The notes under the pieces are model-generated. The model saw nothing but the letters and a program-made list of their open reading frames with translations. It was not told the origin of the DNA and did no database searches. Position numbers and translations under genes: made by a program. From Pasteuria penetrans (lineage in GTDB: Bacteria; Bacillota; Bacilli; Thermoactinomycetales; Thermoactinomycetaceae), in NCBI RefSeq assembly GCF_900538055.1, contig NZ_UZAC03000001.1, forward strand, positions 1,302,001 to 1,366,000: 64,000 bases of DNA, read 5' to 3'. The stretch's first letter is position 1, and each line of letters opens with the position of its first letter. This document shows, piece by piece, positions 1-64,000 of the stretch.

Positions 1-282
1 ACAAGAACAGTGAAAACATTAGGAACACAGAGCCCAGCAAAATCAGTGGGACCACTGGGATCGGCAAAGATGCCGAGGGCACAGGGACCAGCAGCAGGAT
101 CCATGGGACCACCAAAATCGGTAGGAACACCAGAAACACAGAGACCCGAAGGACCAGTAGGGATACAAAAAACGGAGGGACCTATAAAACCACAGGAATC
201 AGTGGAAACACAGAAACCAACAAGACCAGTGGAGCCGCAAGAACTGGACCGGCAGAATCCTACTATGGGTGTGAATTCCTGA
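1..282 (+). pseudogene. Decaying collagen-like (G-X-Y) protein fragment
   Basis: The reading frame is open from the window edge to a TGA at 280-282. From base 4 it falls into about 27 G-X-Y-like triplets, with a one-codon slip near base 100. The first codon of the triplet is GGA or GGG in ten cases. In the other 17 it is AGA, AAA, AAG, AGG, AGC, GAA or GAG, each one or two G-to-A changes from a glycine codon. Positions 2 and 3 are rich in Pro, Thr, Gln, Ser and Val, as in bacterial collagen-like proteins. Such proteins form surface fibres on spores of some Bacillales. With over half the obligatory glycines gone the helix could not form, so I call it a relic; the 5' end lies outside the window. 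Frame 3 is also open here but has no triplet register. Confidence 0.6.
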
Positions 283-1119
283 ATGAGCCTTTTAGGGGAT
301 ATTTCCGGATCCAAAGGGGAACCTCTTAAACCCGAATGATTGGGCATGTCCTTACATGAGGTACCCAATCAGTCTTTCCAGACATTGACCCGGGGGGGAG
401 GGTGGGTTCCCGAAACCCCACCTCCCCTTATCTCCTCCCCGTTTGGCCCCTCTTCTTACTCGAATTTCAGAGGTTCCCGTGTGTACTCCGCCGTCCTACG
501 GGCCATCCCCACGATTGCGTTCCATCACGTGCATACATTTCCCCGGGGGTCTCTTCAGGTATTTTCTGAAGGATTTACCCTACCCAAAGGGGGTTCCCTC
601 TAAATTCTAATCATCAAAATAAAGATCCCGTTCCAATTCCTGTTTGCATTCATAAAGTTGGCTGGCCATCTACATTGCTTTGCTGATAATCGAAGCAACC
701 CAAATTGGGAAAGTCATCCACTCATCTGTTTCTTGATCATACGAACGATTCCATCACTGATGACCCTTTCCCTCATAGGGTCTGCACACGTCCGACGAGG
801 ATATCTTCTGGATTTTCCTTCACAAGGGGGAGCAGATAAGGCGGGGTGTATAGAACAGATCATTGGTAGTACCACTCTCTATTCCATATTTTTTATAATT
901 ACATGAAATGATATACATAGGATTCGGTTGCCTGTCCCTACCTGTACCGAATCATTTTCAGGGATACAGAAGTACATAATAACAAAACAAAAAATTATGT
1001 ATAAATAAAAAACAGTATTCAAAGTTGATTTCAACCTTCATATTTATAAAAAATAACTATATTTTGATAATTAGGGCTCAAGAGGAACCTCCTATTGGAT
1101 AGGATAGACCTTCAAAAAA
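283..1119. other. Gap without a recognisable gene
   Basis: Short open frames exist at 340-603 and 658-906, but neither has a convincing ribosome-binding site, domain or composition. A hairpin with 8-bp arms flanking GATTCGGT/ACCGAATC lies at about 921-953. Bases 269-330 match motifs found just after the genes ending at 16661 and 34365. From 960 on the DNA is very AT-rich. Confidence 0.5.
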
Positions 1120-1790
1120 TCCCTGAAAAGCCCCCAGGAGAACGGGCCATCCACTGTTGCAATTCTTCTATAGTAGTGCAGGAACCAGTGGGGTCAGTAG
1201 GGGCCTAGGACGCCCCCTTGCGGTTGGTCCCTTGGTTCCTCATCTCTTTTGATTGTCCCATAGGAAACGGAGCAAGGAGTATCCCTTGGTCTATGCCACC
1301 ACAATGCTTCCATGTCCTTATGAACAAGTCATATAGTATATTGTCAAAGAATTACCCCGCCATCAAGATCGATCCACCAAACGTATTTCCAACAACGTAT
1401 TTCCAACATCGTTTTCCATGCCGATCTACCACATCCGAGGAAGATTTCCCGGGCGACATCCGAAGGAATCGGGGACAAAGCGCAGGGGTTCGAGTCATTG
1501 ATTCTTGGCTATCGTATGGGCTATCCCCTAATTGTGAGCACTCCAAGGGGTCTCTTCCCCCATCCGGCTTCGGGATTTCCGACCTTTTCCCATCTTGTAT
1601 GGGTTTTGCCTTAGCTCAGAATTAAGCAATAAACACCTTATTCGATCCCATATGTTCCACCATTACGCTCGACCTGGAACTATGCATTCAGTACTTCCTG
1701 CGCCCTGATATCACCCCTTAACAGGTTGCGATCCGATACCACCAGGACAGCGGATAGCTTGGCTTCGTTTTAGGGATAGGTTCCGACACC
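1120..1790 (-). pseudogene. Group II intron reverse transcriptase/maturase, dead fragment
   Basis: Read on the minus strand across frames, this stretch carries the ordered signatures of a group II intron-encoded protein. These are a KRPLGVLTIRG block (family RPLGIPTI), then LEPLRFVPDSFGCRPG (family LEP.F..DS.GFRPG), then YVWWIDLDG followed in another frame by FFDNILYDL (family WVVDIDIKGFFDNIDHDLL), then QPQGGVLGP (family GTPQGGVLSPLL). Stops and frameshifts separate the blocks, and the YADD catalytic motif is not recognisable, so the protein cannot be active. It is probably the source type for the RNA-only intron remnants found elsewhere in this window. The boundaries are approximate. Confidence 0.72.
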
Positions 1791-1856
1791 TTTATTTCGA
1801 CGATGAACAAACCAACCATATCATAACAGCCCTATAAAAATGCCCATTCTCCCTCC

Positions 1857-2876
1857 CTAATCCCCCTCATGTAATACCGAACCAAAGGATTCGATTCCCA
1901 TCGACCTCTGCATACGGTGCAGAGTTTGCCCAGCCACCTCACGAGCCTTTGCACTACCCCGTTGTAGGTAGCGAACCACATCATCCCCCTCTATCAGATC
2001 AGCATAGGATTCACGAATCGGTTCGAGAGCCCCACAAACAACCTCAACCAATTCCCCCTTGAAAACTCCATATCCCTTGTCCGCATACAACCTCTCCAGA
2101 TCATCCATGGAAACTCCACTCAACAGATGATGAATCATTAGCAGGTTACTGATCCCTGGCTTGTTAGCCACATCATAACGAACCGTACCCTCCATATCCG
2201 TAACCGCCTTCTTAATCTTTCGAGCCACCTTGTCAGGGGAGTCCAACAAATACAAACAACCCGAGGGGTCTCCGCTTTTGCTCATCTTCTGCCGCGGATT
2301 ATCCAGGGACATCACACGCGCCGCCTGCGGATGTACCAAAGACTTCGGTATCTTGAAAATACCCTCCCCGTACCAATGGTGGAATTTGTTCGCCAGCGTA
2401 CGCATCAGCTCTAGATGTTGCAGCTGGTCCTCACCCACCGGAACAAAATCCGCCTGGTACAGTAAAACATCCGCTGCTTGTAACACAGGATATGTATACA
2501 AACCTACTTTAACAGAGCCTTCGTACGCAGTACCCTGCTTCTGTTTGAATTGCGTCATACGCCGCAATTCACCCATGGGCGCTACACACTGCAAAAGCCA
2601 AGCGGCTTCACTATGGGCAGGAACAGCCGATTGGACGAAAATCGTTACCTTCTGTGGATCCAAGCCCGCCGCAAGGTACAAGCGGACCACCTCTAACACA
2701 GATCTCCGTAGAACCGCGGGATCCCGCACCGTCGTCAACGCATGGAGATCGGCAACAAAGAAAAAAATCGTAGCAGAACGGGATTGCCATTCTAGCATAG
2801 GGCGGATGGCACCGAGATAATTCCCTAAATGCAAACTACCACTCGCCTGAATACCTGTTATCACGATTGCTGACAC
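1857..2876 (-). CDS. trpS: Tryptophan--tRNA ligase
   Basis: Class I aminoacyl-tRNA synthetase that charges tRNA-Trp with tryptophan in the cytoplasm. The 339-residue protein has the usual length for bacterial TrpRS. The HIGH-type signature is GSLHLGNYLG (about residues 13-22) and the KMSKS loop is exact at 197-201 (QKMSKSGDPSG). The YPVLQAADVLLY and VPVGEDQLQHLE blocks that bind Trp and ATP are intact. Translation probably starts at GTG 2876, with AAGGGTGAG seven bases upstream. It lies 47 bp downstream of a TrpRS-like paralogue on the same strand, so the two may be cotranscribed. I saw no T-box specifier leader in the 4010-4240 spacer. Confidence 0.97.
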   Translation of the reverse strand: MSAIVITGIQASGSLHLGNYLGAIRPMLEWQSRSATIFFFVADLHALTTVRDPAVLRRSVLEVVRLYLAAGLDPQKVTIFVQSAVPAHSEAAWLLQCVAPMGELRRMTQFKQKQGTAYEGSVKVGLYTYPVLQAADVLLYQADFVPVGEDQLQHLELMRTLANKFHHWYGEGIFKIPKSLVHPQAARVMSLDNPRQKMSKSGDPSGCLYLLDSPDKVARKIKKAVTDMEGTVRYDVANKPGISNLLMIHHLLSGVSMDDLERLYADKGYGVFKGELVEVVCGALEPIRESYADLIEGDDVVRYLQRGSAKAREVAGQTLHRMQRSMGIESFGSVLHEGD

Positions 2877-2923
2877 GACAAACTCACCCTTCCCTAACCC
2901 GCCAATAGAACCCCCTCCATGGA

Positions 2924-3985
2924 CTATCCCCTGCCTAACACCTCACGCATTTTCTGACAAGTCAGGCCAGCAAACGAGCGAGCCTTCTGCGCGCCCTTCC
3001 TCAATTCAGCGGCAATTGCCCCCTTTGTAACCGCTTCCTTGTAGTTACGTTGCACAGGACGCAATAGAATATAGGCCATCTCCTTCGCCGCCTTCTTAAA
3101 ATCATCATGGTCCATACCGGAGAACAGTCTACCTGTCATGTAAGGATAGGAAAAACCTGTAGCCCAACGACAGAGTGTCAACAAATTACTGATCACGGGC
3201 TTTTCACGTGGATCATAAACAATGCCACCACTTTCTAACGCTAGCTTGCGAAACTTCCTCGCCGTAGACGCTAGAGGATCCAGCAGGTAAATACAACCCC
3301 CCGGCCCCGTATCCCCCATCGCCCGATGCGGATCATCAAGGGCACGCAGAGGTTCCAACTCCACGGGGTGTAGAATTTCCGGTATCCTAAAAACGGACTC
3401 CCCCGTATGTAAACCGTGGAAACGTTCCCCCAATGCTGATGTCCACTCGGACAACGCTACCTCGGATCTCGGCAATATCATGGCATCCATTGGGTAGGCA
3501 AGACATTGCGCAGCCTGAAGAACGGGATAACGGGGAAAGGGAATGACACTACTGGACACGGAACCCGGGGATCCTGACCCCCTCCCCAATGTACGCAGGG
3601 ATTTCCAGTCCCCCTTTTGGATCAAACATTCCAAAACACCCGCTATCTCCATGGCTTCAGGAACATCGGACTCTAAGAACATGAAAAAATTTTCCTCACG
3701 ATTCACCCCAAGTGCCAAATACACACCGGCCAATCCATAGGCATACTCCCGAACCAGCTCCCGATCGGGAACTACAGATAAAGCCTCACAATCCTGTATG
3801 CAGAGAAAAAACGTATCTGTATTATGAAACCAGCTAAGACCGGCGGGACGAATGAAACTTACATAATCATATAAGTTCAGCTTTCGATCCGGCTTGACAA
3901 ACATCAACATCGTATCGATTTCTTCTATAGCACGCGTCGGCTTATTTGATGATTTCGCATAGGACAACCCCACCTCGAGTGCCAT
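2924..3985 (-). CDS. TrpRS-like paralogue lacking catalytic motifs
   Basis: An intact frame of about 353 residues aligns along its whole length with the neighbouring TrpRS. Shared blocks include YPVLQAA, GCIYLLDPLASTARK (paralogue GCLYLLDSPDKVARK), KPVISNLLTLC, and the C-terminal KGAQKARSFAGLTCQKM. The catalytic signatures are gone. The HIGH-type LHLGNY is replaced by LNLYDY, KMSKSGD by RAMGDTG, and VGEDQLQH by a SEVALSE-like stretch. It should therefore not adenylate tryptophan. ATG 3985 is preferred over TTG 4009 because GGGGGG lies about 12 bases upstream. Preservation of a full-length frame in a pseudogene-rich region suggests a retained non-synthetase role (RNA or amino-acid binding, or a regulatory partner of TrpRS), but that is inference. 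Confidence 0.85.
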   Translation of the reverse strand: MALEVGLSYAKSSNKPTRAIEEIDTMLMFVKPDRKLNLYDYVSFIRPAGLSWFHNTDTFFLCIQDCEALSVVPDRELVREYAYGLAGVYLALGVNREENFFMFLESDVPEAMEIAGVLECLIQKGDWKSLRTLGRGSGSPGSVSSSVIPFPRYPVLQAAQCLAYPMDAMILPRSEVALSEWTSALGERFHGLHTGESVFRIPEILHPVELEPLRALDDPHRAMGDTGPGGCIYLLDPLASTARKFRKLALESGGIVYDPREKPVISNLLTLCRWATGFSYPYMTGRLFSGMDHDDFKKAAKEMAYILLRPVQRNYKEAVTKGAIAAELRKGAQKARSFAGLTCQKMREVLGRG

Positions 3986-4256
3986 GATAGACAATCCCCC
4001 CGTCCACAATTCCCTAGGCCCCGATAAAAAACAGCAGAAATCTCCCGTGGGTGATCGCCGAACGATCCAAAAACATGTTCTACATCCTGGTTCACAATTC
4101 TAGCAGATTCAAACAGATCATAGCAAATGAGCCCCATCCCCACCCAAATCCCACGGAAAAGCATCCCCCAACAACCCACATCGGTTGCACCCCTTTACCC
4201 ACATGAGATAAAATGCGGGGGGATGAATCCTTGATCGGAGGAGGGTGTACCGAGTC

Positions 4257-4787
4257 ATGGAACAGATCATGCAGTGGTTCTCTATGATACCCTGGAACTG
4301 GGTCGTGCCCACCCTAGGAATTATAGCCGCCCTCGGGATCCTCTATTTGAGGTTCCTGGAAAGAAAACGACCTGTAACTACTCGTTCCCTACTGATTCCA
4401 CCGCTGGGTATGAGCACAGGGGCGATCATGTTCCTCTGTCCCCTGTTCAAAGTGCCGTGGCAGTGGGGACTCATCGTACTCCTTACCGGATGCCTTGTGT
4501 TAGCCCCCCTACTCATTCTCACATCATCCCTAACAATCAACGATAAGGGCATCGTTCGTATGCGATCCTCCCCCGCCTCCTTTACCGTCATCATCCTCAT
4601 CATTCTCGCACGCCTGTTATTCCGTGAGTGGATGGAGGAGTATCTCAGCTGGGCACAAACAGGAGGCATGGCGTTCCTACTTGCGTTTGGCATGCTTGTC
4701 CCTTGGAGATTAGCCCTGTATAGGAGCTATCGTAAATTACAACAGAACTCCGTAAAAAAATGTCCGTCTATGGAATCCAAACCTTGA
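4257..4787 (+). CDS. ccdC: CcdC-family membrane protein
   Basis: The roughly 176-residue polytopic membrane protein resembles CcdC (YneJ) of Bacillus, found beside cytochrome c biogenesis genes; its exact role is unsettled. Matching features are an N-terminal membrane segment, the cytoplasmic RKRPVTTRSLLIPPLGMSTG block, further membrane spans, and the QTGGMAFLLAFGMLVPWRLALY block ending in a short charged tail. ATG 4257 is chosen because GGAGGAGGG ends 11 bases upstream; the GTG at 4245 lies inside that site. The gene is transcribed divergently from the TrpRS pair and is followed at once by a strong terminator. No ccdA or other cytochrome biogenesis gene is nearby. Confidence 0.85.
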   Translation: MEQIMQWFSMIPWNWVVPTLGIIAALGILYLRFLERKRPVTTRSLLIPPLGMSTGAIMFLCPLFKVPWQWGLIVLLTGCLVLAPLLILTSSLTINDKGIVRMRSSPASFTVIILIILARLLFREWMEEYLSWAQTGGMAFLLAFGMLVPWRLALYRSYRKLQQNSVKKCPSMESKP

Positions 4788-4792
4788 AAAAG

Positions 4793-4820
4793 AGCAACCC
4801 CCCATCCGGGGTTGTTTTTT
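4793..4820 (+). terminator. Rho-independent terminator of ccdC
   Basis: An inverted repeat CAACCCC/GGGGTTG with a short loop is followed by six T residues, starting eight bases after the ccdC stop codon. Confidence 0.9.
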
Positions 4821-5170
4821 CTGCACCAATCCATCCCCCTGAAGGAGCAAACTGAATCCAAACATCCTGCATCCCTCTCTACCGTTTCAGAAACAAATCC
4901 CCCCTACCATACACAGAAACATCCCGGATTATCGCACTTGAAGATGAACCAACCATCGGTACGAAATAGCCCCACCCAGCATAATACCTACTAATCTGCA
5001 CCAATCCATCCCCCTGAGGGAGCAAACTGAATCCAAACATCCTGCATCCCTCTCTACCGTTTCAGAAACAAATCCCCCCTACCATACACAGAAACATCCC
5101 GGATTATCGCACTTGAAGATGAACCAACCATCGGTACGAAATAGCCCCACCCAGCATAATACCTACTAAT
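4821..5170. repeat. 175-bp tandem duplication
   Basis: Bases 4821-4995 and 4996-5170 are head-to-tail copies of one 175-bp unit, identical apart from a single A/G difference (about 4842 versus 5017). The second copy contains the last 22 codons and stop of the minus-strand membrane protein gene that ends at 5104. The first copy carries a detached duplicate of that gene tail. Near-identity points to a recent event. Confidence 0.95.
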
Positions 5171-5700
5171 AGGAAAGTCAGTATCTTCAAAAATAATTGG
5201 CGATCACGACTATACCCGGACCAACGTTCTACGGACCATTGCCGAACCCAACGTTGATGAATTTGATGATGTACAATTCCAATCATGGGGACCAACACAA
5301 CAATACAAATCCAATAACCGACGGGCATTTCTCTCAACCATGGGGAAGAAGAGGATCGGAACCAGGCCTGCAAGCCGAACAAAAAACCCAGAAAAAGAAA
5401 AATCCACCCCCCACTCTGGTAATAAAGAGGAAAGGCGTCCCCCATCCTTTGCCGCTCATACCGATACAAATCACGTAAACCCGGTACGTAAACGCATAAG
5501 GGTTCGCGAATCCATAGGCGAAGAAACCCCACCAGAAGGAAAAGAACTGCTAAGAAACTGCACACCTCACGTGCAGTCCAACCCAACCACAAGATGAGAA
5601 CGAGGCCACCACCGACAACATGAAACCCCAAGAGTTGCAAACCGTACCAACGACTCAATTTCCCGGGAACAGGACCGTGCTGATGAGGTAGACCATACAT
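5104..5700 (-). CDS. Hypothetical polytopic membrane protein
   Basis: The 198-residue protein has about five hydrophobic segments separated by short, arginine-rich loops (for example LRDLYRYERQRMGDAF and HHQIHQRWVRQW). I recognise no family motif or catalytic residue. It lies 34 bp downstream of holA on the same strand and could be cotranscribed with it. The final codons lie inside the second copy of the 175-bp tandem duplication. Its Trp/Arg-rich style resembles the tandem membrane paralogues at 34365-36131, but I cannot show homology by eye. Confidence 0.7.
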   Translation of the reverse strand: MYGLPHQHGPVPGKLSRWYGLQLLGFHVVGGGLVLILWLGWTAREVCSFLAVLFLLVGFLRLWIREPLCVYVPGLRDLYRYERQRMGDAFPLYYQSGGWIFLFLGFLFGLQAWFRSSSSPWLREMPVGYWICIVVLVPMIGIVHHQIHQRWVRQWSVERWSGYSRDRQLFLKILTFLLVGIMLGGAISYRWLVHLQVR

Positions 5701-5734
5701 TCTAAATCACCATCCCCGTTTTCTCAGGGTATTT

Positions 5735-6742
5735 TCATCTAGAAAATACCACGTACAATAGGGCACGCTCAATCGCCATTTCTTGCGGTAAACGCCCCGT
5801 TTTAATCGATTCTTCCGTCATCAGGGCTTCCCGCAACCACCGATGCAACTGATCCATTGAAAGCGCCCTCGCATGTGTAATGGTCTGTTTAGCAACATGA
5901 AAGGGAAGACGAGCCTCCCTGGCCAACACAGCAACCTGGCCCAATCGCTTGGCAAGAAGGAGCAAACGAACCTGGCGTACCCAAAGTGCCAACAGGAAAA
6001 ATACGTCTACCCCCTGTTGACGCATAAATCGCCATGTTTTCCACGCATCGCCTTCCCGTCCCCCCACTAGATGATCCATAAACTGAAAAACTTGATCCGA
6101 CAATGCAAGAGGTACGAGGAGTTCTACGTCGGAAACGGTAATCCCCCGCCCTATCCCCCTGGAAAAGGTCACCAGTTTCTGACATTCCTGACACAGGAGT
6201 TCCATAGCCGAACCTGCACGGAGTAGCAAAACATCCAGGGCCCCAGGTTCTATTTCTACCCCGCGTTGCCGGAATTGTTTTCGTAGCCAACGTCGCATCT
6301 TTTCCCCTTCAAAGGGGACAAAACGAGCCACACAAACACTACTAAGGAGCTTTTTCACTATTTTCTTTCTCTTATCCAAAGCGTCGGAAAGAACACTGCA
6401 AATGAACACATTCCCCGGAATGCAATGGTTCCAATAGGCCTCTAATGCCTCCACCTTATGATCCGGACTACCCCTCTTGACACGGGCGGAAGTAAAACAA
6501 TGGGCCCGTTTGGCCCATACTAGTCGCCGTTCTGATAACAAAGAGGGGGTGGACACTCCCTGTATAGCCGCCTGCAAGGGCTCCTCCTCCAGATCGAAAA
6601 CCGTTCGATCTACAGACCCACCCTGGGAGAGAACGCGCATAATCCATTCTACCGTCTTACGCAACAAAAAGGCCTCTGTGCCATAAAAAAAATAAACAGG
6701 TTCCACCTTACCCTGCTGCAAGGACGCCCATACTTTCTCCAT
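5735..6742 (-). CDS. holA: DNA polymerase III subunit delta
   Basis: Delta subunit of the clamp loader; it opens the beta clamp during replication. The 335-residue length is typical. Recognisable blocks are the N-terminal PVYFFYGTEAFLLRKTVEWI, the LLSERRLVWAKRAHCF region, the KKLLSSV/FVPFEGEKMRRWL middle, and the C-terminal domain with LALWVRQVRLLLLAKRLGQV, HVAKQTITHARALS and the final ESIKTGRL..MAIERALL stretch. Start at ATG 6742. In Bacillus holA lies between comEC and rpsT; neither is beside it here, since the upstream side is a 2-kb gene-free stretch with mobile DNA remnants. Confidence 0.93.
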   Translation of the reverse strand: MEKVWASLQQGKVEPVYFFYGTEAFLLRKTVEWIMRVLSQGGSVDRTVFDLEEEPLQAAIQGVSTPSLLSERRLVWAKRAHCFTSARVKRGSPDHKVEALEAYWNHCIPGNVFICSVLSDALDKRKKIVKKLLSSVCVARFVPFEGEKMRRWLRKQFRQRGVEIEPGALDVLLLRAGSAMELLCQECQKLVTFSRGIGRGITVSDVELLVPLALSDQVFQFMDHLVGGREGDAWKTWRFMRQQGVDVFFLLALWVRQVRLLLLAKRLGQVAVLAREARLPFHVAKQTITHARALSMDQLHRWLREALMTEESIKTGRLPQEMAIERALLYVVFSR

Positions 6743-7084
6743 CTTCCCCCCCCTATGGGAGCAACGTAACCCCTATAGATCAAGAAAACTACCTTATGAA
6801 CACAATGGAGGGGGAAGATGGGAATCAAAAACCCTTTTCTCCCTCCCAATCCCACGACATCACGATCTTGGGGAGGAAAATTACACCCACCCGAATGATA
6901 GCATAAATATCCCCCCCTGAACCCCCACATTTTCATCATAGACGAAAGTACGAGTCTCGTCTGTGAATCCCGGTTTGTTATCACCATCGATATCCTCGAA
7001 CTTGAAAGGTCGTGCACCAAGCTAGGTGCAGAAAGGATAAAGGAGCAGGCCCTTTCGAACCGATCGATGGGTATAGGTTCCAAA
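6743..7084. other. Gap upstream of holA, no recognisable gene
   Basis: The frame at 6649-7083 on the minus strand overlaps holA and has no credible composition or start. The segment runs into a group II intron remnant at about 7085. I see no promoter I would defend. Confidence 0.4.
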
Positions 7085-7740
7085 CCGCTCTAGCGCGGCT
7101 CATGGTAAGAGCATAGGTCGTGAGCGGCTAGGGAAAAGGCGGAGCATGACTCCGTCCGGTGAGTGTTGAGAAGGTGAGCGCGAGCGAACCGGCCGAGGAC
7201 GCATCGAAACGAGCAATTTATGTCGAAACCATAGGGTAAAGATCTCTACCCCGGGGCCAAGCTAAGGAAGACGACCTATCTACTGTCCTAGCGGCATGCG
7301 GTGCACAGGACATACAATCCGAAGCGAAGAAATGATCGTGGGTTAGACCCGATGGGTCTAACTGGACGCACAATCTGAGATAAGGAGATGATCGCAAGTT
7401 GGACCAGGCAACATTGGATCGAAACCCGGTAGGACACGGCAGAGGAAGGTACGGAGAACGTAACACCAGACTGGGGTTCTAAATGGGCAAAATTCTATGG
7501 GACCATAGGAGCCACATAATGCGAGAATAGTACGTGTGGTTCTGTGAAAGGGTTGACTGAGATGCCAGCCTTACTCGACGTGAGAGGCTTGGTTCGAAAT
7601 ACCGTGTCTACTCGACATAGCACCACACAAACGCCTTGGCAACGACCCAGGCGTAATAAAAAAAGCCAAAGACAACGGAAGAAACCCAGTGCACGGAGTC
7701 GGATCGTCCCATAGTATCGATGAAACCCTTTTGTAACGAT
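7085..7740 (+). mobile_element. Rearranged group II intron RNA remnant
   Basis: This stretch has no reverse transcriptase frame but keeps intron RNA blocks shared with 44790-45725 and 50020-50312 (both inverted). The 5'-type block covers 7085-7300 and includes the sequence around GAGGACGCATCGAAACG. A domain V hairpin covers 7509-7545, starting GAGCCACATAATGCG and closing with GTGTGGTTC; it retains the AGC triad and is followed by a domain VI-like segment to about 7600. An upstream-type block (7600-7735) then follows domain V, out of order relative to the copy at 44790-45725. The element is therefore rearranged or two nested fragments. Boundaries are approximate. Confidence 0.7.
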
Positions 7741-7779
7741 CGTGTACCAGGGCAATATTTGTGTTATTACTGTTTGGTG

Positions 7780-8405
7780 CTACCGCGAAAAAAGGTATCA
7801 AACTTATTAAAATATTTTTGTAGATTAAATGATGTGTTCAGGAAATGTTTATATTGTTATGGGTATTTCCAGCGTAAGTTCTTTTGGGGGGAAAGGTACC
7901 CCTTTCTGGGGGATTGCACCTGAAAATTTCGTGCGATCGGTTATTTTTTGTTGAACCACCGAAATCACCGTGGAATCATAGGAACCGGTTCCTATCTCGC
8001 CCCTTTTGCGCACACTAAAGAAACCGACATAAAGTCGAATTTTATTTTTTATTTAAATATTATTATATATTAAAACCTATGTAGTTATTGGTGATCTTAT
8101 CCTTGGTGCCCCTGCTGAAAAAAGTATCAGACTCATTAGAATATTTTTCTAAATCAAATGACATATTTAGAAAATGTTTATATTATTAATAAGTATAAAA
8201 CAGTCTGTGTAAATATTTCAGACGTAAGTACTTTGGGGTTGAAAGGCACCTCTTTCTGGAAGAGTGCACCTGAAAATTTAGTACGATCGGTTATTTTTTG
8301 TTGAGCTCCCGAAATCGCCGAGGAATCATAGGAGCTGGTTCCTATCTCATAGCCTTTTGCGCACATCAAGGAAACCGACATAAAGTCGAATTTTATTTTT
8401 TATTG
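7780..8405. repeat. Two diverged direct repeats of about 290 bp
   Basis: Units at about 7780-8055 and 8105-8405 share long blocks in the same order, including TCGGTTATTTTTTGTTGA and ACCGACATAAAGTCGAATTT. A third, more diverged copy lies at about 44120-44340. No open frame is conserved between the copies. The family is unknown; it may be a non-autonomous mobile element or a structured RNA. Confidence 0.75.
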
Positions 8406-8725
8406 AAATTGAAGGAGGATTATTTATCATTATTAAAAACAAATATACTCATAAAAAATAGACCCTGAGATGGGTCATCAAACGGCACAAGGAGAATCTA
8501 AAAAGGAATTCCTCCGGGGCCTACACCCTATTTAGAATGAAAACCATGCGAAGAAAACAGTCACAGAGCCAAGGAAACAGGATGCGAATTGGGAATCAAT
8601 ATACAGAAACGGGTGTGCCCGATCCTGCTCCACACTAGCCACGGAACCAAGGTTCAAGTATCTGGCCGTGGTAGGCCAAAAACAGGAAGGAGAACAACCC
8701 GCATCCCACTACGGGAATAAAAAAA
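8406..8725. other. Gap downstream of yajC
   Basis: No gene, hairpin terminator or repeat was recognised here. The open frame at 8635-8853 overlaps yajC and is a shadow. Confidence 0.4.
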
Positions 8726-9088
8726 CTAGTCCCCTTGTACATCAGGGGAACTCTCCCCCTTCTCTCCCTTCCTATCCCCAGCTGAGGATTCGGCGGTCGA
8801 TAGACCCTTGGCCCCCTTGGGCTTGACCACCGCGTTGATAGCGGAGCGCTCAAAAACCAACCTTATATCCCCTGATCGTAAGGCAACCTCGTCTTCGTCC
8901 TCATCAATAGCAACCACTATGCCATGCATACCCCCAATGGTAATAACCTTATCACCTTTTTTTAAATTCTTAAGCATCAACAACTTTTCCTGCCTCTGCT
9001 TCCTTTGGGAACGCTGCATAAAATATATGGAACCAAACAAAATGACCATCATAAAAAGCAAATAGAATACTGAATTCATTCCATCCAA
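8726..9088 (-). CDS. yajC: Preprotein translocase accessory subunit YajC
   Basis: Small single-span membrane protein that accompanies SecDF in the Sec translocase. An N-terminal membrane segment (VFYLLFMMVILFGSIYFM) is followed by RSQRKQRQEKLLMLKNLKKGDKVITIGGMHGIV, the hallmark of the family, and VVAIDEDEDEVALRSGDIRLVFERSAI. A charged tail of about 30 residues extends beyond the usual end. An AGGAGG site lies about 11 bases before TTG 9088. The ATG at 9079 is about 20 bases away, so TTG is preferred, with moderate certainty. In Bacillus, yajC follows ruvAB-queA-tgt; here ruvB lies 1.4 kb upstream and queA and tgt are missing. Confidence 0.9.
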   Translation of the reverse strand: MDGMNSVFYLLFMMVILFGSIYFMQRSQRKQRQEKLLMLKNLKKGDKVITIGGMHGIVVAIDEDEDEVALRSGDIRLVFERSAINAVVKPKGAKGLSTAESSAGDRKGEKGESSPDVQGD

Positions 9089-9100
9089 GGGAATACACAC

Positions 9101-10550
9101 CTCCTGTATACTAAAACCACACGATGACAGAAAATTCCTCCGAAAAAGGAAAAATCACCCCCGCGCAACAATCCATGAATCTCCCACGTAAACCCTAGCA
9201 AAAAACACAATAGCTCACATCAGATATAATCCCAATATTTCCCTACCCCCAACAAACAACGCGGAATGAACACGACCAGAACCCCTATTACAAACACCGG
9301 ATAAATTCCATGCCGATATACAAACCAATATCCCCTTTCCCCGAATCTGTGACACAACAGCAACAAAATCTGGAAACCTACGCTATCCCGTCACAATATG
9401 AAAACCTTTTCAGACCACAAGGGAACACAATCCCCCAACAACCACACCCATACCAGGGTGCAAATAGAGATGGAACATATTGGTATTGGTCAGCGGCAGA
9501 ATACATCGTAATGATGAGGATGACAAAGTTTTTGCAGCAATTGAGGTACTTGCAAGCATAAACAAGAGAGCTTCATAAGCATCACGTAACGTTGTTATTG
9601 GAAAACCCCATCGGACATCTTGGCAACACAACAGTTGCAGAATACACAAACTGAATAAACAAGAAACCTACCTCCTACTATATCAAGGAAATTGGCTGGC
9701 AACAAGCCATACCTTCAGTGGAACAGGTAAGGCCACCATCACATCACCCAAACCGATAGAAAACTTCCCAAAAAGGGTGATACGTTGGCGCGCGAACCCC
9801 CCACCGATTCATAAGGGAGGCCACAGGGGATCAACAACACCACCCACGCAACCAATGAAAATCCGCGATCAATCCCACACACGGTCTGAAAAAAAATGTA
9901 AGGGGCAATGAAAGTTGATCCACTTGCCATCCACAAATAGCCCACGCAAAGCCAACCACCTTCAGAACCAGGAACCGCAGACCCACAATCCCCACGCACC
10001 TTTGTCCGTTGGATAGACCCATGTGCAGGACGACAAAAACCCGTCCTCATCCCTCAGGAACACAAAAGAAAAATTCATTCCCGTATCGCACGCAATCCGG
10101 AAGCGGGGGCTACACTCCCGAATTGCACAAAAAATGTCTGAGTTCTGCATCAGTTGACTCATATCAAACCCAATAGGGACATCGTATTATGTAAAGAGAG
10201 GGGGACACCCCACCACCTACCTCGCCTACTACCCGTACCACCACAAAGGACACCCGGAAGGAATCCCCTCAAACCCCTCGCAGTACAAATCCCCAGTGTT
10301 CCCCAACACCCATTCCAAGCTTCCTTCGTACCCAAGCCGGAGCCCAACGGGCCCGGAGGAACGTATCGGGGTTTCCCCAGGCGCCCCTAATCCCCCTTCG
10401 CCCAATTGCTTTCATGCACACAAATGAACCGACACACAACTACCATTGTCCTCTGGCATAGGCAAACACATGGGAATCTGATCAATGGACCCTATCGATA
10501 CCAACCCACTGTATGCCCTACGATCCATAACTTAGCAATTGCATATTCCC
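9101..10550. other. 1.4-kb gap between ruvB and yajC
   Basis: This is the position occupied by queA and tgt in Bacillus. I find no trace of either by eye. Minus-strand open stretches (about 9739-10162) look hydrophobic but are broken in every frame, so any gene here is beyond recognition. Confidence 0.4.
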
Positions 10551-11573
10551 TTAGGAAGGGTAGGGATCACCATCGTCCGCCCCCTCAAGATAACGCAACC
10601 CCTTACCCGTCAGACGACGCCCACGCAACGTTCTTTCCAGAAGACCTATTTGCAATAAATAAGGTTCATAGACTTCTTCCAATGTTCCGATCTCTTCCCC
10701 CATGGCCGCTGCCACGGTAGCCACACCTACTGGCCCACAGGAAAATCGATCACGGAGTAACAACAACAAGCGCCGATCTACCGTATCCAAACCCAATGGA
10801 TCTACTTGCATCTGGTTCAGAGCCTGTTCTGCAACCCCCCCGTCCAACATAGCATGCCCTTGTACCTGCACAAAATCACGCACACGCCGCAACAAGCGGT
10901 TGGCGATCCGTGGTGTACCCCTTGACCTTTTGGCAATCAAATCCACACCGGAGGATTCCACAGAAACCTCGAGAAGAGCTGCACTACGATGGAGGATGGT
11001 CCCCAAATCAGTCAGGGTATACGGCTCCAAACGATGGACGATACCAAAACGGTCGCGAAAGGGGGAGGTTAACGATCCCATCCGTGTTGTGGCCCCAACG
11101 AGGGTAAAGGATGGGAGATCCAATCGTACAGATCTCGCCCCCGGTCCCTTACCGAGGACGATATCAAGAGCAAAGTCCTCCATAGCTGGATACAGAACCT
11201 CTGTCGACGTCCGGGGAAGACGATGAATTTCATCAATAAAAAGCACATCATGGTTTTGTAGGTTCGTCAGCATAGCTGCTAGATCCCCTGGCCGATCCAT
11301 GGCAGGCCCTGATGTAACATTGATCTGCACACCCAACTCCTGTGCAATGATCCTCGCCAACGTAGTTTTCCCCAATCCAGGAGGACCATGCAAAAGCACA
11401 TGGTCCAAGGCCTCTCCCCGTTTTCGGGCTGCGGCGATATAAATTTCTAAATTTTCCTTCACTTGCGTTTGTCCAATGTACGCCGCCAATGTCCGAGGAC
11501 GTAGACTACGCTCTATCGAATCGGTGTTTTCATGCGATGACGGAGACAATTCTCCTTCAACCTGCGAATGCAA
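10551..11573 (-). CDS. ruvB: Holliday junction branch migration ATPase RuvB
   Basis: Hexameric AAA+ motor that drives branch migration with RuvA. The 340-residue protein has Walker A ([12 protein letters not shown]), Walker B ([10 protein letters not shown]), sensor 1 ([21 protein letters not shown]), the arginine-finger region and the C-terminal winged helix ([38 protein letters not shown]). Start is TTG 11573, preceded at four bases by GGGGGGAGGGG. It is the third gene of a ruvC-ruvA-ruvB run on the minus strand, 42 bp after ruvA. Confidence 0.97.
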
Positions 11574-11615
11574 CAGCCCCTCCCCCCTATTCCTTGCCCC
11601 TCGACACCCTGCATT

Positions 11616-12233
11616 CTACTTGCTACCCAATAATTGCAAAGCCCTCCGCAACCACGATCTACCCTCATCCGACATACTGACAGGTAGGGATGTGGACTGG
11701 ACAGCCCCCGTTGCCTCCCTCTTATTGTAGCCAAGGGATTGGAGAGCGGCAATGACTTCCTCCCCCATCATCTGTCGTGGAATGCCCTCAGGTGAAATAC
11801 CCCCAGGGGATTCGGATGATACCCCTATCTCCGTAAAAACAGACCTACGATCTTGTAATTCCAAAATGATTCGCTGTGCTGTTTTACGACCAATTCCTGG
11901 TACCCTTTCAAAGAAAGCATGATCCCCGTCGTGAATTGCCTGGGCCAACTGGGAAACTGTACTCCTCTCCAATATCAAACAGGCGGCCTTGGGTCCTACA
12001 CCGTGCGCCTGCAACAATTGACGAAAACAATCACGTAACAAACGTGTGGGAAATCCATACCATGTACGTACCTCATCACGTACCATCTCATGGATATACA
12101 AAATTATTTCCTCTTCCAAACGGGGCGAAGATCCACCAACCAAGAGAATCTCGTAACCGATCCCGCCACCGGTCTCCACAACCACACCCCGTGTGGTTAC
12201 ATGGAATACCACACCACGTAGAAAATCAATCAT
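11616..12233 (-). CDS. ruvA: Holliday junction DNA-binding protein RuvA
   Basis: Tetrameric junction-binding partner of RuvB. The 205-residue protein begins with the oligonucleotide-binding fold (MIDFLRGVVFH..TRGVVVETGGGIGYEI), continues with the helix-hairpin-helix segment (RVPGIGRKTAQRIILELQDR), and ends with the RuvB-binding UBA-like domain (VIAALQSLGYNKREA). Its ATG overlaps the ruvC stop as ATGA, indicating translational coupling. Confidence 0.96.
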   Translation of the reverse strand: MIDFLRGVVFHVTTRGVVVETGGGIGYEILLVGGSSPRLEEEIILYIHEMVRDEVRTWYGFPTRLLRDCFRQLLQAHGVGPKAACLILERSTVSQLAQAIHDGDHAFFERVPGIGRKTAQRIILELQDRRSVFTEIGVSSESPGGISPEGIPRQMMGEEVIAALQSLGYNKREATGAVQSTSLPVSMSDEGRSWLRRALQLLGSK

Positions 12234-12748
12234 CGGCCCCCCTCATCCCATACCTGGAGACCGCAAATCGCCACGGCTAAAGCATCCGCCGTATCATCGG
12301 GTTGGGGAATACCGGGAAGACCCAGAAGACGAGTAACCATATGTTGAACCTGCTTCTTATCGGCCCTTCCATAACCTGTCACTGCCATCTTCACCTGCGA
12401 AGGGGTAACAATCCGTACGGGTAGGGAAACCTGCGCGCAATGCAGGGAAAGCACCCCCCAAACTTGTCCCACATGAAAAGCGGTCGTCACATTACGCTGA
12501 AAGAAAAGACGCTCCACGGTCACACCCTGCAGACGATACCGAGTCAACAGTTTCTGAACCCCCTGCGAGAGGGAAAGTAATCGTTCGGGTAACGCCAGCC
12601 CCTTTGCGGTCGTAAGACAGCCGTGGGTTAGGGACCGAAAGCGACAACCCTGTTTATATACAATTCCATACCCCAGGCGTGCAATACCAGGATCGAAACC
12701 GATGATACAGGCATCTGGCTGTGGTATAGGAGAAATAATATCTAAAAT
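12230..12748 (-). CDS. ruvC: Crossover junction endonuclease RuvC, apparent ATT start
   Basis: Holliday junction resolvase. The complete RNase H-like fold can be read: IIGFDPGIARLGYGIV with the first catalytic Asp, VTVERLFFQRNVTTAF with the catalytic Glu, VKMAVTGYGRADKKQVQ, and PDDTADALAVAI with the last acidic cluster. No ATG, GTG or TTG lies upstream of this fold before the in-frame TGA at 12763-12761. The only in-frame standard start (TTG 12547) would delete the first catalytic Asp. ATT 12748 is preferred because GAGGGGGGG lies five to six bases upstream; it gives 172 residues, the normal RuvC size. ATT 12739, ATT 12736 or ATA 12727 are alternatives. Bacilli usually use RecU instead of RuvC. 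Confidence 0.8.
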   Translation of the reverse strand: MLDIISPIPQPDACIIGFDPGIARLGYGIVYKQGCRFRSLTHGCLTTAKGLALPERLLSLSQGVQKLLTRYRLQGVTVERLFFQRNVTTAFHVGQVWGVLSLHCAQVSLPVRIVTPSQVKMAVTGYGRADKKQVQHMVTRLLGLPGIPQPDDTADALAVAICGLQVWDEGGR

Positions 12749-12833
12749 AAAAACCCCCCCTCATCATCCCACATCTTTCCTTCTTGTATGTTTGTATGTA
12801 TGAAAGAAACATTCCGAAATTCACATCAATTCT

Positions 12834-13700
12834 TCAATGAATAGCCTCTTTTTTGAAACGTCCTCCCTGTACATCATGAATCGTACCGATAGCAAGGAAG
12901 GCATTTGGATCCACCTCGGCGATAATCGTTTTGAGCTTGGCCTGCTCAAGGCGGGTAACAATACAAAAGATTACCATTTTCCCTTCTCTGGTATAACCAC
13001 CCTCACCATAGAGATAGGTAACACCCCGCCCCAAACGCTGGAGAATGACTTGGGCAATGTGGGCACTATGATCACTGATAATCCAAACAGACTTGGTTTC
13101 ATCCAAACCCTCCACCACAATGTCCATGGTTTTGAAGGCAATGAAATAGCATATCAGGGAGTACATAGCGTGATCCCAGCCAAAGAAAAATCCCGCCGCG
13201 CACAAAATAAAAAAGTTGACAAACATAACGATCTGCCCAATGGAAAAGGGGAGATGGCGCGATATCGTAATCCCCAAAATCTCGACCCCATCCAACGAAC
13301 CACCATACCGCAGAACGAGACCCACCCCGATACCCTGAAGGATCCCGCCAAATACCGCTGCATTGAGGAGGTCACGTGTCGCTGGTCCCATGTGGGACAA
13401 AAAGATCGTTCCCAACGCCAAACTGGTTACACCCAACAACGTAAGAAAAGCGAAGGTTTTTCCAATTTGCCGGTAACCATAAACGAAGAATGGAAGACTG
13501 AAAACTACAAGGAAAAAACCGAGGGGTAAGGCCGTACGGTAAGCCGCCAAAATAGAAACACCGGTCACACCCCCATCGATGATGCGATTGGGGATCATAA
13601 AAAACTGTAGGGAACAGGCCACCAATAGGGAACCCAAAATGACAAAAAGGGAGCGGATGCTAACTCGTCCTAGCAACAGCCACTGTTTTCTGGAAAGCAT
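12834..13700 (-). CDS. YitT family membrane protein (DUF161/DUF2179)
   Basis: The 288-residue protein has five or six N-terminal membrane segments (residues about 10-190), starting RSLFVILGSLLVACSLQFFMIPNRIIDGGVTGVSI, the classic opening of the family. It ends in a soluble domain with GRGVTYLYGEGGYTREGKMVIFCIVTRLEQAKLKTII and DPNAFLAIGTIHDVQGG. Function is unknown; paralogues are numerous in Bacillales. Start is ATG 13700. It lies 23 bp downstream of the polysaccharide deacetylase on the same strand, so they probably form an operon. Confidence 0.92.
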   Translation of the reverse strand: MLSRKQWLLLGRVSIRSLFVILGSLLVACSLQFFMIPNRIIDGGVTGVSILAAYRTALPLGFFLVVFSLPFFVYGYRQIGKTFAFLTLLGVTSLALGTIFLSHMGPATRDLLNAAVFGGILQGIGVGLVLRYGGSLDGVEILGITISRHLPFSIGQIVMFVNFFILCAAGFFFGWDHAMYSLICYFIAFKTMDIVVEGLDETKSVWIISDHSAHIAQVILQRLGRGVTYLYGEGGYTREGKMVIFCIVTRLEQAKLKTIIAEVDPNAFLAIGTIHDVQGGRFKKEAIH

Positions 13701-13723
13701 AGGATTATAATCGTGCCCTTCCT

Positions 13724-14500
13724 CTATCGGTAGGCCTTCATGCGCAAAAGTTGATCTACCGTTACCATTTTATATCCGGAGCGCCTGAGAAAACGAATGA
13801 TTTTGGGCAATGCCTCCAATGTACCATGAAGACGTTGCTCTCCACCTGCTGAATGCTGGAGGATGATGGCCCCCGGGTGAACCCCCTGCTGGATCGTCTC
13901 GATGATGGAACTTGCAGAACGACCGGACCAATCCCGTGTATCCACGCTCCAGTGTACCACGGTGAACCCATGATCGGAAAGCATGCGTACCAAACGTTTG
14001 TTCATGGAACCAAAAGGGGGACGAATCAACCTTGGCCGTTTGCCTACAAGATTCTGGATGATCCACTGAGTACGGTAGATTTCCTTTTGGGCCTCGGCCC
14101 TCGAAATATAGGGCAAATAGGGGTGACTCCATGTGTGGTTTCCGATCACATGCCCCTCCCGCACCATCCGCTGCAAAAGACGGGGATTGCGTTGCATGAG
14201 TTCACCAACTACAAAAAAGGTAGCCTTTACCCCCTCACGACGCAAGATATCAAGGACCCGTTTGGTATAGTACTCATCGGGGCCATCGTCAAAGGTGAGT
14301 GCCACCCAACGCCGCGATCGATCCCCTTGATAGTACAGTTGTTTTTTAGCAATCGCTTCTTTGAATGCTTCCGGTTCGTCAATAGGGGAATCCTGGATGA
14401 TCACCTCCTTGGACCAACCCCCATCCATTCTGGGTACCACCCACAAGGAAAGCAATAACGCTATAATGCATCCTACTCCCAACCGAATTCGCTGACCCAT
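13724..14500 (-). CDS. Exported polysaccharide deacetylase (NodB domain)
   Basis: The 258-residue protein has an N-terminal signal or anchor segment (about residues 5-25) followed by a NodB domain. All five motifs are present: TFDDGPD (metal and base Asp), NHTWSH (metal His pair), RPPFGSMN, DTRDWSG and ILQHSAG. It should remove acetyl groups from peptidoglycan or another N-acetylated glycan outside the membrane. In spore formers such enzymes (PdaA, PdaB) act in cortex maturation; which subfamily this belongs to cannot be settled by eye. Probable operon with the YitT gene just downstream. Confidence 0.93.
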   Translation of the reverse strand: MGQRIRLGVGCIIALLLSLWVVPRMDGGWSKEVIIQDSPIDEPEAFKEAIAKKQLYYQGDRSRRWVALTFDDGPDEYYTKRVLDILRREGVKATFFVVGELMQRNPRLLQRMVREGHVIGNHTWSHPYLPYISRAEAQKEIYRTQWIIQNLVGKRPRLIRPPFGSMNKRLVRMLSDHGFTVVHWSVDTRDWSGRSASSIIETIQQGVHPGAIILQHSAGGEQRLHGTLEALPKIIRFLRRSGYKMVTVDQLLRMKAYR

Positions 14501-14733
14501 ATTCCCGTCACCCCCATGCCCGATTAGTATGATTCAAATGGGCTACCGGTATGGGGGTGGACCCTTTGGTTTTGTTATTTTAACAAGGATTTTCTTGTAT
14601 ATTATAGTATTTTATCAATTATTAGCAAGCAAAATTGGGATTATGAATATTTGGGAGAAAAAAGGAAAACAGGACCAAATTGGGGATGCAACCGATACGA
14701 ATCAACATCACGTTCCATCCACTGGGGAATCCC

Positions 14734-15702
14734 TCACATAAGTACCCTCTTTTCCATAATCCGAATCATCTCTTCCAAAAAACGAATAGAAACCTGAATA
14801 GGCGACGTAATTATTGCTAAAAATAATATCAAAATGAAATCATGAACGGATAGGGAAGAACCATGGATGGATAGAAACAGATAAGGCGCACTCGCCCTTA
14901 ATAAGGGCTGCAGCAAAGGTAAGTAAATCCAAACCATGAATCCATGGAGCAATGGAATCCCCAACCCTATTGTCAATAAAGAACGGTACCAATACTTAGT
15001 GTTCCATGGATGTTGAGGGGAGAAACTACACCCAAACCAATGTACAAAGAACGCCAAAATACCAAAAATGCCAACAAAAAAAATCATCCCGACTTCCCAT
15101 TTCTCCATCATCGTGTAGTAATAAAAAAGCGAAGTAGAAACAATATATAACATGATACATAACAAAAATATAATATTTCTTAAAATGTTATATTTTTTAT
15201 TTAAATAAAAATATTTTTTCCACTCCCTATCCCAGTAGTTCAAACATAACATCAACCCCTCGCGTCCGTTCCACGATTCCCGTAACCATGGAATCCAGGG
15301 AAGGGAACAAAAAATGCAGAGGGAAATATATAAGACAATAAAAAATATAGTAAGCGGAAATGGGATAGATGTTAAATTATCTCTAAAAAATACCAACAGG
15401 AATGAAATTATCATAGTTACCAGGAATATAACAATCCGAAATCCACCAACATTGCCCTTGTTCTTCATTCCTTGCCCTTCTGCCCTTGTATTATGAGACA
15501 TACAGTGTAGAAAGAATCTAGGATTTATAATGCAAAGAACTGGAAACAAAAAAATAAAGGAAAATGCACAGAAAGTGATAATAGATACACCATGGGAAAA
15601 GGCATACACTCCCATCCACGCTGCAATCGGGAATAATAATAACAATCTAGGCAATATTATGTAAAGTAAGAAGAGAGAGAAACCATGAATTTCCAACACC
15701 CC
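14734..15702 (-). CDS. Polytopic membrane protein of unknown function
   Basis: About 322 residues if ATG 15702 is used. Eight or so strongly hydrophobic segments cover most of the chain, with one basic loop rich in Gly and Asn (around HNTRAEGQGMKNKGNVGG) and another rich in Tyr, Lys and Trp (YWDREWKKYFYLNKKYN). No family motif was recognised. The longer frame to 15747 uses a GTG that lies inside an intron domain V relic, so it is not believed. It lies about 960 bp downstream of the halocin-like precursor on the same strand, which makes a transport or immunity role for that peptide possible but unproven. Confidence 0.65.
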   Translation of the reverse strand, partial: GVLEIHGFSLFLLYIILPRLLLLFPIAAWMGVYAFSHGVSIITFCAFSFIFLFPVLCIINPRFFLHCMSHNTRAEGQGMKNKGNVGGFRIVIFLVTMIISFLLVFFRDNLTSIPFPLTIFFIVLYISLCIFCSLPWIPWLRESWNGREGLMLCLNYWDREWKKYFYLNKKYNILRNIIFLLCIMLYIVSTSLFYYYTMMEKWEVGMIFFVGIFGILAFFVHWFGCSFSPQHPWNTKYWYRSLLTIGLGIPLLHGFMVWIYLPLLQPLLRASAPYLFLSIHGSSLSVHDFILILFLAIITSPIQVSIRFLEEMIRIMEKRVLM

Positions 15703-15734
15703 CATTACAATGGAACCAACATTTTGCCGATCCT

Positions 15735-16080
15735 CCCACAGCTCCACACGTACTACCCTCGCATTATGCAGCTCCTATTGTCCCATCAACATCGCCCCTT
15801 GACAATTATTCATAATTCTGATGTTATCCGGTACAACCCTACAATTCACTACGCCTCTTATGAACAAGAGGTTCATCACCACTATGAGTACAAACCCAAC
15901 CTTGCGACTAAGCCCTCTAGAACCATACATAATAGTCTCACACATTACCATTGCCCGAGTCAATATTCCCCAGCGGATCCAGTGAACGATCGATCTTGGG
16001 GTGATAGACCTTACCTTCACCATAACGCCAGACTCTATCTGCTTTCAGATTGCATAATTCTGTACCCAGAATCTAATCAT
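15735..16080 (-). mobile_element. Group II intron 3' fragment
   Basis: On the minus strand, GAGCTGCATAATGCGAGGGTAGTACGTG (15748-15775, split by small changes) matches domain V of the copies at 7509 and 44849. Upstream of it, around 15850-15900, lies a degenerate version of the block beginning ACTCATAGTAGTGA. The stem ends carry substitutions and the fragment is truncated, so it is inactive. Confidence 0.6.
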
Positions 16081-16119
16081 TCGAAATGATGCCCCTTCCC
16101 TCACACACAGCCCTGGCAG

Positions 16120-16450
16120 CATCCGAACGGGTGTATGCATTTTCTGGGGGGATTTTTAGTCCTACTTTTTTGCCTCTTTGGGTGCCCTTTTCCTGTATTT
16201 TTTAATAATAATTATTTTACTAATTTGTTATAGATAGAAAATTCGTTTCTGTCCTCTGGTCTCCTCTCGTCCATTTTTATTATGAATCCTATAGGGATTG
16301 GAAAAAGGGCGATTCTTACTTTACCAAATTTTCGATCTAAATCGCAGAAACACATGATTCCATACTATTTTCTGATTTTCTTCCCAATCCCTATGATTCA
16401 TGCTGTCTTCTGGTCCGTTCTTTCTTGCCGTTTCTGGTGATAACGGAGAC
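16120..16450. repeat. Dispersed repeat shared with 50315-50600
   Basis: The two segments share collinear blocks, including TATAGATAGAAAATT/TATAGGTAGAAAATTA and TTTCTGGTGATAACG.AGACA. Both sit directly beside a group II intron fragment, so this is probably duplicated flanking DNA or part of a larger element. No frame is conserved. Confidence 0.6.
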
Positions 16451-16564
16451 AGAAGAGGAGAGATCGTTCTCCATTTTTTTATCACAAATAGGAGCCAGTA
16501 AGGCGGTATGAGTATTGTGTTCCATCAATCTATAATCCTACCCGCTATTCCATAAAATTTTTAA

Positions 16565-16640
16565 TTTTTATGGAGGGAGCACCCAAAATGGGGGGGAAAT
16601 CCCCCCAAAAACCCTGTTCAGAAATTCACACCCCCAACGG
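16565..16640 (-). terminator. Candidate terminator after the halocin-like gene
   Basis: On the minus strand a GGGGGG-ATTT-CCCCCC hairpin is followed by CATTTT, beginning about 50 bases after the stop codon. The same sequence context (TGTGAATT..GAAC..GGTTTT..GGGGATTTCCCCC) occurs after the gene ending at 34365 and, degraded, at 269-330. Confidence 0.55.
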
Positions 16641-16660
16641 GATGATGCCAAAAATTCCCA

Positions 16661-17620
16661 TTAACCACAAATACCCGTTCTGGTACAGATCTGATACTGT
16701 GCTTCCCCACACCCAAGGAAGAACGCATAAGAACAAACACCGAGACAGCCAGTCCCTAGGATAGCCATTACCCAGGGTATACGCCCCCTTGCAGCAAATT
16801 TAATACACACCCCTGCACAACTACTTTCACCGGGAATAGCACAGGATGCACCCACAAGAGCATTACAATGGGAACAAACAGAAAATAATCTATCCCAGAT
16901 ACCCCGCCTCCCTCTAACTTGCCCAGTCAATTCTGAATCAACATAACTATCCGGGATCAACTCCCCTTTGTCATTCCATATGTCCCCATGACTATCAAGA
17001 TGAAACACCTCCGTCCTGCCCTCGCGAAAGATATAAAAGGATTTCTTCCCCTCAGATGGGATCACAGCCACTACCGGTATGGCCCTATCATCCTTGATCC
17101 AAGGCCTTATCATATAACCCATACGTTCACCCGTATACTTATGTCGAAGCAAGTAAGAAGCGGAGAACACGGGAGAAAGGTCTAACTTTTCCTTGAGTTC
17201 CTTTGGAATACCCTCTTGATTTTTAAAAAAAGTTCTATAAAATTTTATATCTTGATACTCTATTTTATCACTAACTTCGATATTCCTTTCATTCAGGTAA
17301 GAATACACACCTAACTCCCGAATTGCCTTCAGGGATCTATCTAATACAATATTGTGAAAATTTTCATCGTAACCCGGCAATTGTTCAGGAGATATCTCCT
17401 TCTCTTCAAAGAGACCCTCCCAATCAACTTTCTTACAGGATGAATTACCAGATCCTTGTCCTTCTGAGGATGATCTGCCTATATTGGAAGAAAAATCATC
17501 CACAGAATCCATAGCACTTCCCTGCTCATGGGGTATGATGAGTCCTGATATAAGAACCCCCACACTAATAGAAGAAAATAACCTACGAAATCCCATAGAC
17601 ATACAACGGTCATATCCCAC
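16661..17620 (-). CDS. Secreted precursor with halocin C8-like bacteriocin domain
   Basis: The 319-residue precursor has a signal peptide at about residues 9-36 (basic FRR, hydrophobic SISVGVLISGLIIP), a Ser/Gly-rich linker, a central soluble domain (about 65-240) and a glycine-rich C-terminal domain. That domain has ten cysteines at 249, 252, 260, 268, 272, 292, 296, 304, 312 and 318. From memory of mature halocin C8, its ten cysteines also span 70 residues. Six of the ten relative positions coincide (1, 4, 12, 24, 64, 70), and the ends match closely (GCG.A....C.R.G.C). In the halocin precursor the N-terminal part acts as immunity protein; the central domain here could do the same. Start choice is uncertain (GTG 17620, ATG 17602 or 17596). 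Confidence 0.75.
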   Translation of the reverse strand: MGYDRCMSMGFRRLFSSISVGVLISGLIIPHEQGSAMDSVDDFSSNIGRSSSEGQGSGNSSCKKVDWEGLFEEKEISPEQLPGYDENFHNIVLDRSLKAIRELGVYSYLNERNIEVSDKIEYQDIKFYRTFFKNQEGIPKELKEKLDLSPVFSASYLLRHKYTGERMGYMIRPWIKDDRAIPVVAVIPSEGKKSFYIFREGRTEVFHLDSHGDIWNDKGELIPDSYVDSELTGQVRGRRGIWDRLFSVCSHCNALVGASCAIPGESSCAGVCIKFAARGRIPWVMAILGTGCLGVCSYAFFLGCGEAQYQICTRTGICG

Positions 17621-18459
17621 TTTCCGCTGTAAGATTCAAGAGCGGGTAGTCTGTGGTCCCTAAAAATTCCCTATTTGCGTCTTTTCGATTAACAATTGTT
17701 TTTATGTTTTTAATAAATAGATAGAAATTTATTGTTAAATCATATTGTAAATAGCACAAAAGGCGTTATAGGGGTGCTTTTTCTCGGAATCGTGGTTAGA
17801 TATATCTTCAGAATAATTTTATTTTAATCAGGGGGTTCCCTCTGGAGGAATCCATAGGTCAGCAAAACGTCCCTCCTACACGAAACGGGAATCTCAGTAG
17901 AACCTAAAGCTCTCCCTCCCCCTGTTTTTGGTCTCTGTTTTTGCCTTTAGTCCCTTGATCTTTTGTTTTGATTCCCTTGTGTTTTTGTTCTTTTCCCCTT
18001 GCCCCCTGGCCTAGGCCAGGGGGTTTTCGCGCCCCTACCCCTCCTCCCTCCAACTCACCATTGTTGTTTGTGTTGGCCTGGCCCATTGTGTAATGGCGCC
18101 TGGCTTCTCCATCGTGGGGGCTCCAGAATGGCGCTGCTGCATGGCCTTCTTTTATCCCTCTCCCTTGTGGGGAAGGGGGGTTCTTCTATGACTGTCGTTG
18201 CCCTTATGTAGCCCTATGCGACCCTATAGTCCTTCTCACTTTTACATACGCAATTCCCGCTATTGCCCTTGGGAAACAGTCGATCCTCTACTCAAAAACT
18301 CTGTTCCATGATCCCTTCTGGATCCTCCGCGATATGCATGATGATCAACAGGGTTAGGTGAGATAAAAAAGGGAAATACAAGACAAGAGTGGGGAAATGT
18401 ATAGAGGACAACCGCTTGGTTTCTGAAATGAAAAACTTAATATAGGAAAGGTTGGTTTT
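17621..18459. other. Gap between bacteriocin-like gene and transposase
   Basis: AT-rich up to about 17870, then an unusual T/C-rich stretch (17900-18000) and a perfect 22-bp palindrome. The minus-strand frame at 17904-18086 (rich in Lys, Gln and Gly) contains that palindrome and has no ribosome-binding site, so I do not call it. No transposon terminal repeat was identified. Confidence 0.4.
18002..18026 (+). terminator. Strong hairpin followed by T-run
   Basis: CCCCCTGGCC-TA-GGCCAGGGGG is a perfect palindrome followed by TTTT on the plus strand. No plus-strand gene is recognised upstream, so it may insulate the transposase from outside transcription or belong to a lost gene. Confidence 0.6.
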
Positions 18460-19797
18460 ATGATTCCAATTGACTTGGATGTAGACAGAATGGAAAAAAG
18501 GATAGAAGAACGTATACAACATTACGAACAGAAAGGATTATCGCTTCAGGAATCCATCCCCCATGTAGTGGAAGAGATCGAGGAAGATTCTGAATGGGCT
18601 CCTGGTCCCATGGGGAGGGCTTATACTTTTATAGCCAATTATCAGTTTAAAAAACAAATTTTAGGTGGCCGGGAGAAACACCAAAGGGGTCCCGATTTCC
18701 CAAAAGTAGACCGAAATGGTTATAAAAAACGTAAAAAACGCACCAGCAAAGGAATTGTGGTTTACTATGACCCCCAGCCAAGGAAAGGGCATTTCCGATC
18801 TGCGGTTACTAAACCCTACAAAAAATATACGAAGTCGTGTATAGATATTCTTTCCTCCTTACGTAAGGCCGGTATGTCCATAAAAAAAATATCCGAATTG
18901 TCGAATGATATTCTGCGATCAAAAATCTCACGCTCCACTGTGTCAAGATTACTTATGGGACATCTAAAGGAAGAGAATAGAGGATTCAATGAGGAACCCA
19001 TAAGAAACCCGCATGAAATTAGGACCGTAAAGGTGGATGCTTACTACAAACCCGTTCGTGGATTCGGGAAAGTAGCTGTCTATGTCATAAAAGCGAGTAG
19101 GAAAAATACATCAGGGATAAAAACAGATGAGGTTTTATCAAGTTTGGTAAATCCCCCCGAAACAGCTGAAACTTGGTATGAAGCCCTCCAAAATGTTTAC
19201 GACCGTGGTTTACGGATGGGTCCTGATACCCTTTTTATTGCTGATGGTCATAAGGGAATCAGAAAGGCGCTAAGCCAAGTATATCCCGAAGCAGGTTTTC
19301 AAGGGTGTCAATTCCACAAAATGGTGAATCTTTACCAGGCCTTCAGAAAGGATAGACCGAGAAAAAAAGGAGTGAAGTGGGAACCCATCCGAAGCCGGAT
19401 TTATCAAGACATTTTTCATGTTCTTGACAAAAAAGAAGCCCTTCATGGCTTGATACGCTTTAGTGATGACTATCAATCCAAGTTGCCCAAGCTCGTTGAA
19501 GGTCTATGGGCTTCCTTTGATGATGTGACAACGTATCTCGATTACGACCTAGCGGATGCTGTTCAAAATCGTACAACGGGTTCCTTAGAGAGAAATCACA
19601 GGGAGGCCAGACGTTATACGAATGGAGTGAGCTGTTATCCTACCCTTGATTCATTCCAAAGGGTGATTGATTCCGTGTATAAAAATTTCAACTTAGAGCA
19701 GGCAAAGAAACTTAGTGGGATGGATAATCACTCTGTGTCCGCATGGGGACTGGGAGAATTCGCTATCCCTGCCATGTATCCCCTATCTTCACACTAA
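18460..19797 (+). CDS. IS256/Mutator-family transposase, intact
   Basis: The 445-residue transposase catalyses cut-and-paste movement by DDE chemistry. The three acidic positions can be placed: VKVDAYYKPV (first Asp), FIADGHKGIRKAL (second Asp) and TTGSLERNHREARR (Glu). The Mutator hallmarks ETAETWYEALQNVYDRG and FQGCQFHKMVNLYQAF lie between. A helix-turn-helix-like segment precedes the core (about residues 125-170). A good site, AGGAAAGG, lies eight bases before ATG 18460. No stop or frameshift interrupts it, making this the only complete transposase in the window. I could not identify its terminal inverted repeats. Confidence 0.9.
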   Translation: MIPIDLDVDRMEKRIEERIQHYEQKGLSLQESIPHVVEEIEEDSEWAPGPMGRAYTFIANYQFKKQILGGREKHQRGPDFPKVDRNGYKKRKKRTSKGIVVYYDPQPRKGHFRSAVTKPYKKYTKSCIDILSSLRKAGMSIKKISELSNDILRSKISRSTVSRLLMGHLKEENRGFNEEPIRNPHEIRTVKVDAYYKPVRGFGKVAVYVIKASRKNTSGIKTDEVLSSLVNPPETAETWYEALQNVYDRGLRMGPDTLFIADGHKGIRKALSQVYPEAGFQGCQFHKMVNLYQAFRKDRPRKKGVKWEPIRSRIYQDIFHVLDKKEALHGLIRFSDDYQSKLPKLVEGLWASFDDVTTYLDYDLADAVQNRTTGSLERNHREARRYTNGVSCYPTLDSFQRVIDSVYKNFNLEQAKKLSGMDNHSVSAWGLGEFAIPAMYPLSSH

Positions 19798-21165
19798 AAA
19801 AATAATATTCTTACATTTATTTTCAGGAAAACCAACCTACCCTGAGTATGGGTATGGCTTCCATTTTTTTACATAATTGCCATTTACAGTAATTTTTTAT
19901 GTTTTATTATAATTTTTAAATTATTGTGTAATTTTAACTTTTATTATGTATGTCAATGGTTATAATTCATTACGATGATATGATTTCCGAAGGATGGGGA
20001 ACCCAAGAAAGTCAATCAGGGGGAGATTACAACCGAAAAAGGGATATCACCCATACAACCCCCTATACGAGCTATCAAAACTCTGAACAACAACTGCCTG
20101 CACCAAGGTGCCTTCAAGGGAATACTGCAATTTCTAATACGTAATAGGAAAAACTCATATATTATTTTATAAATTAATAGAGACAGATGTTCTTTGGCAT
20201 GGGCCCGTGTACAATGAACTGAAGAAACAAACTAATTATAGGGGAAAAGTAGACCCTCACCCAACTGATCCTTACAATCTAAAATTGAGGAAAAGCCCAC
20301 CCGACGATATTCCAAATCTGAAGTTCGGCCAAGGGCCAGGGCCCGCATTCCCGACCGGACACCCTGTCACTATTCCATACCTTCCCCCACATCCCAATAT
20401 CCAGATTACTTCAAAACTCACGCTCAAATCGTAAACAATAGTGGATATACCTGTCAAGTGGATATATCTGTCCACTGGGAAGAGGAAGTGGTGGGGAAAG
20501 AGTACATAGAGCATGGTTTTATATTATTTAAATATAATAAATATTTTATATAAATAATTAATATTTTTATAATGAATAAATTATTTATAAAAAATATTCA
20601 TATAGGAATCACCCCGAACCAAGCAAAGGTAGGTCGTCCTCCGTGACCTCTCCCGACGTATCAAGCCACACTTCGGTTTCGACATGAACTGTCCTTTTCG
20701 ATGCGTCACCAAACGGTTCACCCCCGTTGAGCCCCCTAATCCTCACCTGACGGGGATTCATCTAACCCCATCTTTTCCTAACTGCTCACCATCGGGATAT
20801 TGCTACCTTCAACAGTATTAGGTGGTTCGGAACCTCAGTAACCTCCCAACCAACCGGTTTCGACAGGCCACTGATAAAGACTACACCACTTACAAAGCCT
20901 ACTGAACACACACATGAAGGAATTCAAAGAATTGGAGGACAAATTTGAGTACACAATGGAAGATTAAGCCCTCCCCCACCCTCTTTAACCCATTCCGGGG
21001 AACCCCCGCCAACGCCAAAAAACACTCTGGCATAATCAGAGCGTTTTTTGGCTATCCGAACACACGAAAATGGATACAGATGGAAGAACAGGGGCAAACC
21101 CACACAACCACCATAAAATGCCCCCTTCACATATATCAGACTATTCCATAAATCATCCCGTGGAT
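19798..21165. other. 1.4-kb gap with intron fragment
   Basis: AT-rich, with short frames (19950-20144, 20207-20434) that have no ribosome-binding site or recognisable product. A group II intron 5' fragment occupies about 20640-20915. A hairpin CTCTG..CAGAG near 21025-21045 could terminate transcription. Nothing else was recognised. Confidence 0.4.
20640..20915 (-). mobile_element. Group II intron 5' fragment
   Basis: Collinear on the minus strand with 50020-50312 and with 7100-7280 on the plus strand. Shared blocks include GTGAACCGTTTGGTGACGCATCGAAA-type sequence and the GTCGAAACCGAAGTGTGGC block. It lacks domain V, so it is only the 5' portion of the RNA. Confidence 0.65.
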
Positions 21166-22551
21166 TTATCGCTCAACAACACCATGTTTGGGAACTGACA
21201 ATTGCCAGGCATAACGAAAATCCCTCTTTTCATCCCAAGAGATCCCTGCATCCAAGAAATCGTAGAGGGCCTCCACATCCTTAGCATGCCGCGCATAACC
21301 TGGCAAAATTTGCAGATCCCCCCATAACTTTGGCAACCACATACGCAGTGGACTCTTATCGCCGGTATAATAGGCGCGTTGAATCTCGGGATCGCGCAGG
21401 GGTTCCAGGGAGAGAAGGTGAGCGCAACGAATCACAAGCGCGGCAACCGCTAGCACACCCTTTGTCAAAATGGGCGAAATCAGCCAGCTGGGTAACGTTC
21501 GATATTCAAAACCCCCATGATTTTTCTCACGAAAATCTCCTAGGAAACCGTACTTGGGACGGCGGGTACAACCACGTTCATCCTCTGCCAGTACCAACGG
21601 AAGAGCCAAATAATTATCCAATGCCCGTAGGATGGGAAACGTAGGCTTCAACCCCCCAAAATGCACATGCCCCCCCAACGACAATCCAGCATGGGGCATA
21701 GCACCAGCTAGCCAGCGCGCGGCAATACCCTGCATACGCCGATTAGCCTGCAACAAACTACGTCGTAACTCCAAAAAAAGGGCATGGGGTGTAGCCTGTG
21801 GGGGTGGACGGAGTTCGACAATCGGTTTGTTATTCCTACCCGTTCCCACTCGAATGGCATCACAACCGATTCGACCTTGCATAGGAAAATAATGTGAAGC
21901 CACCAACAAACGTCCCTGTGGGGACTGCATTACAAATTCCGGATCCGCTCCCAAGGAAAGCCTATGATGAACCCAGGGAGCTTCCCCCAACCACCGATAG
22001 TATCCCGACAAAGCCCGTGCAAACATCCGTGCCAAATCACGATGGCAGCGCGGACTTGAAAGCACATGCAAAACCACAATCCGGCGACCTGTACCCACGC
22101 CACAGCGTACCACACCATAATCCAGTCCCAATGCATAGAGAGAACGCACAGCTAGTGTTCGCACACGTTGCAATTCCCTATCCGTTTCATGGTCAGGAAC
22201 ACGCCGAAACTCCGGCCGCTGCACAGATCGTGGTTTAGCCAACCAAGCTGGTGCGTGTACGGAACGGTATATGCGTAGTACTTTGGTTTGGAACACACCC
22301 ACCCAATATACGCGCAGCAGCCGCATCTCCGGCGCAGTGGCCACGCCATGGAGCCGCAACCACTCCTCTTGTTGGACTTCGGGTCGTGCCATAGTAGAAC
22401 GCTCTGGTGCGTTGAGGGTACGCCATAACACATTACCTTTTGGAATCCCTAATTGAATCGATTCTGGCAATCGACCACGAATGAGGATTTGATCTGTCAA
22501 AACTTCCTCGTCCAACCAAGGTGCCTCGCCGGAAAGAGTGAGGGTTCCCAT
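21166..22551 (-). CDS. Putative amidoligase (COOH-NH2 ligase type 2)
   Basis: The 461-residue protein carries in its second half the pattern of the phage PhiEco32-like amidoligase family: LGADPEFVM, GRIGCDAIRVG, ELRPPPQATPHALFLELRR and LSLGGHVHFGG. These are expected to form an ATP-grasp/glutamine-synthetase-like site joining carboxyl and amino groups. The first 200 residues resemble no family I can name. Start is ATG 22551, with GAGGGGG seven bases upstream. It follows cotE by 97 bp on the same strand. The family occurs in spore-forming Bacillales, so a role in spore-surface or peptide cross-linking is plausible but inferred. Confidence 0.8.
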   Translation of the reverse strand: MGTLTLSGEAPWLDEEVLTDQILIRGRLPESIQLGIPKGNVLWRTLNAPERSTMARPEVQQEEWLRLHGVATAPEMRLLRVYWVGVFQTKVLRIYRSVHAPAWLAKPRSVQRPEFRRVPDHETDRELQRVRTLAVRSLYALGLDYGVVRCGVGTGRRIVVLHVLSSPRCHRDLARMFARALSGYYRWLGEAPWVHHRLSLGADPEFVMQSPQGRLLVASHYFPMQGRIGCDAIRVGTGRNNKPIVELRPPPQATPHALFLELRRSLLQANRRMQGIAARWLAGAMPHAGLSLGGHVHFGGLKPTFPILRALDNYLALPLVLAEDERGCTRRPKYGFLGDFREKNHGGFEYRTLPSWLISPILTKGVLAVAALVIRCAHLLSLEPLRDPEIQRAYYTGDKSPLRMWLPKLWGDLQILPGYARHAKDVEALYDFLDAGISWDEKRDFRYAWQLSVPKHGVVER

Positions 22552-22648
22552 ACAACGCCCCCTCGCAACCGGTCCTTTTTAGACAACCCCCACAACAAGC
22601 CCATTTCCGCATTCATTCCCTATATGGAGGGAGAAGAATCGCCACATC

Positions 22649-23230
22649 TCAGTTGTTATCAAGGTCATCCAAAAGGAGATCAGGATCAAGATCCTCAAAG
22701 GATCTCGTCTCCAGTGAGTCATCCATGCCATGATGTTCCTTGTCATCAGCCTCTGCATAGGATAGGGGATGAACCGCGACACACATTTTTGTTTCACCAA
22801 TCAGCTCCACCAACAACTCCTTCTCCACTCGAACTTGTACGGCCTCCCGATGCGGTGTGAAGGCTGCTTCTATGCAGTTAGGGGCCTGCGCCACGGTAAC
22901 TGTAACTCTAATAGTGGATTCATGAACATTGTTGTCCATAAAAGTCAAGGGAATGCTCTCTTTATAATCCACTCTCTCGTTCAAAACTGCAGTTTCCGTA
23001 TTCCCACCGGTGGAGTACCAAATGTTGAGATCGTAACTCCCCACTACATCTGCCATATCCCCACGCCGCTGACAATCATACCTGTGATTGATAACCCAGG
23101 CGCCAAGGATCGTGTGCATTTTCTCAGGCGGGCGGAAGGTATGTGCCAATTGAGAAAATTTATGACCCTTACCCACCACAGCACGTGTGATGATTTGTCG
23201 GTAAGTTGGTGCTCGTTCGGTACGCGACAA
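22649..23230 (-). CDS. cotE: Outer spore coat morphogenetic protein CotE
   Basis: CotE directs assembly of the outer spore coat. The 193-residue protein matches it along its length: YRQIITRAVVGKGHKFSQ, ILGAWVINHRYDCQRRGD, VVGSYDLNIWYS, RVDYKESIPLTF, APNCIEAAF and VRVEKELLVELIGETKMCVAV. It ends in an acidic tail (DLDPDLLLDDLDNN) typical of CotE. The start is TTG 23230 with AGGAGGGGGGAG just upstream. It follows miaB, as in Bacillus, separated by 277 bp. Its presence identifies the organism as an endospore former. Confidence 0.95.
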   Translation of the reverse strand: MSRTERAPTYRQIITRAVVGKGHKFSQLAHTFRPPEKMHTILGAWVINHRYDCQRRGDMADVVGSYDLNIWYSTGGNTETAVLNERVDYKESIPLTFMDNNVHESTIRVTVTVAQAPNCIEAAFTPHREAVQVRVEKELLVELIGETKMCVAVHPLSYAEADDKEHHGMDDSLETRSFEDLDPDLLLDDLDNN

Positions 23231-23507
23231 CGTGCTCCCCCCTCCTAGTGTCGTTCCCTAAGAGTGTATGCAGGACATCTGCCTAGCGTTCCAGGCTCCT
23301 GGGACGAAGAAGCATCGTTTCCGCAAACAATCCATACGAACGTCAGGAAACATAGGCATTCCAGACCCTATATCACATTCGCAAAGAAAGATTTTTGCCG
23401 ACGATATTCCATAAAGAACCCCCGCTCATGCAGAAAAGGTCCATCGATTCTCATCCGTTCGTCCCCCGCGAAACTAGAGGGCTCCACAAAACCCACACAC
23501 GGTAATT

Positions 23508-24974
23508 TCAACCCACCACACTGGCGGGGATGGACCGGGAATTCCCTCCCTGTACTATCCCACGCAAGGAAAAGGAATTCGCCTCCGTAACCTGCACGTA
23601 GAGCAACTTCCCAATCCACTCCTGTGGCCCTTCAAAATGAATCAATTTATTCGTACGAGTCCTCCCCGTGAGGCGATCCCTACGCTTCTTGCTCGTACCT
23701 TCTACCAGTACCTCCAGGACCTGACCCACTAGAGCCAAATTGCAATCCCGACTGATGTCATTCTGTATCTTATGCAAACGTCGTAGACGTTCCGCCTTGG
23801 CAGTCTGCGAGATATCATCTGGCATACTAGCGGCCGGTGTCCCCACACGCGGCGAATAAACGAAGGAAAAAACAGAATCAAAACGTACCTCCTCTAGCAG
23901 GGACAACGTACGCGCAAACTGCTCCTCCGTTTCCCCAGGAAAACCTACAATGATATCGGTCGTCAATGCAATATCCGGAATCGCCACCCGCAAACGCCGT
24001 ACAAAATCAAGATACTGCACCCGATTATAGATACGACCCATTCTTTTGAGGATCCTATCATCACCGGATTGTACCGGTAGATGGAAATGCTCCACCAGAT
24101 TCCCCCGTTTGGCAAGCACATCGATAAGCGCATCATTACAATCCCGTGGGTGACTCGTCGTGAAACGAACCCTTGGAATGGGAACAGATCGCAGATCGTC
24201 CAACAAACGGTCGAATGGGTAAGGGGAATCGGATAGATCCTTACCATAGGCATTCACATTCTGCCCCAACAACGTTACCTCACAATACCCGGAGGCAGCC
24301 AACTGCCGCACCTCTTCCAGGATTGCCCCCGGCGGCCGGCTGCGCTCCTTCCCTCGCGTATAAGGCACAATGCAATAGGTGCAAAGTTTATCACAACCGT
24401 ACATGATATTAACAAAGGCCCGTAATTGATCACCACGAACTTTAGGAAGTTGCTCGATTATTTCCCCTTCCTGCGACCAAACTTCCACCACCATCTCCTT
24501 GCTAAAGTACGCCTCTTCTAGAAGATAGGGAAGGCGATAAATATTATGCGTACCAAAAACCAGATCTACATACGGATGAACTTCTAAGACACGCCGCACC
24601 ACAACCTCCTCCTGTGGCATACAACCGCAAATCCCGAGCAGGAGCCCGGGATGTTCACGCTTACGTTGTGCCAAACGTCCTAATTCCCCAAACACTTTAT
24701 CCTCCGCATTCTCGCGAATGGCACACGTATTGAGAAGGATAAGATCTGCCTCCTCCTCCTCCTCCGTTACCTCATACCCCATCGATTCCAACAACCCTGC
24801 CAGGGCTTCACTATCATGAACGTTCATCTGACAACCGTAAGTAACAATCCGGTATTTCTTACCCACACCCAAGGTACGGAGATGGGACGGCAAGGGTTCC
24901 ATATCGACCACAGCAACGGAACTGCGTGTACGTTTCTTAGCCGCCCGCAAATCTGGACGCTGATCGGTAGCCAT
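23508..24974 (-). CDS. miaB: tRNA-2-methylthio-N6-dimethylallyladenosine synthase
   Basis: Radical-SAM methylthiotransferase that modifies A37 of tRNAs reading UNN codons. The 488-residue protein has the UPF0004 domain (VTYGCQMNVHDSEALAGLLESMG, NTCAIRENAEDKV, GICGCMPQE), the radical-SAM cluster motif CDKLCTYC inside VNIMYGCDKLCTYCIVPYTRGKE, the LLGQNVNAYG and HLPVQSGDD blocks, and a C-terminal TRAM domain. An extra N-terminal stretch of about 35 residues is usual in Bacillales. Start is ATG 24974 with GGGGGA upstream. Confidence 0.97.
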   Translation of the reverse strand: MATDQRPDLRAAKKRTRSSVAVVDMEPLPSHLRTLGVGKKYRIVTYGCQMNVHDSEALAGLLESMGYEVTEEEEEADLILLNTCAIRENAEDKVFGELGRLAQRKREHPGLLLGICGCMPQEEVVVRRVLEVHPYVDLVFGTHNIYRLPYLLEEAYFSKEMVVEVWSQEGEIIEQLPKVRGDQLRAFVNIMYGCDKLCTYCIVPYTRGKERSRPPGAILEEVRQLAASGYCEVTLLGQNVNAYGKDLSDSPYPFDRLLDDLRSVPIPRVRFTTSHPRDCNDALIDVLAKRGNLVEHFHLPVQSGDDRILKRMGRIYNRVQYLDFVRRLRVAIPDIALTTDIIVGFPGETEEQFARTLSLLEEVRFDSVFSFVYSPRVGTPAASMPDDISQTAKAERLRRLHKIQNDISRDCNLALVGQVLEVLVEGTSKKRRDRLTGRTRTNKLIHFEGPQEWIGKLLYVQVTEANSFSLRGIVQGGNSRSIPASVVG

Positions 24975-25456
24975 ATCTGTTCCCCCTTCAAACTTCCATT
25001 AAGTATGTCATATTTTTTCGTTCGCCCGTCGGAATTCACACTCAGCCCTTATTGTAGCGCACAGACCCCTTCCCTGGCTAACCAAGTACGTATGGCATCC
25101 ATTTTCCTATCCTGAAAAAGGTTTATTTCATTCATAACACCCTTCACCCGTATACTTATCGAATCCTAATACAAAAATCCAGTAAAACTAATTATTTTCA
25201 GTTTTTTAAGTATAAATTTTTAATAAATATAAATACATGGGTATACCCCTACACCCATACTATGGAATACGGGAAAGACAGTACCCGAACAGATTTTTTA
25301 TGCTCATGCACGTAGAAGCCCTGTATATATCGATAGATTGAAATAAAATAATACAATAAACATTTGTATAATTCTTATTATTTTAATTTTTTCTATTTTT
25401 CAATAATAGGATCGGTATGGTAATGGAACACGAAAAGAGAGGACCGTGATGGCATA
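24975..25456. other. Divergent spacer between miaB and the first aminopeptidase
   Basis: About 480 bp, AT-rich after 25140. It must hold promoters for both flanking genes, but no -35/-10 pair stands out enough to call. No gene was recognised. Confidence 0.4.
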
Positions 25457-27016
25457 GTGATAGGAAAATTGACTCGGTGGTTACCACAAAAGGGAATGAA
25501 GACGTTGCAAATTTGCTTGGGATGCATAAGTATTGGCATTTGGGCGGGCACCGAATACAACCCCTATTTATGGAATCACACGCATGCCCATAACGTCCAC
25601 AGTGGTGGGGAATGGACCCCTGCAAGGCCTGTCTACGAAATTACTGGTACCTATGAGCCAAAACAACGCGATCTAAAAGGTCACATGCAACTCCATGTAC
25701 CAGAAAATCTCCCCGAGGCCCAAGGGAATTCCGTCTTTCTACACCTCTATCCTAATGCATTTCATCATTGGAAACATGAAAAATTCATACGACCCGTGAA
25801 ACCCGGTTTCTTGATCCCCTACAATGTAAAAATCAACGGGCAAAATGCTGTTACAGAACTACATCATAATAAAACAATCCTGCAAATCCACCTGCCACGG
25901 CAAACAAAGGAAACCACATTGAATATAGAAATGGATTACCACCTCCGCATCCCGGAAGGGGGACTACGGTTGAGCCAGGAGGGGAAAACCGCCTTCCTAG
26001 CTCAATGGTATCCTATGCTAGCTGTCCATGATCAAAATCGTTGGCACCTGAATCCTTATACCACTATAGGGGAACCCTTCTACACCCGAGCAGCTGATTA
26101 CCATGTCTCCCTCGAAACCCCCCCCGGGTACCGTATCATTTCCACTGGTAGGAATCCGGAACCTAGTAAAAACACAGCACGGATTTCATCCCACCAAACA
26201 CGTGATTTTACAGCAATGATCACTTCAGAATACCAGGCACTCACTAGTCAAGAGGATGGTGTATATATCCATCTATGGTACCGACCCGAGGATCGAGAAC
26301 TAGCACAATCATTGCAACATACCGCTGTCTCCAGCTTACGTTTCTTCAGCGAAAAATTCGGGGCATACCGTGACGAAATAACCGATGAACTGGACATCGT
26401 GTTTGATTCATCGAAGATCAACCCCGGCAACATGGGGGGTATGGAATATCCCGGGTTAATCACCATCCAAACCCGAGGCATATCACGGATGAGAAGAGAG
26501 ATTCCCATACCCGATAACGCAATAAAAACCCCATTGGCTCACGAAATAGCCCACCAGTGGTGGTATGGATTTGTGGGCAATAACCAAGCACAAGAAGCAT
26601 GGCTCGATGAGGGATTAACCACCTTTTCTGAAATCCTCTACATGGAGAACGTGGAGGGGGAAACCCATCTAGACGATTTACGGAAAATCGTCTCCAGCTC
26701 TGATAAAAGCGAAATCGGCAAGAAGGAAACACTCACTGGAGATCCGCATTCCAAAGAATCCTATGGCATCATGGCCTATGCAAGGCCCGCAGCCATGATG
26801 TTCGATTTGGCTACTGAAGTGGGGAATATGGACGAATTATTGGCAATCTTAAATAAATACCACAATCAATATCGCTATAAGATTGCAACAGGCTGCGAAT
26901 TCATACGATTTGTGGAATCACAATCTAGAAAAAATTTGAGATATTTTTTCTATAAATGGTTGTACCGTTTGCCAGATGATTGTCTATCGGAGAACGAAAA
27001 ACCAGTAACAAAATAG
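25457..27016 (+). CDS. Exported M1-family zinc metallopeptidase, copy 1
   Basis: Gluzincin peptidase of the aminopeptidase N/ERAP type. The 519-residue protein starts with a signal or anchor segment (MKTLQICLGCISIGIWAG) and then the M1 beta domain with FLHLYPNAFHHW and FLAQWYPMLAV. The exopeptidase-type substrate motif appears as MGGMEYPGL, and the zinc site HEIAHQWW..18..DEG is complete (His362, Glu363, His366, Glu385). The chain stops soon after the catalytic domain, so it is shorter than typical aminopeptidase N. Start is taken as GTG 25457; inner starts are possible. A diverged duplicate begins at 27908 on the same strand. Confidence 0.9.
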   Translation: MIGKLTRWLPQKGMKTLQICLGCISIGIWAGTEYNPYLWNHTHAHNVHSGGEWTPARPVYEITGTYEPKQRDLKGHMQLHVPENLPEAQGNSVFLHLYPNAFHHWKHEKFIRPVKPGFLIPYNVKINGQNAVTELHHNKTILQIHLPRQTKETTLNIEMDYHLRIPEGGLRLSQEGKTAFLAQWYPMLAVHDQNRWHLNPYTTIGEPFYTRAADYHVSLETPPGYRIISTGRNPEPSKNTARISSHQTRDFTAMITSEYQALTSQEDGVYIHLWYRPEDRELAQSLQHTAVSSLRFFSEKFGAYRDEITDELDIVFDSSKINPGNMGGMEYPGLITIQTRGISRMRREIPIPDNAIKTPLAHEIAHQWWYGFVGNNQAQEAWLDEGLTTFSEILYMENVEGETHLDDLRKIVSSSDKSEIGKKETLTGDPHSKESYGIMAYARPAAMMFDLATEVGNMDELLAILNKYHNQYRYKIATGCEFIRFVESQSRKNLRYFFYKWLYRLPDDCLSENEKPVTK

Positions 27017-27907
27017 AGGAAAATTAGGTTGCTGGGAACAGCAGATCATCTAGCAATTTATGTGACCCTTCCCCCATGAAGCCGCGGCGTATCCGGTGAA
27101 CCAATCCAACGCCGCGGAAACAACGCAAACAGTGGACCATCGATATCGCGGTTAAGGCCAACTCCCCCCATCCACCAGGTCATTATGGCTATAGCAGAGG
27201 GAATATGAACTTTCCGATGCTCTCTGACTCACTATGGGAAGTCAATGGACGGGTTGTTTACCCCCATAAGACTTCCCGCTATCATAATAGATTTTTCTCT
27301 CTGAAATGTTGTTTTTTTCCTAGTAATGTTGTACCATGGATGTGAGTGCTTAGGGTTTCCCCCTTCTGGTTTTATTGTTTTGTGCCAATCAATGGGCACA
27401 GGGTCAAAAGTCCCCCGCAGGGCTCTTAAGTCTTCGGGAACTATCTTGTATTTTTTTAATAGAATATATTTATTTATTAATGAGAATACCCATTGCATGT
27501 ATTTGTTAGTAAATAGTATGTTCTGATTGTACGATAGCAGGTACGAAAACTGGAGTGGGCGTGTATAAACGATCGGCCGGTACTATCTCATACTTTTGAC
27601 CCTACACCCAATATCCTACCAGGGATAGGGGGCATAGGCCATCATCCCCTTTCTACATACCGTAGCGGTAATTTTCACTCCTAATTCGTTGTAAATAGTG
27701 TGACAGTATTCTATTTTTTATCCGATAGCTCGGTTCATGGTCATCAAACAGGGTTCAGCGTGCCTATACTATGGACAGGTATTTTCACTAATAAAATGTT
27801 ATTATATTACTAGTTTATTTTACCAAAAGGTGTAACTAGGTTCATAACAGTGGGAACATTCCCCACAGAAAATTGCACGATCCCAACATACGAGGAAGAG
27901 AAATAGG
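27017..27907. other. 890-bp spacer between the two aminopeptidases
   Basis: The first 150 bp after the stop resemble the sequence after the second copy, showing that the duplicated unit included 3' DNA. Bases 27232-27350 match 57780-57895 in inverted orientation, and 27480-27610 resembles 53130-53270. No gene was recognised. Confidence 0.5.
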
Positions 27908-29464
27908 ATGACATACGTAATGAGAAAATTGGTTCGATGGTTACCACAACAGAAAAGAAAGATGTTGCAGATTTGCTTAGGATTCGTAGGTATTAGCATT
28001 TGGACAAGCATCGAATACAACCCTTGTTTCTGGAATTACGCCCATGCCCATGATATCCACAGTGGTGGGGAATGGACCCCCGCAAGACCTATCTATAAAA
28101 TTACCGGTACCTATAAGCCAAAGCAACGTAGTCTAAAAGGTCATATGCAGCTCTATGTATCGGCAAATCTCCCCGAGGCCCAAGGGGATTCCATATTTCT
28201 ACATCTCTACCCTAATGCATTTCATCATTGGAAACATGAAAAATCCTTTCGACCTGCAAAACCCGGTTTCTTGATCCCCCACAACGTGAAAATCAACGGG
28301 CAGAATGCTGTTACAGAACTACATCATGATAAAACAATCCTGCAAATCCACCTGCCACAGCAAGTAAAGGGAACCACATTGGACATAGAAATGGATTATC
28401 ACCTCCGCATTCCTAAGGGAGGCATACGGTTGAGCCAGGAGGGGAAAACCGCCTTCTTAGCCCAATGGTACCCTATGCTAGCTGTTCGTGATCAAAAGGG
28501 TTGGCACCTAAATCCCTACACCCCTACGAGTGAACCTTTCTACACCCGAGCAGCTGATTACCATGTCTCCTTCGAGGTTCCCCCTGGATACCGTGTCATT
28601 TCCACTGGTAGGAATCCAGAACCTATGAAAAACACAGCACAGATCTCATCCCACCAAACACGTGATTTTACAGCAATGATCACTTCAGAGTACCAGGCAC
28701 TCACCGTTCAAGAGGATGGCGTACACATCCATCTGTGGCACCGACCCAAAGATCGGAAACTAGCACAATCATCGCAACATACTGCTGTTTCCAGCTTGCG
28801 TTTCTTTAGCGAAAAATTCGGAGCATACCGTGACGAAATAACCGATGAACTGGACATCGTGCTTGATTCATCAAAAACCAATCCTAGCAACATGGGGGGT
28901 ATGGAATACCCGGGATTAGTCACCATCTCCACCCAGAGCACACAAAGGACTCCCGCATCCCATAATAGCACAACAATAAAGGACACATTGACCCACGAGA
29001 TAGCCCACCAGTGGTGGTATGGATTTGTAGGCAATAATCAAGCGCGAGAAGCATGGCTCGATGAGGGATTGACCACATTTTCCCATAACCTCTACATGAA
29101 GAACGTGGAAGGGGAAGACCGTATACTAGACGGTTTAAGGAAATCTGTCTCCGAAGCCGATAAAAACGGAATCGGCAAAAAGGAAGCACTCGCCGGGAAT
29201 CCCCCCTCCAAAGAATCCTACATCACTATGGCCTATGCAAGACCCGCGGCCATGATGTTCGATTTGGCTACTGAAGTGGGTGGTATGGATGAATTATTGG
29301 GGATATTGAAAAAATACCACACTCAATATCGCTACAAGATTGCAACGAGCTGCGACTTCATTCGATTTGTGGAATCCCAATCCGGAAAAGATTTGAGATA
29401 TTTTTTCAAGAAATGGTTGTACCGTTTGCCCGAGGATTGTCCATCAGGTAACGAAAACCAGTAA
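27908..29464 (+). CDS. Exported M1-family zinc metallopeptidase, copy 2
   Basis: Tandem paralogue of the gene at 25457, nearly identical in length (518 residues) and aligned throughout. The signal segment (MLQICLGFVGISIW), the MGGMEYPGL motif and the zinc site HEIAHQWWYGFVGNNQ..DEGLTTF are retained, so it should be active. Differences concentrate just before the zinc motif (a Ser/Thr-rich TQSTQRTPASHNSTT loop) and in the 20 residues after the catalytic Glu, hinting at altered specificity. ATG 27908 has GAGGAAGAG eight bases upstream. Confidence 0.9.
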   Translation: MTYVMRKLVRWLPQQKRKMLQICLGFVGISIWTSIEYNPCFWNYAHAHDIHSGGEWTPARPIYKITGTYKPKQRSLKGHMQLYVSANLPEAQGDSIFLHLYPNAFHHWKHEKSFRPAKPGFLIPHNVKINGQNAVTELHHDKTILQIHLPQQVKGTTLDIEMDYHLRIPKGGIRLSQEGKTAFLAQWYPMLAVRDQKGWHLNPYTPTSEPFYTRAADYHVSFEVPPGYRVISTGRNPEPMKNTAQISSHQTRDFTAMITSEYQALTVQEDGVHIHLWHRPKDRKLAQSSQHTAVSSLRFFSEKFGAYRDEITDELDIVLDSSKTNPSNMGGMEYPGLVTISTQSTQRTPASHNSTTIKDTLTHEIAHQWWYGFVGNNQAREAWLDEGLTTFSHNLYMKNVEGEDRILDGLRKSVSEADKNGIGKKEALAGNPPSKESYITMAYARPAAMMFDLATEVGGMDELLGILKKYHTQYRYKIATSCDFIRFVESQSGKDLRYFFKKWLYRLPEDCPSGNENQ

Positions 29465-29749
29465 CAAAATAGAAAAAATAAGTTGCCGGGAACAGTAAGC
29501 CCATCTAGCAACCCACGTAGCCTTTCCACCCATGGAGCCGCGATGGGCGTCTGGGATACCAAACCCAACAACGCAGCCACAAGATGTGGGAGTGGGCCAT
29601 AAGGATGAGAGAGCCCCCCACCACCACATATCCGAGAATCCCCCATTTGATGAAGACATCAACCACAATCCCATTGGTAATAGGAAACTCGGTGTTTCAA
29701 TTCTCCCCTTGTTTTAGAGGGGGGAAACCTTCCCCCTGAGCAACCTGAC

Positions 29750-29788
29750 CCTAAAAGGGCCCCCTGTTAACATAGGGGGCCCTTTTAT
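29750..29788 (+). terminator. Terminator-like hairpin
   Basis: AAAAGGGCCCCCT and AGGGGGCCCTTTT flank an 8-base loop, forming a long perfect stem with T residues at its 3' edge. It lies about 290 bp after the second aminopeptidase. A smaller hairpin GCCCTCC/GGAGGGC follows at about 29828-29846. Confidence 0.8.
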
Positions 29789-30500
29789 CATGGGGAAAAC
29801 ATAAGAATGAAGTTTCTCTCTGAACTAAGCCCTCCAACTTGGAGGGCATAAAATTTATCATAAAAAATTTATCATAAGTAAATAAATGAAACAATAAGAA
29901 AAAATATATTGTTTATAAAAATAAATTTTTTTTGCACAATATAAATATATAATATAAATACAGCAATAATGAAATCCGAATACAAACTATTATGAATATG
30001 AAACGGATCAAGAAAGAACCCTTCACCGCACCCCACGCCACGTATCCTTTCATTACAAGTCCCTCTACGCTCGCACTTCCTACCCTAACAAACAAGCCGC
30101 TGAACCCCATAAAGACAAACCTTTCTACGAAAATGCAACCTGATGGGGGAATGTTCCGGGAGACTCCTCACATCGGGAAACAATTTTCTTATTTTTATGA
30201 ATATAATCAATAAAAAAATAACCACAGCCAGAGAGTTATAGAATACAAATTACATTTTAGTATGGATGATTTCAAATACCCCCTATAATTATCCCAAACC
30301 AAATACCAGAAAAAAAAGGGCCCGCCTACAACAAAAAAACATCTCATATCTGAATGGACAAACCTGGATACAAGAAGGAAACCAAACATCCCAAATCACC
30401 TCGTAGTACTAACCCCCATCCCCAAAAATTCCAAATCATGGAAGCCACAGGTGGCATCCGACTGCTCAGTAAAAACTCATAAAATAGGGAGGTAATCATT
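29789..30500. other. AT-rich spacer before the first CAP-like gene
   Basis: Bases 29886-29960 (around AACAATAAGAAAAAATATAT) recur at 31880-31955 ahead of the second CAP-like gene, so the CAP duplication carried its leader. No gene was recognised. Confidence 0.45.
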
Positions 30501-31718
30501 ATGAAACAAATTAAAATAACAAATTTCTTTCATCCCATACTCCTCATTACGAGTCTCACCGCACTCACATTCCCTGCCCTCTCCCTATCAACCAACGCCC
30601 AACCCAATAATCTAAACTCTAAGGGAGAGAGCGAAGACAAACAAACCAAGAATCCTTCATCATCACACGACGAACAAAACAGGAAAAATACCATACCAAC
30701 AAAGACAAACAGTCCGTCAGAGAAACAATCCGGGGAAGAAGGATGCAGCAGACTTTCGGAAACGGACCACTGGAAACCCATACCCACAAAATCTATAGAC
30801 GATAAATTAAAGGATAAAATAATGAAAAGTGGTTACGAACTAGCAGAATGCTCCTATCAACTCAAGGGAGGACACACCATAGACGTTCGGGTCAAAGAAC
30901 CCAGCGGTAAAACTACTATGATTCGTTCCTCGGATGGGAAAAATTTGGACGATGAACAAGGGGACAACAAAAGGGAACAATCCGATCTTGATTCTAATAA
31001 ATCTCATCAAGAAGAAATCCATGAGACAAAATCAAAACCCGACACCACCCCCACAAGGGAAAAACGCGACAAACACAGTACCCCCCAAAGCCCGGTGAAG
31101 GAACCACAGGAAAAAAATGTAACCAACAACCCCTCCACCAGCAACCCTACTGAGACAAGTACAGACCCATCAACCCCACCACCCAACCATAATAACATCA
31201 AAACCGATGCCGACTCCCCCACCAGCAACCACGCTGGGACAAGTACAGACCCGTCAGCCCCACCCAACGATACCAAAACAAATGAAACGGCCCCATCACA
31301 AAATATACAGGCTATTCTGAATCGCATCAATGAATTCCGTCGTGAAAACGGATCGGGTCCCATCACATTGGATTCCACCTATACAGAAAAAGCAAACGAA
31401 AAAGCTAAGACCATAGTCAAGAGAAGGGCGAGCGCCACAAATCACAGCATACATGATGTGCCCCCCAGTAATAGCCAACCCATGGGATTTCCCACAAGTG
31501 CTGAATGTGTTGGTCAGGACGGGGATGCTGGTAAAGGAAGTCTAGAAATAATGCTCGCGGAGAAGGATCCAGGACCTGGATATCTCAATCACATGACTGT
31601 TCTCAAAGATAAGGACGCCACAAAGATGGGGATTGGCCTCATCCACAGCGAAAATATGCCCCCTTACCGGGGGTGGACACTCGTAATTGAAAGCAATGGG
31701 GATGGCATCTTACCCTAG
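30501..31718 (+). CDS. Exported protein with divergent CAP-like C-terminal domain, copy 1
   Basis: The 405-residue protein has a Sec signal peptide (HPILLITSLTALTFPALSLSTNAQ), a long low-complexity region rich in Ser, Pro, Thr, Asn and Lys (about 30-265), and a C-terminal domain (about 270-405). That domain resembles the CAP/SCP fold: ILNRINEFRRENG, TLDSTYTEKANEKAKTIV, and LNHMTVLKDKDATKMGIGLI, which parallels the family HNAxML..Y...GIG ending. Two ~20-residue stretches ending STDPS.PP repeat in the linker. GGAGG lies eight bases before ATG 30501. It is likely a secreted or surface protein; the role is unknown. Confidence 0.75.
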   Translation: MKQIKITNFFHPILLITSLTALTFPALSLSTNAQPNNLNSKGESEDKQTKNPSSSHDEQNRKNTIPTKTNSPSEKQSGEEGCSRLSETDHWKPIPTKSIDDKLKDKIMKSGYELAECSYQLKGGHTIDVRVKEPSGKTTMIRSSDGKNLDDEQGDNKREQSDLDSNKSHQEEIHETKSKPDTTPTREKRDKHSTPQSPVKEPQEKNVTNNPSTSNPTETSTDPSTPPPNHNNIKTDADSPTSNHAGTSTDPSAPPNDTKTNETAPSQNIQAILNRINEFRRENGSGPITLDSTYTEKANEKAKTIVKRRASATNHSIHDVPPSNSQPMGFPTSAECVGQDGDAGKGSLEIMLAEKDPGPGYLNHMTVLKDKDATKMGIGLIHSENMPPYRGWTLVIESNGDGILP

Positions 31719-31782
31719 AAAACTGTATAAAAAATCAACCACGGGATCAAAATACCCGGGGCGGAAAAAAAACCATATCCGG

Positions 31783-31817
31783 GACCAACACACACTCTAC
31801 CAAGGTGTGTGTTGGTC
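31783..31817 (+). terminator. Hairpin after CAP-like gene 1
   Basis: GACCAACACACAC pairs with GTGTGTGTTGGTC across a 9-base loop. There is no T-run, so it may be a processing or stability element. A sequence-related hairpin follows the paralogue. Confidence 0.6.
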
Positions 31818-32695
31818 TTATGAGCACCTATCCGACCGAAACTCTGTCGGAAAATAAAAAAACTATCAAATGGCAATAAATGAAACAATAAGAAAAAATA
31901 TATTATTTATAAAAATAAAATTATACTGTATAATATAAATACCCATACGATCCGCACGATGATTTGTAATACAAACCCATGGGGGACAACAGATTACCCT
32001 TCCATCCCATCCTATGGCCTCAAAAAAACCAACTCTGGAGAAATAAGGATGTGATACCAATCTATATATATCATCGATCCCATCCCCGGTTGGCTGGGGG
32101 GTGAACAGAAAATCCGGTTGGTCCATTTGGGGGGCTAAAAATCTTGGGATATCGGATCAAAGATATGGATCATACTGATCCAGTCCTCTAGACACGACCC
32201 CTTCAGTTTTTGTATTTTCTATCAAAAAATAATATTTACCAACCAATACATGCGATAGGTGCTTTTATTTAATATATACACGTATTCAATAAAAAAATTG
32301 GATCGGTTCCCCGTGATTGAAGAACCCTACTATAGACTTTAGACCACTTTACACTCTTGATACAGGGGAATCTCCACCTACAATGGATCAGAAATAGAAC
32401 AAAGCCAGATATACCCAATGGAAACTATTCAGATCCCCAAAACAGGTGAAAGATTAATATTGAATATAATTATTTATAAATAAAATTAACTTACACTAAG
32501 AAACAATCACGTAGCAGAGGTTTTGTGTTATAAGCGGTGTTTTAGTCATGAAGGGGCCTACGATATCCCTCTACTTCATATCGAGAGGAAAAACCACTCA
32601 CTACAGAAAAAAGGAAATTACATGCCTAAGGATAAACACAGGTCGAAAAAAATGAACGCCCCCCCAATCAAAACCCACAAGAAAGGAGTTATACT
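31818..32695. other. Spacer before the second CAP-like gene
   Basis: AT-rich DNA with the leader repeat at 31880-31955 and no recognised gene. The open frame at 31866-32126 on the minus strand has no supporting feature. Confidence 0.4.
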
Positions 32696-33583
32696 ATGAA
32701 ATGGATCAGAAAAAAAACCTTCCCCCACCCTATACTCTTTATCACAAGTCTCGGCGCACTCACACTCCCTGCTCTACCACTCAACGCACAACCCGACCAA
32801 AGTACACCATCAACGGATTGCCAATCCCAATCCTGTTCTAACGTACCACCCTCCCCGGACATGGGGTACCGGGAAGCGACGACCGGGAACGATAAGAACC
32901 ATACGAATTGGGGGTTGCAAGAGGGCAACAAAGAATGGCGATCTGATCTTGACCCCATCGAAAAACCTACCTATGAAGAGGAAGAAGACTCCATCCCTGA
33001 AATGATTGGGAAAGAATCAAAAAAAATAATCGAAAAATTAAAAAAATTCCTGGAAATTGAATCATCTGAAGAAAAAAATATAACCGATACCCCCACCAAC
33101 AACCATATTGAAACAAATACAGACCCATCCAACCATGATACCAAAACAGATGGAACGGCCTCATCACAAAATGTACAGGCTATTCTGGATCGCATCAACA
33201 AATTCCGACGTGAGAACGGATCGGATCCTGTCACGTTGGATCCCACCTATACAAAAAAAGCAAACGAAAAAGCCAAGACCATAGTCAAGAGGGGAGTGGA
33301 CATCGGGAAATTAGGACCTGCCGTACACAATCTGCCCCCCAGTAATAGCCAACCCATGGGATTCCCCCCAAGTTCTGAATGTGTTGGTCAAGACCAGGAT
33401 GCCGGTAAAACAAGTCTAGAAAAGATGCTCAAAGAAAGGGATCCAGGACCTAAAGGGATCAATCACATGACTATTCTCAAGGATAGGGATGCCGCAAAAG
33501 TAGGAATTGGTCTCATCAAAGACACCTCCTCTAATGAATGGACCACCGTCATTGAAACCAATGGGAATGGTTCATTACCCTAA
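32696..33583 (+). CDS. Exported protein with divergent CAP-like C-terminal domain, copy 2
   Basis: The 295-residue paralogue of the gene at 30501 shares its signal peptide (HPILFITSLGALTLPALPLNAQP) and C-terminal CAP-like domain (ILDRINKFRRENGSDPVTLDPTYTKKANEKAKTIVKRG, INHMTILKDRDAAKVGIGLI). The low-complexity linker is shorter by over 100 residues and differs in composition, with an acidic EEEEDS stretch and KKIIEKLKKFLEIE. Conserved single Cys in SSECVGQD is shared. AAGGAG lies eight bases before ATG 32696. Confidence 0.75.
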   Translation: MKWIRKKTFPHPILFITSLGALTLPALPLNAQPDQSTPSTDCQSQSCSNVPPSPDMGYREATTGNDKNHTNWGLQEGNKEWRSDLDPIEKPTYEEEEDSIPEMIGKESKKIIEKLKKFLEIESSEEKNITDTPTNNHIETNTDPSNHDTKTDGTASSQNVQAILDRINKFRRENGSDPVTLDPTYTKKANEKAKTIVKRGVDIGKLGPAVHNLPPSNSQPMGFPPSSECVGQDQDAGKTSLEKMLKERDPGPKGINHMTILKDRDAAKVGIGLIKDTSSNEWTTVIETNGNGSLP

Positions 33584-33633
33584 GAGTTGTACAAAAAATC
33601 AACTACAGGATCAAGATACTCAGAGTGGAAAAG

Positions 33634-33674
33634 GACCAAACCAATACACACCTTTATAGGGTGTGTATTGGTCC
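33634..33674 (+). terminator. Hairpin after CAP-like gene 2
   Basis: CCAATACACACC pairs with GGTGTGTATTGG across a short loop, at the same distance from the stop codon as the related hairpin at 31783-31817. No T-run is present. Confidence 0.6.
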
Positions 33675-34364
33675 TATAAACACCTATTCGACCGAGACCA
33701 TTCCAAAAATGAAAAATTCATTAAATAACAATAATCGTATGGGTTCTCAAGTGATTGAAAAACCCTGCTAAGGGCTTTTTGGACCTCCCTACATCCTTCG
33801 CACAAGAGGACCCCCTCATCCACAGTAGATTTAGGATAGGAATGGAACAAAACCAGGTATACCCAATGGAAACAATACCACAAGCAAATATTTTTGAAAA
33901 CCTGGTCCCAGGTACTAAAAATGTTTCAGGGGGACCATATCCAATGCAAAGAATCCCCCAGACACCATCCCCATCTATGTTCTATCACTCTGTGTAAATG
34001 GCCACCTTTTCCCCTTTGCCGCCTAGAATTCCCAGGCAAGGTAGCCATTGGGGACCTAAATGGTGGAGTATCAGCTCTGCAAGAAGGATAGGATTCCACG
34101 TATACGGGCAGCTATCCTTATGAAAACATAGGACGTTGGGAAAGGGAGGAAAGGATCAGGACCCAAATATACATTTTATATTATAAATAATAAAATCATT
34201 GTACATATGAAGCCCCTAAGGGAGTCCCAAGGGTGGGGGGAAATCCCACCTGAAAACCTTGTTCGGGAATTCACATCTCCAACGAAATGCTACCCCACAC
34301 AGAAACACACCCAATATAGGTATGTTTTTGTCTGATATACCTCTTGTGGACAGACCAAAGAAGC
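33675..34364. other. Spacer between convergent genes
   Basis: No gene was recognised. On the minus strand, about 34215-34285, lies the conserved post-gene motif (TGTGAATTCC..GGTTTT..GGGATTTCCCCCCA) that also follows the halocin-like gene. It is probably the terminator of the membrane protein ending at 34365. Confidence 0.45.
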
Positions 34365-35240
34365 CTATAGCAATCCATGTACCCCAATTTTTACCACAAT
34401 CAAGATCACCACACCGGCCATCGCCAATGGAAGAAATTCAAGAAAGGTACATGTGGTTCTCCCCCCCGTCCTAATACTGTAGTGATCCACTTTTCCAAAA
34501 CAACCGTAAGAATTGATGGATTTCCATAAGGATCGATCCCTGGAGGAACCCGTTCGTTGACCGAGAAGCAATTGCAACCAAGAAGGAAACACAGAAACGG
34601 AGTAGTAGGATATAAAAACAATAGCAAAATAATCCTTACTATGATCCACTACGGAAAAATGAACCCATCCATAAAACAGGAGCAAGGGTATGGGGTAGAA
34701 GAAAAGAAACTGGCTAATCCGACGATGGACGAAATTACGATCGATTTCCCCTGATTCTGCACACCAACGCTCCTCCCGTAGTGTCTGCCACTTGAAAACA
34801 GCACACCAGAGGATCATGCCTACCACCAGACCCACCGGTAGGAGGTCAATACCAAAGGACACACCTATAGAGAGCAGAAAAAACAGGACCCCCATCCAGG
34901 GCACGGCATACCAACGCCAACCCGCAATACCTCTCTGTTTCGCCAACCGATAGCAGGTTTTTCGGTAACGGGAGAGCTCCCTAAACTGCCTGTCGATGAA
35001 CCCTAGATGATGCCGCCAATCCCTTTTCCCCCCGGCGTTGGGAAAAACAGTTAGCGAATTCAAATAGGCGAGGAAAGTAAATGCAAAAAAGATGATAGGA
35101 AAAAAAGTATCATCATGAACACTACGAAGATGGAGAAACATCACCCCCGACAACAATGCATGCAAACAAAAGCTAACAGAGAAAAACTTCCATATAGAGG
35201 ACATGACCCCCCGCGATAACCGCCGCACCACACCTACCAC
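34365..35240 (-). CDS. Polytopic membrane protein, tandem paralogue A
   Basis: The 291-residue protein has six or seven hydrophobic segments. It shares with the upstream neighbour (35244-36131) a central cytoplasmic block, IAGWRW, followed by spans, an REERW/CEERW..G..DR.FVHRR block, an SVFP.W..LLLGQRT block, and a terminal span. The family is unknown to me. It starts at about 35240 (GTG or a nearby start) only a few bases after the stop of its paralogue. The pair may form a heteromeric membrane complex; that is inference. Confidence 0.7.
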   Translation of the reverse strand: MVGVVRRLSRGVMSSIWKFFSVSFCLHALLSGVMFLHLRSVHDDTFFPIIFFAFTFLAYLNSLTVFPNAGGKRDWRHHLGFIDRQFRELSRYRKTCYRLAKQRGIAGWRWYAVPWMGVLFFLLSIGVSFGIDLLPVGLVVGMILWCAVFKWQTLREERWCAESGEIDRNFVHRRISQFLFFYPIPLLLFYGWVHFSVVDHSKDYFAIVFISYYSVSVFPSWLQLLLGQRTGSSRDRSLWKSINSYGCFGKVDHYSIRTGGRTTCTFLEFLPLAMAGVVILIVVKIGVHGLL

Positions 35241-35243
35241 CCC

Positions 35244-36131
35244 TCATTCCCTTCCTATCCCAAACCTTATGTAAATGAGGAAACGAGCTAGAAAAAATAA
35301 CAATACAAAGGCCCCGAAAATTATGAAAAAAACTACTAGGGGAAGAGGAACCCCGCCCGATGATCTCACATAATCCCCAAACCCCACCTCTCCATCCCGT
35401 TCCACCACCAAATGACCATAGGGATGCCAGGGTTTCCAGGGGGAAAAATGGGGTGGAGCGGTCCTCTGCCCAAGCAAAAGGTGTCCCCACATAGGAAAAA
35501 CGGAGAAGGAATAGAAAAATAGAACCCCTATAACAAACCATCCTTGGTAACGGGTACCCATCACTAGCCTCCACAAAGGAAAGGCTAACAATGGTAAACT
35601 ATAAGAAAGTACCACCTGTAACAATCGACGATGGACAAAACTACGATCCACAGTCCCCTCCCCATGGCCCCATCTCTCTTCGCACCGTATTTTCCAACCA
35701 AAAATTGCGATCCAACCCAAGAAACCCAGGGTGGAAATCCAGGCCGACCACCAGGATGATCGCCATTCCGAGGCCGGATACAGGGAAACAACAGACATCA
35801 TCACACCCAGATAGGACAAACCATGCCAACGCCAGCCTGCAATCCCTTGGACACGTGCCTGTATACGTAACTCACGCCTTTGTTGACGGAGTTGCACCCA
35901 TTGTTGATGAACCCACCGCAGGCGATCCCATATCCTACGTTTTCCCCCATAGGGACAATAGGGGAGGGAACACAGGGAAATAATATAAAAAATAGTATAT
36001 AATGAATAAATAATAATAAAATTATCATAGGAAGAGGGGGCAATAAAATACCAATAGGCATGCCAAAACATCAGACTATGAAACAACCAACCCAGTACAA
36101 TGAGCCCTATCATAACACCCTCCACCCCCAA
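35244..36131 (-). CDS. Polytopic membrane protein, tandem paralogue B
   Basis: The 295-residue membrane protein is homologous to the gene immediately downstream. Common landmarks are GIAGWRWHGLSYLGVM, IRCEERWGHGEGTVDRSFVHRR and YSFSVFPMWGHLLLGQRTA. A Gln/Arg-rich helix (WVHQQWVQLRQQRRELRIQ) precedes the IAGWRW block, matching RQFRELSRYRKTCYRL in the paralogue. No catalytic motif was seen. It is divergent from the CAP gene at 36441. Confidence 0.7.
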   Translation of the reverse strand: MGVEGVMIGLIVLGWLFHSLMFWHAYWYFIAPSSYDNFIIIYSLYTIFYIISLCSLPYCPYGGKRRIWDRLRWVHQQWVQLRQQRRELRIQARVQGIAGWRWHGLSYLGVMMSVVSLYPASEWRSSWWSAWISTLGFLGWIAIFGWKIRCEERWGHGEGTVDRSFVHRRLLQVVLSYSLPLLAFPLWRLVMGTRYQGWFVIGVLFFYSFSVFPMWGHLLLGQRTAPPHFSPWKPWHPYGHLVVERDGEVGFGDYVRSSGGVPLPLVVFFIIFGAFVLLFFLARFLIYIRFGIGRE

Positions 36132-36440
36132 TTGGGAAAGTAGGTCCCCCCTTACCTATTTCTGCGATCATTGTTATCATATTAATAGGGAGTAACCAAC
36201 CCACTCTCGTTCTCCTGATTCTGGAGATCCTTTCGGTTGGTCCATGCGATAAGATATACGGCAGGATCCATCATTTTCATTTCCTTCGCTCCATCCAATG
36301 AACTCCTAATATCCCGGGCACCCGTTATCCCTATAATAATTATGAAACATTAGGAAAAAATATAAGAAATATAAGGAGATAGATCCATAAAATACACCCA
36401 CAGGCGCCCACTGTTCCTGCACAAGAATAGGAGAAATGCA

Positions 36441-37190
36441 ATGGAATTATGGCAAACAATACCTAGGAGGGGACGAAGACGACGACAAGGGAAAAATTAC
36501 GACCGCTATCTTCCCACGAGGGCAACCATTCTTACCATCTGCCTGACAAGTACCCTTATTTTCTGGATCCAGAGGGAAACATCACCCCCCTCTACGAATG
36601 ATTCATCCCCCAGGACGATAGAATCACAAGTCATAACAACCCCGCCGCGCACACCCATATCCAATCAACCCATACCTGATCTGATGATAACCCCAAAGCC
36701 AACCCCCAAAACCCATCCACAGAAAAAAGACCTCCGGAGGGGTGAAGAAGGGGAAAGGAAAACTCGTAAAACAAGGCTACCATCCAAGAAAACTGTGGCC
36801 CCGAAAACTGAATCAAACAGCCACTCTGAATTTGAGGCAAAAGTAGCCGGGCTCATCAATGAATACCGTATCCATAATGGCCTAGAGCCACTTTCCACAA
36901 ACGATGATAGTCTAAAGGGAATCACCCGGGAAAAATCAAGAAGGATAAAACAGCATGGCATGGAGCACGGCATGCCAGGGATTGGTGATTCTAAGGAAAT
37001 GCTGAGAAAAACCGGCAAACGCAACCGGGAAAGTGCGGAGAATCTAGCTGAGGGACATCCCACGCCGGAGGAAGTCGTTGAGGGGTGGAAAAACAGTCCC
37101 CCCCATAATGCCAACATGCTAAATCCCAATGTCAAGGAAATGAATATAGGCCGCTCTGAGGAAAATACCACTGCCGTATTCCACAATTGA
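36441..37190 (+). CDS. Exported or anchored CAP-domain protein (YkwD-like)
   Basis: The 249-residue protein has a basic N-terminus (RRGRRRRQGK), one membrane segment (TILTICLTSTLIFWI), a Pro/Thr/Lys-rich linker (about 50-125) and a C-terminal CAP/SCP domain (about 130-249). The CAP signatures are clear: VAGLINEYRIHNGLEPL, SAENLAEGHPTPEEVVEGWKNSPPHNANMLNPNVKEMNIG. It is closer to the canonical family than the CAP-like pair at 30501 and 32696. AGGAG lies about six bases before ATG 36441. Such proteins in spore formers are often spore-coat or cell-wall associated. Confidence 0.85.
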   Translation: MELWQTIPRRGRRRRQGKNYDRYLPTRATILTICLTSTLIFWIQRETSPPSTNDSSPRTIESQVITTPPRTPISNQPIPDLMITPKPTPKTHPQKKDLRRGEEGERKTRKTRLPSKKTVAPKTESNSHSEFEAKVAGLINEYRIHNGLEPLSTNDDSLKGITREKSRRIKQHGMEHGMPGIGDSKEMLRKTGKRNRESAENLAEGHPTPEEVVEGWKNSPPHNANMLNPNVKEMNIGRSEENTTAVFHN

Positions 37191-37383
37191 TGAGGACAGA
37201 TAGGTGGACTCATAATCACCCGCAGAAGAATGTGTGGATAGGAAGATCGAAGAATATATTCCTCTGTATATAGGAAGAACCCAAACTTAGCCCTGTTCTA
37301 TTTATCCATAGAGGTACGAATACACTCCACCCTAACAAGATTCCGAAGGGTCCCCCCAGGAAGGGGGAAAGAGGGATACCCGT

Positions 37384-38034
37384 TCAAACAGAGGACAACA
37401 ACGCGCGTAGGGGGGCAAAACTCCTGCGATGGTGGTAGGATAGACCGTGGGTAGCCAGTGCCAACCTATGTTGTTTCGTCCCATAGCCCTTGTGGGATGA
37501 AAAACCGTACTGCGGCATCTGCTTGTCCAAATGCATCATCCATGTATCACGATAGGTCTTGGCTACAATAGAAGCAGCGGCAATCGAAATACTCCGTTGA
37601 TCCCCTCTTACTAAAGGAACCTGCGGGTAGTGAATACCCGGCAGATAGAATCCATCTACCAAAACCACCTGTAGGGAACAAGCCAACCGGGATAAAGCAT
37701 CCCGCATAGCACCCTGAGTAGCGGGGACAATCCCCAAACGGTCAATAGTAGCCACCTCACGCCAACCAATGCCCACCGCACATGCATGGGATCGAATGCA
37801 ACCCAACCAATATTGCCTCTGCTGGGAGCTGAGACGTTTGGAATCGTACAAACCCTTCCACATAGTCGCCCCCCCGCCCCCATACAACACCACAGCCGCT
37901 GCCACCACAGGACCCGCCCAACAGCCCCGTCCGGCCTCATCAACACCGGCTATCCCACGGTATCCGCAAGCTTCCCAGGCCAATTCATAATGCCAGAGGG
38001 AACAAGCCGCCCGTTCACAAGAAAACAATGTCAT
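37384..38034 (-). CDS. rnhB: Ribonuclease HII
   Basis: Cleaves the RNA strand of RNA-DNA hybrids and misincorporated ribonucleotides. The 216-residue protein carries GIAGVDEAGRGCWAGPVVAAAVVL (first two acidic residues), VVLVDGFYLPG (third) and SIAAASIVAKTYRDTWM (fourth), then YGFSSHKGYGTKQHRLAL. Its ATG overlaps the rbgA stop as ATGA. It closes the SRP/ribosome block in the same place as in Bacillus. Confidence 0.96.
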   Translation of the reverse strand: MTLFSCERAACSLWHYELAWEACGYRGIAGVDEAGRGCWAGPVVAAAVVLYGGGGATMWKGLYDSKRLSSQQRQYWLGCIRSHACAVGIGWREVATIDRLGIVPATQGAMRDALSRLACSLQVVLVDGFYLPGIHYPQVPLVRGDQRSISIAAASIVAKTYRDTWMMHLDKQMPQYGFSSHKGYGTKQHRLALATHGLSYHHRRSFAPLRALLSSV

Positions 38035-38906
38035 GGGTGATAAGAGGGGGGAAAGGTTTCCCCCCCTTGAAGCATGGACGGAGGACGTTGTAGGGTAACG
38101 CGACCCAGTTTTCCGTATCGAAAATCACTCAACACAGCGGCAGCAGCCCTCTCCGTATCTACCACTCCCCCTGCCCGTAGACAACCACGTTGTCTCCCAA
38201 TATGGGATAACCAGGCATGTCGAGGAAGATCAGAAAACTTTCCTCCGTAACGATCCCGTACAACCTGGGGGTAGGTACGATACAAACAGCGCAAGAGAAA
38301 AACGGCCACCCCCTCCGGAGGAAACAGGGCATCCCGAATGGTCCCTGTGGCAGCAAGCACCTTGCCCAGCGAAGGCTTCGAGAAAGACGGCCACAATAAC
38401 CCAGGTGTATCCAGCAACAACAATTCGTCATGAACGCGAATCCATTGTTGCGCACGCGTGACCCCCGGCAATTTTCCCGTTGCCGAAGAGGATCGTCGTG
38501 CCAACCGATTGATGAGTGAGGATTTCCCCACATTGGGAATCCCTACTACCATAGCCCGTATCCCCCGTTGTAGACTACCCCAACGTGTGCTTTGTCGCAA
38601 AGATCGAACCCATCTCCTACTAGTCTCCACTGCAGACGTCACACCTTTACCACTCTGTACGTCCATTGTTACAACTCGTTGAGGGAAATATTTCAACCAC
38701 TGTTGGGTAACCACAGGATCCGCTAGATTGGTTTTATTGATAATCACCAATCGGGGTTTGTGTTGGCACAATTCATCGAGCAACGGATTACGACTCGCCT
38801 GGGGCAACCGTGCATCTGCTATCTCCCAAACCAAATCCACACGACCCAGTTGGGATTCTATTTGCCGCCGCGCCCGTGCCATATGCCCCGGAAACCACTG
38901 AATCAC
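38031..38906 (-). CDS. rbgA: Ribosome biogenesis GTPase RbgA (YlqF)
   Basis: Circularly permuted GTPase required for late assembly of the 50S subunit. In order: IQWFPGHMARARRQIE, the G4 motif NKTNLAD, the G1 motif GIPNVGKSSLINRL, a G2-type Thr (GVTRAQQW) and the G3 motif DTPGLLWP. About 291 residues from GTG 38906, chosen over 38945 because AAAGGATC lies just upstream and because homologues begin at IQWFPGHM. Downstream of rplS, as in Bacillus. Confidence 0.94.
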   Translation of the reverse strand: MIQWFPGHMARARRQIESQLGRVDLVWEIADARLPQASRNPLLDELCQHKPRLVIINKTNLADPVVTQQWLKYFPQRVVTMDVQSGKGVTSAVETSRRWVRSLRQSTRWGSLQRGIRAMVVGIPNVGKSSLINRLARRSSSATGKLPGVTRAQQWIRVHDELLLLDTPGLLWPSFSKPSLGKVLAATGTIRDALFPPEGVAVFLLRCLYRTYPQVVRDRYGGKFSDLPRHAWLSHIGRQRGCLRAGGVVDTERAAAAVLSDFRYGKLGRVTLQRPPSMLQGGETFPPSYHP

Positions 38907-38996
38907 GATCCTTTCCTCCACCCCCCTTGCCCTCTTTTGAACCAAAGGGCTGCAAAAACAAAATAACAGGAGGCTACAAAAGAGCAGCCCCCTGCC

Positions 38997-39371
38997 TCAG
39001 ACCTCCTTCTTACCACGGCCGTGTGGCGTATGGATCGTACGGATGCGCGCCGCCTTACCGCGCAACTTACGAAGATAAAACAATCTGGCCCGTCGAACGC
39101 GCCCACAGGCCACCACCTCGATTTTTGCCAACCGCGGTGTTTGGAGGGGAAAAACACGCTCCACCCCTACTCCATAGGAAACCTTACGTACCGTAAACGT
39201 CTCACTAATCCCCGAACCACGACGCTGAATGACTACCCCCTCAAACAACTGAATCCTTTCCCGCTGCCCTTCCTTTACACGAACGTGCAACCGTACCGTA
39301 TCTCCCGCGCGAAAGGATGGAAAATCCCCCCGCAGTTGTGAAGCAGCTACACTATGAATCAACCCCTGCAT
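38997..39371 (-). CDS. rplS: 50S ribosomal protein L19
   Basis: L19 lies at the 30S-50S interface. The 124-residue protein shows [57 protein letters not shown] and [26 protein letters not shown], all hallmark segments. ATG 39371 lies inside the 3' end of trmD, with AGGAGAGG nine bases upstream. Coupled to trmD by this 20-bp overlap. Confidence 0.97.
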
Positions 39372-40149
39372 CCTTCATATCCTCTCCTTTCTCTACCCAC
39401 TCCACCGATTTGCGAACCGAACATCGCCCTACCTTGGTACGCAGGAAAACATAATCCTCTGCCGTAAGGCGGGCACTCCGCAATAACTCTGGACGCCTCT
39501 GTAGAGTGCGCAACAGCGACTGCCGCCGGCGCCACTGTTCTATCAACCGATGATTACCCGAACGGAGCACGGATGGAACCTCCAGGGAACGAAAACAAAA
39601 TGGCCTCGTGTAATGGGGATATTCTAGCAGACCACTCTCCCCAAAGGAATCTCTACCCACCACATCCTCACCACCCAAAACACTAGGGACACAACGAGAC
39701 ACTGCATCGATAAGGACCATTGCAGGTAATTCGCCACCCGTCAAAACATAGTCACCGATCGACACCTCCAGAGTAACCAGGGACCGTATTCGTTCATCGA
39801 AACCCTCATAATGACCACACAACAAAACGGACCACGGATGGAGGGCTATCTCCTTCACGAGGGACTGCGTGAGAACCCTCCCCTGGGGAGAAAACAAAAG
39901 GACCGGTAGATCCCTACCCCGCAACACGTGCTCCACGGCCGCAAAGATGGGTTCCGGTTTGAGGATCATCCCCCCACCACCACCATAGGGGGCATCATCA
40001 ACCGTACCATACCCATCACAGGCAAACGAACGCGGATCAGTAAGTACCACCTGTAACTTCCCCTTCGTCTGCGCCCGCTGAATGATACTGGTCGAGAGAA
40101 AATCGCCAAACATCGAGGGAAAAAGTGTAATTACATCAAAACGAATCAT
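39352..40149 (-). CDS. trmD: tRNA (guanine-N1)-methyltransferase
   Basis: SPOUT methyltransferase that makes m1G37 in tRNAs with G36 and prevents frameshifting. Key segments are [31 protein letters not shown], the knot region [13 protein letters not shown] and [23 protein letters not shown], and the C-terminal HYTRPFCFR segment. ATG 40149 overlaps the rimM stop (ATGA), so it is preferred to the longer TTG frame at 40170. About 265 residues; the C-terminal tail is slightly longer than usual and overlaps rplS. Confidence 0.96.
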
Positions 40150-40700
40150 CCACGCAGTCCTTCCAACCAAACAATCGAAACCCTCTTCCTACTAACGTCT
40201 ACTTCCTTCACCAACGCATCCGTGTAGGGAAGCATCCATACCTGCCCTCCAGGGTCACGCACCACCCATAAATCCTGCGCAGGCATAGAGCGAATACCAA
40301 TAACCTCACCCAGATTTTCCCCGGCCACAGTTTCCACGCGACACCCAACAATATCTTGATAGTAATACTCCCCTTCGACACTCGGCGCCTGGTCCTCATA
40401 GGGGACCGCAAGACGACACCCCCGATAACGCTCTGCCACCTCAATCGAATCCCAACCCACGAAATGAACTATGTAACCCGCCCTGTGGGGTCGAGAACGG
40501 GCGATCCGTAATGGATCCGTGGGCAAGGGGAAGAAAGGGTTCCCCCGTACCGGAGGGCGAACCCACAAGCTTCCCCCTTTCTGAAAACGAATCTCAGGAA
40601 AATCAGTAGTGGAATGCACCCTAACTCCACCACAGAGACCCTGTGTGGCCACAATAGACCCAACCATCAACCAACGCGTGGGGGGAAGGGGCCCAACCAT
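40146..40700 (-). CDS. rimM: 16S rRNA processing protein RimM
   Basis: RimM assists 30S head assembly by binding S19. The 184-residue protein has an N-terminal barrel (MVGSIVATQGLCGGVRVHSTTDFPE, family VG.I..thGlkGevkV), a linker (VGWDSIEVAERYRGCRLAV) and the PRC-barrel domain (EGEYYYQDIVGCRVET, GEVIGIRSMPAQDLWVV, LPYTDALVKEVDVSRKRV). ATG 40700 lies three bases after the rpsP stop. In Bacillus the KH-domain gene khpA (ylqC) sits between rpsP and rimM; here it is missing. Confidence 0.94.
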   Translation of the reverse strand: MVGPLPPTRWLMVGSIVATQGLCGGVRVHSTTDFPEIRFQKGGSLWVRPPVRGNPFFPLPTDPLRIARSRPHRAGYIVHFVGWDSIEVAERYRGCRLAVPYEDQAPSVEGEYYYQDIVGCRVETVAGENLGEVIGIRSMPAQDLWVVRDPGGQVWMLPYTDALVKEVDVSRKRVSIVWLEGLRG

Positions 40701-40703
40701 CCA

Positions 40704-40970
40704 TCAACCCGGCTGAGGACGATCCAGAATACCCTGCCGTCGAAAAATACTAGCAACCGTATCAGAAGGCTGGGCCCCCTGCGACAACCACTTTCTGGCC
40801 TCCTCAACGTCCACTTTCACAGTGGAGGGCTCCGTAAGAGGATCATAATAACCCAACTGAGCGATAAAGCGACCATCGCGGGGGGAACGGGACTCCGCAA
40901 CCACGATACGGTAGAAAGGCTTCTTCTTGGCACCCATTCTACGTAAACGAATACGAACCACTACTTTCAC
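40704..40970 (-). CDS. rpsP: 30S ribosomal protein S16
   Basis: The 88-residue protein matches S16: [59 protein letters not shown] and IFRRQGI. Translation starts at GTG 40970, which overlaps the ffh stop as GTGA; AGAAAGAGG just upstream serves as the ribosome-binding site. Cotranslated with ffh upstream and rimM downstream. Confidence 0.97.
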
Positions 40971-42334
40971 CTCTTTCTAAAACTACCCCTAGAAGGGGGA
41001 ATAGGCAATGTAAGATTACGTCGTTTGCCCTTGGCCGTACCTACCATCTGACCCAAAAAAACGCGAAGACCGGCAAACGTCTTCAACAAACGATTCACCT
41101 CGGTCACTGTGGTGCCACTCCCGTTAGCGATGCGACGACGACGGCTAGCATTGATGATTTCAGGTTTGGCACGCTCCCCTACAGTCATCGACCGCGCCAT
41201 CGCCCTAATACGATCGAACTCCCTCTCACCACCTTCTAGCTGCGGCATCAACTTGGCCACATTCATGCCTGGCATCATCGAGATCAAACTTTTAAACGTC
41301 CCCATACTACGAAACTTCTCTATTTGCCCCAACAAGTCATCGATCGTAAATTCATCACGGAGCAAACGCTCCTCCATAGCACGGGCTTCCCTTTCATCCA
41401 CAGCGGAGCGAGCTTTCTCAATCAGCGTTAGAACATCGCCCATGCCAAGGATCCGCGAGGCCATACGATCGGGAAAAAAGGACTCCAAATCATCGATTCT
41501 CTCACCTGTCCCCACCAACTTGATAGGGCAACCTGTAACGGACCGAACGGACAGAGCCGCCCCACCACGGACATCAGCGTCCAGCTTCGTAAGAATCACC
41601 CCTGTGAGGGTGATCTGTTCATGAAAAGTCCTGGCCACCTGAACAGCATCCTGACCCGTCATGGAGTCCACTACAAGCAAGACCTCGTCCGGCTTCACAC
41701 TGGCTGCCACCTGTCGCAACTCGTCCATCATCACCGCATCAATGTGGAGACGGCCAGCGGTATCAATCACTACATCATCACGTTCACTGGAGAGAGCCTC
41801 CTCATGACCTCGCGCGGCCACCGACACAGCCCCCTCCCCCTGAACAGGGGATGTACAAACCACGCCTACCTGCTTCGCCAATACCTCCAACTGATGAACC
41901 GCAGCAGGGCGATGCACATCGGCCGCTACCAGATGGGGAGTACGCCCCTGTCTTACAAGATAACGGGCCAACTTCCCAGCCGTTGTGGTTTTTCCGGCCC
42001 CTTGCAACCCAACAAGCAAAATCCGGCGTGGCTTAGGGACCTTCACCAACTCAGCGGCATCACCACCCATCAGTACCGTAAGCTCCTCCTGCACAACCTC
42101 GATTACCTGTTGGCCCGCGTTGAGACCCGCTAAGACTTCCTTTCCCAACGCTCGTTCCGTAACACGATCTACAAAATCCTTCACGATGGAGAAGTGAACA
42201 TCTGCTTCCAGAAGGGCTATACGGACCTCACGCATGGCCCTCTTCACATCCGTAGGACCTACCTTCCCCTTGCCCCGCAAGCTACGTGCTGCATTCTGTA
42301 AACGTTCTGACAACCGCGCAAACACGGGGAACAC
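40967..42334 (-). CDS. ffh: Signal recognition particle protein Ffh
   Basis: GTPase subunit of the SRP that carries nascent membrane proteins to FtsY. The 455-residue chain has the N domain, G1 [27 protein letters not shown]3 [10 protein letters not shown]4 [14 protein letters not shown] and the M domain with [20 protein letters not shown] and the RNA-binding [12 protein letters not shown] basic C-terminal tail follows. In Bacillus ylxM lies between ftsY and ffh; here about 200 bp of apparently non-coding DNA does. Confidence 0.97.
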
Positions 42335-42545
42335 ATCCCTTCTCTATCGTAAGTAGGCCCAACTCGATTAGGATCCGGAACACCCCTATCAGGAAAAACA
42401 CAAGCACGCCACGGGATCACCCCTAATCCCAAAGAAACCGAGGGTAACACAGCTCCCTTTCACTATACGGTATCCTTCAAGCACCGTCAAGCCAACCCAC
42501 TCACGGTAAAACGTTGTCCTACACAGGAAACTATTGAGGATAAGA

Positions 42546-43535
42546 CTAGGACTCCCCCCCTTGAACAGGGGAGGAGTCGGCAAACATTGCATGTACAAAC
42601 ATATCGGCATCAAAGGGCATCAGATCATCAGGACATTCACCTAGACCAACCCATTGAATCGGAATCTGCATCGTATCCTGAATAGCCAGAACAATCCCCC
42701 CCTTCGCTGTACCATCTAGCTTAGTCAGTACCAATCCTGTAATATCTACCACTTCACAAAATTGCTCTGCCTGATGTAGAGCATTCTGACCCGTAGTAGC
42801 ATCCAGTACGAGTAACACCTCATGGGGGGCTTCGGGAATAGCGCGAGTTATGACCCTTTTGACTTTGGCCAATTCCTGCATAAGATTCCTCTTGTTCTGT
42901 AATCGACCCGCTGTATCACAAAGTAACACATCGATCCCACGTGCCTTTGCTGCCTGGATACCGTCATAGATAACTGCCGCTGGATCAGCCCCTTCCATCT
43001 GACGGATGACATCTACCCCTGTTCGCTCCCCCCAAATCGCGAGCTGCTCAATGGCACCAGCCCGAAAAGTATCCCCCGCGGCCAATAGTACCCTGTCACC
43101 CCCTTGTCGTAGACGATAAGCCAACTTTCCAATAGTTGTTGTTTTGCCCACCCCATTGACACCCACAAAGAGATAGACGGTAGGTCCCTGGTCCGCACGA
43201 CGTAGGGGACTCGCGTCACCCGATGAAATCAACATATCCCTCACCAATTGAGCCAGAATCTCTGGAACAAGCCCCGCATCCGAAATCCTCTCCTTGCGAA
43301 CTCGCTCCTGCAGTTGATCGAGCAATTTCTGTGTGGTGGAAACCCCAACATCAGCAGCCAACAACATCATCTCAAGTTGATCGTATAGCCCCTCGTCCAA
43401 TTCACCCCGTCTACCCACCATTTCCTGCAGGGCGCTGGTAAATCGGCTACGTGTACGTGACAAACCACGAACAAAAGTATCCGTTGTCTTCCTAACCTGA
43501 CCCACCTGCTGACGCAAACGCTGAAAAAAACGCAA
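42546..43535 (-). CDS. ftsY: Signal recognition particle receptor FtsY
   Basis: SRP receptor GTPase at the membrane. NG-domain motifs are G1 GVNGVGKTTTIGKLA, AAGDTFRAGAIEQL, G3 CDTAGRL, and G4 TKLDGTAKGG, with the terminal GLGECPDDLMPFD. TTG 43535 is chosen because GTGAGG lies eight bases upstream, homologues begin at the equivalent of RFFQRLRQQ, and it gives 329 residues, the size of Bacillus FtsY. The open frame extends to 43718, but that extension reads as an unlikely hydrophobic, Cys-rich segment. Confidence 0.93.
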   Translation of the reverse strand: MRFFQRLRQQVGQVRKTTDTFVRGLSRTRSRFTSALQEMVGRRGELDEGLYDQLEMMLLAADVGVSTTQKLLDQLQERVRKERISDAGLVPEILAQLVRDMLISSGDASPLRRADQGPTVYLFVGVNGVGKTTTIGKLAYRLRQGGDRVLLAAGDTFRAGAIEQLAIWGERTGVDVIRQMEGADPAAVIYDGIQAAKARGIDVLLCDTAGRLQNKRNLMQELAKVKRVITRAIPEAPHEVLLVLDATTGQNALHQAEQFCEVVDITGLVLTKLDGTAKGGIVLAIQDTMQIPIQWVGLGECPDDLMPFDADMFVHAMFADSSPVQGGES

Positions 43536-43719
43536 GGAAACTACCTCACTTCCCATCATCAACTCATCTGCATACGAATACCAACTATAGTCACCGCAGT
43601 GTGGGGTAGTAAAACACCCGACTACAGACCCTATAACAACAAGACAGAAACAAAGCCTTACCCAGACCACCCCATGATCCACCCAACCTATGCACCCTCC
43701 AAAGAGAAATATCCTCATC

Positions 43720-44789
43720 TCTCGTTTCCGTAGGCAACGGGGGAAAAGAAGCGGGATAGGGGAACCCTGTCGCCATTACATTATGCCAATACCATTACAC
43801 ACCATGATACAGGATTTCGGAATGAAAGGCCTGCCGGAAGAAAAAGGAATGACAACGAATTCATTCCACCCCGTGTCAACCTATCCGCCTCTGCTTCCCA
43901 TTCATCGGGGGTATTACCATTGGATTGCAGAGCACACAAGATCCAGATAGGGTACCGAAATTTCCGAGAGAAAAATCCCAAGATACTGGACCAATGGTTC
44001 TCCCTCAGAAGACAATGTCAAAACTCACTTCCTTAGAATATTTTGTAATAACAGAAAATTTATTATAAAAATTTTCATTATTATATAATATAAAAAATCT
44101 ATACCGTTGCCATCATATCAATAATTTGTAGTTAAAAAGTACCACTTTAGGGAAAAGTACACGCAGAAGTTTATTACCAACAATTGTTTTTTGTTGAACA
44201 CCCAAAATCGCTGAAGGATAAGGATCGCTGGTTCCCATTTTACCCCCTTTGCACACTCCAGATGAATCGAATTTATGTTGATCCTTAATTTTTTTATTTA
44301 AAATTTTGTTGCATACTAAATTCTATGTAGGAAGTGGCGAACAACATAGAATATAAATTTTTATTTAAATAAATTTTATATAATTTACTTTTTATGATTA
44401 TTTATATTGCTTGTTTCCGTATACATGCAATTATGCACCCATAGAACGGGGGATTCATCCGCAATGTGTGCGCAGAATCCTTCCCCCTTCTTCATTAGGT
44501 TTGGCAACACATTACTCAGCGAAATTTACATCCCCCGTAGGTAGGTCCCCTCATGGAAGTGAGCCACCATCCTACCCCTACCACTCTACCCGGAGGTTGG
44601 TATACAGATGGGTCGAAGAACCTTGCCACCTGGGCACCGATTGATCCCTCTTCCATTCTCTTTCCTCCCTTGAACCAGCCTGCCCTTTTTTTACTGGAAT
44701 TTTTCCCTTCCCCCCATCCTATCGGTTGGGTGTATATCGATGATCCATTTCTTGGCTTACCTCCCCTTTACCTCATAGCAGTTGCCGAG
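43720..44789. other. 1.1-kb gap downstream in decayed region
   Basis: The upstream side of ftsY leads into AT-rich DNA with a third copy of the 290-bp repeat family at about 44120-44340. The small frames at 44411-44792 lack ribosome-binding sites. No gene was recognised. Confidence 0.45.
44120..44340. repeat. Third copy of the 290-bp repeat family
   Basis: Matches 7780-8055 and 8105-8405 in the same orientation, including TTTTTTGTTGAAC followed by CCAAAATCGCTG.. and the GCACAC..GAATCGAATTT end. It is more eroded than the other two. Confidence 0.6.
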
Positions 44790-45725
44790 TAGACCCGGCA
44801 TTTCAGCCAAGTCCCTCACGCCCAGTAGGGCTGGCATCTCAGCCAACCCTCTCACAGAACCACACGTACTACTCTCGCATTATGTGGCTCTTATGATCCC
44901 ATAGGATTTTCCCCATTTAAAACACCAGTCTGGTGTCACGTTCTTCGTACCTTCCTCTGCTGTGTTCTATACGGGTTTCGATCCCATGTTGCCTGGTCCA
45001 ACTTGCGATCATCTCCTTATCGCAGATTGTGCGTCCAGTTAGACCCATCGGGCCTAACCCACGATCATCTCCTTGCTTCGGATTGTACGTTGGCTGGTCA
45101 GGCAGACCATTCAACCCCTTCGCTCCACCCTCATTACAAGGGTTTCTTCACTACTATGAGTTGATCCGACTCTGTTCGCGGAAGCCTTGGTATACCCTTA
45201 GCCCTTTACACCTGGCCTTAGCCAGGTGTCCGTGCGACAGTCTCTCGTGGTTCCCTATGAGGGCCTAAATATGGTTCGCTTTACTAATCTCCCTGATTCA
45301 CACCGGACAGGGGCATGCCGCTCACAACCAGGGCACTTTACCCCAACAGCACTAGGCAGTTTGTAACCTGCTACCTATCAGCCGGTTACAAAGAGTCGAG
45401 CAACCTTCATCTCCTGAACGACCTCTTGACACACGTACACGCCATCGAAATGCAAGATCCCGTCACCCTCCCTAGTGCATGGTTGGAGATAGGATCAACC
45501 CCAAAACCCTTATCGGAACGAGGTGTCCCCCGGGTGTTCGCATGAATGGATCCTATTCCCATGGTCCTATGAGGGGACGACGCCCCCATTCTGGATAGTT
45601 CGCCCTCTTCCTGTTGGGAATGGTGGGAACCAACGACAAGGCAATGAGCTATGAGATGGATCCTGCTTCGCACCGCCATGGGGCCACTGGTAAGGTATTG
45701 GACTACTATGGAACAAACCCCGAGG
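44790..45725 (-). mobile_element. Reverse-transcriptase-less group II intron copy
   Basis: Reading the minus strand from 45725 to 44790, blocks occur in the order expected of an intron deleted for its protein: a 5' segment, ACTCATAGTAGTGAAGAAACCC and GGTGGAGCGAAGGGG (typical leader of intron maturases), then domain V at 44850-44892 (GAGCCACATAATGCG ... GTACGTGTGGTTC). Domain VI-like repeats ending CTACTGGGC and CTACTCGGC follow. The domain V stem and its AGC triad are intact. It ends close to the CPBP gene at 45732. Exact ends are uncertain, and splicing would need a maturase supplied from elsewhere. Confidence 0.72.
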
Positions 45726-45731
45726 GTTGAA

Positions 45732-46802
45732 CTACCCCGCTCGCTTGGAAAAAAATATCAAGATAGATAGAAAAACATTGAAAAAAGCATGGGCCCACAT
45801 AGACAACCACAAAGAATACCGACGTGCTATCCACCCGAATAGTAAAGATGTCGTGAAAACCCCCAAGAGCCCAAACCAATCATATCCATTCAAAACATGA
45901 ATCAGGGTGAATGCAATACTAGAGATAAAAATTCCTACGCGTGGTTGGAGAGCCCCCCGAAACAATAGCTCCTCACCAACACCCGCACATATCCCCATAA
46001 GAGGAACTATAATCCAAGCCAATGGGGGAACAACCGGATCCGTTTGTTGTATCAGCGAAACACCCCATTGATTTCCTATTGAAATAACAAACGACGCTAC
46101 CTGTCCGAGCACGAAAAAGAAAGCAACAACAAGAAGAGGAATCAGAAGAAATTCCTTCCACGTTGGCCTCCTATTCAGCCCCAACCGCTCCCACACCTCG
46201 CACCAACTCCGATGGGTACCCCATCCCACAACCAACAGGGCCAGGACACTATTCAGGAGCAAACTTACAATCAACTCCTGAGCGAACTCATGTGGGGGGA
46301 TCTTATCGAGATACCCCATAAAGTCTGGAATGCTCAGAAAAGACCAAATAAACATAGCCCCCAGGAGGAGAAAAAGGAGCCCCCAAAACGCAAAACAATG
46401 GGCATATCGCTGCGGATCCAAATTCAGCTTTGACATCATATAGGCACGAAATCTTGGCCATACAAAGGAAATACATATCAAGGACAGGGAAAGAACACAA
46501 CCCAATAAGGCCAACCATTTGAATATCGATTCATCCCAAACACGCTCGAATATCCCCACTATAAATGTGGAATCAATCGCAGTAACAGAAAACCTAATAG
46601 GCTGCAAAAACACGCGGAAAAACATGATAAAAAACGCTAATGGGAGCAAAACATCAACTACCCTACCCCAATTTCGCAACGTCCCCCGGCGCAAACTGTT
46701 TTCTAGTACCACCATATGCTGATAGTGGGCATGATCAAATTTCATCAGGACCCACACGAACAGGAGTAGGAATACCACTAATAAAAAATATTGCATAACC
46801 AC
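45732..46802 (-). CDS. CPBP family intramembrane metalloprotease, copy 1
   Basis: The 356-residue membrane protein has about eight spans and the three CPBP (CAAX protease/bacteriocin-processing) motifs in the C-terminal third: GVGEELLFRG (Glu-Glu-x3-Arg), FTLIHVL (F-x3-His) and MWAHAFFNV (His-x3-Asn). Substrate unknown; members process proteins at the membrane and some give bacteriocin self-immunity. The start is GTG or ATG at 46802 or a few codons later. A near-duplicate at 48007-49083 lies on the same strand, with IS relics between. Confidence 0.88.
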   Translation of the reverse strand: MVMQYFLLVVFLLLFVWVLMKFDHAHYQHMVVLENSLRRGTLRNWGRVVDVLLPLAFFIMFFRVFLQPIRFSVTAIDSTFIVGIFERVWDESIFKWLALLGCVLSLSLICISFVWPRFRAYMMSKLNLDPQRYAHCFAFWGLLFLLLGAMFIWSFLSIPDFMGYLDKIPPHEFAQELIVSLLLNSVLALLVVGWGTHRSWCEVWERLGLNRRPTWKEFLLIPLLVVAFFFVLGQVASFVISIGNQWGVSLIQQTDPVVPPLAWIIVPLMGICAGVGEELLFRGALQPRVGIFISSIAFTLIHVLNGYDWFGLLGVFTTSLLFGWIARRYSLWLSMWAHAFFNVFLSILIFFSKRAG

Positions 46803-46904
46803 AAAATTCCCCTTTTTATCTTCCGTAAATGAACAAATTCGATCAAATTAGGAAGACTAAATAGTATCTACTTACATAAATTTACTTTTATCGATAATTG
46901 TACC

Positions 46905-47195
46905 ATAGATGGTGCTAGTGCGGGAAGTAAAAGTTAGTTGAAAATTTAGTTGATTTGGTTTTTTCCAATACTAATTATATTTCAAAATAGGATATATTGA
47001 ATTGCTAACAGGTAATGAATTACTCCTGTATAATATGTATAGATAATTTGTAATGTAAATAAAAAATGAATAGTATGAATTTTTCGATTATGATATATAT
47101 TACTCACTATATCGCATACCTCCTTCTTATTATTATAAATTTTACTATATATTCGGGGACTTGATATGTGTTATACGCTACACACTTTGCAACCA
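46905..47195 (-). repeat. Inverted copy of the DNA at 61955-62220
   Basis: The two segments match as reverse complements, for example TTAATTATATTTCAAAATA.GATATATTGA and the TTTTACTATATATTCGG..GTGTTATACGC end. The partner lies just 3' of the broken IS1182-like transposase, so this is probably an IS end. Confidence 0.75.
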
Positions 47196-47207
47196 TTGTG
47201 ACTCTCG

Positions 47208-47556
47208 GCCAAACTTCGAACCTGAAATATCCTTGGATGGTTTTTTCCTAATTCTGGATTGTAAGGATGAGTTAGGTGGGAGGCCCGGGTTCCCCAAATC
47301 CTCACAGGAACACCTGATTACCGGGAATGGACGGTTGGCAATGGACTCTAGGATATAACTCATTTTATATCTAATTTTGTGGTTCCTAATTTCCCTATTT
47401 TCATGATTTTCACTTCGTCCAAAAAAGGGGACCTCGGGAAATTTAATTCTGTTTTCATATCGAAAACCCCTTATTCCCTGATAGAGGGTGAGTTGCCCAT
47501 CCCCACTCCCGAAACTGAACCCTCAGGTCCGATATGCGGCCAAGGTCCAACCTTTT
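47208..47556 (+). repeat. Direct copy of the DNA at 62318-62665
   Basis: About 350 bp align without large gaps from GGCCAAACTTCG to GGTCCGATATGCGGCCAAG, with scattered substitutions. Beyond the right end this copy continues into an integrase fragment, and the other copy does not. Confidence 0.85.
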
Positions 47557-47959
47557 TAACCGCACCAGCACCATTGATGATTTAAAAAGGCTTTTGGACG
47601 GTAAAGAATTGGAAATCAGTCGATTGAGGGAAAGGACAGGGGGAAAGCGGGACCCTACTATGGTTCAAATTTTGGGCATAATCGATGTTTTTGACAGGGT
47701 TACTGTTTTCTCCCAAGTCTACTTATCCTGTAAATCCAAGGACGTTGTGAAAGCAATACAGGAGGCTTTGAAAAAGCACGTGGGAAAAGGGGGGAAAAAT
47801 CCCATGATTCGAACAGACAATGGTTCGCAATTTGTCAGTCACGAGTTTCACAAATTCATGGAAACCACTGGAATCTACCACGAACGGATACCCAACCATA
47901 ATGCGCACATCAAGTCTTATCATAAGTATTGTGAAAAGCAATTTTTTGGACAGGTTTGA
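47534..47959 (+). pseudogene. IS3-type transposase (integrase core) fragment
   Basis: The 141-residue open frame contains the rve core: GIIDVFDRVTVFSQVYLSCKS (first catalytic Asp in IIDVFDR), KNPMIRTDNGSQFVSHEFHKFMETTGIYHERIPNHNAH (second Asp in RTDNGSQF) and a terminal IKSYHKYCEKQF, where the catalytic Glu region (normally N.H.ES.H) is degraded to NAHIKSYH. The N-terminus and the end of the core are missing, so it is inactive. Confidence 0.85.
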
Positions 47960-48006
47960 GTTCCGCAATTTTTTGGACTGCCATGGAACAAACCCCAAGG
48001 ATTGAA

Positions 48007-49083
48007 CTACCCCGCTCGCGCGAAAAAAAACATCAAGGGAAATATAATAACATTATGAAAAGCATGGGCCCACATAGACAACCATAAAGAATACCGATGT
48101 GCTATCCACCCGAATAGTAAAGACATCGTGAAAGTCCCCAAAAGTCCAAACCAATCATATCCATTTGGAACATGAATCAGGGTAAACGCAATACTAGAGA
48201 TAAAAATCCCTACACGTGGTTGAAAAACACCCCGAAATAATAGCTCCTCACCAACACCCGCGCATATTCCCATAAGGGGAACTATAATCCAAGCCGACGA
48301 GGGAAAAACAGGATTCGTTTGTTGTATCAGCGAAACACCCCATTGATTTCCTATTGAGGTAACAAACCACTCCACCTGTCCAAACACAAGAAGGAAAGCA
48401 ACAACAAGAAGAGGAGTCAGAAAAAATCCCTTCCACATTGGCCTCCTATTCAACCCCAACCGCTCCCACACCTCGCACCAACTCCGATGGGTACCCCATC
48501 CCACAATCAAGAAGGCCAGAACACTATTCAGAAGCAAACTTACAATCAGCTCCTGAGCAAACTCATGTGGGGGAATCTTATCGAGATACCCCATAAAGTC
48601 TGGAATGCTCAGAAAAGACCAAGTAAACATAGCCTCCAGGAGGAGAAAAAGGAGCCCCCAAAACGCAAAACAATGGGCATATCGCTGCGGATCCAAATTC
48701 AGCTTTGACATCATATAGGCGCGGAATCTTGGCCATACGAGGGAGATACATATCAAGGACAGGAAAAAAACATAACCCAATAAGGCCAACCATCTGAATA
48801 CCGATTCATCCCAAACACGCTTGAGTACCCCCACTATAAATGTGAAATCAATTGCAGTAACAGAAAACCTAATAGGATCCAAAAACTTGCGAAAAAACAT
48901 GTTAAAAAACGCTAATGGGAGCAAAACATCAACTACTCTACCCCAATTTCGCAACGTTCCCCGGCGCGGACTGTTTTCTAGTACCACCACATGCTGATAG
49001 TGGGCATGATCAAATTTCATCAAAGCCCACACAACCCCCAGGAATAGGAATAGGAATAACGGCAACAAAAAAGTTTCTATCAT
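48007..49083 (-). CDS. CPBP family intramembrane metalloprotease, copy 2
   Basis: The 358-residue near-duplicate of the gene at 45732 is conserved along its full length, including GVGEELLFRG, FTLIHVPNG and MWAHAFHNV. Differences cluster in the loop before the first motif (EWFVTSIGNQ, QTNPVFPSSAW) and at the N-terminus. All catalytic residues remain, so both copies should be functional. The duplication includes the leader up to the region around 49190, since both upstream regions carry TTCCCCTTTTT and a TCGATAATTGTACCATA block. Confidence 0.88.
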   Translation of the reverse strand: MIETFLLPLFLFLFLGVVWALMKFDHAHYQHVVVLENSPRRGTLRNWGRVVDVLLPLAFFNMFFRKFLDPIRFSVTAIDFTFIVGVLKRVWDESVFRWLALLGYVFFLSLICISLVWPRFRAYMMSKLNLDPQRYAHCFAFWGLLFLLLEAMFTWSFLSIPDFMGYLDKIPPHEFAQELIVSLLLNSVLAFLIVGWGTHRSWCEVWERLGLNRRPMWKGFFLTPLLVVAFLLVFGQVEWFVTSIGNQWGVSLIQQTNPVFPSSAWIIVPLMGICAGVGEELLFRGVFQPRVGIFISSIAFTLIHVPNGYDWFGLLGTFTMSLLFGWIAHRYSLWLSMWAHAFHNVIIFPLMFFFARAG

Positions 49084-49279
49084 AATCGTAAAATTCCCCT
49101 TTTTCTCTCCTATAGTGAAAAAATTCAGCTGAAATTAGGAAAACTAAATGGTATTTATTTACATAAATTTCCTTCTATCGATAATTGTACCATAAATTTG
49201 GAGAATATTCGACCGGATAAAGAATTCGAAGTGTAAGGTTCCTATTTGTAACGATGGGGATATTGTTGGGACAGTAGAA

Positions 49280-49610
49280 TCGTTGCTAGGAGAATCGACC
49301 CCCCGATTTCGGGTCCACCACGGTCCCCTATTTCAACATCTACCTTGTGGGGATACGGAGCAGGATCCATCCCCATTTTTTGTATGTGATGAGCCCCCGC
49401 ATTCATAATTCATAACCCGTTCGTTCCCTTAAGCCTGTGGCGATCCCTTTCCCCCTATATCACAATTCATCAATCCATGTCGTAATACCCACGAAGTATG
49501 AGCTAGCCACAACATCAGTAGGAAAACCCATTGGGGAATGCTAGGGAAGCGCTCAAGGAATTGTTTCGCTTCTGTTTTCCCTACCCCGTGCCCCCCCATC
49601 TTTACCACCT
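49280..49610. repeat. Relic repeat shared with 58690-58880 and 59830-60130
   Basis: Collinear blocks include GGGTCCACCAC..., TTCAACATC..CC, ACAAAACAGGATC or GAGCAGGATCCATCC, TTTTTTGT, and GGGGAAT..TAGGGAAGCG/CAAAGATCG TTCAAG. The 59.8-kb copy directly follows a small exported-protein gene, so these are probably remnants of lost paralogues and their 3' DNA. Confidence 0.55.
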
Positions 49611-49699
49611 GTTTCCAAACGCGATCAACGGCCCCACGTGGTCGTCCACAAGTGGATAACCGCTCAAAGCCGTTAATATATAGGTGGATGATGAATAGA

Positions 49700-50312
49700 G
49701 GGAGTGGATCAACCCGTGGGAATGAAATGGGCCCACATTACCATCTCATACGAGTCGCCTGATCCGTGTTGGAGTCCCCTTTTCACAGTTCTCATCCTTG
49801 TTTCGTACATGACCATTCAGATCCTTTCCCCCCCTCCCTCCATCTCCCTTATCAAAACTTCGCAGCTACTATGGGCTGATCTGATTTCATACACAGGGCC
49901 CCTTAGTTATCTTTGGCTTTTTTTATTACGACTGACCCCGCTCTATCAAAGCGTCCGTGCGACGATCTCTCTGTTCCATGTGGGCTATCTAGATTAGGTT
50001 TCTCCCATCCCACATTTCGTCCGAATAGTAAGTGTAGATCGTCTTCCATGACTTCCCCCAATGTGTCCAGCCACACTCGGTTTTGACATAAACTGTTTCT
50101 CTCGATACGTCCTCGAACGGTTCACTTTCGTTAGTCTTCCTAATCCCCACCTGACGAGAATTCTAGCCCCTCCTTTTCCTAAACCGCTTACCACCGGAGT
50201 GTCTCCATACAACAATGTTGGATAGTTTGAATCTTGCTGCTACCCACCACCAACTGGATCTGAAGGGCTACTTACAACCTTCAGTACTTGTACAGCTTAC
50301 TCGACACATTCC
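49700..50312 (-). mobile_element. Group II intron 5' half
   Basis: On the minus strand the segment begins near 50312 (GTGTCGAGTAAGC) and carries the GTTCGAGGACGTATCGAGAG and TTATGTCAAAACCGAG blocks shared with 7100-7280 and 20640-20915. It continues through TCGTCGCACGGACG and GTAATAAAAAAAGCC to ATCAGCCCATAGTAGC, the blocks that lead into the lost maturase. No domain V is found, so the 3' half is deleted. Confidence 0.68.
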
Positions 50313-50855
50313 CAAGGGAATTTTTTAACCCTAATTTCTGGCCCTTTAGGGGACATTTTCCCGTATTTTTAAGGATAATTTCTTATTTGTATAGGTAGAA
50401 AATTACTCCTCTTTCTCTCGTCAATTTTTCAATATAAATAATATAGCAATTAAAAAAATATAATTATTCTAAATTTTGGTGTGTATACAACTCAATACTA
50501 TTTTTGTTTTCTCCCTAATCTCCAGGCAAAGTCCATGCCGTCCCCTGATTCACTCTTTCTCGCTGTTTCTGGTGATAACGAAGACAAAGGAAAACCCGCT
50601 ATTCAGCCCTGTCATCAAGGAGAATATGCAAACAACCCCCTCCTAGTTACGGTCCTAAGGGGGGGTGAACGGTCCCCTCTCATCCACACCCATTGGGAGT
50701 TACTACCCCAAACCCAATTGAATGGATATTTATGTTGTGAAATAATATATATTATAATATAATGATGAATTCGATCTTACCTTCTGCACTAGAACTATAA
50801 ATCTCTATTCTATAGAAATGCGTAACAATACCAATATAGGATCCGAACGATATCC
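50313..50855. other. Repeat and spacer downstream of PGRP gene 1
   Basis: Bases 50315-50600 are the partner of the repeat at 16120-16450. Bases 50640-50720 include a G-rich run (AAGGGGGGGTGA). No gene was recognised. Confidence 0.45.
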
Positions 50856-52442
50856 CTAGGAATAGGCACCCCTCTTGCTTACGATCAACTCCCTTTCAAT
50901 TACCCCCTTGATCCTGTCGCTAACCGCCTTTTTGATATCACCCATCTTAAGCAAAATGAAACGGCCCGGACAATCGGTATGCGCCCCGCGGGCCTGACCA
51001 TGTCCTATGATGTTGGGAATTTTAATTTGTATCCTCCCCCACTGATCCAACCAAAACTTGCAACGACCGTCCCGGGTAGCAACATACACAATCGTATCAA
51101 TCAACTTTCTACCCGCCGGGCTATCAATCTCAAAACGATCCTTATGTTCATAATCACCGATCATCGCAATTCCGTAACTACCAGCATTGAGACCCTTAAC
51201 ATTACTGGAAGCAAAACCACGTTCCAAAGCATCCCCTTTTTCCTGCCCCAAACCACGAAAACCCTCATATAGATCACCATCAACTCCAATGAGAGCCCGA
51301 TACCCTATGCCACCGAACCGCTTAGCCTCGTGGTAATTTTCAATTCCCCTCAGGTATCCCGGGGCCGCGTTCCTGGTACCCACGGAGGAGGAAGAACCTG
51401 TATTATGAATGACAATATTAACAATACGGTGATCCCTAATATTTGAACCCCGGCGGGATAGTTTTCTTGGTGCCCTCCATTCCTCCCGAGTAATTACCCT
51501 GGGCTTAGCAAACCAGCTCGGCAACTTATTCCGCGCATCCCCCAATTCCCTATCGGAAAATTGACCCTTGCTAAAATTAGGGCGATGGTCTCCCTTACCA
51601 TAAGGAGAAGATCCTGCAGGACGGTAAGATGAGGACCACGATGTTCCCATCCCATCCCCAGGGTGAGGGGGACCCGAAGGGTGTGGATGGGTCGACCATG
51701 ATGTCCCCATCCCATCCCCAGGATGAGGGGGACCCGAAGGGTGTGGATGGGTCGACCATGATGTCCCCATCCTGTCTCCAGGATGAGGAGGCCACGAAGA
51801 AGGGTATGGATGGGTCGACCATAATGTCCCCGTCCTGTCTCCAGGATGAGGAGGCCACGAAGAAGGGTATGGATGGGTCGACCATGATGTCCCCATCCTG
51901 TCTCCAGGATGAGGAGGCCACGAAGAAGGGTATGGATGGGTCGACCATGATGTTCCCATCCTGTCTCCAGGATGGGAGGGCCACGGGGGTAATGAATAGG
52001 TCGACCACGGTCGCCCCATTTCCCCTATATTTTTATTATTGTAATTATTTTCTTTACTATAATATTTTACCGGGTATCCCCCATTCGATGGCGATAACGG
52101 TCCCGATTCGCTGTGCTTCGTTGCGGGTGTGTACATCCCCTTTCCATTGCCAACCCAATGATTTTGCTGTCCTTCTGTCCTTTGTGTCGGATGCACCCGA
52201 TCGTAGTATCCTGAATGTGTAGGAAATGAATGATTCCTTACACACCAGGGATCCCTACAAGATGAATCATAAACATAATCATCATAAAAATCTGAATGCA
52301 ACTTAGGGTGTACAAAATGGACCCTACCCTGCACGGGTAAAAAAAACAAAAAAAATACAAAATTTAATAAAATAATAGCGATAAAAACTATAACTTTACA
52401 AACATAACTCTTGCCTACTCCTTCATTCACAGTGACAGACAC
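50856..52442 (-). CDS. Exported PGRP/amidase_2 protein with tandem Trp-His-Pro repeats
   Basis: The 528-residue protein has a signal or anchor segment (about 17-38), then seven tandem 20-21-residue repeats (about 141-275) built on GDRMGTSWSTHPYPSSWPPHP-like units, and a C-terminal N-acetylmuramoyl-L-alanine amidase/PGRP domain (about 308-515). Candidate zinc ligands are His346 (IVIHNTGS), His481 (IIGHGQ) and Cys491 (HTDCPG). GYRALIGVDGDLYEGFRGLG is the family's substrate-groove segment. It probably cleaves peptidoglycan amide bonds, perhaps of the host cell wall or spore cortex. The start may be GTG 52442 or GTG 52430. The paralogue at 54693 lacks the repeats. Confidence 0.88.
   Translation of the reverse strand: MSVTVNEGVGKSYVCKVIVFIAIILLNFVFFLFFLPVQGRVHFVHPKLHSDFYDDYVYDSSCRDPWCVRNHSFPTHSGYYDRVHPTQRTEGQQNHWVGNGKGMYTPATKHSESGPLSPSNGGYPVKYYSKENNYNNKNIGEMGRPWSTYSLPPWPSHPGDRMGTSWSTHPYPSSWPPHPGDRMGTSWSTHPYPSSWPPHPGDRTGTLWSTHPYPSSWPPHPGDRMGTSWSTHPHPSGPPHPGDGMGTSWSTHPHPSGPPHPGDGMGTSWSSSYRPAGSSPYGKGDHRPNFSKGQFSDRELGDARNKLPSWFAKPRVITREEWRAPRKLSRRGSNIRDHRIVNIVIHNTGSSSSVGTRNAAPGYLRGIENYHEAKRFGGIGYRALIGVDGDLYEGFRGLGQEKGDALERGFASSNVKGLNAGSYGIAMIGDYEHKDRFEIDSPAGRKLIDTIVYVATRDGRCKFWLDQWGRIQIKIPNIIGHGQARGAHTDCPGRFILLKMGDIKKAVSDRIKGVIERELIVSKRGAYS
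51617..52022 (-). repeat. 60/63-bp coding tandem repeats
   Basis: Seven head-to-tail units, four of about 63 bp (PYPSSW type) and three of about 60 bp (HPSGP or end types), encode the repeat domain of the PGRP protein. Unit-to-unit identity is high, consistent with recent expansion and contraction in multiples of three. Confidence 0.9.
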
Positions 52443-54692
52443 ACCACCATTTCAACTGATTGGAAATATGATCAGGATTCCACTCATATAAACGGTATTT
52501 CCTAATTCTATTTATATAAAATTATATAAAAAATATATAAAATAATAAGGAAGATTTATCCAGATTCTCCTCCCTCTGATAGACCCTTCAGTCCCCCTAT
52601 AATGATGAACTCTAACAGCGAACACCCTGCAATCCTTACGGAATGATCAAAGAATAGGAAAATATAATTAGGATGATACCTTTACAAAAACAAAACCATT
52701 CCCTATTCTATGAGTGCATTATAAAAACGCAAAGTATTCAGTTTTCATGGTTCGGAAGACAACATCCCATTGTGGATACGAATTTTCAGAAACAAGGGGA
52801 TCGGGGGAAATCCCCCCCTTATCTTTTTCGAGCCTCCTCAGGTTGGAATATGAAATACTATTGTATTGAAATAATGAATATATATTTCAGTTCCGCCCCC
52901 ATCCTTCCTTTTTATATTTTTTATATACCTATTTTTTATTTGTCTGGTTTGAGTTGTCCCATCGGGGGTTGACGATCGGGATAAAGCAGGAGTCTCCTTT
53001 CTTTCCAATCAATATGTTATTTATGGTCAAAAATGGACGAGGGAAGAACGAAGAGGGCGTAGAAGCAGAGGTCCACAGCGGGATTCTTAGGTTCCCGGAA
53101 CCCTATCCCCATTTTTCCATTGAATGTACATATTAAATGAATAAAAGTATTAATAACATGTATTTATTATTAAATAATATGTTATAATTTTAGGATAGAA
53201 AACACGAAAACTAAGGCAGGCATGTCCAGATCAATCAGCCAGTACTATCCCTACTCTTGACCCGATGCCCGGGACAAAAACGAACCCAAATTATTATTAA
53301 AAATGCAAGAAGATGTTCCCCGGTCCTTTTTCTTCCGAAGCAAAACCAGAAAACCCCAGTAGAATCCGCACATAGCAAGTGTGGGAGCTCTCCCATAACA
53401 GGAGTGGGGCAAAGAGATCTCTGGATCCATTCTGGAGGACCGTATCTGCGGCAAACTCTGTACTATAAGAATCGAATCGCCCGGAATCCGTCTGAACCTG
53501 ACACAGGAAGAAAATTTTTAGAAATATTCACCCCTATGATGACTATGGAGGCCCATAATGGACCCGATACAAGCCATACGAAAAGATTTTCCCATATCCA
53601 GTCGGGGTACCATTGTGTAGCCCCATACAGGGGACATTTCTACTAGAGAGAAATCACTTCCCTGTTCAGATAGGGGGGATTGGCCATCCTGGAAAGAATT
53701 CGTAAAGGGATGACAAATCCCCCAAACCAAAGGCAACGGCAAACCAGGTGGACACGGAGATCTACCCTGTTCTTTCGCGCTCCATACCACGGGAACTTCC
53801 CAAAAGGGATTGCAACAGATTATGATTCCTCCGTCCTGACATGGAAACGATCGTACAGCTCCTGAATACCACAAAAAGGCCCCATGAGGATATGAAACGC
53901 TTCTCCATCAGGAAGATGATCCGTCTCCATTCCTATCGACCCTCTTCCATAAAACAGTGCAACTTTGCAACCTGAAACACAGCGAAAGGCAAAGAAAAAA
54001 AGGCAGTGTAGATGGTCGTTGTCATAATAGCACTCTATAATACTAACATTTATAGAAAAGTATGAACTAAACCCCTTGAATGATGTTAAAAGAGATTAAT
54101 AGAACAGCCATCCTGCATAATTTTCAATATCACAAATTTTTCCAGTCAATATAAGCAACCCATCCATTTTATTTTTATATATACTAATAATTATATTATC
54201 GATTAGAAAACATAATCAGAAAAGAAGTCAAAGGACGGGAGAAACTGAAACCACTGAAATTTTGGAAATGAAAAATACATTCGAACCATCACCTTTTCCG
54301 CACCCACACTGCAAAATATTGCTCCAATGCATACTATGCCCTAATTATACCAATAATTGGTATTTATTGTCAAATTAATTCATATGGGCAAGAACTGTTC
54401 TCTATTTTATCGTATCAACAATCTATTTTACTATAGTAAAATGAGAGTCTTTCGGGTAAAAGGTCCGTTCCATGACAATAGGAGAGACCCCTTATGGGAG
54501 CTAGCATCACCATAAGGGGTCTCGGTGTAACCAGAGACATCCACCACACTGACAACGATCCCGACACAACCCCAACATAGGACAAAACAAAAACTACTTG
54601 CTACTGACAACTACCAACAACTGAATCACTGTAACAACGGGGACTCTTCCAAGTAAACCATTCACAAAGACACAGTTGTAGAAATAACCCTC
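52443..54692. other. 2.2-kb gap between the PGRP genes
   Basis: AT-rich and without a supportable gene. Bases 53130-53270 resemble 27480-27610. The frames at 52673-52972, 53257-53646 and 53518-53874 lack ribosome-binding sites and recognisable motifs. A hairpin ACCCCTTATGG..CCATAAGGGGT at about 54490-54522 could be the terminator of the gene ending at 54693 or of a lost gene. Confidence 0.45.
54488..54525 (-). terminator. Hairpin downstream of PGRP gene 2
   Basis: GAGACCCCTTATGG pairs with CCATAAGGGGTCTC over a short loop, a perfect 14-bp stem. It lies 170 bp past the stop codon, so a link with that gene is likely but not sure. Confidence 0.65.
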
Positions 54693-56681
54693 TTACCGAT
54701 AATTTTCCCTAATCTTCTGTTCTACTACTTCCTTGATTCTACGCCTGACTTCTTTACGAATCTCTGGTAATGCCTTATGCACGGTTTTTCCTGGACAATC
54801 TGTATTGGAATGACCTGTATCCCGATGGCCTATGATATCAACCATCTTCTTAATTTCCATCTCACCTGCATCGTTCACCGCGACCCGGATGCGTCCATCA
54901 CGGGTAGCTACATAAACGAGCAGATCCATCAACGTACGTCCTGCCGGGCTCTGGGGATCAAACCTGTCCCTATTCTCATAATCCCCGTCCAACGCCACAC
55001 CATAACTGTGGCTGTTGAACTTCCTAGCATGGTCCGAAGCAAATCCACCCTCCAGTGCATCCAATCGACCTTGTCCTACACCACGAAATCCTTCATACAA
55101 GGTTCCATCCAGCGCAACAACAGCTCGATATCCAAAGTCCGAGAACCCAATTCCTCTGTGGTACTTTGTGATAGCCCTCATATACCGAGGCATGAATGTC
55201 CCGCGATGGTTGACAGAGGAGGTATGGTGGACAATGATGCGCCTGATGTCAAAATTTTTTACCTGCAGGGCCTTCGCTGAGGGCGCTGGGGCCCCCCAAT
55301 CTTCCCTAGTTACAACGAGTGGTTTAGGAAACCAGCTGGACAACTGTTCATGTACTTCGTCCAATTCCTCGATGGACAGTTTGCGTGGAACACCACCCCT
55401 CACCCAGCTGTTCTCCATACCCTGGATGGGGGATTGATCCTTATGATATATCTCTTCCCGGTGATCCTCTTTTGCTTTCCCCGATACAGATTCCAATCCC
55501 CCCCCTTGTTGAAACGGGAAGAGAGATGCTATTCTTTCCACAATCTCATTCTCTATCTCCCCCCCCTGCGTCACATCCTCACTTTCATCAGCGGGGGGGG
55601 CAGGGGGAATGAGTGTTACTGCCTTTTTGACCGCATCCTCTTCCCATGGATGAGTCGTCCTACTCGCCCGATCCTCCTCAGAAAGGCCGGGAGCGGAGGA
55701 AGGACAATCCACCTTTTCCCCATTTTGGGGGGAAGGTACCGTTTCATTCTGCACAGCAGCAGGGGGAACGGAGGGGAGGAGTGTTACGGCCCTTTTGATC
55801 GCATCCTCTTCCCATGAATGGGTATGCACCATACCACTCGCCCGATCCTCTCTAGAAAAGGTGGACGTAGGGGAAGAACGATCTATCTCCCCTTCCACAT
55901 CGGGGAAAGAGGGTACCACTTCGTTTGGTACAGCAGCGGTAGAAGAAATGGGAGAAACAAAGATCCCTGTCTCCCTTACCGCATCCATCGAACGGGGGGA
56001 ATGGTAACCCTTTCCCCCTTCGATAAGGTCTGACGGGGCGATCTCCCCCTGTACATTGTAACCCCCTCTGATCGGGGGGGCGGACGGGGGAGCCTTTTCC
56101 TGTACATCCCCCGGAGCTAACGAAGAGGTCTCCTCCTCCTGTACGACAATGGGGGGAATTCCCCCTTTTTGATCATCGCCGTAGTGAGTTCCCCCCCCGC
56201 CCTTTTCGAGCATAGACGCGACGTGGGTACTTTCATCCTCCTTGTCCCCTGACTCCCTTTTAGTTTCCTCGGCTCCCTCACTAAAGACTGAGTTGTTCCT
56301 TTTATTAGATTTCTTACCCGAGGACGGATACCATGGAACGGAAAGAGTGGGTTCCGCCCCTCCCCTGGGAAGAGGGGGGGATATAGCCACCTTATAGGTA
56401 GGGCCATCCTCCACAGTCCGCGCAACTTCCGAGGGACGGAGAGGAGGCGGAGGACAATCACCACCCCCTTGGTCTGTGGTGGGGAATGTGGTCGTTTCCG
56501 ATATCGACAAGGGCACCTGGGCTGCATACACTATTTCCTGCACAGGAGGAAAACCTGAACACAGAAGAAGAGCTACACAACCGCCTACCGTAGATGAAAC
56601 TGTGTTACCATTCCAACTATCGGTAATCCCCCGCATCACCCTATGAGTAACACGCAAGCGCCCATTCTCGATCATCCACAT
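54693..56681 (-). CDS. Exported PGRP/amidase_2 protein with long low-complexity region
   Basis: The 662-residue protein has an N-terminal hydrophobic segment (VGGCVALLLCSGFPPVQEIVYAAQ), a long acidic and Pro/Ser-rich region (about 60-440) and a C-terminal PGRP domain (about 448-645). That domain has FDIRRIIVHHTSS (His485 or 486), IIGHRDTGHSNTDCPG (His619, Cys629) and GYRAVVALDGTLYEGFRGVG. The middle contains two imperfect repeats of about 60 residues (EDRAS..H.WEEDA.K.AVTL.P..PPA). ATG 56681 is preceded by GGGGGG. Paralogous to the gene ending at 50856 in the enzyme domain only; the disordered region is unrelated, so the domain was recombined or the linker evolved freely. Confidence 0.88.
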   Translation of the reverse strand: MWMIENGRLRVTHRVMRGITDSWNGNTVSSTVGGCVALLLCSGFPPVQEIVYAAQVPLSISETTTFPTTDQGGGDCPPPPLRPSEVARTVEDGPTYKVAISPPLPRGGAEPTLSVPWYPSSGKKSNKRNNSVFSEGAEETKRESGDKEDESTHVASMLEKGGGGTHYGDDQKGGIPPIVVQEEETSSLAPGDVQEKAPPSAPPIRGGYNVQGEIAPSDLIEGGKGYHSPRSMDAVRETGIFVSPISSTAAVPNEVVPSFPDVEGEIDRSSPTSTFSREDRASGMVHTHSWEEDAIKRAVTLLPSVPPAAVQNETVPSPQNGEKVDCPSSAPGLSEEDRASRTTHPWEEDAVKKAVTLIPPAPPADESEDVTQGGEIENEIVERIASLFPFQQGGGLESVSGKAKEDHREEIYHKDQSPIQGMENSWVRGGVPRKLSIEELDEVHEQLSSWFPKPLVVTREDWGAPAPSAKALQVKNFDIRRIIVHHTSSVNHRGTFMPRYMRAITKYHRGIGFSDFGYRAVVALDGTLYEGFRGVGQGRLDALEGGFASDHARKFNSHSYGVALDGDYENRDRFDPQSPAGRTLMDLLVYVATRDGRIRVAVNDAGEMEIKKMVDIIGHRDTGHSNTDCPGKTVHKALPEIRKEVRRRIKEVVEQKIRENYR

Positions 56682-58235
56682 CCCCCCACATCTGGGTAAC
56701 CTAGTCCATAGGAACCCCCGGTGAGGGGGAATCCCTCTGAACCGGAATGGAAGAGAACCTCAGAGGATGTCACCTGGACACCCTCTCCGGTATTGTATCT
56801 TACTATAACGATTTTTCCCAATAGAGCCTCTTCCCCGAATAAGGGTAATTTTCAATTTATTTGTTCCTATGGGATCGTCTAAACACACTACGGAAAAATA
56901 TTCATGCTATTATTTCATAAATAATATAATTAATAATACATTTTATTATTTTATAATGAAAAAAATATATGTTCTAGTAATTATATATACATATATTAAT
57001 TTTATTGATGCCATAAACTAATAATAGTAAACAATTTTAAAGTTATAATATTAATAAAAAAATGCATTATATTCATATATAAAATAATATAATTAGGAAA
57101 AATTTTTTTAATATAACTGCCCTCCATCCTATCGGATCTCCAAACCCTAAGGATTACAGAATCAGGAGGAACTCGTTATGTTTTTTTGTAACTAATAATA
57201 AAAAAGATGACAAGAGGAATCGAATTAACATACCCATACCGCAATATTTTTCCCAATATAAAATAAATTTAAAATTGAATCTATTCCATTCCGCATAGGA
57301 ATCTGGGATTCTAATTGCATTTTTGAGGTCGTGCGATTTCCTGTAGAAAATGCCCCCTCTATGAACCTAGTCGTACCCTTTGGTAAAGTGATTGACGACA
57401 TAATAATATTTTATAACACTGTTCCTGATTTGTATCCTCGGATTACTGCTATCTGTATCATCAAAATTTTTCATGAAATTTGGGATCAGACTTGGAGAGG
57501 GGGACGGACATCATGTTCCACTGCACAGAATTTATTCTGTTCATTGAAAATACAAAAATGATAAAAAATACATAATATTATCATCATTATGGATTTGCTG
57601 AATCCTGTCCAATGGCTTATGAACAAAGATATCAAATGAACAAATAAGATCATATTCTAATATATCAAGGAATAGAAGGAAAAGTTACTCTTATTATGTA
57701 AAAAGAGAATTACTCATAACCCCTTACCTCAAGTACTATTGATTCACACAAAACAGTAAAATGGGAAGGAAAAACCCATGATCATCCGCATCCATAATAC
57801 AACATTATCAGGAAAAATAAAGATCCGGAAAGAAAAATCATGGATAGTGGAAATTTCAATGGGGGTGAATAACCCGACCATTGACTTCCCACATTGTTGT
57901 TAGGTATGGGATTCCCCCATTGAAATCCTGAGACCCCCCATGAATGAAACAGAAACGCGTTACTACAGTTCAATCATTCAAAAATCACTTCCCTGGTTCC
58001 CCCACAGTTATTTTGAATACGGATCCCTTTAGGAACTATCTCTATAGAACCTATTGTATGATAGGTTTAAACACAATAAAAACCCTTCTTTAATCATTTT
58101 ACCATGTAAGCCTATAATACATTTTTTATCAATATTGTTATAAACATGTTCTTTACTACATAGAAAATTATATGCTATAGTTGGTGTGTATTAATAATAG
58201 TTTTAATATTAAATTTAATAAAGAAAGGGAAAACC
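56682..58235. other. 1.5-kb AT-rich gap
   Basis: Very AT-rich (56880-57120 especially). Bases 57780-57895 are the inverted partner of 27232-27350. The frames at 57331-57561 and 57782-57973 are not supported. No gene was recognised. Confidence 0.45.
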
Positions 58236-58239
58236 TCAT

Positions 58240-58470
58240 TACGGTAATCTTGTGCGTTGTGGCTGGCTCAGGTTGACCTATTCAACCCCTTCGCTCCACC
58301 CCCACTCACACCACAAGGAAAGGGGTTCATCACTACTTATGAGAGGAGGACCTAAATCTCCAATACCCTTGATTACACTTTTCAGTGCCTTCCTCCCAAT
58401 GGTTCACCTTACTAATCCCCCTTGACTTACACCCAATAGGAAGCTTTCATCCTGCCCTTTCCCAAGACAA
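58240..58470 (-). mobile_element. Group II intron internal fragment
   Basis: On the minus strand it matches 45080-45310: GGGATTAGTAAGGTGAACCAT, CTCATAAGTAGTGATGAACCCC and GGTGGAGCGAAGGGGTTGAAT. Neither the 5' end nor domain V is present. Confidence 0.65.
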
Positions 58471-58569
58471 TCACCCTCATTGCTCTTTACAATAGCAGCT
58501 CTGGGTGGTTTTGACATCTGTTGTACCACCTTGCCAATTTCAGGGGGCCCTCCCCCCATAGGACACACG

Positions 58570-59100
58570 ACACGCGGGATCCATAATGTAATGAGAGGAG
58601 TAGGGAGTAGATTCAAAGTCGCAATCAATGATTGGATGCAAGAGAGACTAAAGTAAAAGAAGGAATGCGCAAAGCAATGAACACGATTCCCGTTTTTGGG
58701 TCCACCACTACGGTCAGACACTTCTACCCTCCCTGTAGCGGTACAAAACAGAACTCATCCCCAATTTTTTGTGGGGCAGTCCATTTTGGAATATCAAAAG
58801 GCGTTCAAAGAGTTGTTCCGTGGGAAGATCATAACCCCAAGTAGCTGTCAGGAAAAACAATAATCCTCCCAAAACATCGGGGGTGCTTAGAACAAAACCG
58901 GGGTGCCATTTAGGGGTCGTCGCTCGTTCTGAATACCCATCCGTCCTCCAGGGATGGTTGAAAATCATTATTTTCCGTTCGTAGGCCTCGGAGATCAACG
59001 CATGGGTATAACCATATAGATCAAATCCAATATTATATATTTTTAAATTTAATATTATTAAAATATATCATTAGTAAAAACCAAATACAAAATTATATAC
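58570..59100 (+). pseudogene. Relic paralogue of the gene at 59110 plus 3' DNA
   Basis: Bases 58597-58656 encode a peptide ending GVGSRFKVAINDWMQERLK before a TAA, aligning with the last 20 residues of the gene at 59110 (GIRNRFNGAIDGWRRGGLR). The 400 bp after the stop are collinear with the 3' DNA of that gene (59806-60300), including GAAGATCATAA.CCCAAG.. and GTCAGGAAAAACAATAA. The 5' part was lost; an intron fragment abuts it. Confidence 0.65.
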
Positions 59101-59109
59101 AATGTTAGG

Positions 59110-59805
59110 ATGATGATAGTGAATAAAGCAATAAAGGTAGCATTTTTCGTGGCCCCCCTCCTTTCCCCCTTTGGGGTATTATTTGAAAATACTGGCAAGC
59201 TAAATGCTGCATCCCCCCACCATCAAGATTGGACAGACGATCATTCGAGTAACAGTTGGGATAGTGACAGTTGGGATTCGGGTCCGCCAAGTCCAACAAC
59301 GCATGAAAACGTGGACCATACAACTCCACCACCGGTGCCGCCACACCAGAGCAGCGCCACATCGAGACCGCACCAACACTCCTCTCCACCACCGGTGCCG
59401 CCACACCAGAGCAGCGCCACATCGAGACCGCACCAACACTCCTCCCTCCCAACCCCCAATGAAGTCAAAAATTCCTACTACAACCCCGTCGCCAACCACC
59501 CCATGAAACAATCTCTCCCACCCAACTACTCCCACTACAAAAATCCCTCTCTCAATGAGCTCTCCCCCGTCCAATTCCCGTACAATCCTCTGAATAATTT
59601 CATTGACTCCAGACCCTCTGCATTCGAATCATATAAAAAACCACCTACAATAGGAGGAAAAATAAACAACAGAATCAACAATGCAATGAGAGGAAAAATA
59701 AACAGAATCAACAATGCAATGAGGGGAATAAAAACAGGATTTACGGGTATAAGGAATAGATTCAACGGCGCCATCGATGGTTGGAGGCGAGGGGGATTAA
59801 GGTAA
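59110..59805 (+). CDS. Small exported protein with Pro/His repeats and cationic C-terminus
   Basis: The 231-residue protein has a signal peptide (IKVAFFVAPLLSPFGVLF), a Ser/Asp/His-rich stretch, two exact 20-residue repeats (PPPVPPHQSSATSRPHQHSS at about 74-113), and a basic C-terminal tail of about 50 residues (GGKINNRINNAMRGKINRINNAMRG then a KTGFTGIRNRFNGAIDGW segment). The tail looks amphipathic with an internal 11-13-residue repeat, as in some membrane-active peptides. No family was recognised. The start could be ATG 59110 or 59113, or GTG 59119 (AGGATG upstream). An eroded paralogue lies upstream. Confidence 0.65.
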   Translation: MMIVNKAIKVAFFVAPLLSPFGVLFENTGKLNAASPHHQDWTDDHSSNSWDSDSWDSGPPSPTTHENVDHTTPPPVPPHQSSATSRPHQHSSPPPVPPHQSSATSRPHQHSSLPTPNEVKNSYYNPVANHPMKQSLPPNYSHYKNPSLNELSPVQFPYNPLNNFIDSRPSAFESYKKPPTIGGKINNRINNAMRGKINRINNAMRGIKTGFTGIRNRFNGAIDGWRRGGLR

Positions 59806-59829
59806 GCGAGAAGAATTAAAGCAAAGATG

Positions 59830-60390
59830 GGTTCCACCACGATCCAATACTTCAACATCCGTCCTGTAGCGATACAAAACAGGATCAACTCTCAATTTTT
59901 TGTAGTCCCTCCACTCATACCCCATCCTCTTGACCCTGTGACAATTCCCTTAGCTTTTTCCCCCGCGTCCCGATTCACCAACCGGTAATGACTCCCCCTG
60001 CAAGTGTGCTGGGCCACCAATACCAGGGGGGATCTATTGGGGAATACCAAAGATCGTTCAAGGAAAGTTGTTCCGTCCTTACTTTCTCATGCACTCCCCC
60101 TTCCTATCATCCACTTGTGAGAAGATCATAATCCCAAGCGGCTGTCAGGAAAAACAATAACCTCCTCCAAAAAACATGGGGATGCTCAGGACAAAAAACA
60201 GGGCCATCTGGAAGTCGCTCATGCTGGGTCCGTGTCCTCCAGAACAGGTTAGAGGCCATTATTTTCCGTGGGCAGGCTCTGTGGACAAGCAAATAGATAG
60301 GTCCATATAGATGAAATCCAATATTATAATATATTCAAAATAAATACTATTAGAATATATAATTAGTGAAAACACGAACAAAAATATATA
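59830..60390. repeat. 3' DNA repeat of the exported-protein gene
   Basis: Collinear with 58690-59100 and partly with 49280-49610. The end (CCATATAGAT.AAATCCAATATTAT then AT-rich DNA to AAATATATACAA) equals the sequence immediately upstream of ATG 59110, so gene plus spacer were duplicated as a unit. Confidence 0.7.
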
Positions 60391-60400
60391 CAAGGAACAA

Positions 60401-60429
60401 CCCCCCATGATGGTATCACGGGGGGCTTT
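60401..60429 (+). terminator. Rho-independent terminator
   Basis: CCCCCATGAT pairs with ATCACGGGGG (one mismatch), followed by CTTTT. It lies between the relic repeat and the broken transposase. Confidence 0.7.
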
Positions 60430-60439
60430 TCATGGTTCT

Positions 60440-61890
60440 GGTGCGGTTGAGAAGGTTCACAATTGTTTCCTGAGGTTCAAATGAAAATGGAAAGTGGGAT
60501 TTTGCGTATTCATAGAGGAACATGTTTCCTTATACAGGGAAACATATGCCGATTATCATAACACTATGGGTCAACCCTGCAAGGATATCCTTTTTACCCT
60601 AATCCCGGAGTTCATTAAAGAGACCTTTGGGTGGACAGACAGGGAATTGCGTGCGTATTCCACGAGAGGTACTATTTTTTGAAGCTCTGGGGGGCAAAAA
60701 AGGAAAGCCCCTTATAGGTAGGAGAACATTATACGAAGGCAGAAAACGGTTGTTGGCATACGAGGAGAAAGCAAAATGCAATGGTACACGGGACTCTTTT
60801 CAGCACTTCACCACCTTCCCAAAGTCAATAGTAGGTATGATATCCGCCTGCCGTAGAATGGATAGCACGCTAATCAACAGCAACATAAGGAAATGAACCC
60901 GTAATGACGTGATCTGTCTGGTGGCAAAAAATGTGGTTTGTATCTCGGCTGAACTCCTGATTCCCCTCCCCGCGGAGTGGGGAGTTTTTCTGGAGAAAGG
61001 ATGCAAATTCACAGACATCGATAGTCGGCAATCATTGGACCATCAGCCCCCCCAAAAAGGAGCAACAGCAAGGGATCATAGGACTGCAGAATTAATTGGG
61101 GTTTGCTTGGTTATAAGGAAACAGGTCTCCCAATAAGACAAAATCAGATCAACTAAGGGGTATGCACTGCTGGAAAAGGTGATCTGGGAACAGACTGAGG
61201 AGGAGATGAACAAGGAAATCTCAGGATGCTCCCCAAGGTGCATTCTAGTGGTCTACAAAGCCCTTATGATCCTGATGCTCAGTACAGGAAAAAGAACAAA
61301 CAGGAATGTTGGGGATATTCCAGACAAATCGTAGGAGATCGTGATGGAGGGAAGGAAATAAGCCTAATTTCCTTCTTTGATCTGAGAGGTTCCCTGCATC
61401 CAGATACGACCTTTGCGAAGGAGTACATAGGAACATGGGTTCCCCATGATGGAACGCGGTTGTGTGCCGATGGGGGGTACTACGGCCATGATGAGATAAG
61501 CGAGCTTGCCCAATCAAAGGGTATTTCCCTATGTTTCACCCATAGGACGGGCCAAAGGGAAAACCCCAATCAATTGGGAGCAAGCACGTTTGTGCGAGAC
61601 AAAAAAACAAAGGAAATTACACGATGCGTGGCAAACAAACCCGAGAACAGCCAGTACAAACCAGGGAGCGCGGGACCAGTGTGGCTTATTTCAACAGGGA
61701 AGATTGCAAGAAGTGCCCCTTTGCGGATCAATGCATTGGCAAACCCAACAAAATAGGGGGAAGATAGGACTAACCGACCGAACGTATTCGGCGACGGAGC
61801 AGAGAGATCAATTGGAGGAGTCAAAATATAGGGAAGCAGGGAACCATAGTGCAGCCATTGAGGGCGCGTTTGCTCCGCACTAAAAAATGC
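60440..61890 (+). pseudogene. IS1182-like transposase, frameshifted
   Basis: The N-terminal part (about 60494-60900) reads YRETYADYHNTMGQPCKDIL and DRELRAYSTRG across two frames; the family has ..YHNTMGRPSI and L.LSDRELEE. A RMDSTLINSNIRK block corresponds to the RVDSTHV..N catalytic Asp segment. The C-terminal part (61226-61880) reads DPDAQYRKKNKQECWGYSRQIV and GTRLCADGGYYGHDEI (second Asp), then shifts frame into DCKKCPF..CIGKP.K-like and NHSAAIEGAFA (catalytic Glu region). Several stops and shifts show it is dead. Confidence 0.8.
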
Positions 61891-61954
61891 TTACGGCGCC
61901 TGCTGACTTGAGGTGCATGGTGAACGAGAATCTAGGTTGGCAATATATTCGCAA

Positions 61955-62220
61955 AGTGTGTGGCGTATAACACATCCCAAATATCCGAATATATAGTAAA
62001 ATTTAACTAAGAATGAGTAAGCAATATAAGCTGGTCTATTTGTCGTGCTAAGATGTACGGAATAGGGCATTCATTTTCACAATCATGGGTTCAAAAACCT
62101 AATTTCCATACAGAAGTAATTAATTAACTGTTAGCAATCAATATATCTTATTTTGAAATATAATTAATATCGTAAAAAACCAAATCAACTTAATTTTACT
62201 TCCTGCACCAGCACCTTTTA
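61955..62220 (+). repeat. IS-end repeat, inverted partner of 46905-47195
   Basis: Reverse complement of the segment between the CPBP genes; it lies just 3' of the broken IS1182-like transposase. See the partner entry for matching blocks. Confidence 0.75.
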
Positions 62221-62317
62221 TGAATATTTTATCACTACAGTATCAATGGGTATCGAAAAAAGTAGTTAAATTTTTAAATTTAACTACTTGATAAACAACC
62301 ATCAAGGAAAAATTCCG

Positions 62318-62665
62318 GATCTTGGCCAAACTTCGGACCCGGAATATCCTTGGGCGGTTTTTTCCTAATTCTGGATTGTAAGGATGAGTTAGGTGGGGCC
62401 CCAGATTTCCCGAATCCTCACAGGAACACCTGATTCCCGGGAATGGACGGTTGACAATGGACTCTAGGATATAACTCATTTTATCTGATTTTGTGGTTCC
62501 CAATTTCTCTATTTTCACGATTTTCACTTCGTCCGAAAAAGGGGGGGCCCCGGGAAATTTAGTTCTGTTTTCATATCAACAACCCCTTATTACCTGGTAG
62601 GGGGTGAGTTGCCTATCCCCACTCCCGAGACTGAACCCCCAGGTCCGATATGCGGCCAAGATCCA
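62318..62665 (+). repeat. Direct partner of 47208-47556
   Basis: About 350 bp aligned to the copy between the CPBP genes. Here it ends just before an exported-protein gene on the opposite strand. Confidence 0.85.
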
Positions 62666-62695
62666 AAATTCCCAATGTTACAGGTGGATATACCC

Positions 62696-63016
62696 TTATA
62701 GGCGATAATGTATGCCACCTTTTTCCTTGGTGCATTCCTCCGATAAACTACTATTCAGAGAATTATGTGAACAATCATCCCCTACACATATGCAGCGGGT
62801 ATCCTCCTCCTTATTTTCCTTATTTTCCTTATTTTCCTTATTTTCCTTATTTTCCTGTTTTTCCTTATTTTCCTGTTTTTCCCTATTTTCCTGTTTTTCC
62901 CTATTTTCCTGATTCCCTCCCCCCTGATCGTTAGTTACCGCAGTAGTGGGGGCCGTCATCAGGGAGAAGGACCCGCATAGGACAATCAGAGGACAAAGGA
63001 TACGTACGTTACGCAC
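62696..63016 (-). CDS. Small exported Lys/Glu/Asn-repeat protein
   Basis: About 106 residues from GTG 63016, which has AAGGAAGGGG nine bases upstream; the open frame runs to 63109 but without a site. A signal peptide (VRILCPLIVLCGSFSLMTAPTTAV) is followed by ENREKQ/ENKEKQ/ENK repeats (about 32-72) and a Cys-containing tail (RCICVGDDCSHNS...EECTKEK). The repeat DNA is made of 9-bp units. Unknown function; probably surface-exposed or secreted. Confidence 0.65.
   Translation of the reverse strand: MRNVRILCPLIVLCGSFSLMTAPTTAVTNDQGGGNQENREKQENREKQENKEKQENKENKENKENKENKEEDTRCICVGDDCSHNSLNSSLSEECTKEKGGIHYRL
62808..62920. repeat. 9-bp coding microsatellite
   Basis: About a dozen units of TTATTTTCC or TGTTTTTCC (plus strand) encode the ENK/EKQ repeats of the gene above. 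Because the unit is three codons, slippage changes protein length without changing frame. Confidence 0.9.
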
Positions 63017-63138
63017 GAAAATCAACCCCTTCCTTATTTTGGGGGAAAACCCCACCCCACCAGAGTCACGAATACAAATACAGCGGGAAAACCAGGGGGC
63101 GACAAACATCCCCCCGTCGTCCCCACTCTAACAAAAAC

Positions 63139-64000
63139 CTATGCAGACGAATGGTCCCCCATAAAACTAGCGGATGCCGCCATAGCCACTGCCTTGCCTG
63201 CATCTACACGACCATATCCAAACCAAGGACTATGTCCCTTCTCATTATAATCACCTCGGCGATCCCCACGCACGTCAGGGTGGCTATCCACCAAACGACA
63301 CGCTGTTGAACGTAGGATTTCACGAATCTGATCTGTCGTGAGATGTGGACCAGCAGAACGCATCAAACCTATTACCCCCGCCACAATAGGGGCAGCCATG
63401 GAGGTACCACTACAGCGATGAGTAAAATGACTACGAGGCGTAAACCCCGCCGGCTCGCTTCCTAGGGTCCAAACAGCAAGTCCGGGAACAAACTTACGAC
63501 GATCATAGGGGTGAAAATTACTACTTGGGGCACAAACACACACGGCCTCGCCCCAATTCGAATAATCAGCATGTCGTGCCAGACTTGTCGAGGCGGCTAC
63601 CGTAATTACATGGGGGTGATTGGTAAAACCGTTGAGGATGGGTCCTGTAGCTCGCTTCAAATCCCCCTGGGCGTCGAGATAGGGGACACCTTCCTGATTT
63701 TTACGATCCAGCAATGGGGCATTGTCATTTCCCGCGGCAAAACAAATCGCACAACCGTTACCGCGCGGCCCACCTTCCTTGGCCAAACGGGTCAGAAGTT
63801 GGTGCATCGGAGTACATAAAGGAGCATAAGAGGGTGGTGGTCCCCAACTACAACTGAGAACATCTGCCCTTTGTCCTACCTCGGAAAATATTGCCATCAA
63901 TCGGTAATCATCAACGATCCATGGTATATGAGCAGGCAAAAAAGAACACCCTGGCGCCACTCCAACCAGACCATATTCATCCTCTTCCGCTAAGGCCGCA
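63139..64000 (-). CDS. Subtilisin-like serine protease (S8), N-terminus outside window
   Basis: The frame is open to the window edge; the first visible residues (AALAEEDEYGLVGVAPGCSFLPAH) match the region just after the catalytic His of subtilases. The catalytic Ser is in GTSMAAPIVAGVIGLM and the oxyanion Asn in CFAAGNDNAP; the Asp and His residues lie beyond 64000. The end, GYGRVDAGKAVAMAA, is the normal subtilase terminus. At least 287 residues are present. Candidates include a secreted or spore-associated protease. Confidence 0.92.
   Translation of the reverse strand, partial: AALAEEDEYGLVGVAPGCSFLPAHIPWIVDDYRLMAIFSEVGQRADVLSCSWGPPPSYAPLCTPMHQLLTRLAKEGGPRGNGCAICFAAGNDNAPLLDRKNQEGVPYLDAQGDLKRATGPILNGFTNHPHVITVAASTSLARHADYSNWGEAVCVCAPSSNFHPYDRRKFVPGLAVWTLGSEPAGFTPRSHFTHRCSGTSMAAPIVAGVIGLMRSAGPHLTTDQIREILRSTACRLVDSHPDVRGDRRGDYNEKGHSPWFGYGRVDAGKAVAMAASASFMGDHSSA

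Follow-up and report, generated by a model that had tools for sequence, protein, structure and literature searches.

The nematode parasite Pasteuria penetrans very probably retains, immediately upstream of its tryptophanyl-tRNA synthetase (TrpRS) gene trpS, a second TrpRS-like gene, P1, whose product is a pseudoenzyme. Both genes lie in the window analysed here, a 64,000-nucleotide stretch of contig NZ_UZAC03000001.1 of assembly GCF_900538055.1 (positions 1,302,001 to 1,366,000; Table 1). We propose that P1 may be the product of a duplicated trpS that has been kept as a translated, TrpRS-folded protein, is probably encoded in a transcription unit shared with the active trpS, and, being non-catalytic, may partner the active TrpRS. 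Taken as a whole, this explanation, in which a TrpRS pseudoenzyme is both maintained as a protein and serves as a non-catalytic partner of trpS, is our best one and is offered tentatively.

Table 1. Features of the P1–trpS region, with positions counted from the first letter of the window.
Feature	Position	Strand
P1, putative gene of a TrpRS-like pseudoenzyme (353 aa; starts with ATG, stops with TAG)	2924..3985	-
trpS (P2), active-looking tryptophanyl-tRNA synthetase, 339 aa, GTG start, signatures kept	1857..2876	-
Former HIGH signature of P1, NLYD in place of the HLGN/TIGN type	3866..3877	-
Gln where the Trp indole is normally read by Asp (E. coli D135; D132 in Bacillus-type numbers)	3506..3508	-
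Former GEDQ motif of P1, PRSE	3461..3472	-
Former KMSKS signature of P1, AMGDT	3308..3322	-
N-terminal extension of P1, 25 residues ahead of the usual TrpRS start; residues 1-18 have pLDDT <50 in the model	3911..3985	-
Shine-Dalgarno-like GGGGGGATT, 7 nt ahead of the P1 ATG at 3985	3993..4001	-
Gap between P1 and trpS, 47 nt, bearing the trpS Shine-Dalgarno-like site	2877..2923	-

The coordinates and strand given for P1 by a sequence-only reading are exact, as is its statement that the frame is uninterrupted. The frame runs from the ATG at 3985 to a TAG ending at 2924 with zero internal stops, so that the broken frame expected of a pseudogene is absent from all 353 codons. Among seven candidate starts, ATG 3985 has the best Shine-Dalgarno-like site, GGGGGGATT, whose duplex energy of -11.1 kcal/mol compares with a 5% quantile of -10.4 for 500 random places, on a scale where some of the listed genes that are certainly real have weak sites, as low as 0.0. 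P1 and trpS share a strand, and the end of P1 lies 47 nt upstream of trpS, with no terminator-like site found in that gap; on the other side, 259 nt separate the P1 ATG from a divergent CcdC-like gene. Promoter-like sites between 1600 and 4400 number 5, against 3.3 (sd 1.9) in shuffled sequence, and we therefore claim no promoter. Searches with P1 turned up no additional domain or family and no match to defence families; a weak TetR_C_9 match (E 0.022, under cut-off) was taken as chance.

Sequence comparison establishes P1 as a homologue of TrpRS proteins at large, with similarity that exceeds chance. Residues 30-351 of its 353 align to residues 9-327 of the 339 in trpS with 31% identity (E 6e-45), which bears out the earlier claim of an end-to-end alignment with the adjacent TrpRS, save for the N-terminal extension of about 25 residues in P1. 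The best solved TrpRS chain matches P1 at E 1e-29. P1 belongs by descent to the TrpRS/TyrRS superfamily (class Ic fold), scoring 34.9 bits against PF00579 with a cut-off of 21.1; its score against the NCBIfam equivalog TIGR00233 (89 bits, E 3e-25) falls below the 176.75 cut-off. A model of P1 built from a multiple alignment (pLDDT 74.6, pTM 0.74) superposes on TrpRS 1d2r with Z 34.4 and rmsd 2.2 over 320 residues, the alignment consisting of 10 sequences, nine of them signature-bearing TrpRS, and hence biasing the model toward the TrpRS fold. Modelling from the single sequence, without an alignment, fails (pLDDT 34.3), and the fold of P1 is therefore assigned through homology.

Conservation is uneven along the protein. 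P1 averages 0.26 identity to the TrpRS rows over its catalytic part; relative to expectations extrapolated from there, the mean is 0.273 versus 0.242 in the dimer-forming CP1 (residual sd 0.037) and 0.27 versus 0.17 in the C-terminal helical domain, with the last segment at 0.32 in P1 and 0.35 in trpS. By this measure the helical end is better kept than expected, while the dimer-forming CP1 is not.

The changes in P1 extend to both class I signatures, whose replacement had been recognised from the letters and is confirmed here. No HIGH-type signature is found, HLGN having become NLYD (with G17 changed to Y and N18 to D), and KMSKS has become AMGDT. The Trp/ATP pocket has likewise been rewritten as claimed: GEDQ is PRSE, D132 is Gln and K111 is Gly. 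In the comparison set of 70 other TrpRS rows (37 + 33), each letter of KMSKS, and the Asp that reads the Trp indole, is present in 70 of 70. Columns that are at least 95% conserved number 67, of which trpS keeps 63 and P1 27. Within these we defined a functional set, combining sites given in two E. coli TrpRS papers (PMC10201369, PMC12135181) with a list of HIGH, KMSKS and ATP-site positions. P1 keeps 4 of its 26 columns versus 23 of the 41 other conserved columns (Fisher p = 0.001), a contrast that depends on our choice of set and on a hand-made renumbering. In Bacillus-type numbers, the positions lost in P1 are G7, G17, N18, H43, W91, R104, K111, D132, V141, G144, D146, Q147, Q149, R155, K192, S194, K195, S196, T222, D223 (to Glu), Y265 and G266; those kept among the functional columns are L128, E152, M193 and K269. 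Contacts to tRNA are retained at 1 of 6 positions for the acceptor arm and 2 of 6 for the anticodon. Of seven dimer-pocket positions described in the literature, Ec92, 130 and 131 carry the commonest residue in P1; elsewhere in the pocket Trp93 (W in 68 of 70 others) is replaced by Gly and Ala89 by Met, and Ec127 is Pro.

Given these residues, charging of tRNA by the established route is not expected of P1. One might still imagine an active enzyme of altered chemistry, using another amino acid or nucleotide within a fold that the model suggests is likely kept. Since P1 has substitutions at HIGH, KMSKS, GEDQ and K111 alike, however, the known ATP-binding apparatus is absent from P1, and we regard such an enzyme as extremely improbable.

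By comparison, trpS retains every signature that P1 has lost, holding 26 of 26 functional-site columns and 37 of the 41 others. These two are the only trpS-like genes found in the genome (2,519,642 bases, 4 contigs). Apart from them PF00579 matches one more gene, which we take to encode TyrRS, and PF00133 gives six matches in four apparent genes; among the matches to these two families no second dead synthetase twin was noticed. At the anticodon-reading position equivalent to E. coli Ser227, trpS has Met (window 2193-2195, minus strand), where 63 of 70 other rows have Ser; P1 has Ser at this position, which lies outside the 26-column functional set.

Neither the order (41 other genomes) nor a sample of 298 other genomes from the phylum (E 1e-35) yielded an orthologue of P1. 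Scans of genome contigs and viral contigs with exact 8-residue patterns, which reach close relatives only, also returned none for P1; the genome-contig scan with trpS returned 8 loci from other groups, Bacillota included. Matches to P1 occur in 43 plasmid and 14 phage records, with a best identity of 30% among the best 10 of the 43 and likewise among the best 10 of the 14, and several of the matches listed are annotated trpS. The idea that the pair might be adjacent in relatives fared poorly: a second TrpRS-like frame of at least 200 aa is absent from the flanks of 37 loci (L003-L039), where these flanks span about 1.5 kb per side for L003-L031 (less at contig ends) and up to 8 kb for L032-L039. 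In the order, 40 of the 41 other genomes have one TrpRS match and G016 has two, on different contigs. Across 60 relatives, second matches were seen in G016, G044 (partial) and G051, and KMSKS is retained in those of G016 and G051.

In our view a duplicated trpS gave rise to P1. That the parent was this particular trpS has little support: in the tree P1 groups with trpS with support 32/65, on a saturated branch of about 10 changes per column, and rare residues shared with P1 show no excess (13 of 90 for trpS, 12 of 72 for L034). A one-residue loop insertion, unique to P1 and trpS against 37 rows, was considered as a synapomorphy of the two and set aside as only suggestive, a longer loop being present in 3 of 70 other rows. 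Seven neighbouring pairs of similar ORFs occur among the 44 ORFs of the window, among them P1/trpS and what we read as the ancient ffh/ftsY pair. Given the tandem position of the genes and these seven pairs, local duplication is the simplest history.

The five further pairs, whose family names come from scanning one member per pair, are M1-like peptidases (79% identical, 25457-29464), CAP-domain proteins (64%, 30501-33583), unnamed proteins (33%, 34365-36131), Rce1-like proteins (86%, 45732-49083) and Amidase_2 proteins (45%, 50856-56681). Elsewhere in the window, two 175-bp tandem copies, 99% identical, lie at 4820-5169 between the CcdC-like gene and the gene of an unnamed protein. Group II intron RNA matches number four, one on the plus and three on the minus strand (7041-7160, 44784-44892, 45287-45408 and 58431-58557). 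A strong match (305 bits) to PF14395, the phage COOH.NH2 ligase-type 2 family, is located at 21166-22551 on the minus strand of a contig that looks chromosomal, and collagen-like repeats were seen by eye at the left edge of the window and in its flank. Whether or not all of them are real genes, non-overlapping ORFs of at least 120 aa make up 60.7% of the window. Its GC content is 46%, the value given for P. penetrans in PMC13233619, which puts P. ramosa at about 31%.

Several properties of P1 indicate maintenance as a protein. When the trpS coding sequence, standing in for the ancestor, was drifted neutrally by substitutions only, with no indels, to about 33% identity, copies acquired a mean of 11.6 stops and 0 of 400 stayed stop-free; the corresponding counts were 0 of 400 at 54% identity and 2 of 400 at 66%. 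The 226 changed residue pairs between P1 and trpS are milder than drift predicts, with a BLOSUM62 mean of -0.36 versus -0.80 (sd 0.10) at that identity. The codon log-odds of P1, 0.094, sits among those of 12 window genes (0.062-0.140) and is negative in its five other frames. Identity between P1 and trpS is 0.45, 0.54 and 0.39 at the three codon positions, a pattern that agrees with a coding history but is partly owed to the trpS side. A simple relic was considered and rejected on the drift result, the gene-like codons and the good Shine-Dalgarno-like site. These measures of the coding sequence show that P1 has been a coding gene over a long history, and are no proof of selection today. The sequence-only reading had taken the open frame to imply selection for a function other than charging. 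A non-charging paralogue long held as a protein is well supported by the no-stop drift test, the mild changes, the gene-like codons and start, and the concentration of losses at functional columns; selection for another function is the part of that claim that we infer, and it concerns constraint in the past and probably today.

Alternatively, P1 could have been constrained for most of its history and recently have become relaxed or useless, its frame still open by chance. The very long, saturated branch would suit this history, as would the several diverged neighbour duplicates in the window. It is harder to reconcile with 353 codons free of stops and frameshifts, a good Shine-Dalgarno-like site, gene-like codons and losses that fall preferentially at functional sites, and we consider it quite unlikely.

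What, then, might P1 do? TrpRS is a homodimer with half-of-the-sites reactivity (PMC10201369) that binds tRNA across both subunits (PMC12135181). A single active site per dimer might therefore be enough, and an inactive subunit could stabilise the active TrpRS, tune it or position it, as SLIMP does for a mitochondrial SerRS. By this analogy, a role for P1 as non-catalytic partner of the active TrpRS is conceivable, if short of probable. Counting against it are the lost Trp93, a CP1 that has diverged ordinarily, tRNA contacts that have mostly gone and a trpS that is complete. With so few contacts left, P1 is unlikely to assist in holding tRNA across the two subunits; furthermore, trpS, complete at its functional columns, shows no reciprocal loss, and thus nothing points to a need for a partner. 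The stricter form of this proposal, a bacterial class Ic heterodimer of a catalytic and a dedicated dead subunit encoded in tandem, in which duplication has made half-of-the-sites behaviour permanent, is unlikely.

The same losses lend themselves to a different reading, namely that P1 is a free-standing pseudoenzyme that reuses the TrpRS fold apart from the active TrpRS, for a new ligand, RNA or protein partner. With substrate and tRNA sites rewritten and the Trp93 dimer contact gone, the old partnerships may have ended, and the extra 25-residue N-terminus would fit a separate role. A gap of 47 nt directly upstream of trpS nevertheless suggests a shared unit and role, and the failure to detect any additional domain or family in P1 gives the free-standing reading little to build on; we judge it rather unlikely.

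P1 might also regulate trpS or tryptophan supply, as successor to a lost T-box control. T-boxes number 10-21 per genome in 20 of 20 relatives searched, and a T-box leader precedes trpS at 17 of the 20 relative loci searched with Rfam (drawn from the 29 loci L003-L031), where P. penetrans has P1 instead. Among 79 candidates scored in its genome none qualified as a T-box RNA even at E 10, and no leader was found ahead of P1 and trpS. However, the absence is genome-wide and not specific to trpS, the link to P1 is only positional, and P1 has no detected DNA- or RNA-binding domain; a regulatory role is therefore very unlikely. The RNase P RNA of this genome (L074, G000:C1:832225-832650) scores 41.1 bits, under the cut-off of 97, which indicates that RNAs here are divergent and that a very divergent T-box could be missed.

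Returning to the proposed partnership of P1 and trpS, comparisons can be drawn with other synthetases, among them SerRS, a class II enzyme. The insect mitochondrial SLIMP/SerRS2 alpha heterodimer (PMC10817482, PMC9437257) resembles the P1 case in joining a paralogue with a defunct site to an active paralogue of the same organism. It differs in being a eukaryotic SerRS whose partnering has been shown, whereas that of P1 is proposed, and in that its active SerRS has lost the tRNA-binding domain, whereas trpS has kept its functional columns. Duplicated ThrRSs also heterodimerise (PMC4787780). TrpRS and TyrRS together make up subclass Ic (PMC10201369), and the trypanosomatid TyrRS pseudo-dimer, like the P1 pair as we picture it, has one inactive half; there the halves are fused in one chain, whereas P1 and trpS are two genes (PMC9437257). 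HisZ is, like P1, a bacterial synthetase paralogue without adenylation activity, but it acts on HisG in histidine synthesis (PMC9437257), and the named neighbours of P1 (trpS, the CcdC-like gene and a DNA polymerase III delta gene) include no amino-acid biosynthesis gene. The auxiliary TrpRS II and the indolmycin-resistant TrpRS1 are likewise second, distant TrpRS genes in bacteria; unlike P1, which lacks the charging signatures, they charge tRNA (PMC9437257). For TrpRS the table of that review gives charging paralogues only, and none of the titles and abstract openings listed by our searches, in a literature with no preprints and few subscription journals, described a catalytically dead TrpRS paralogue from a bacterium.

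Dead synthetase paralogues are already known as a kind, and P1 would add a TrpRS case to these synthetase-derived pseudoenzymes. A tandem pair with one dead member would allow a genetic test of the one-site-at-a-time asymmetry of TrpRS. More generally, P1 would show a specialised parasite building a new protein from an essential one.
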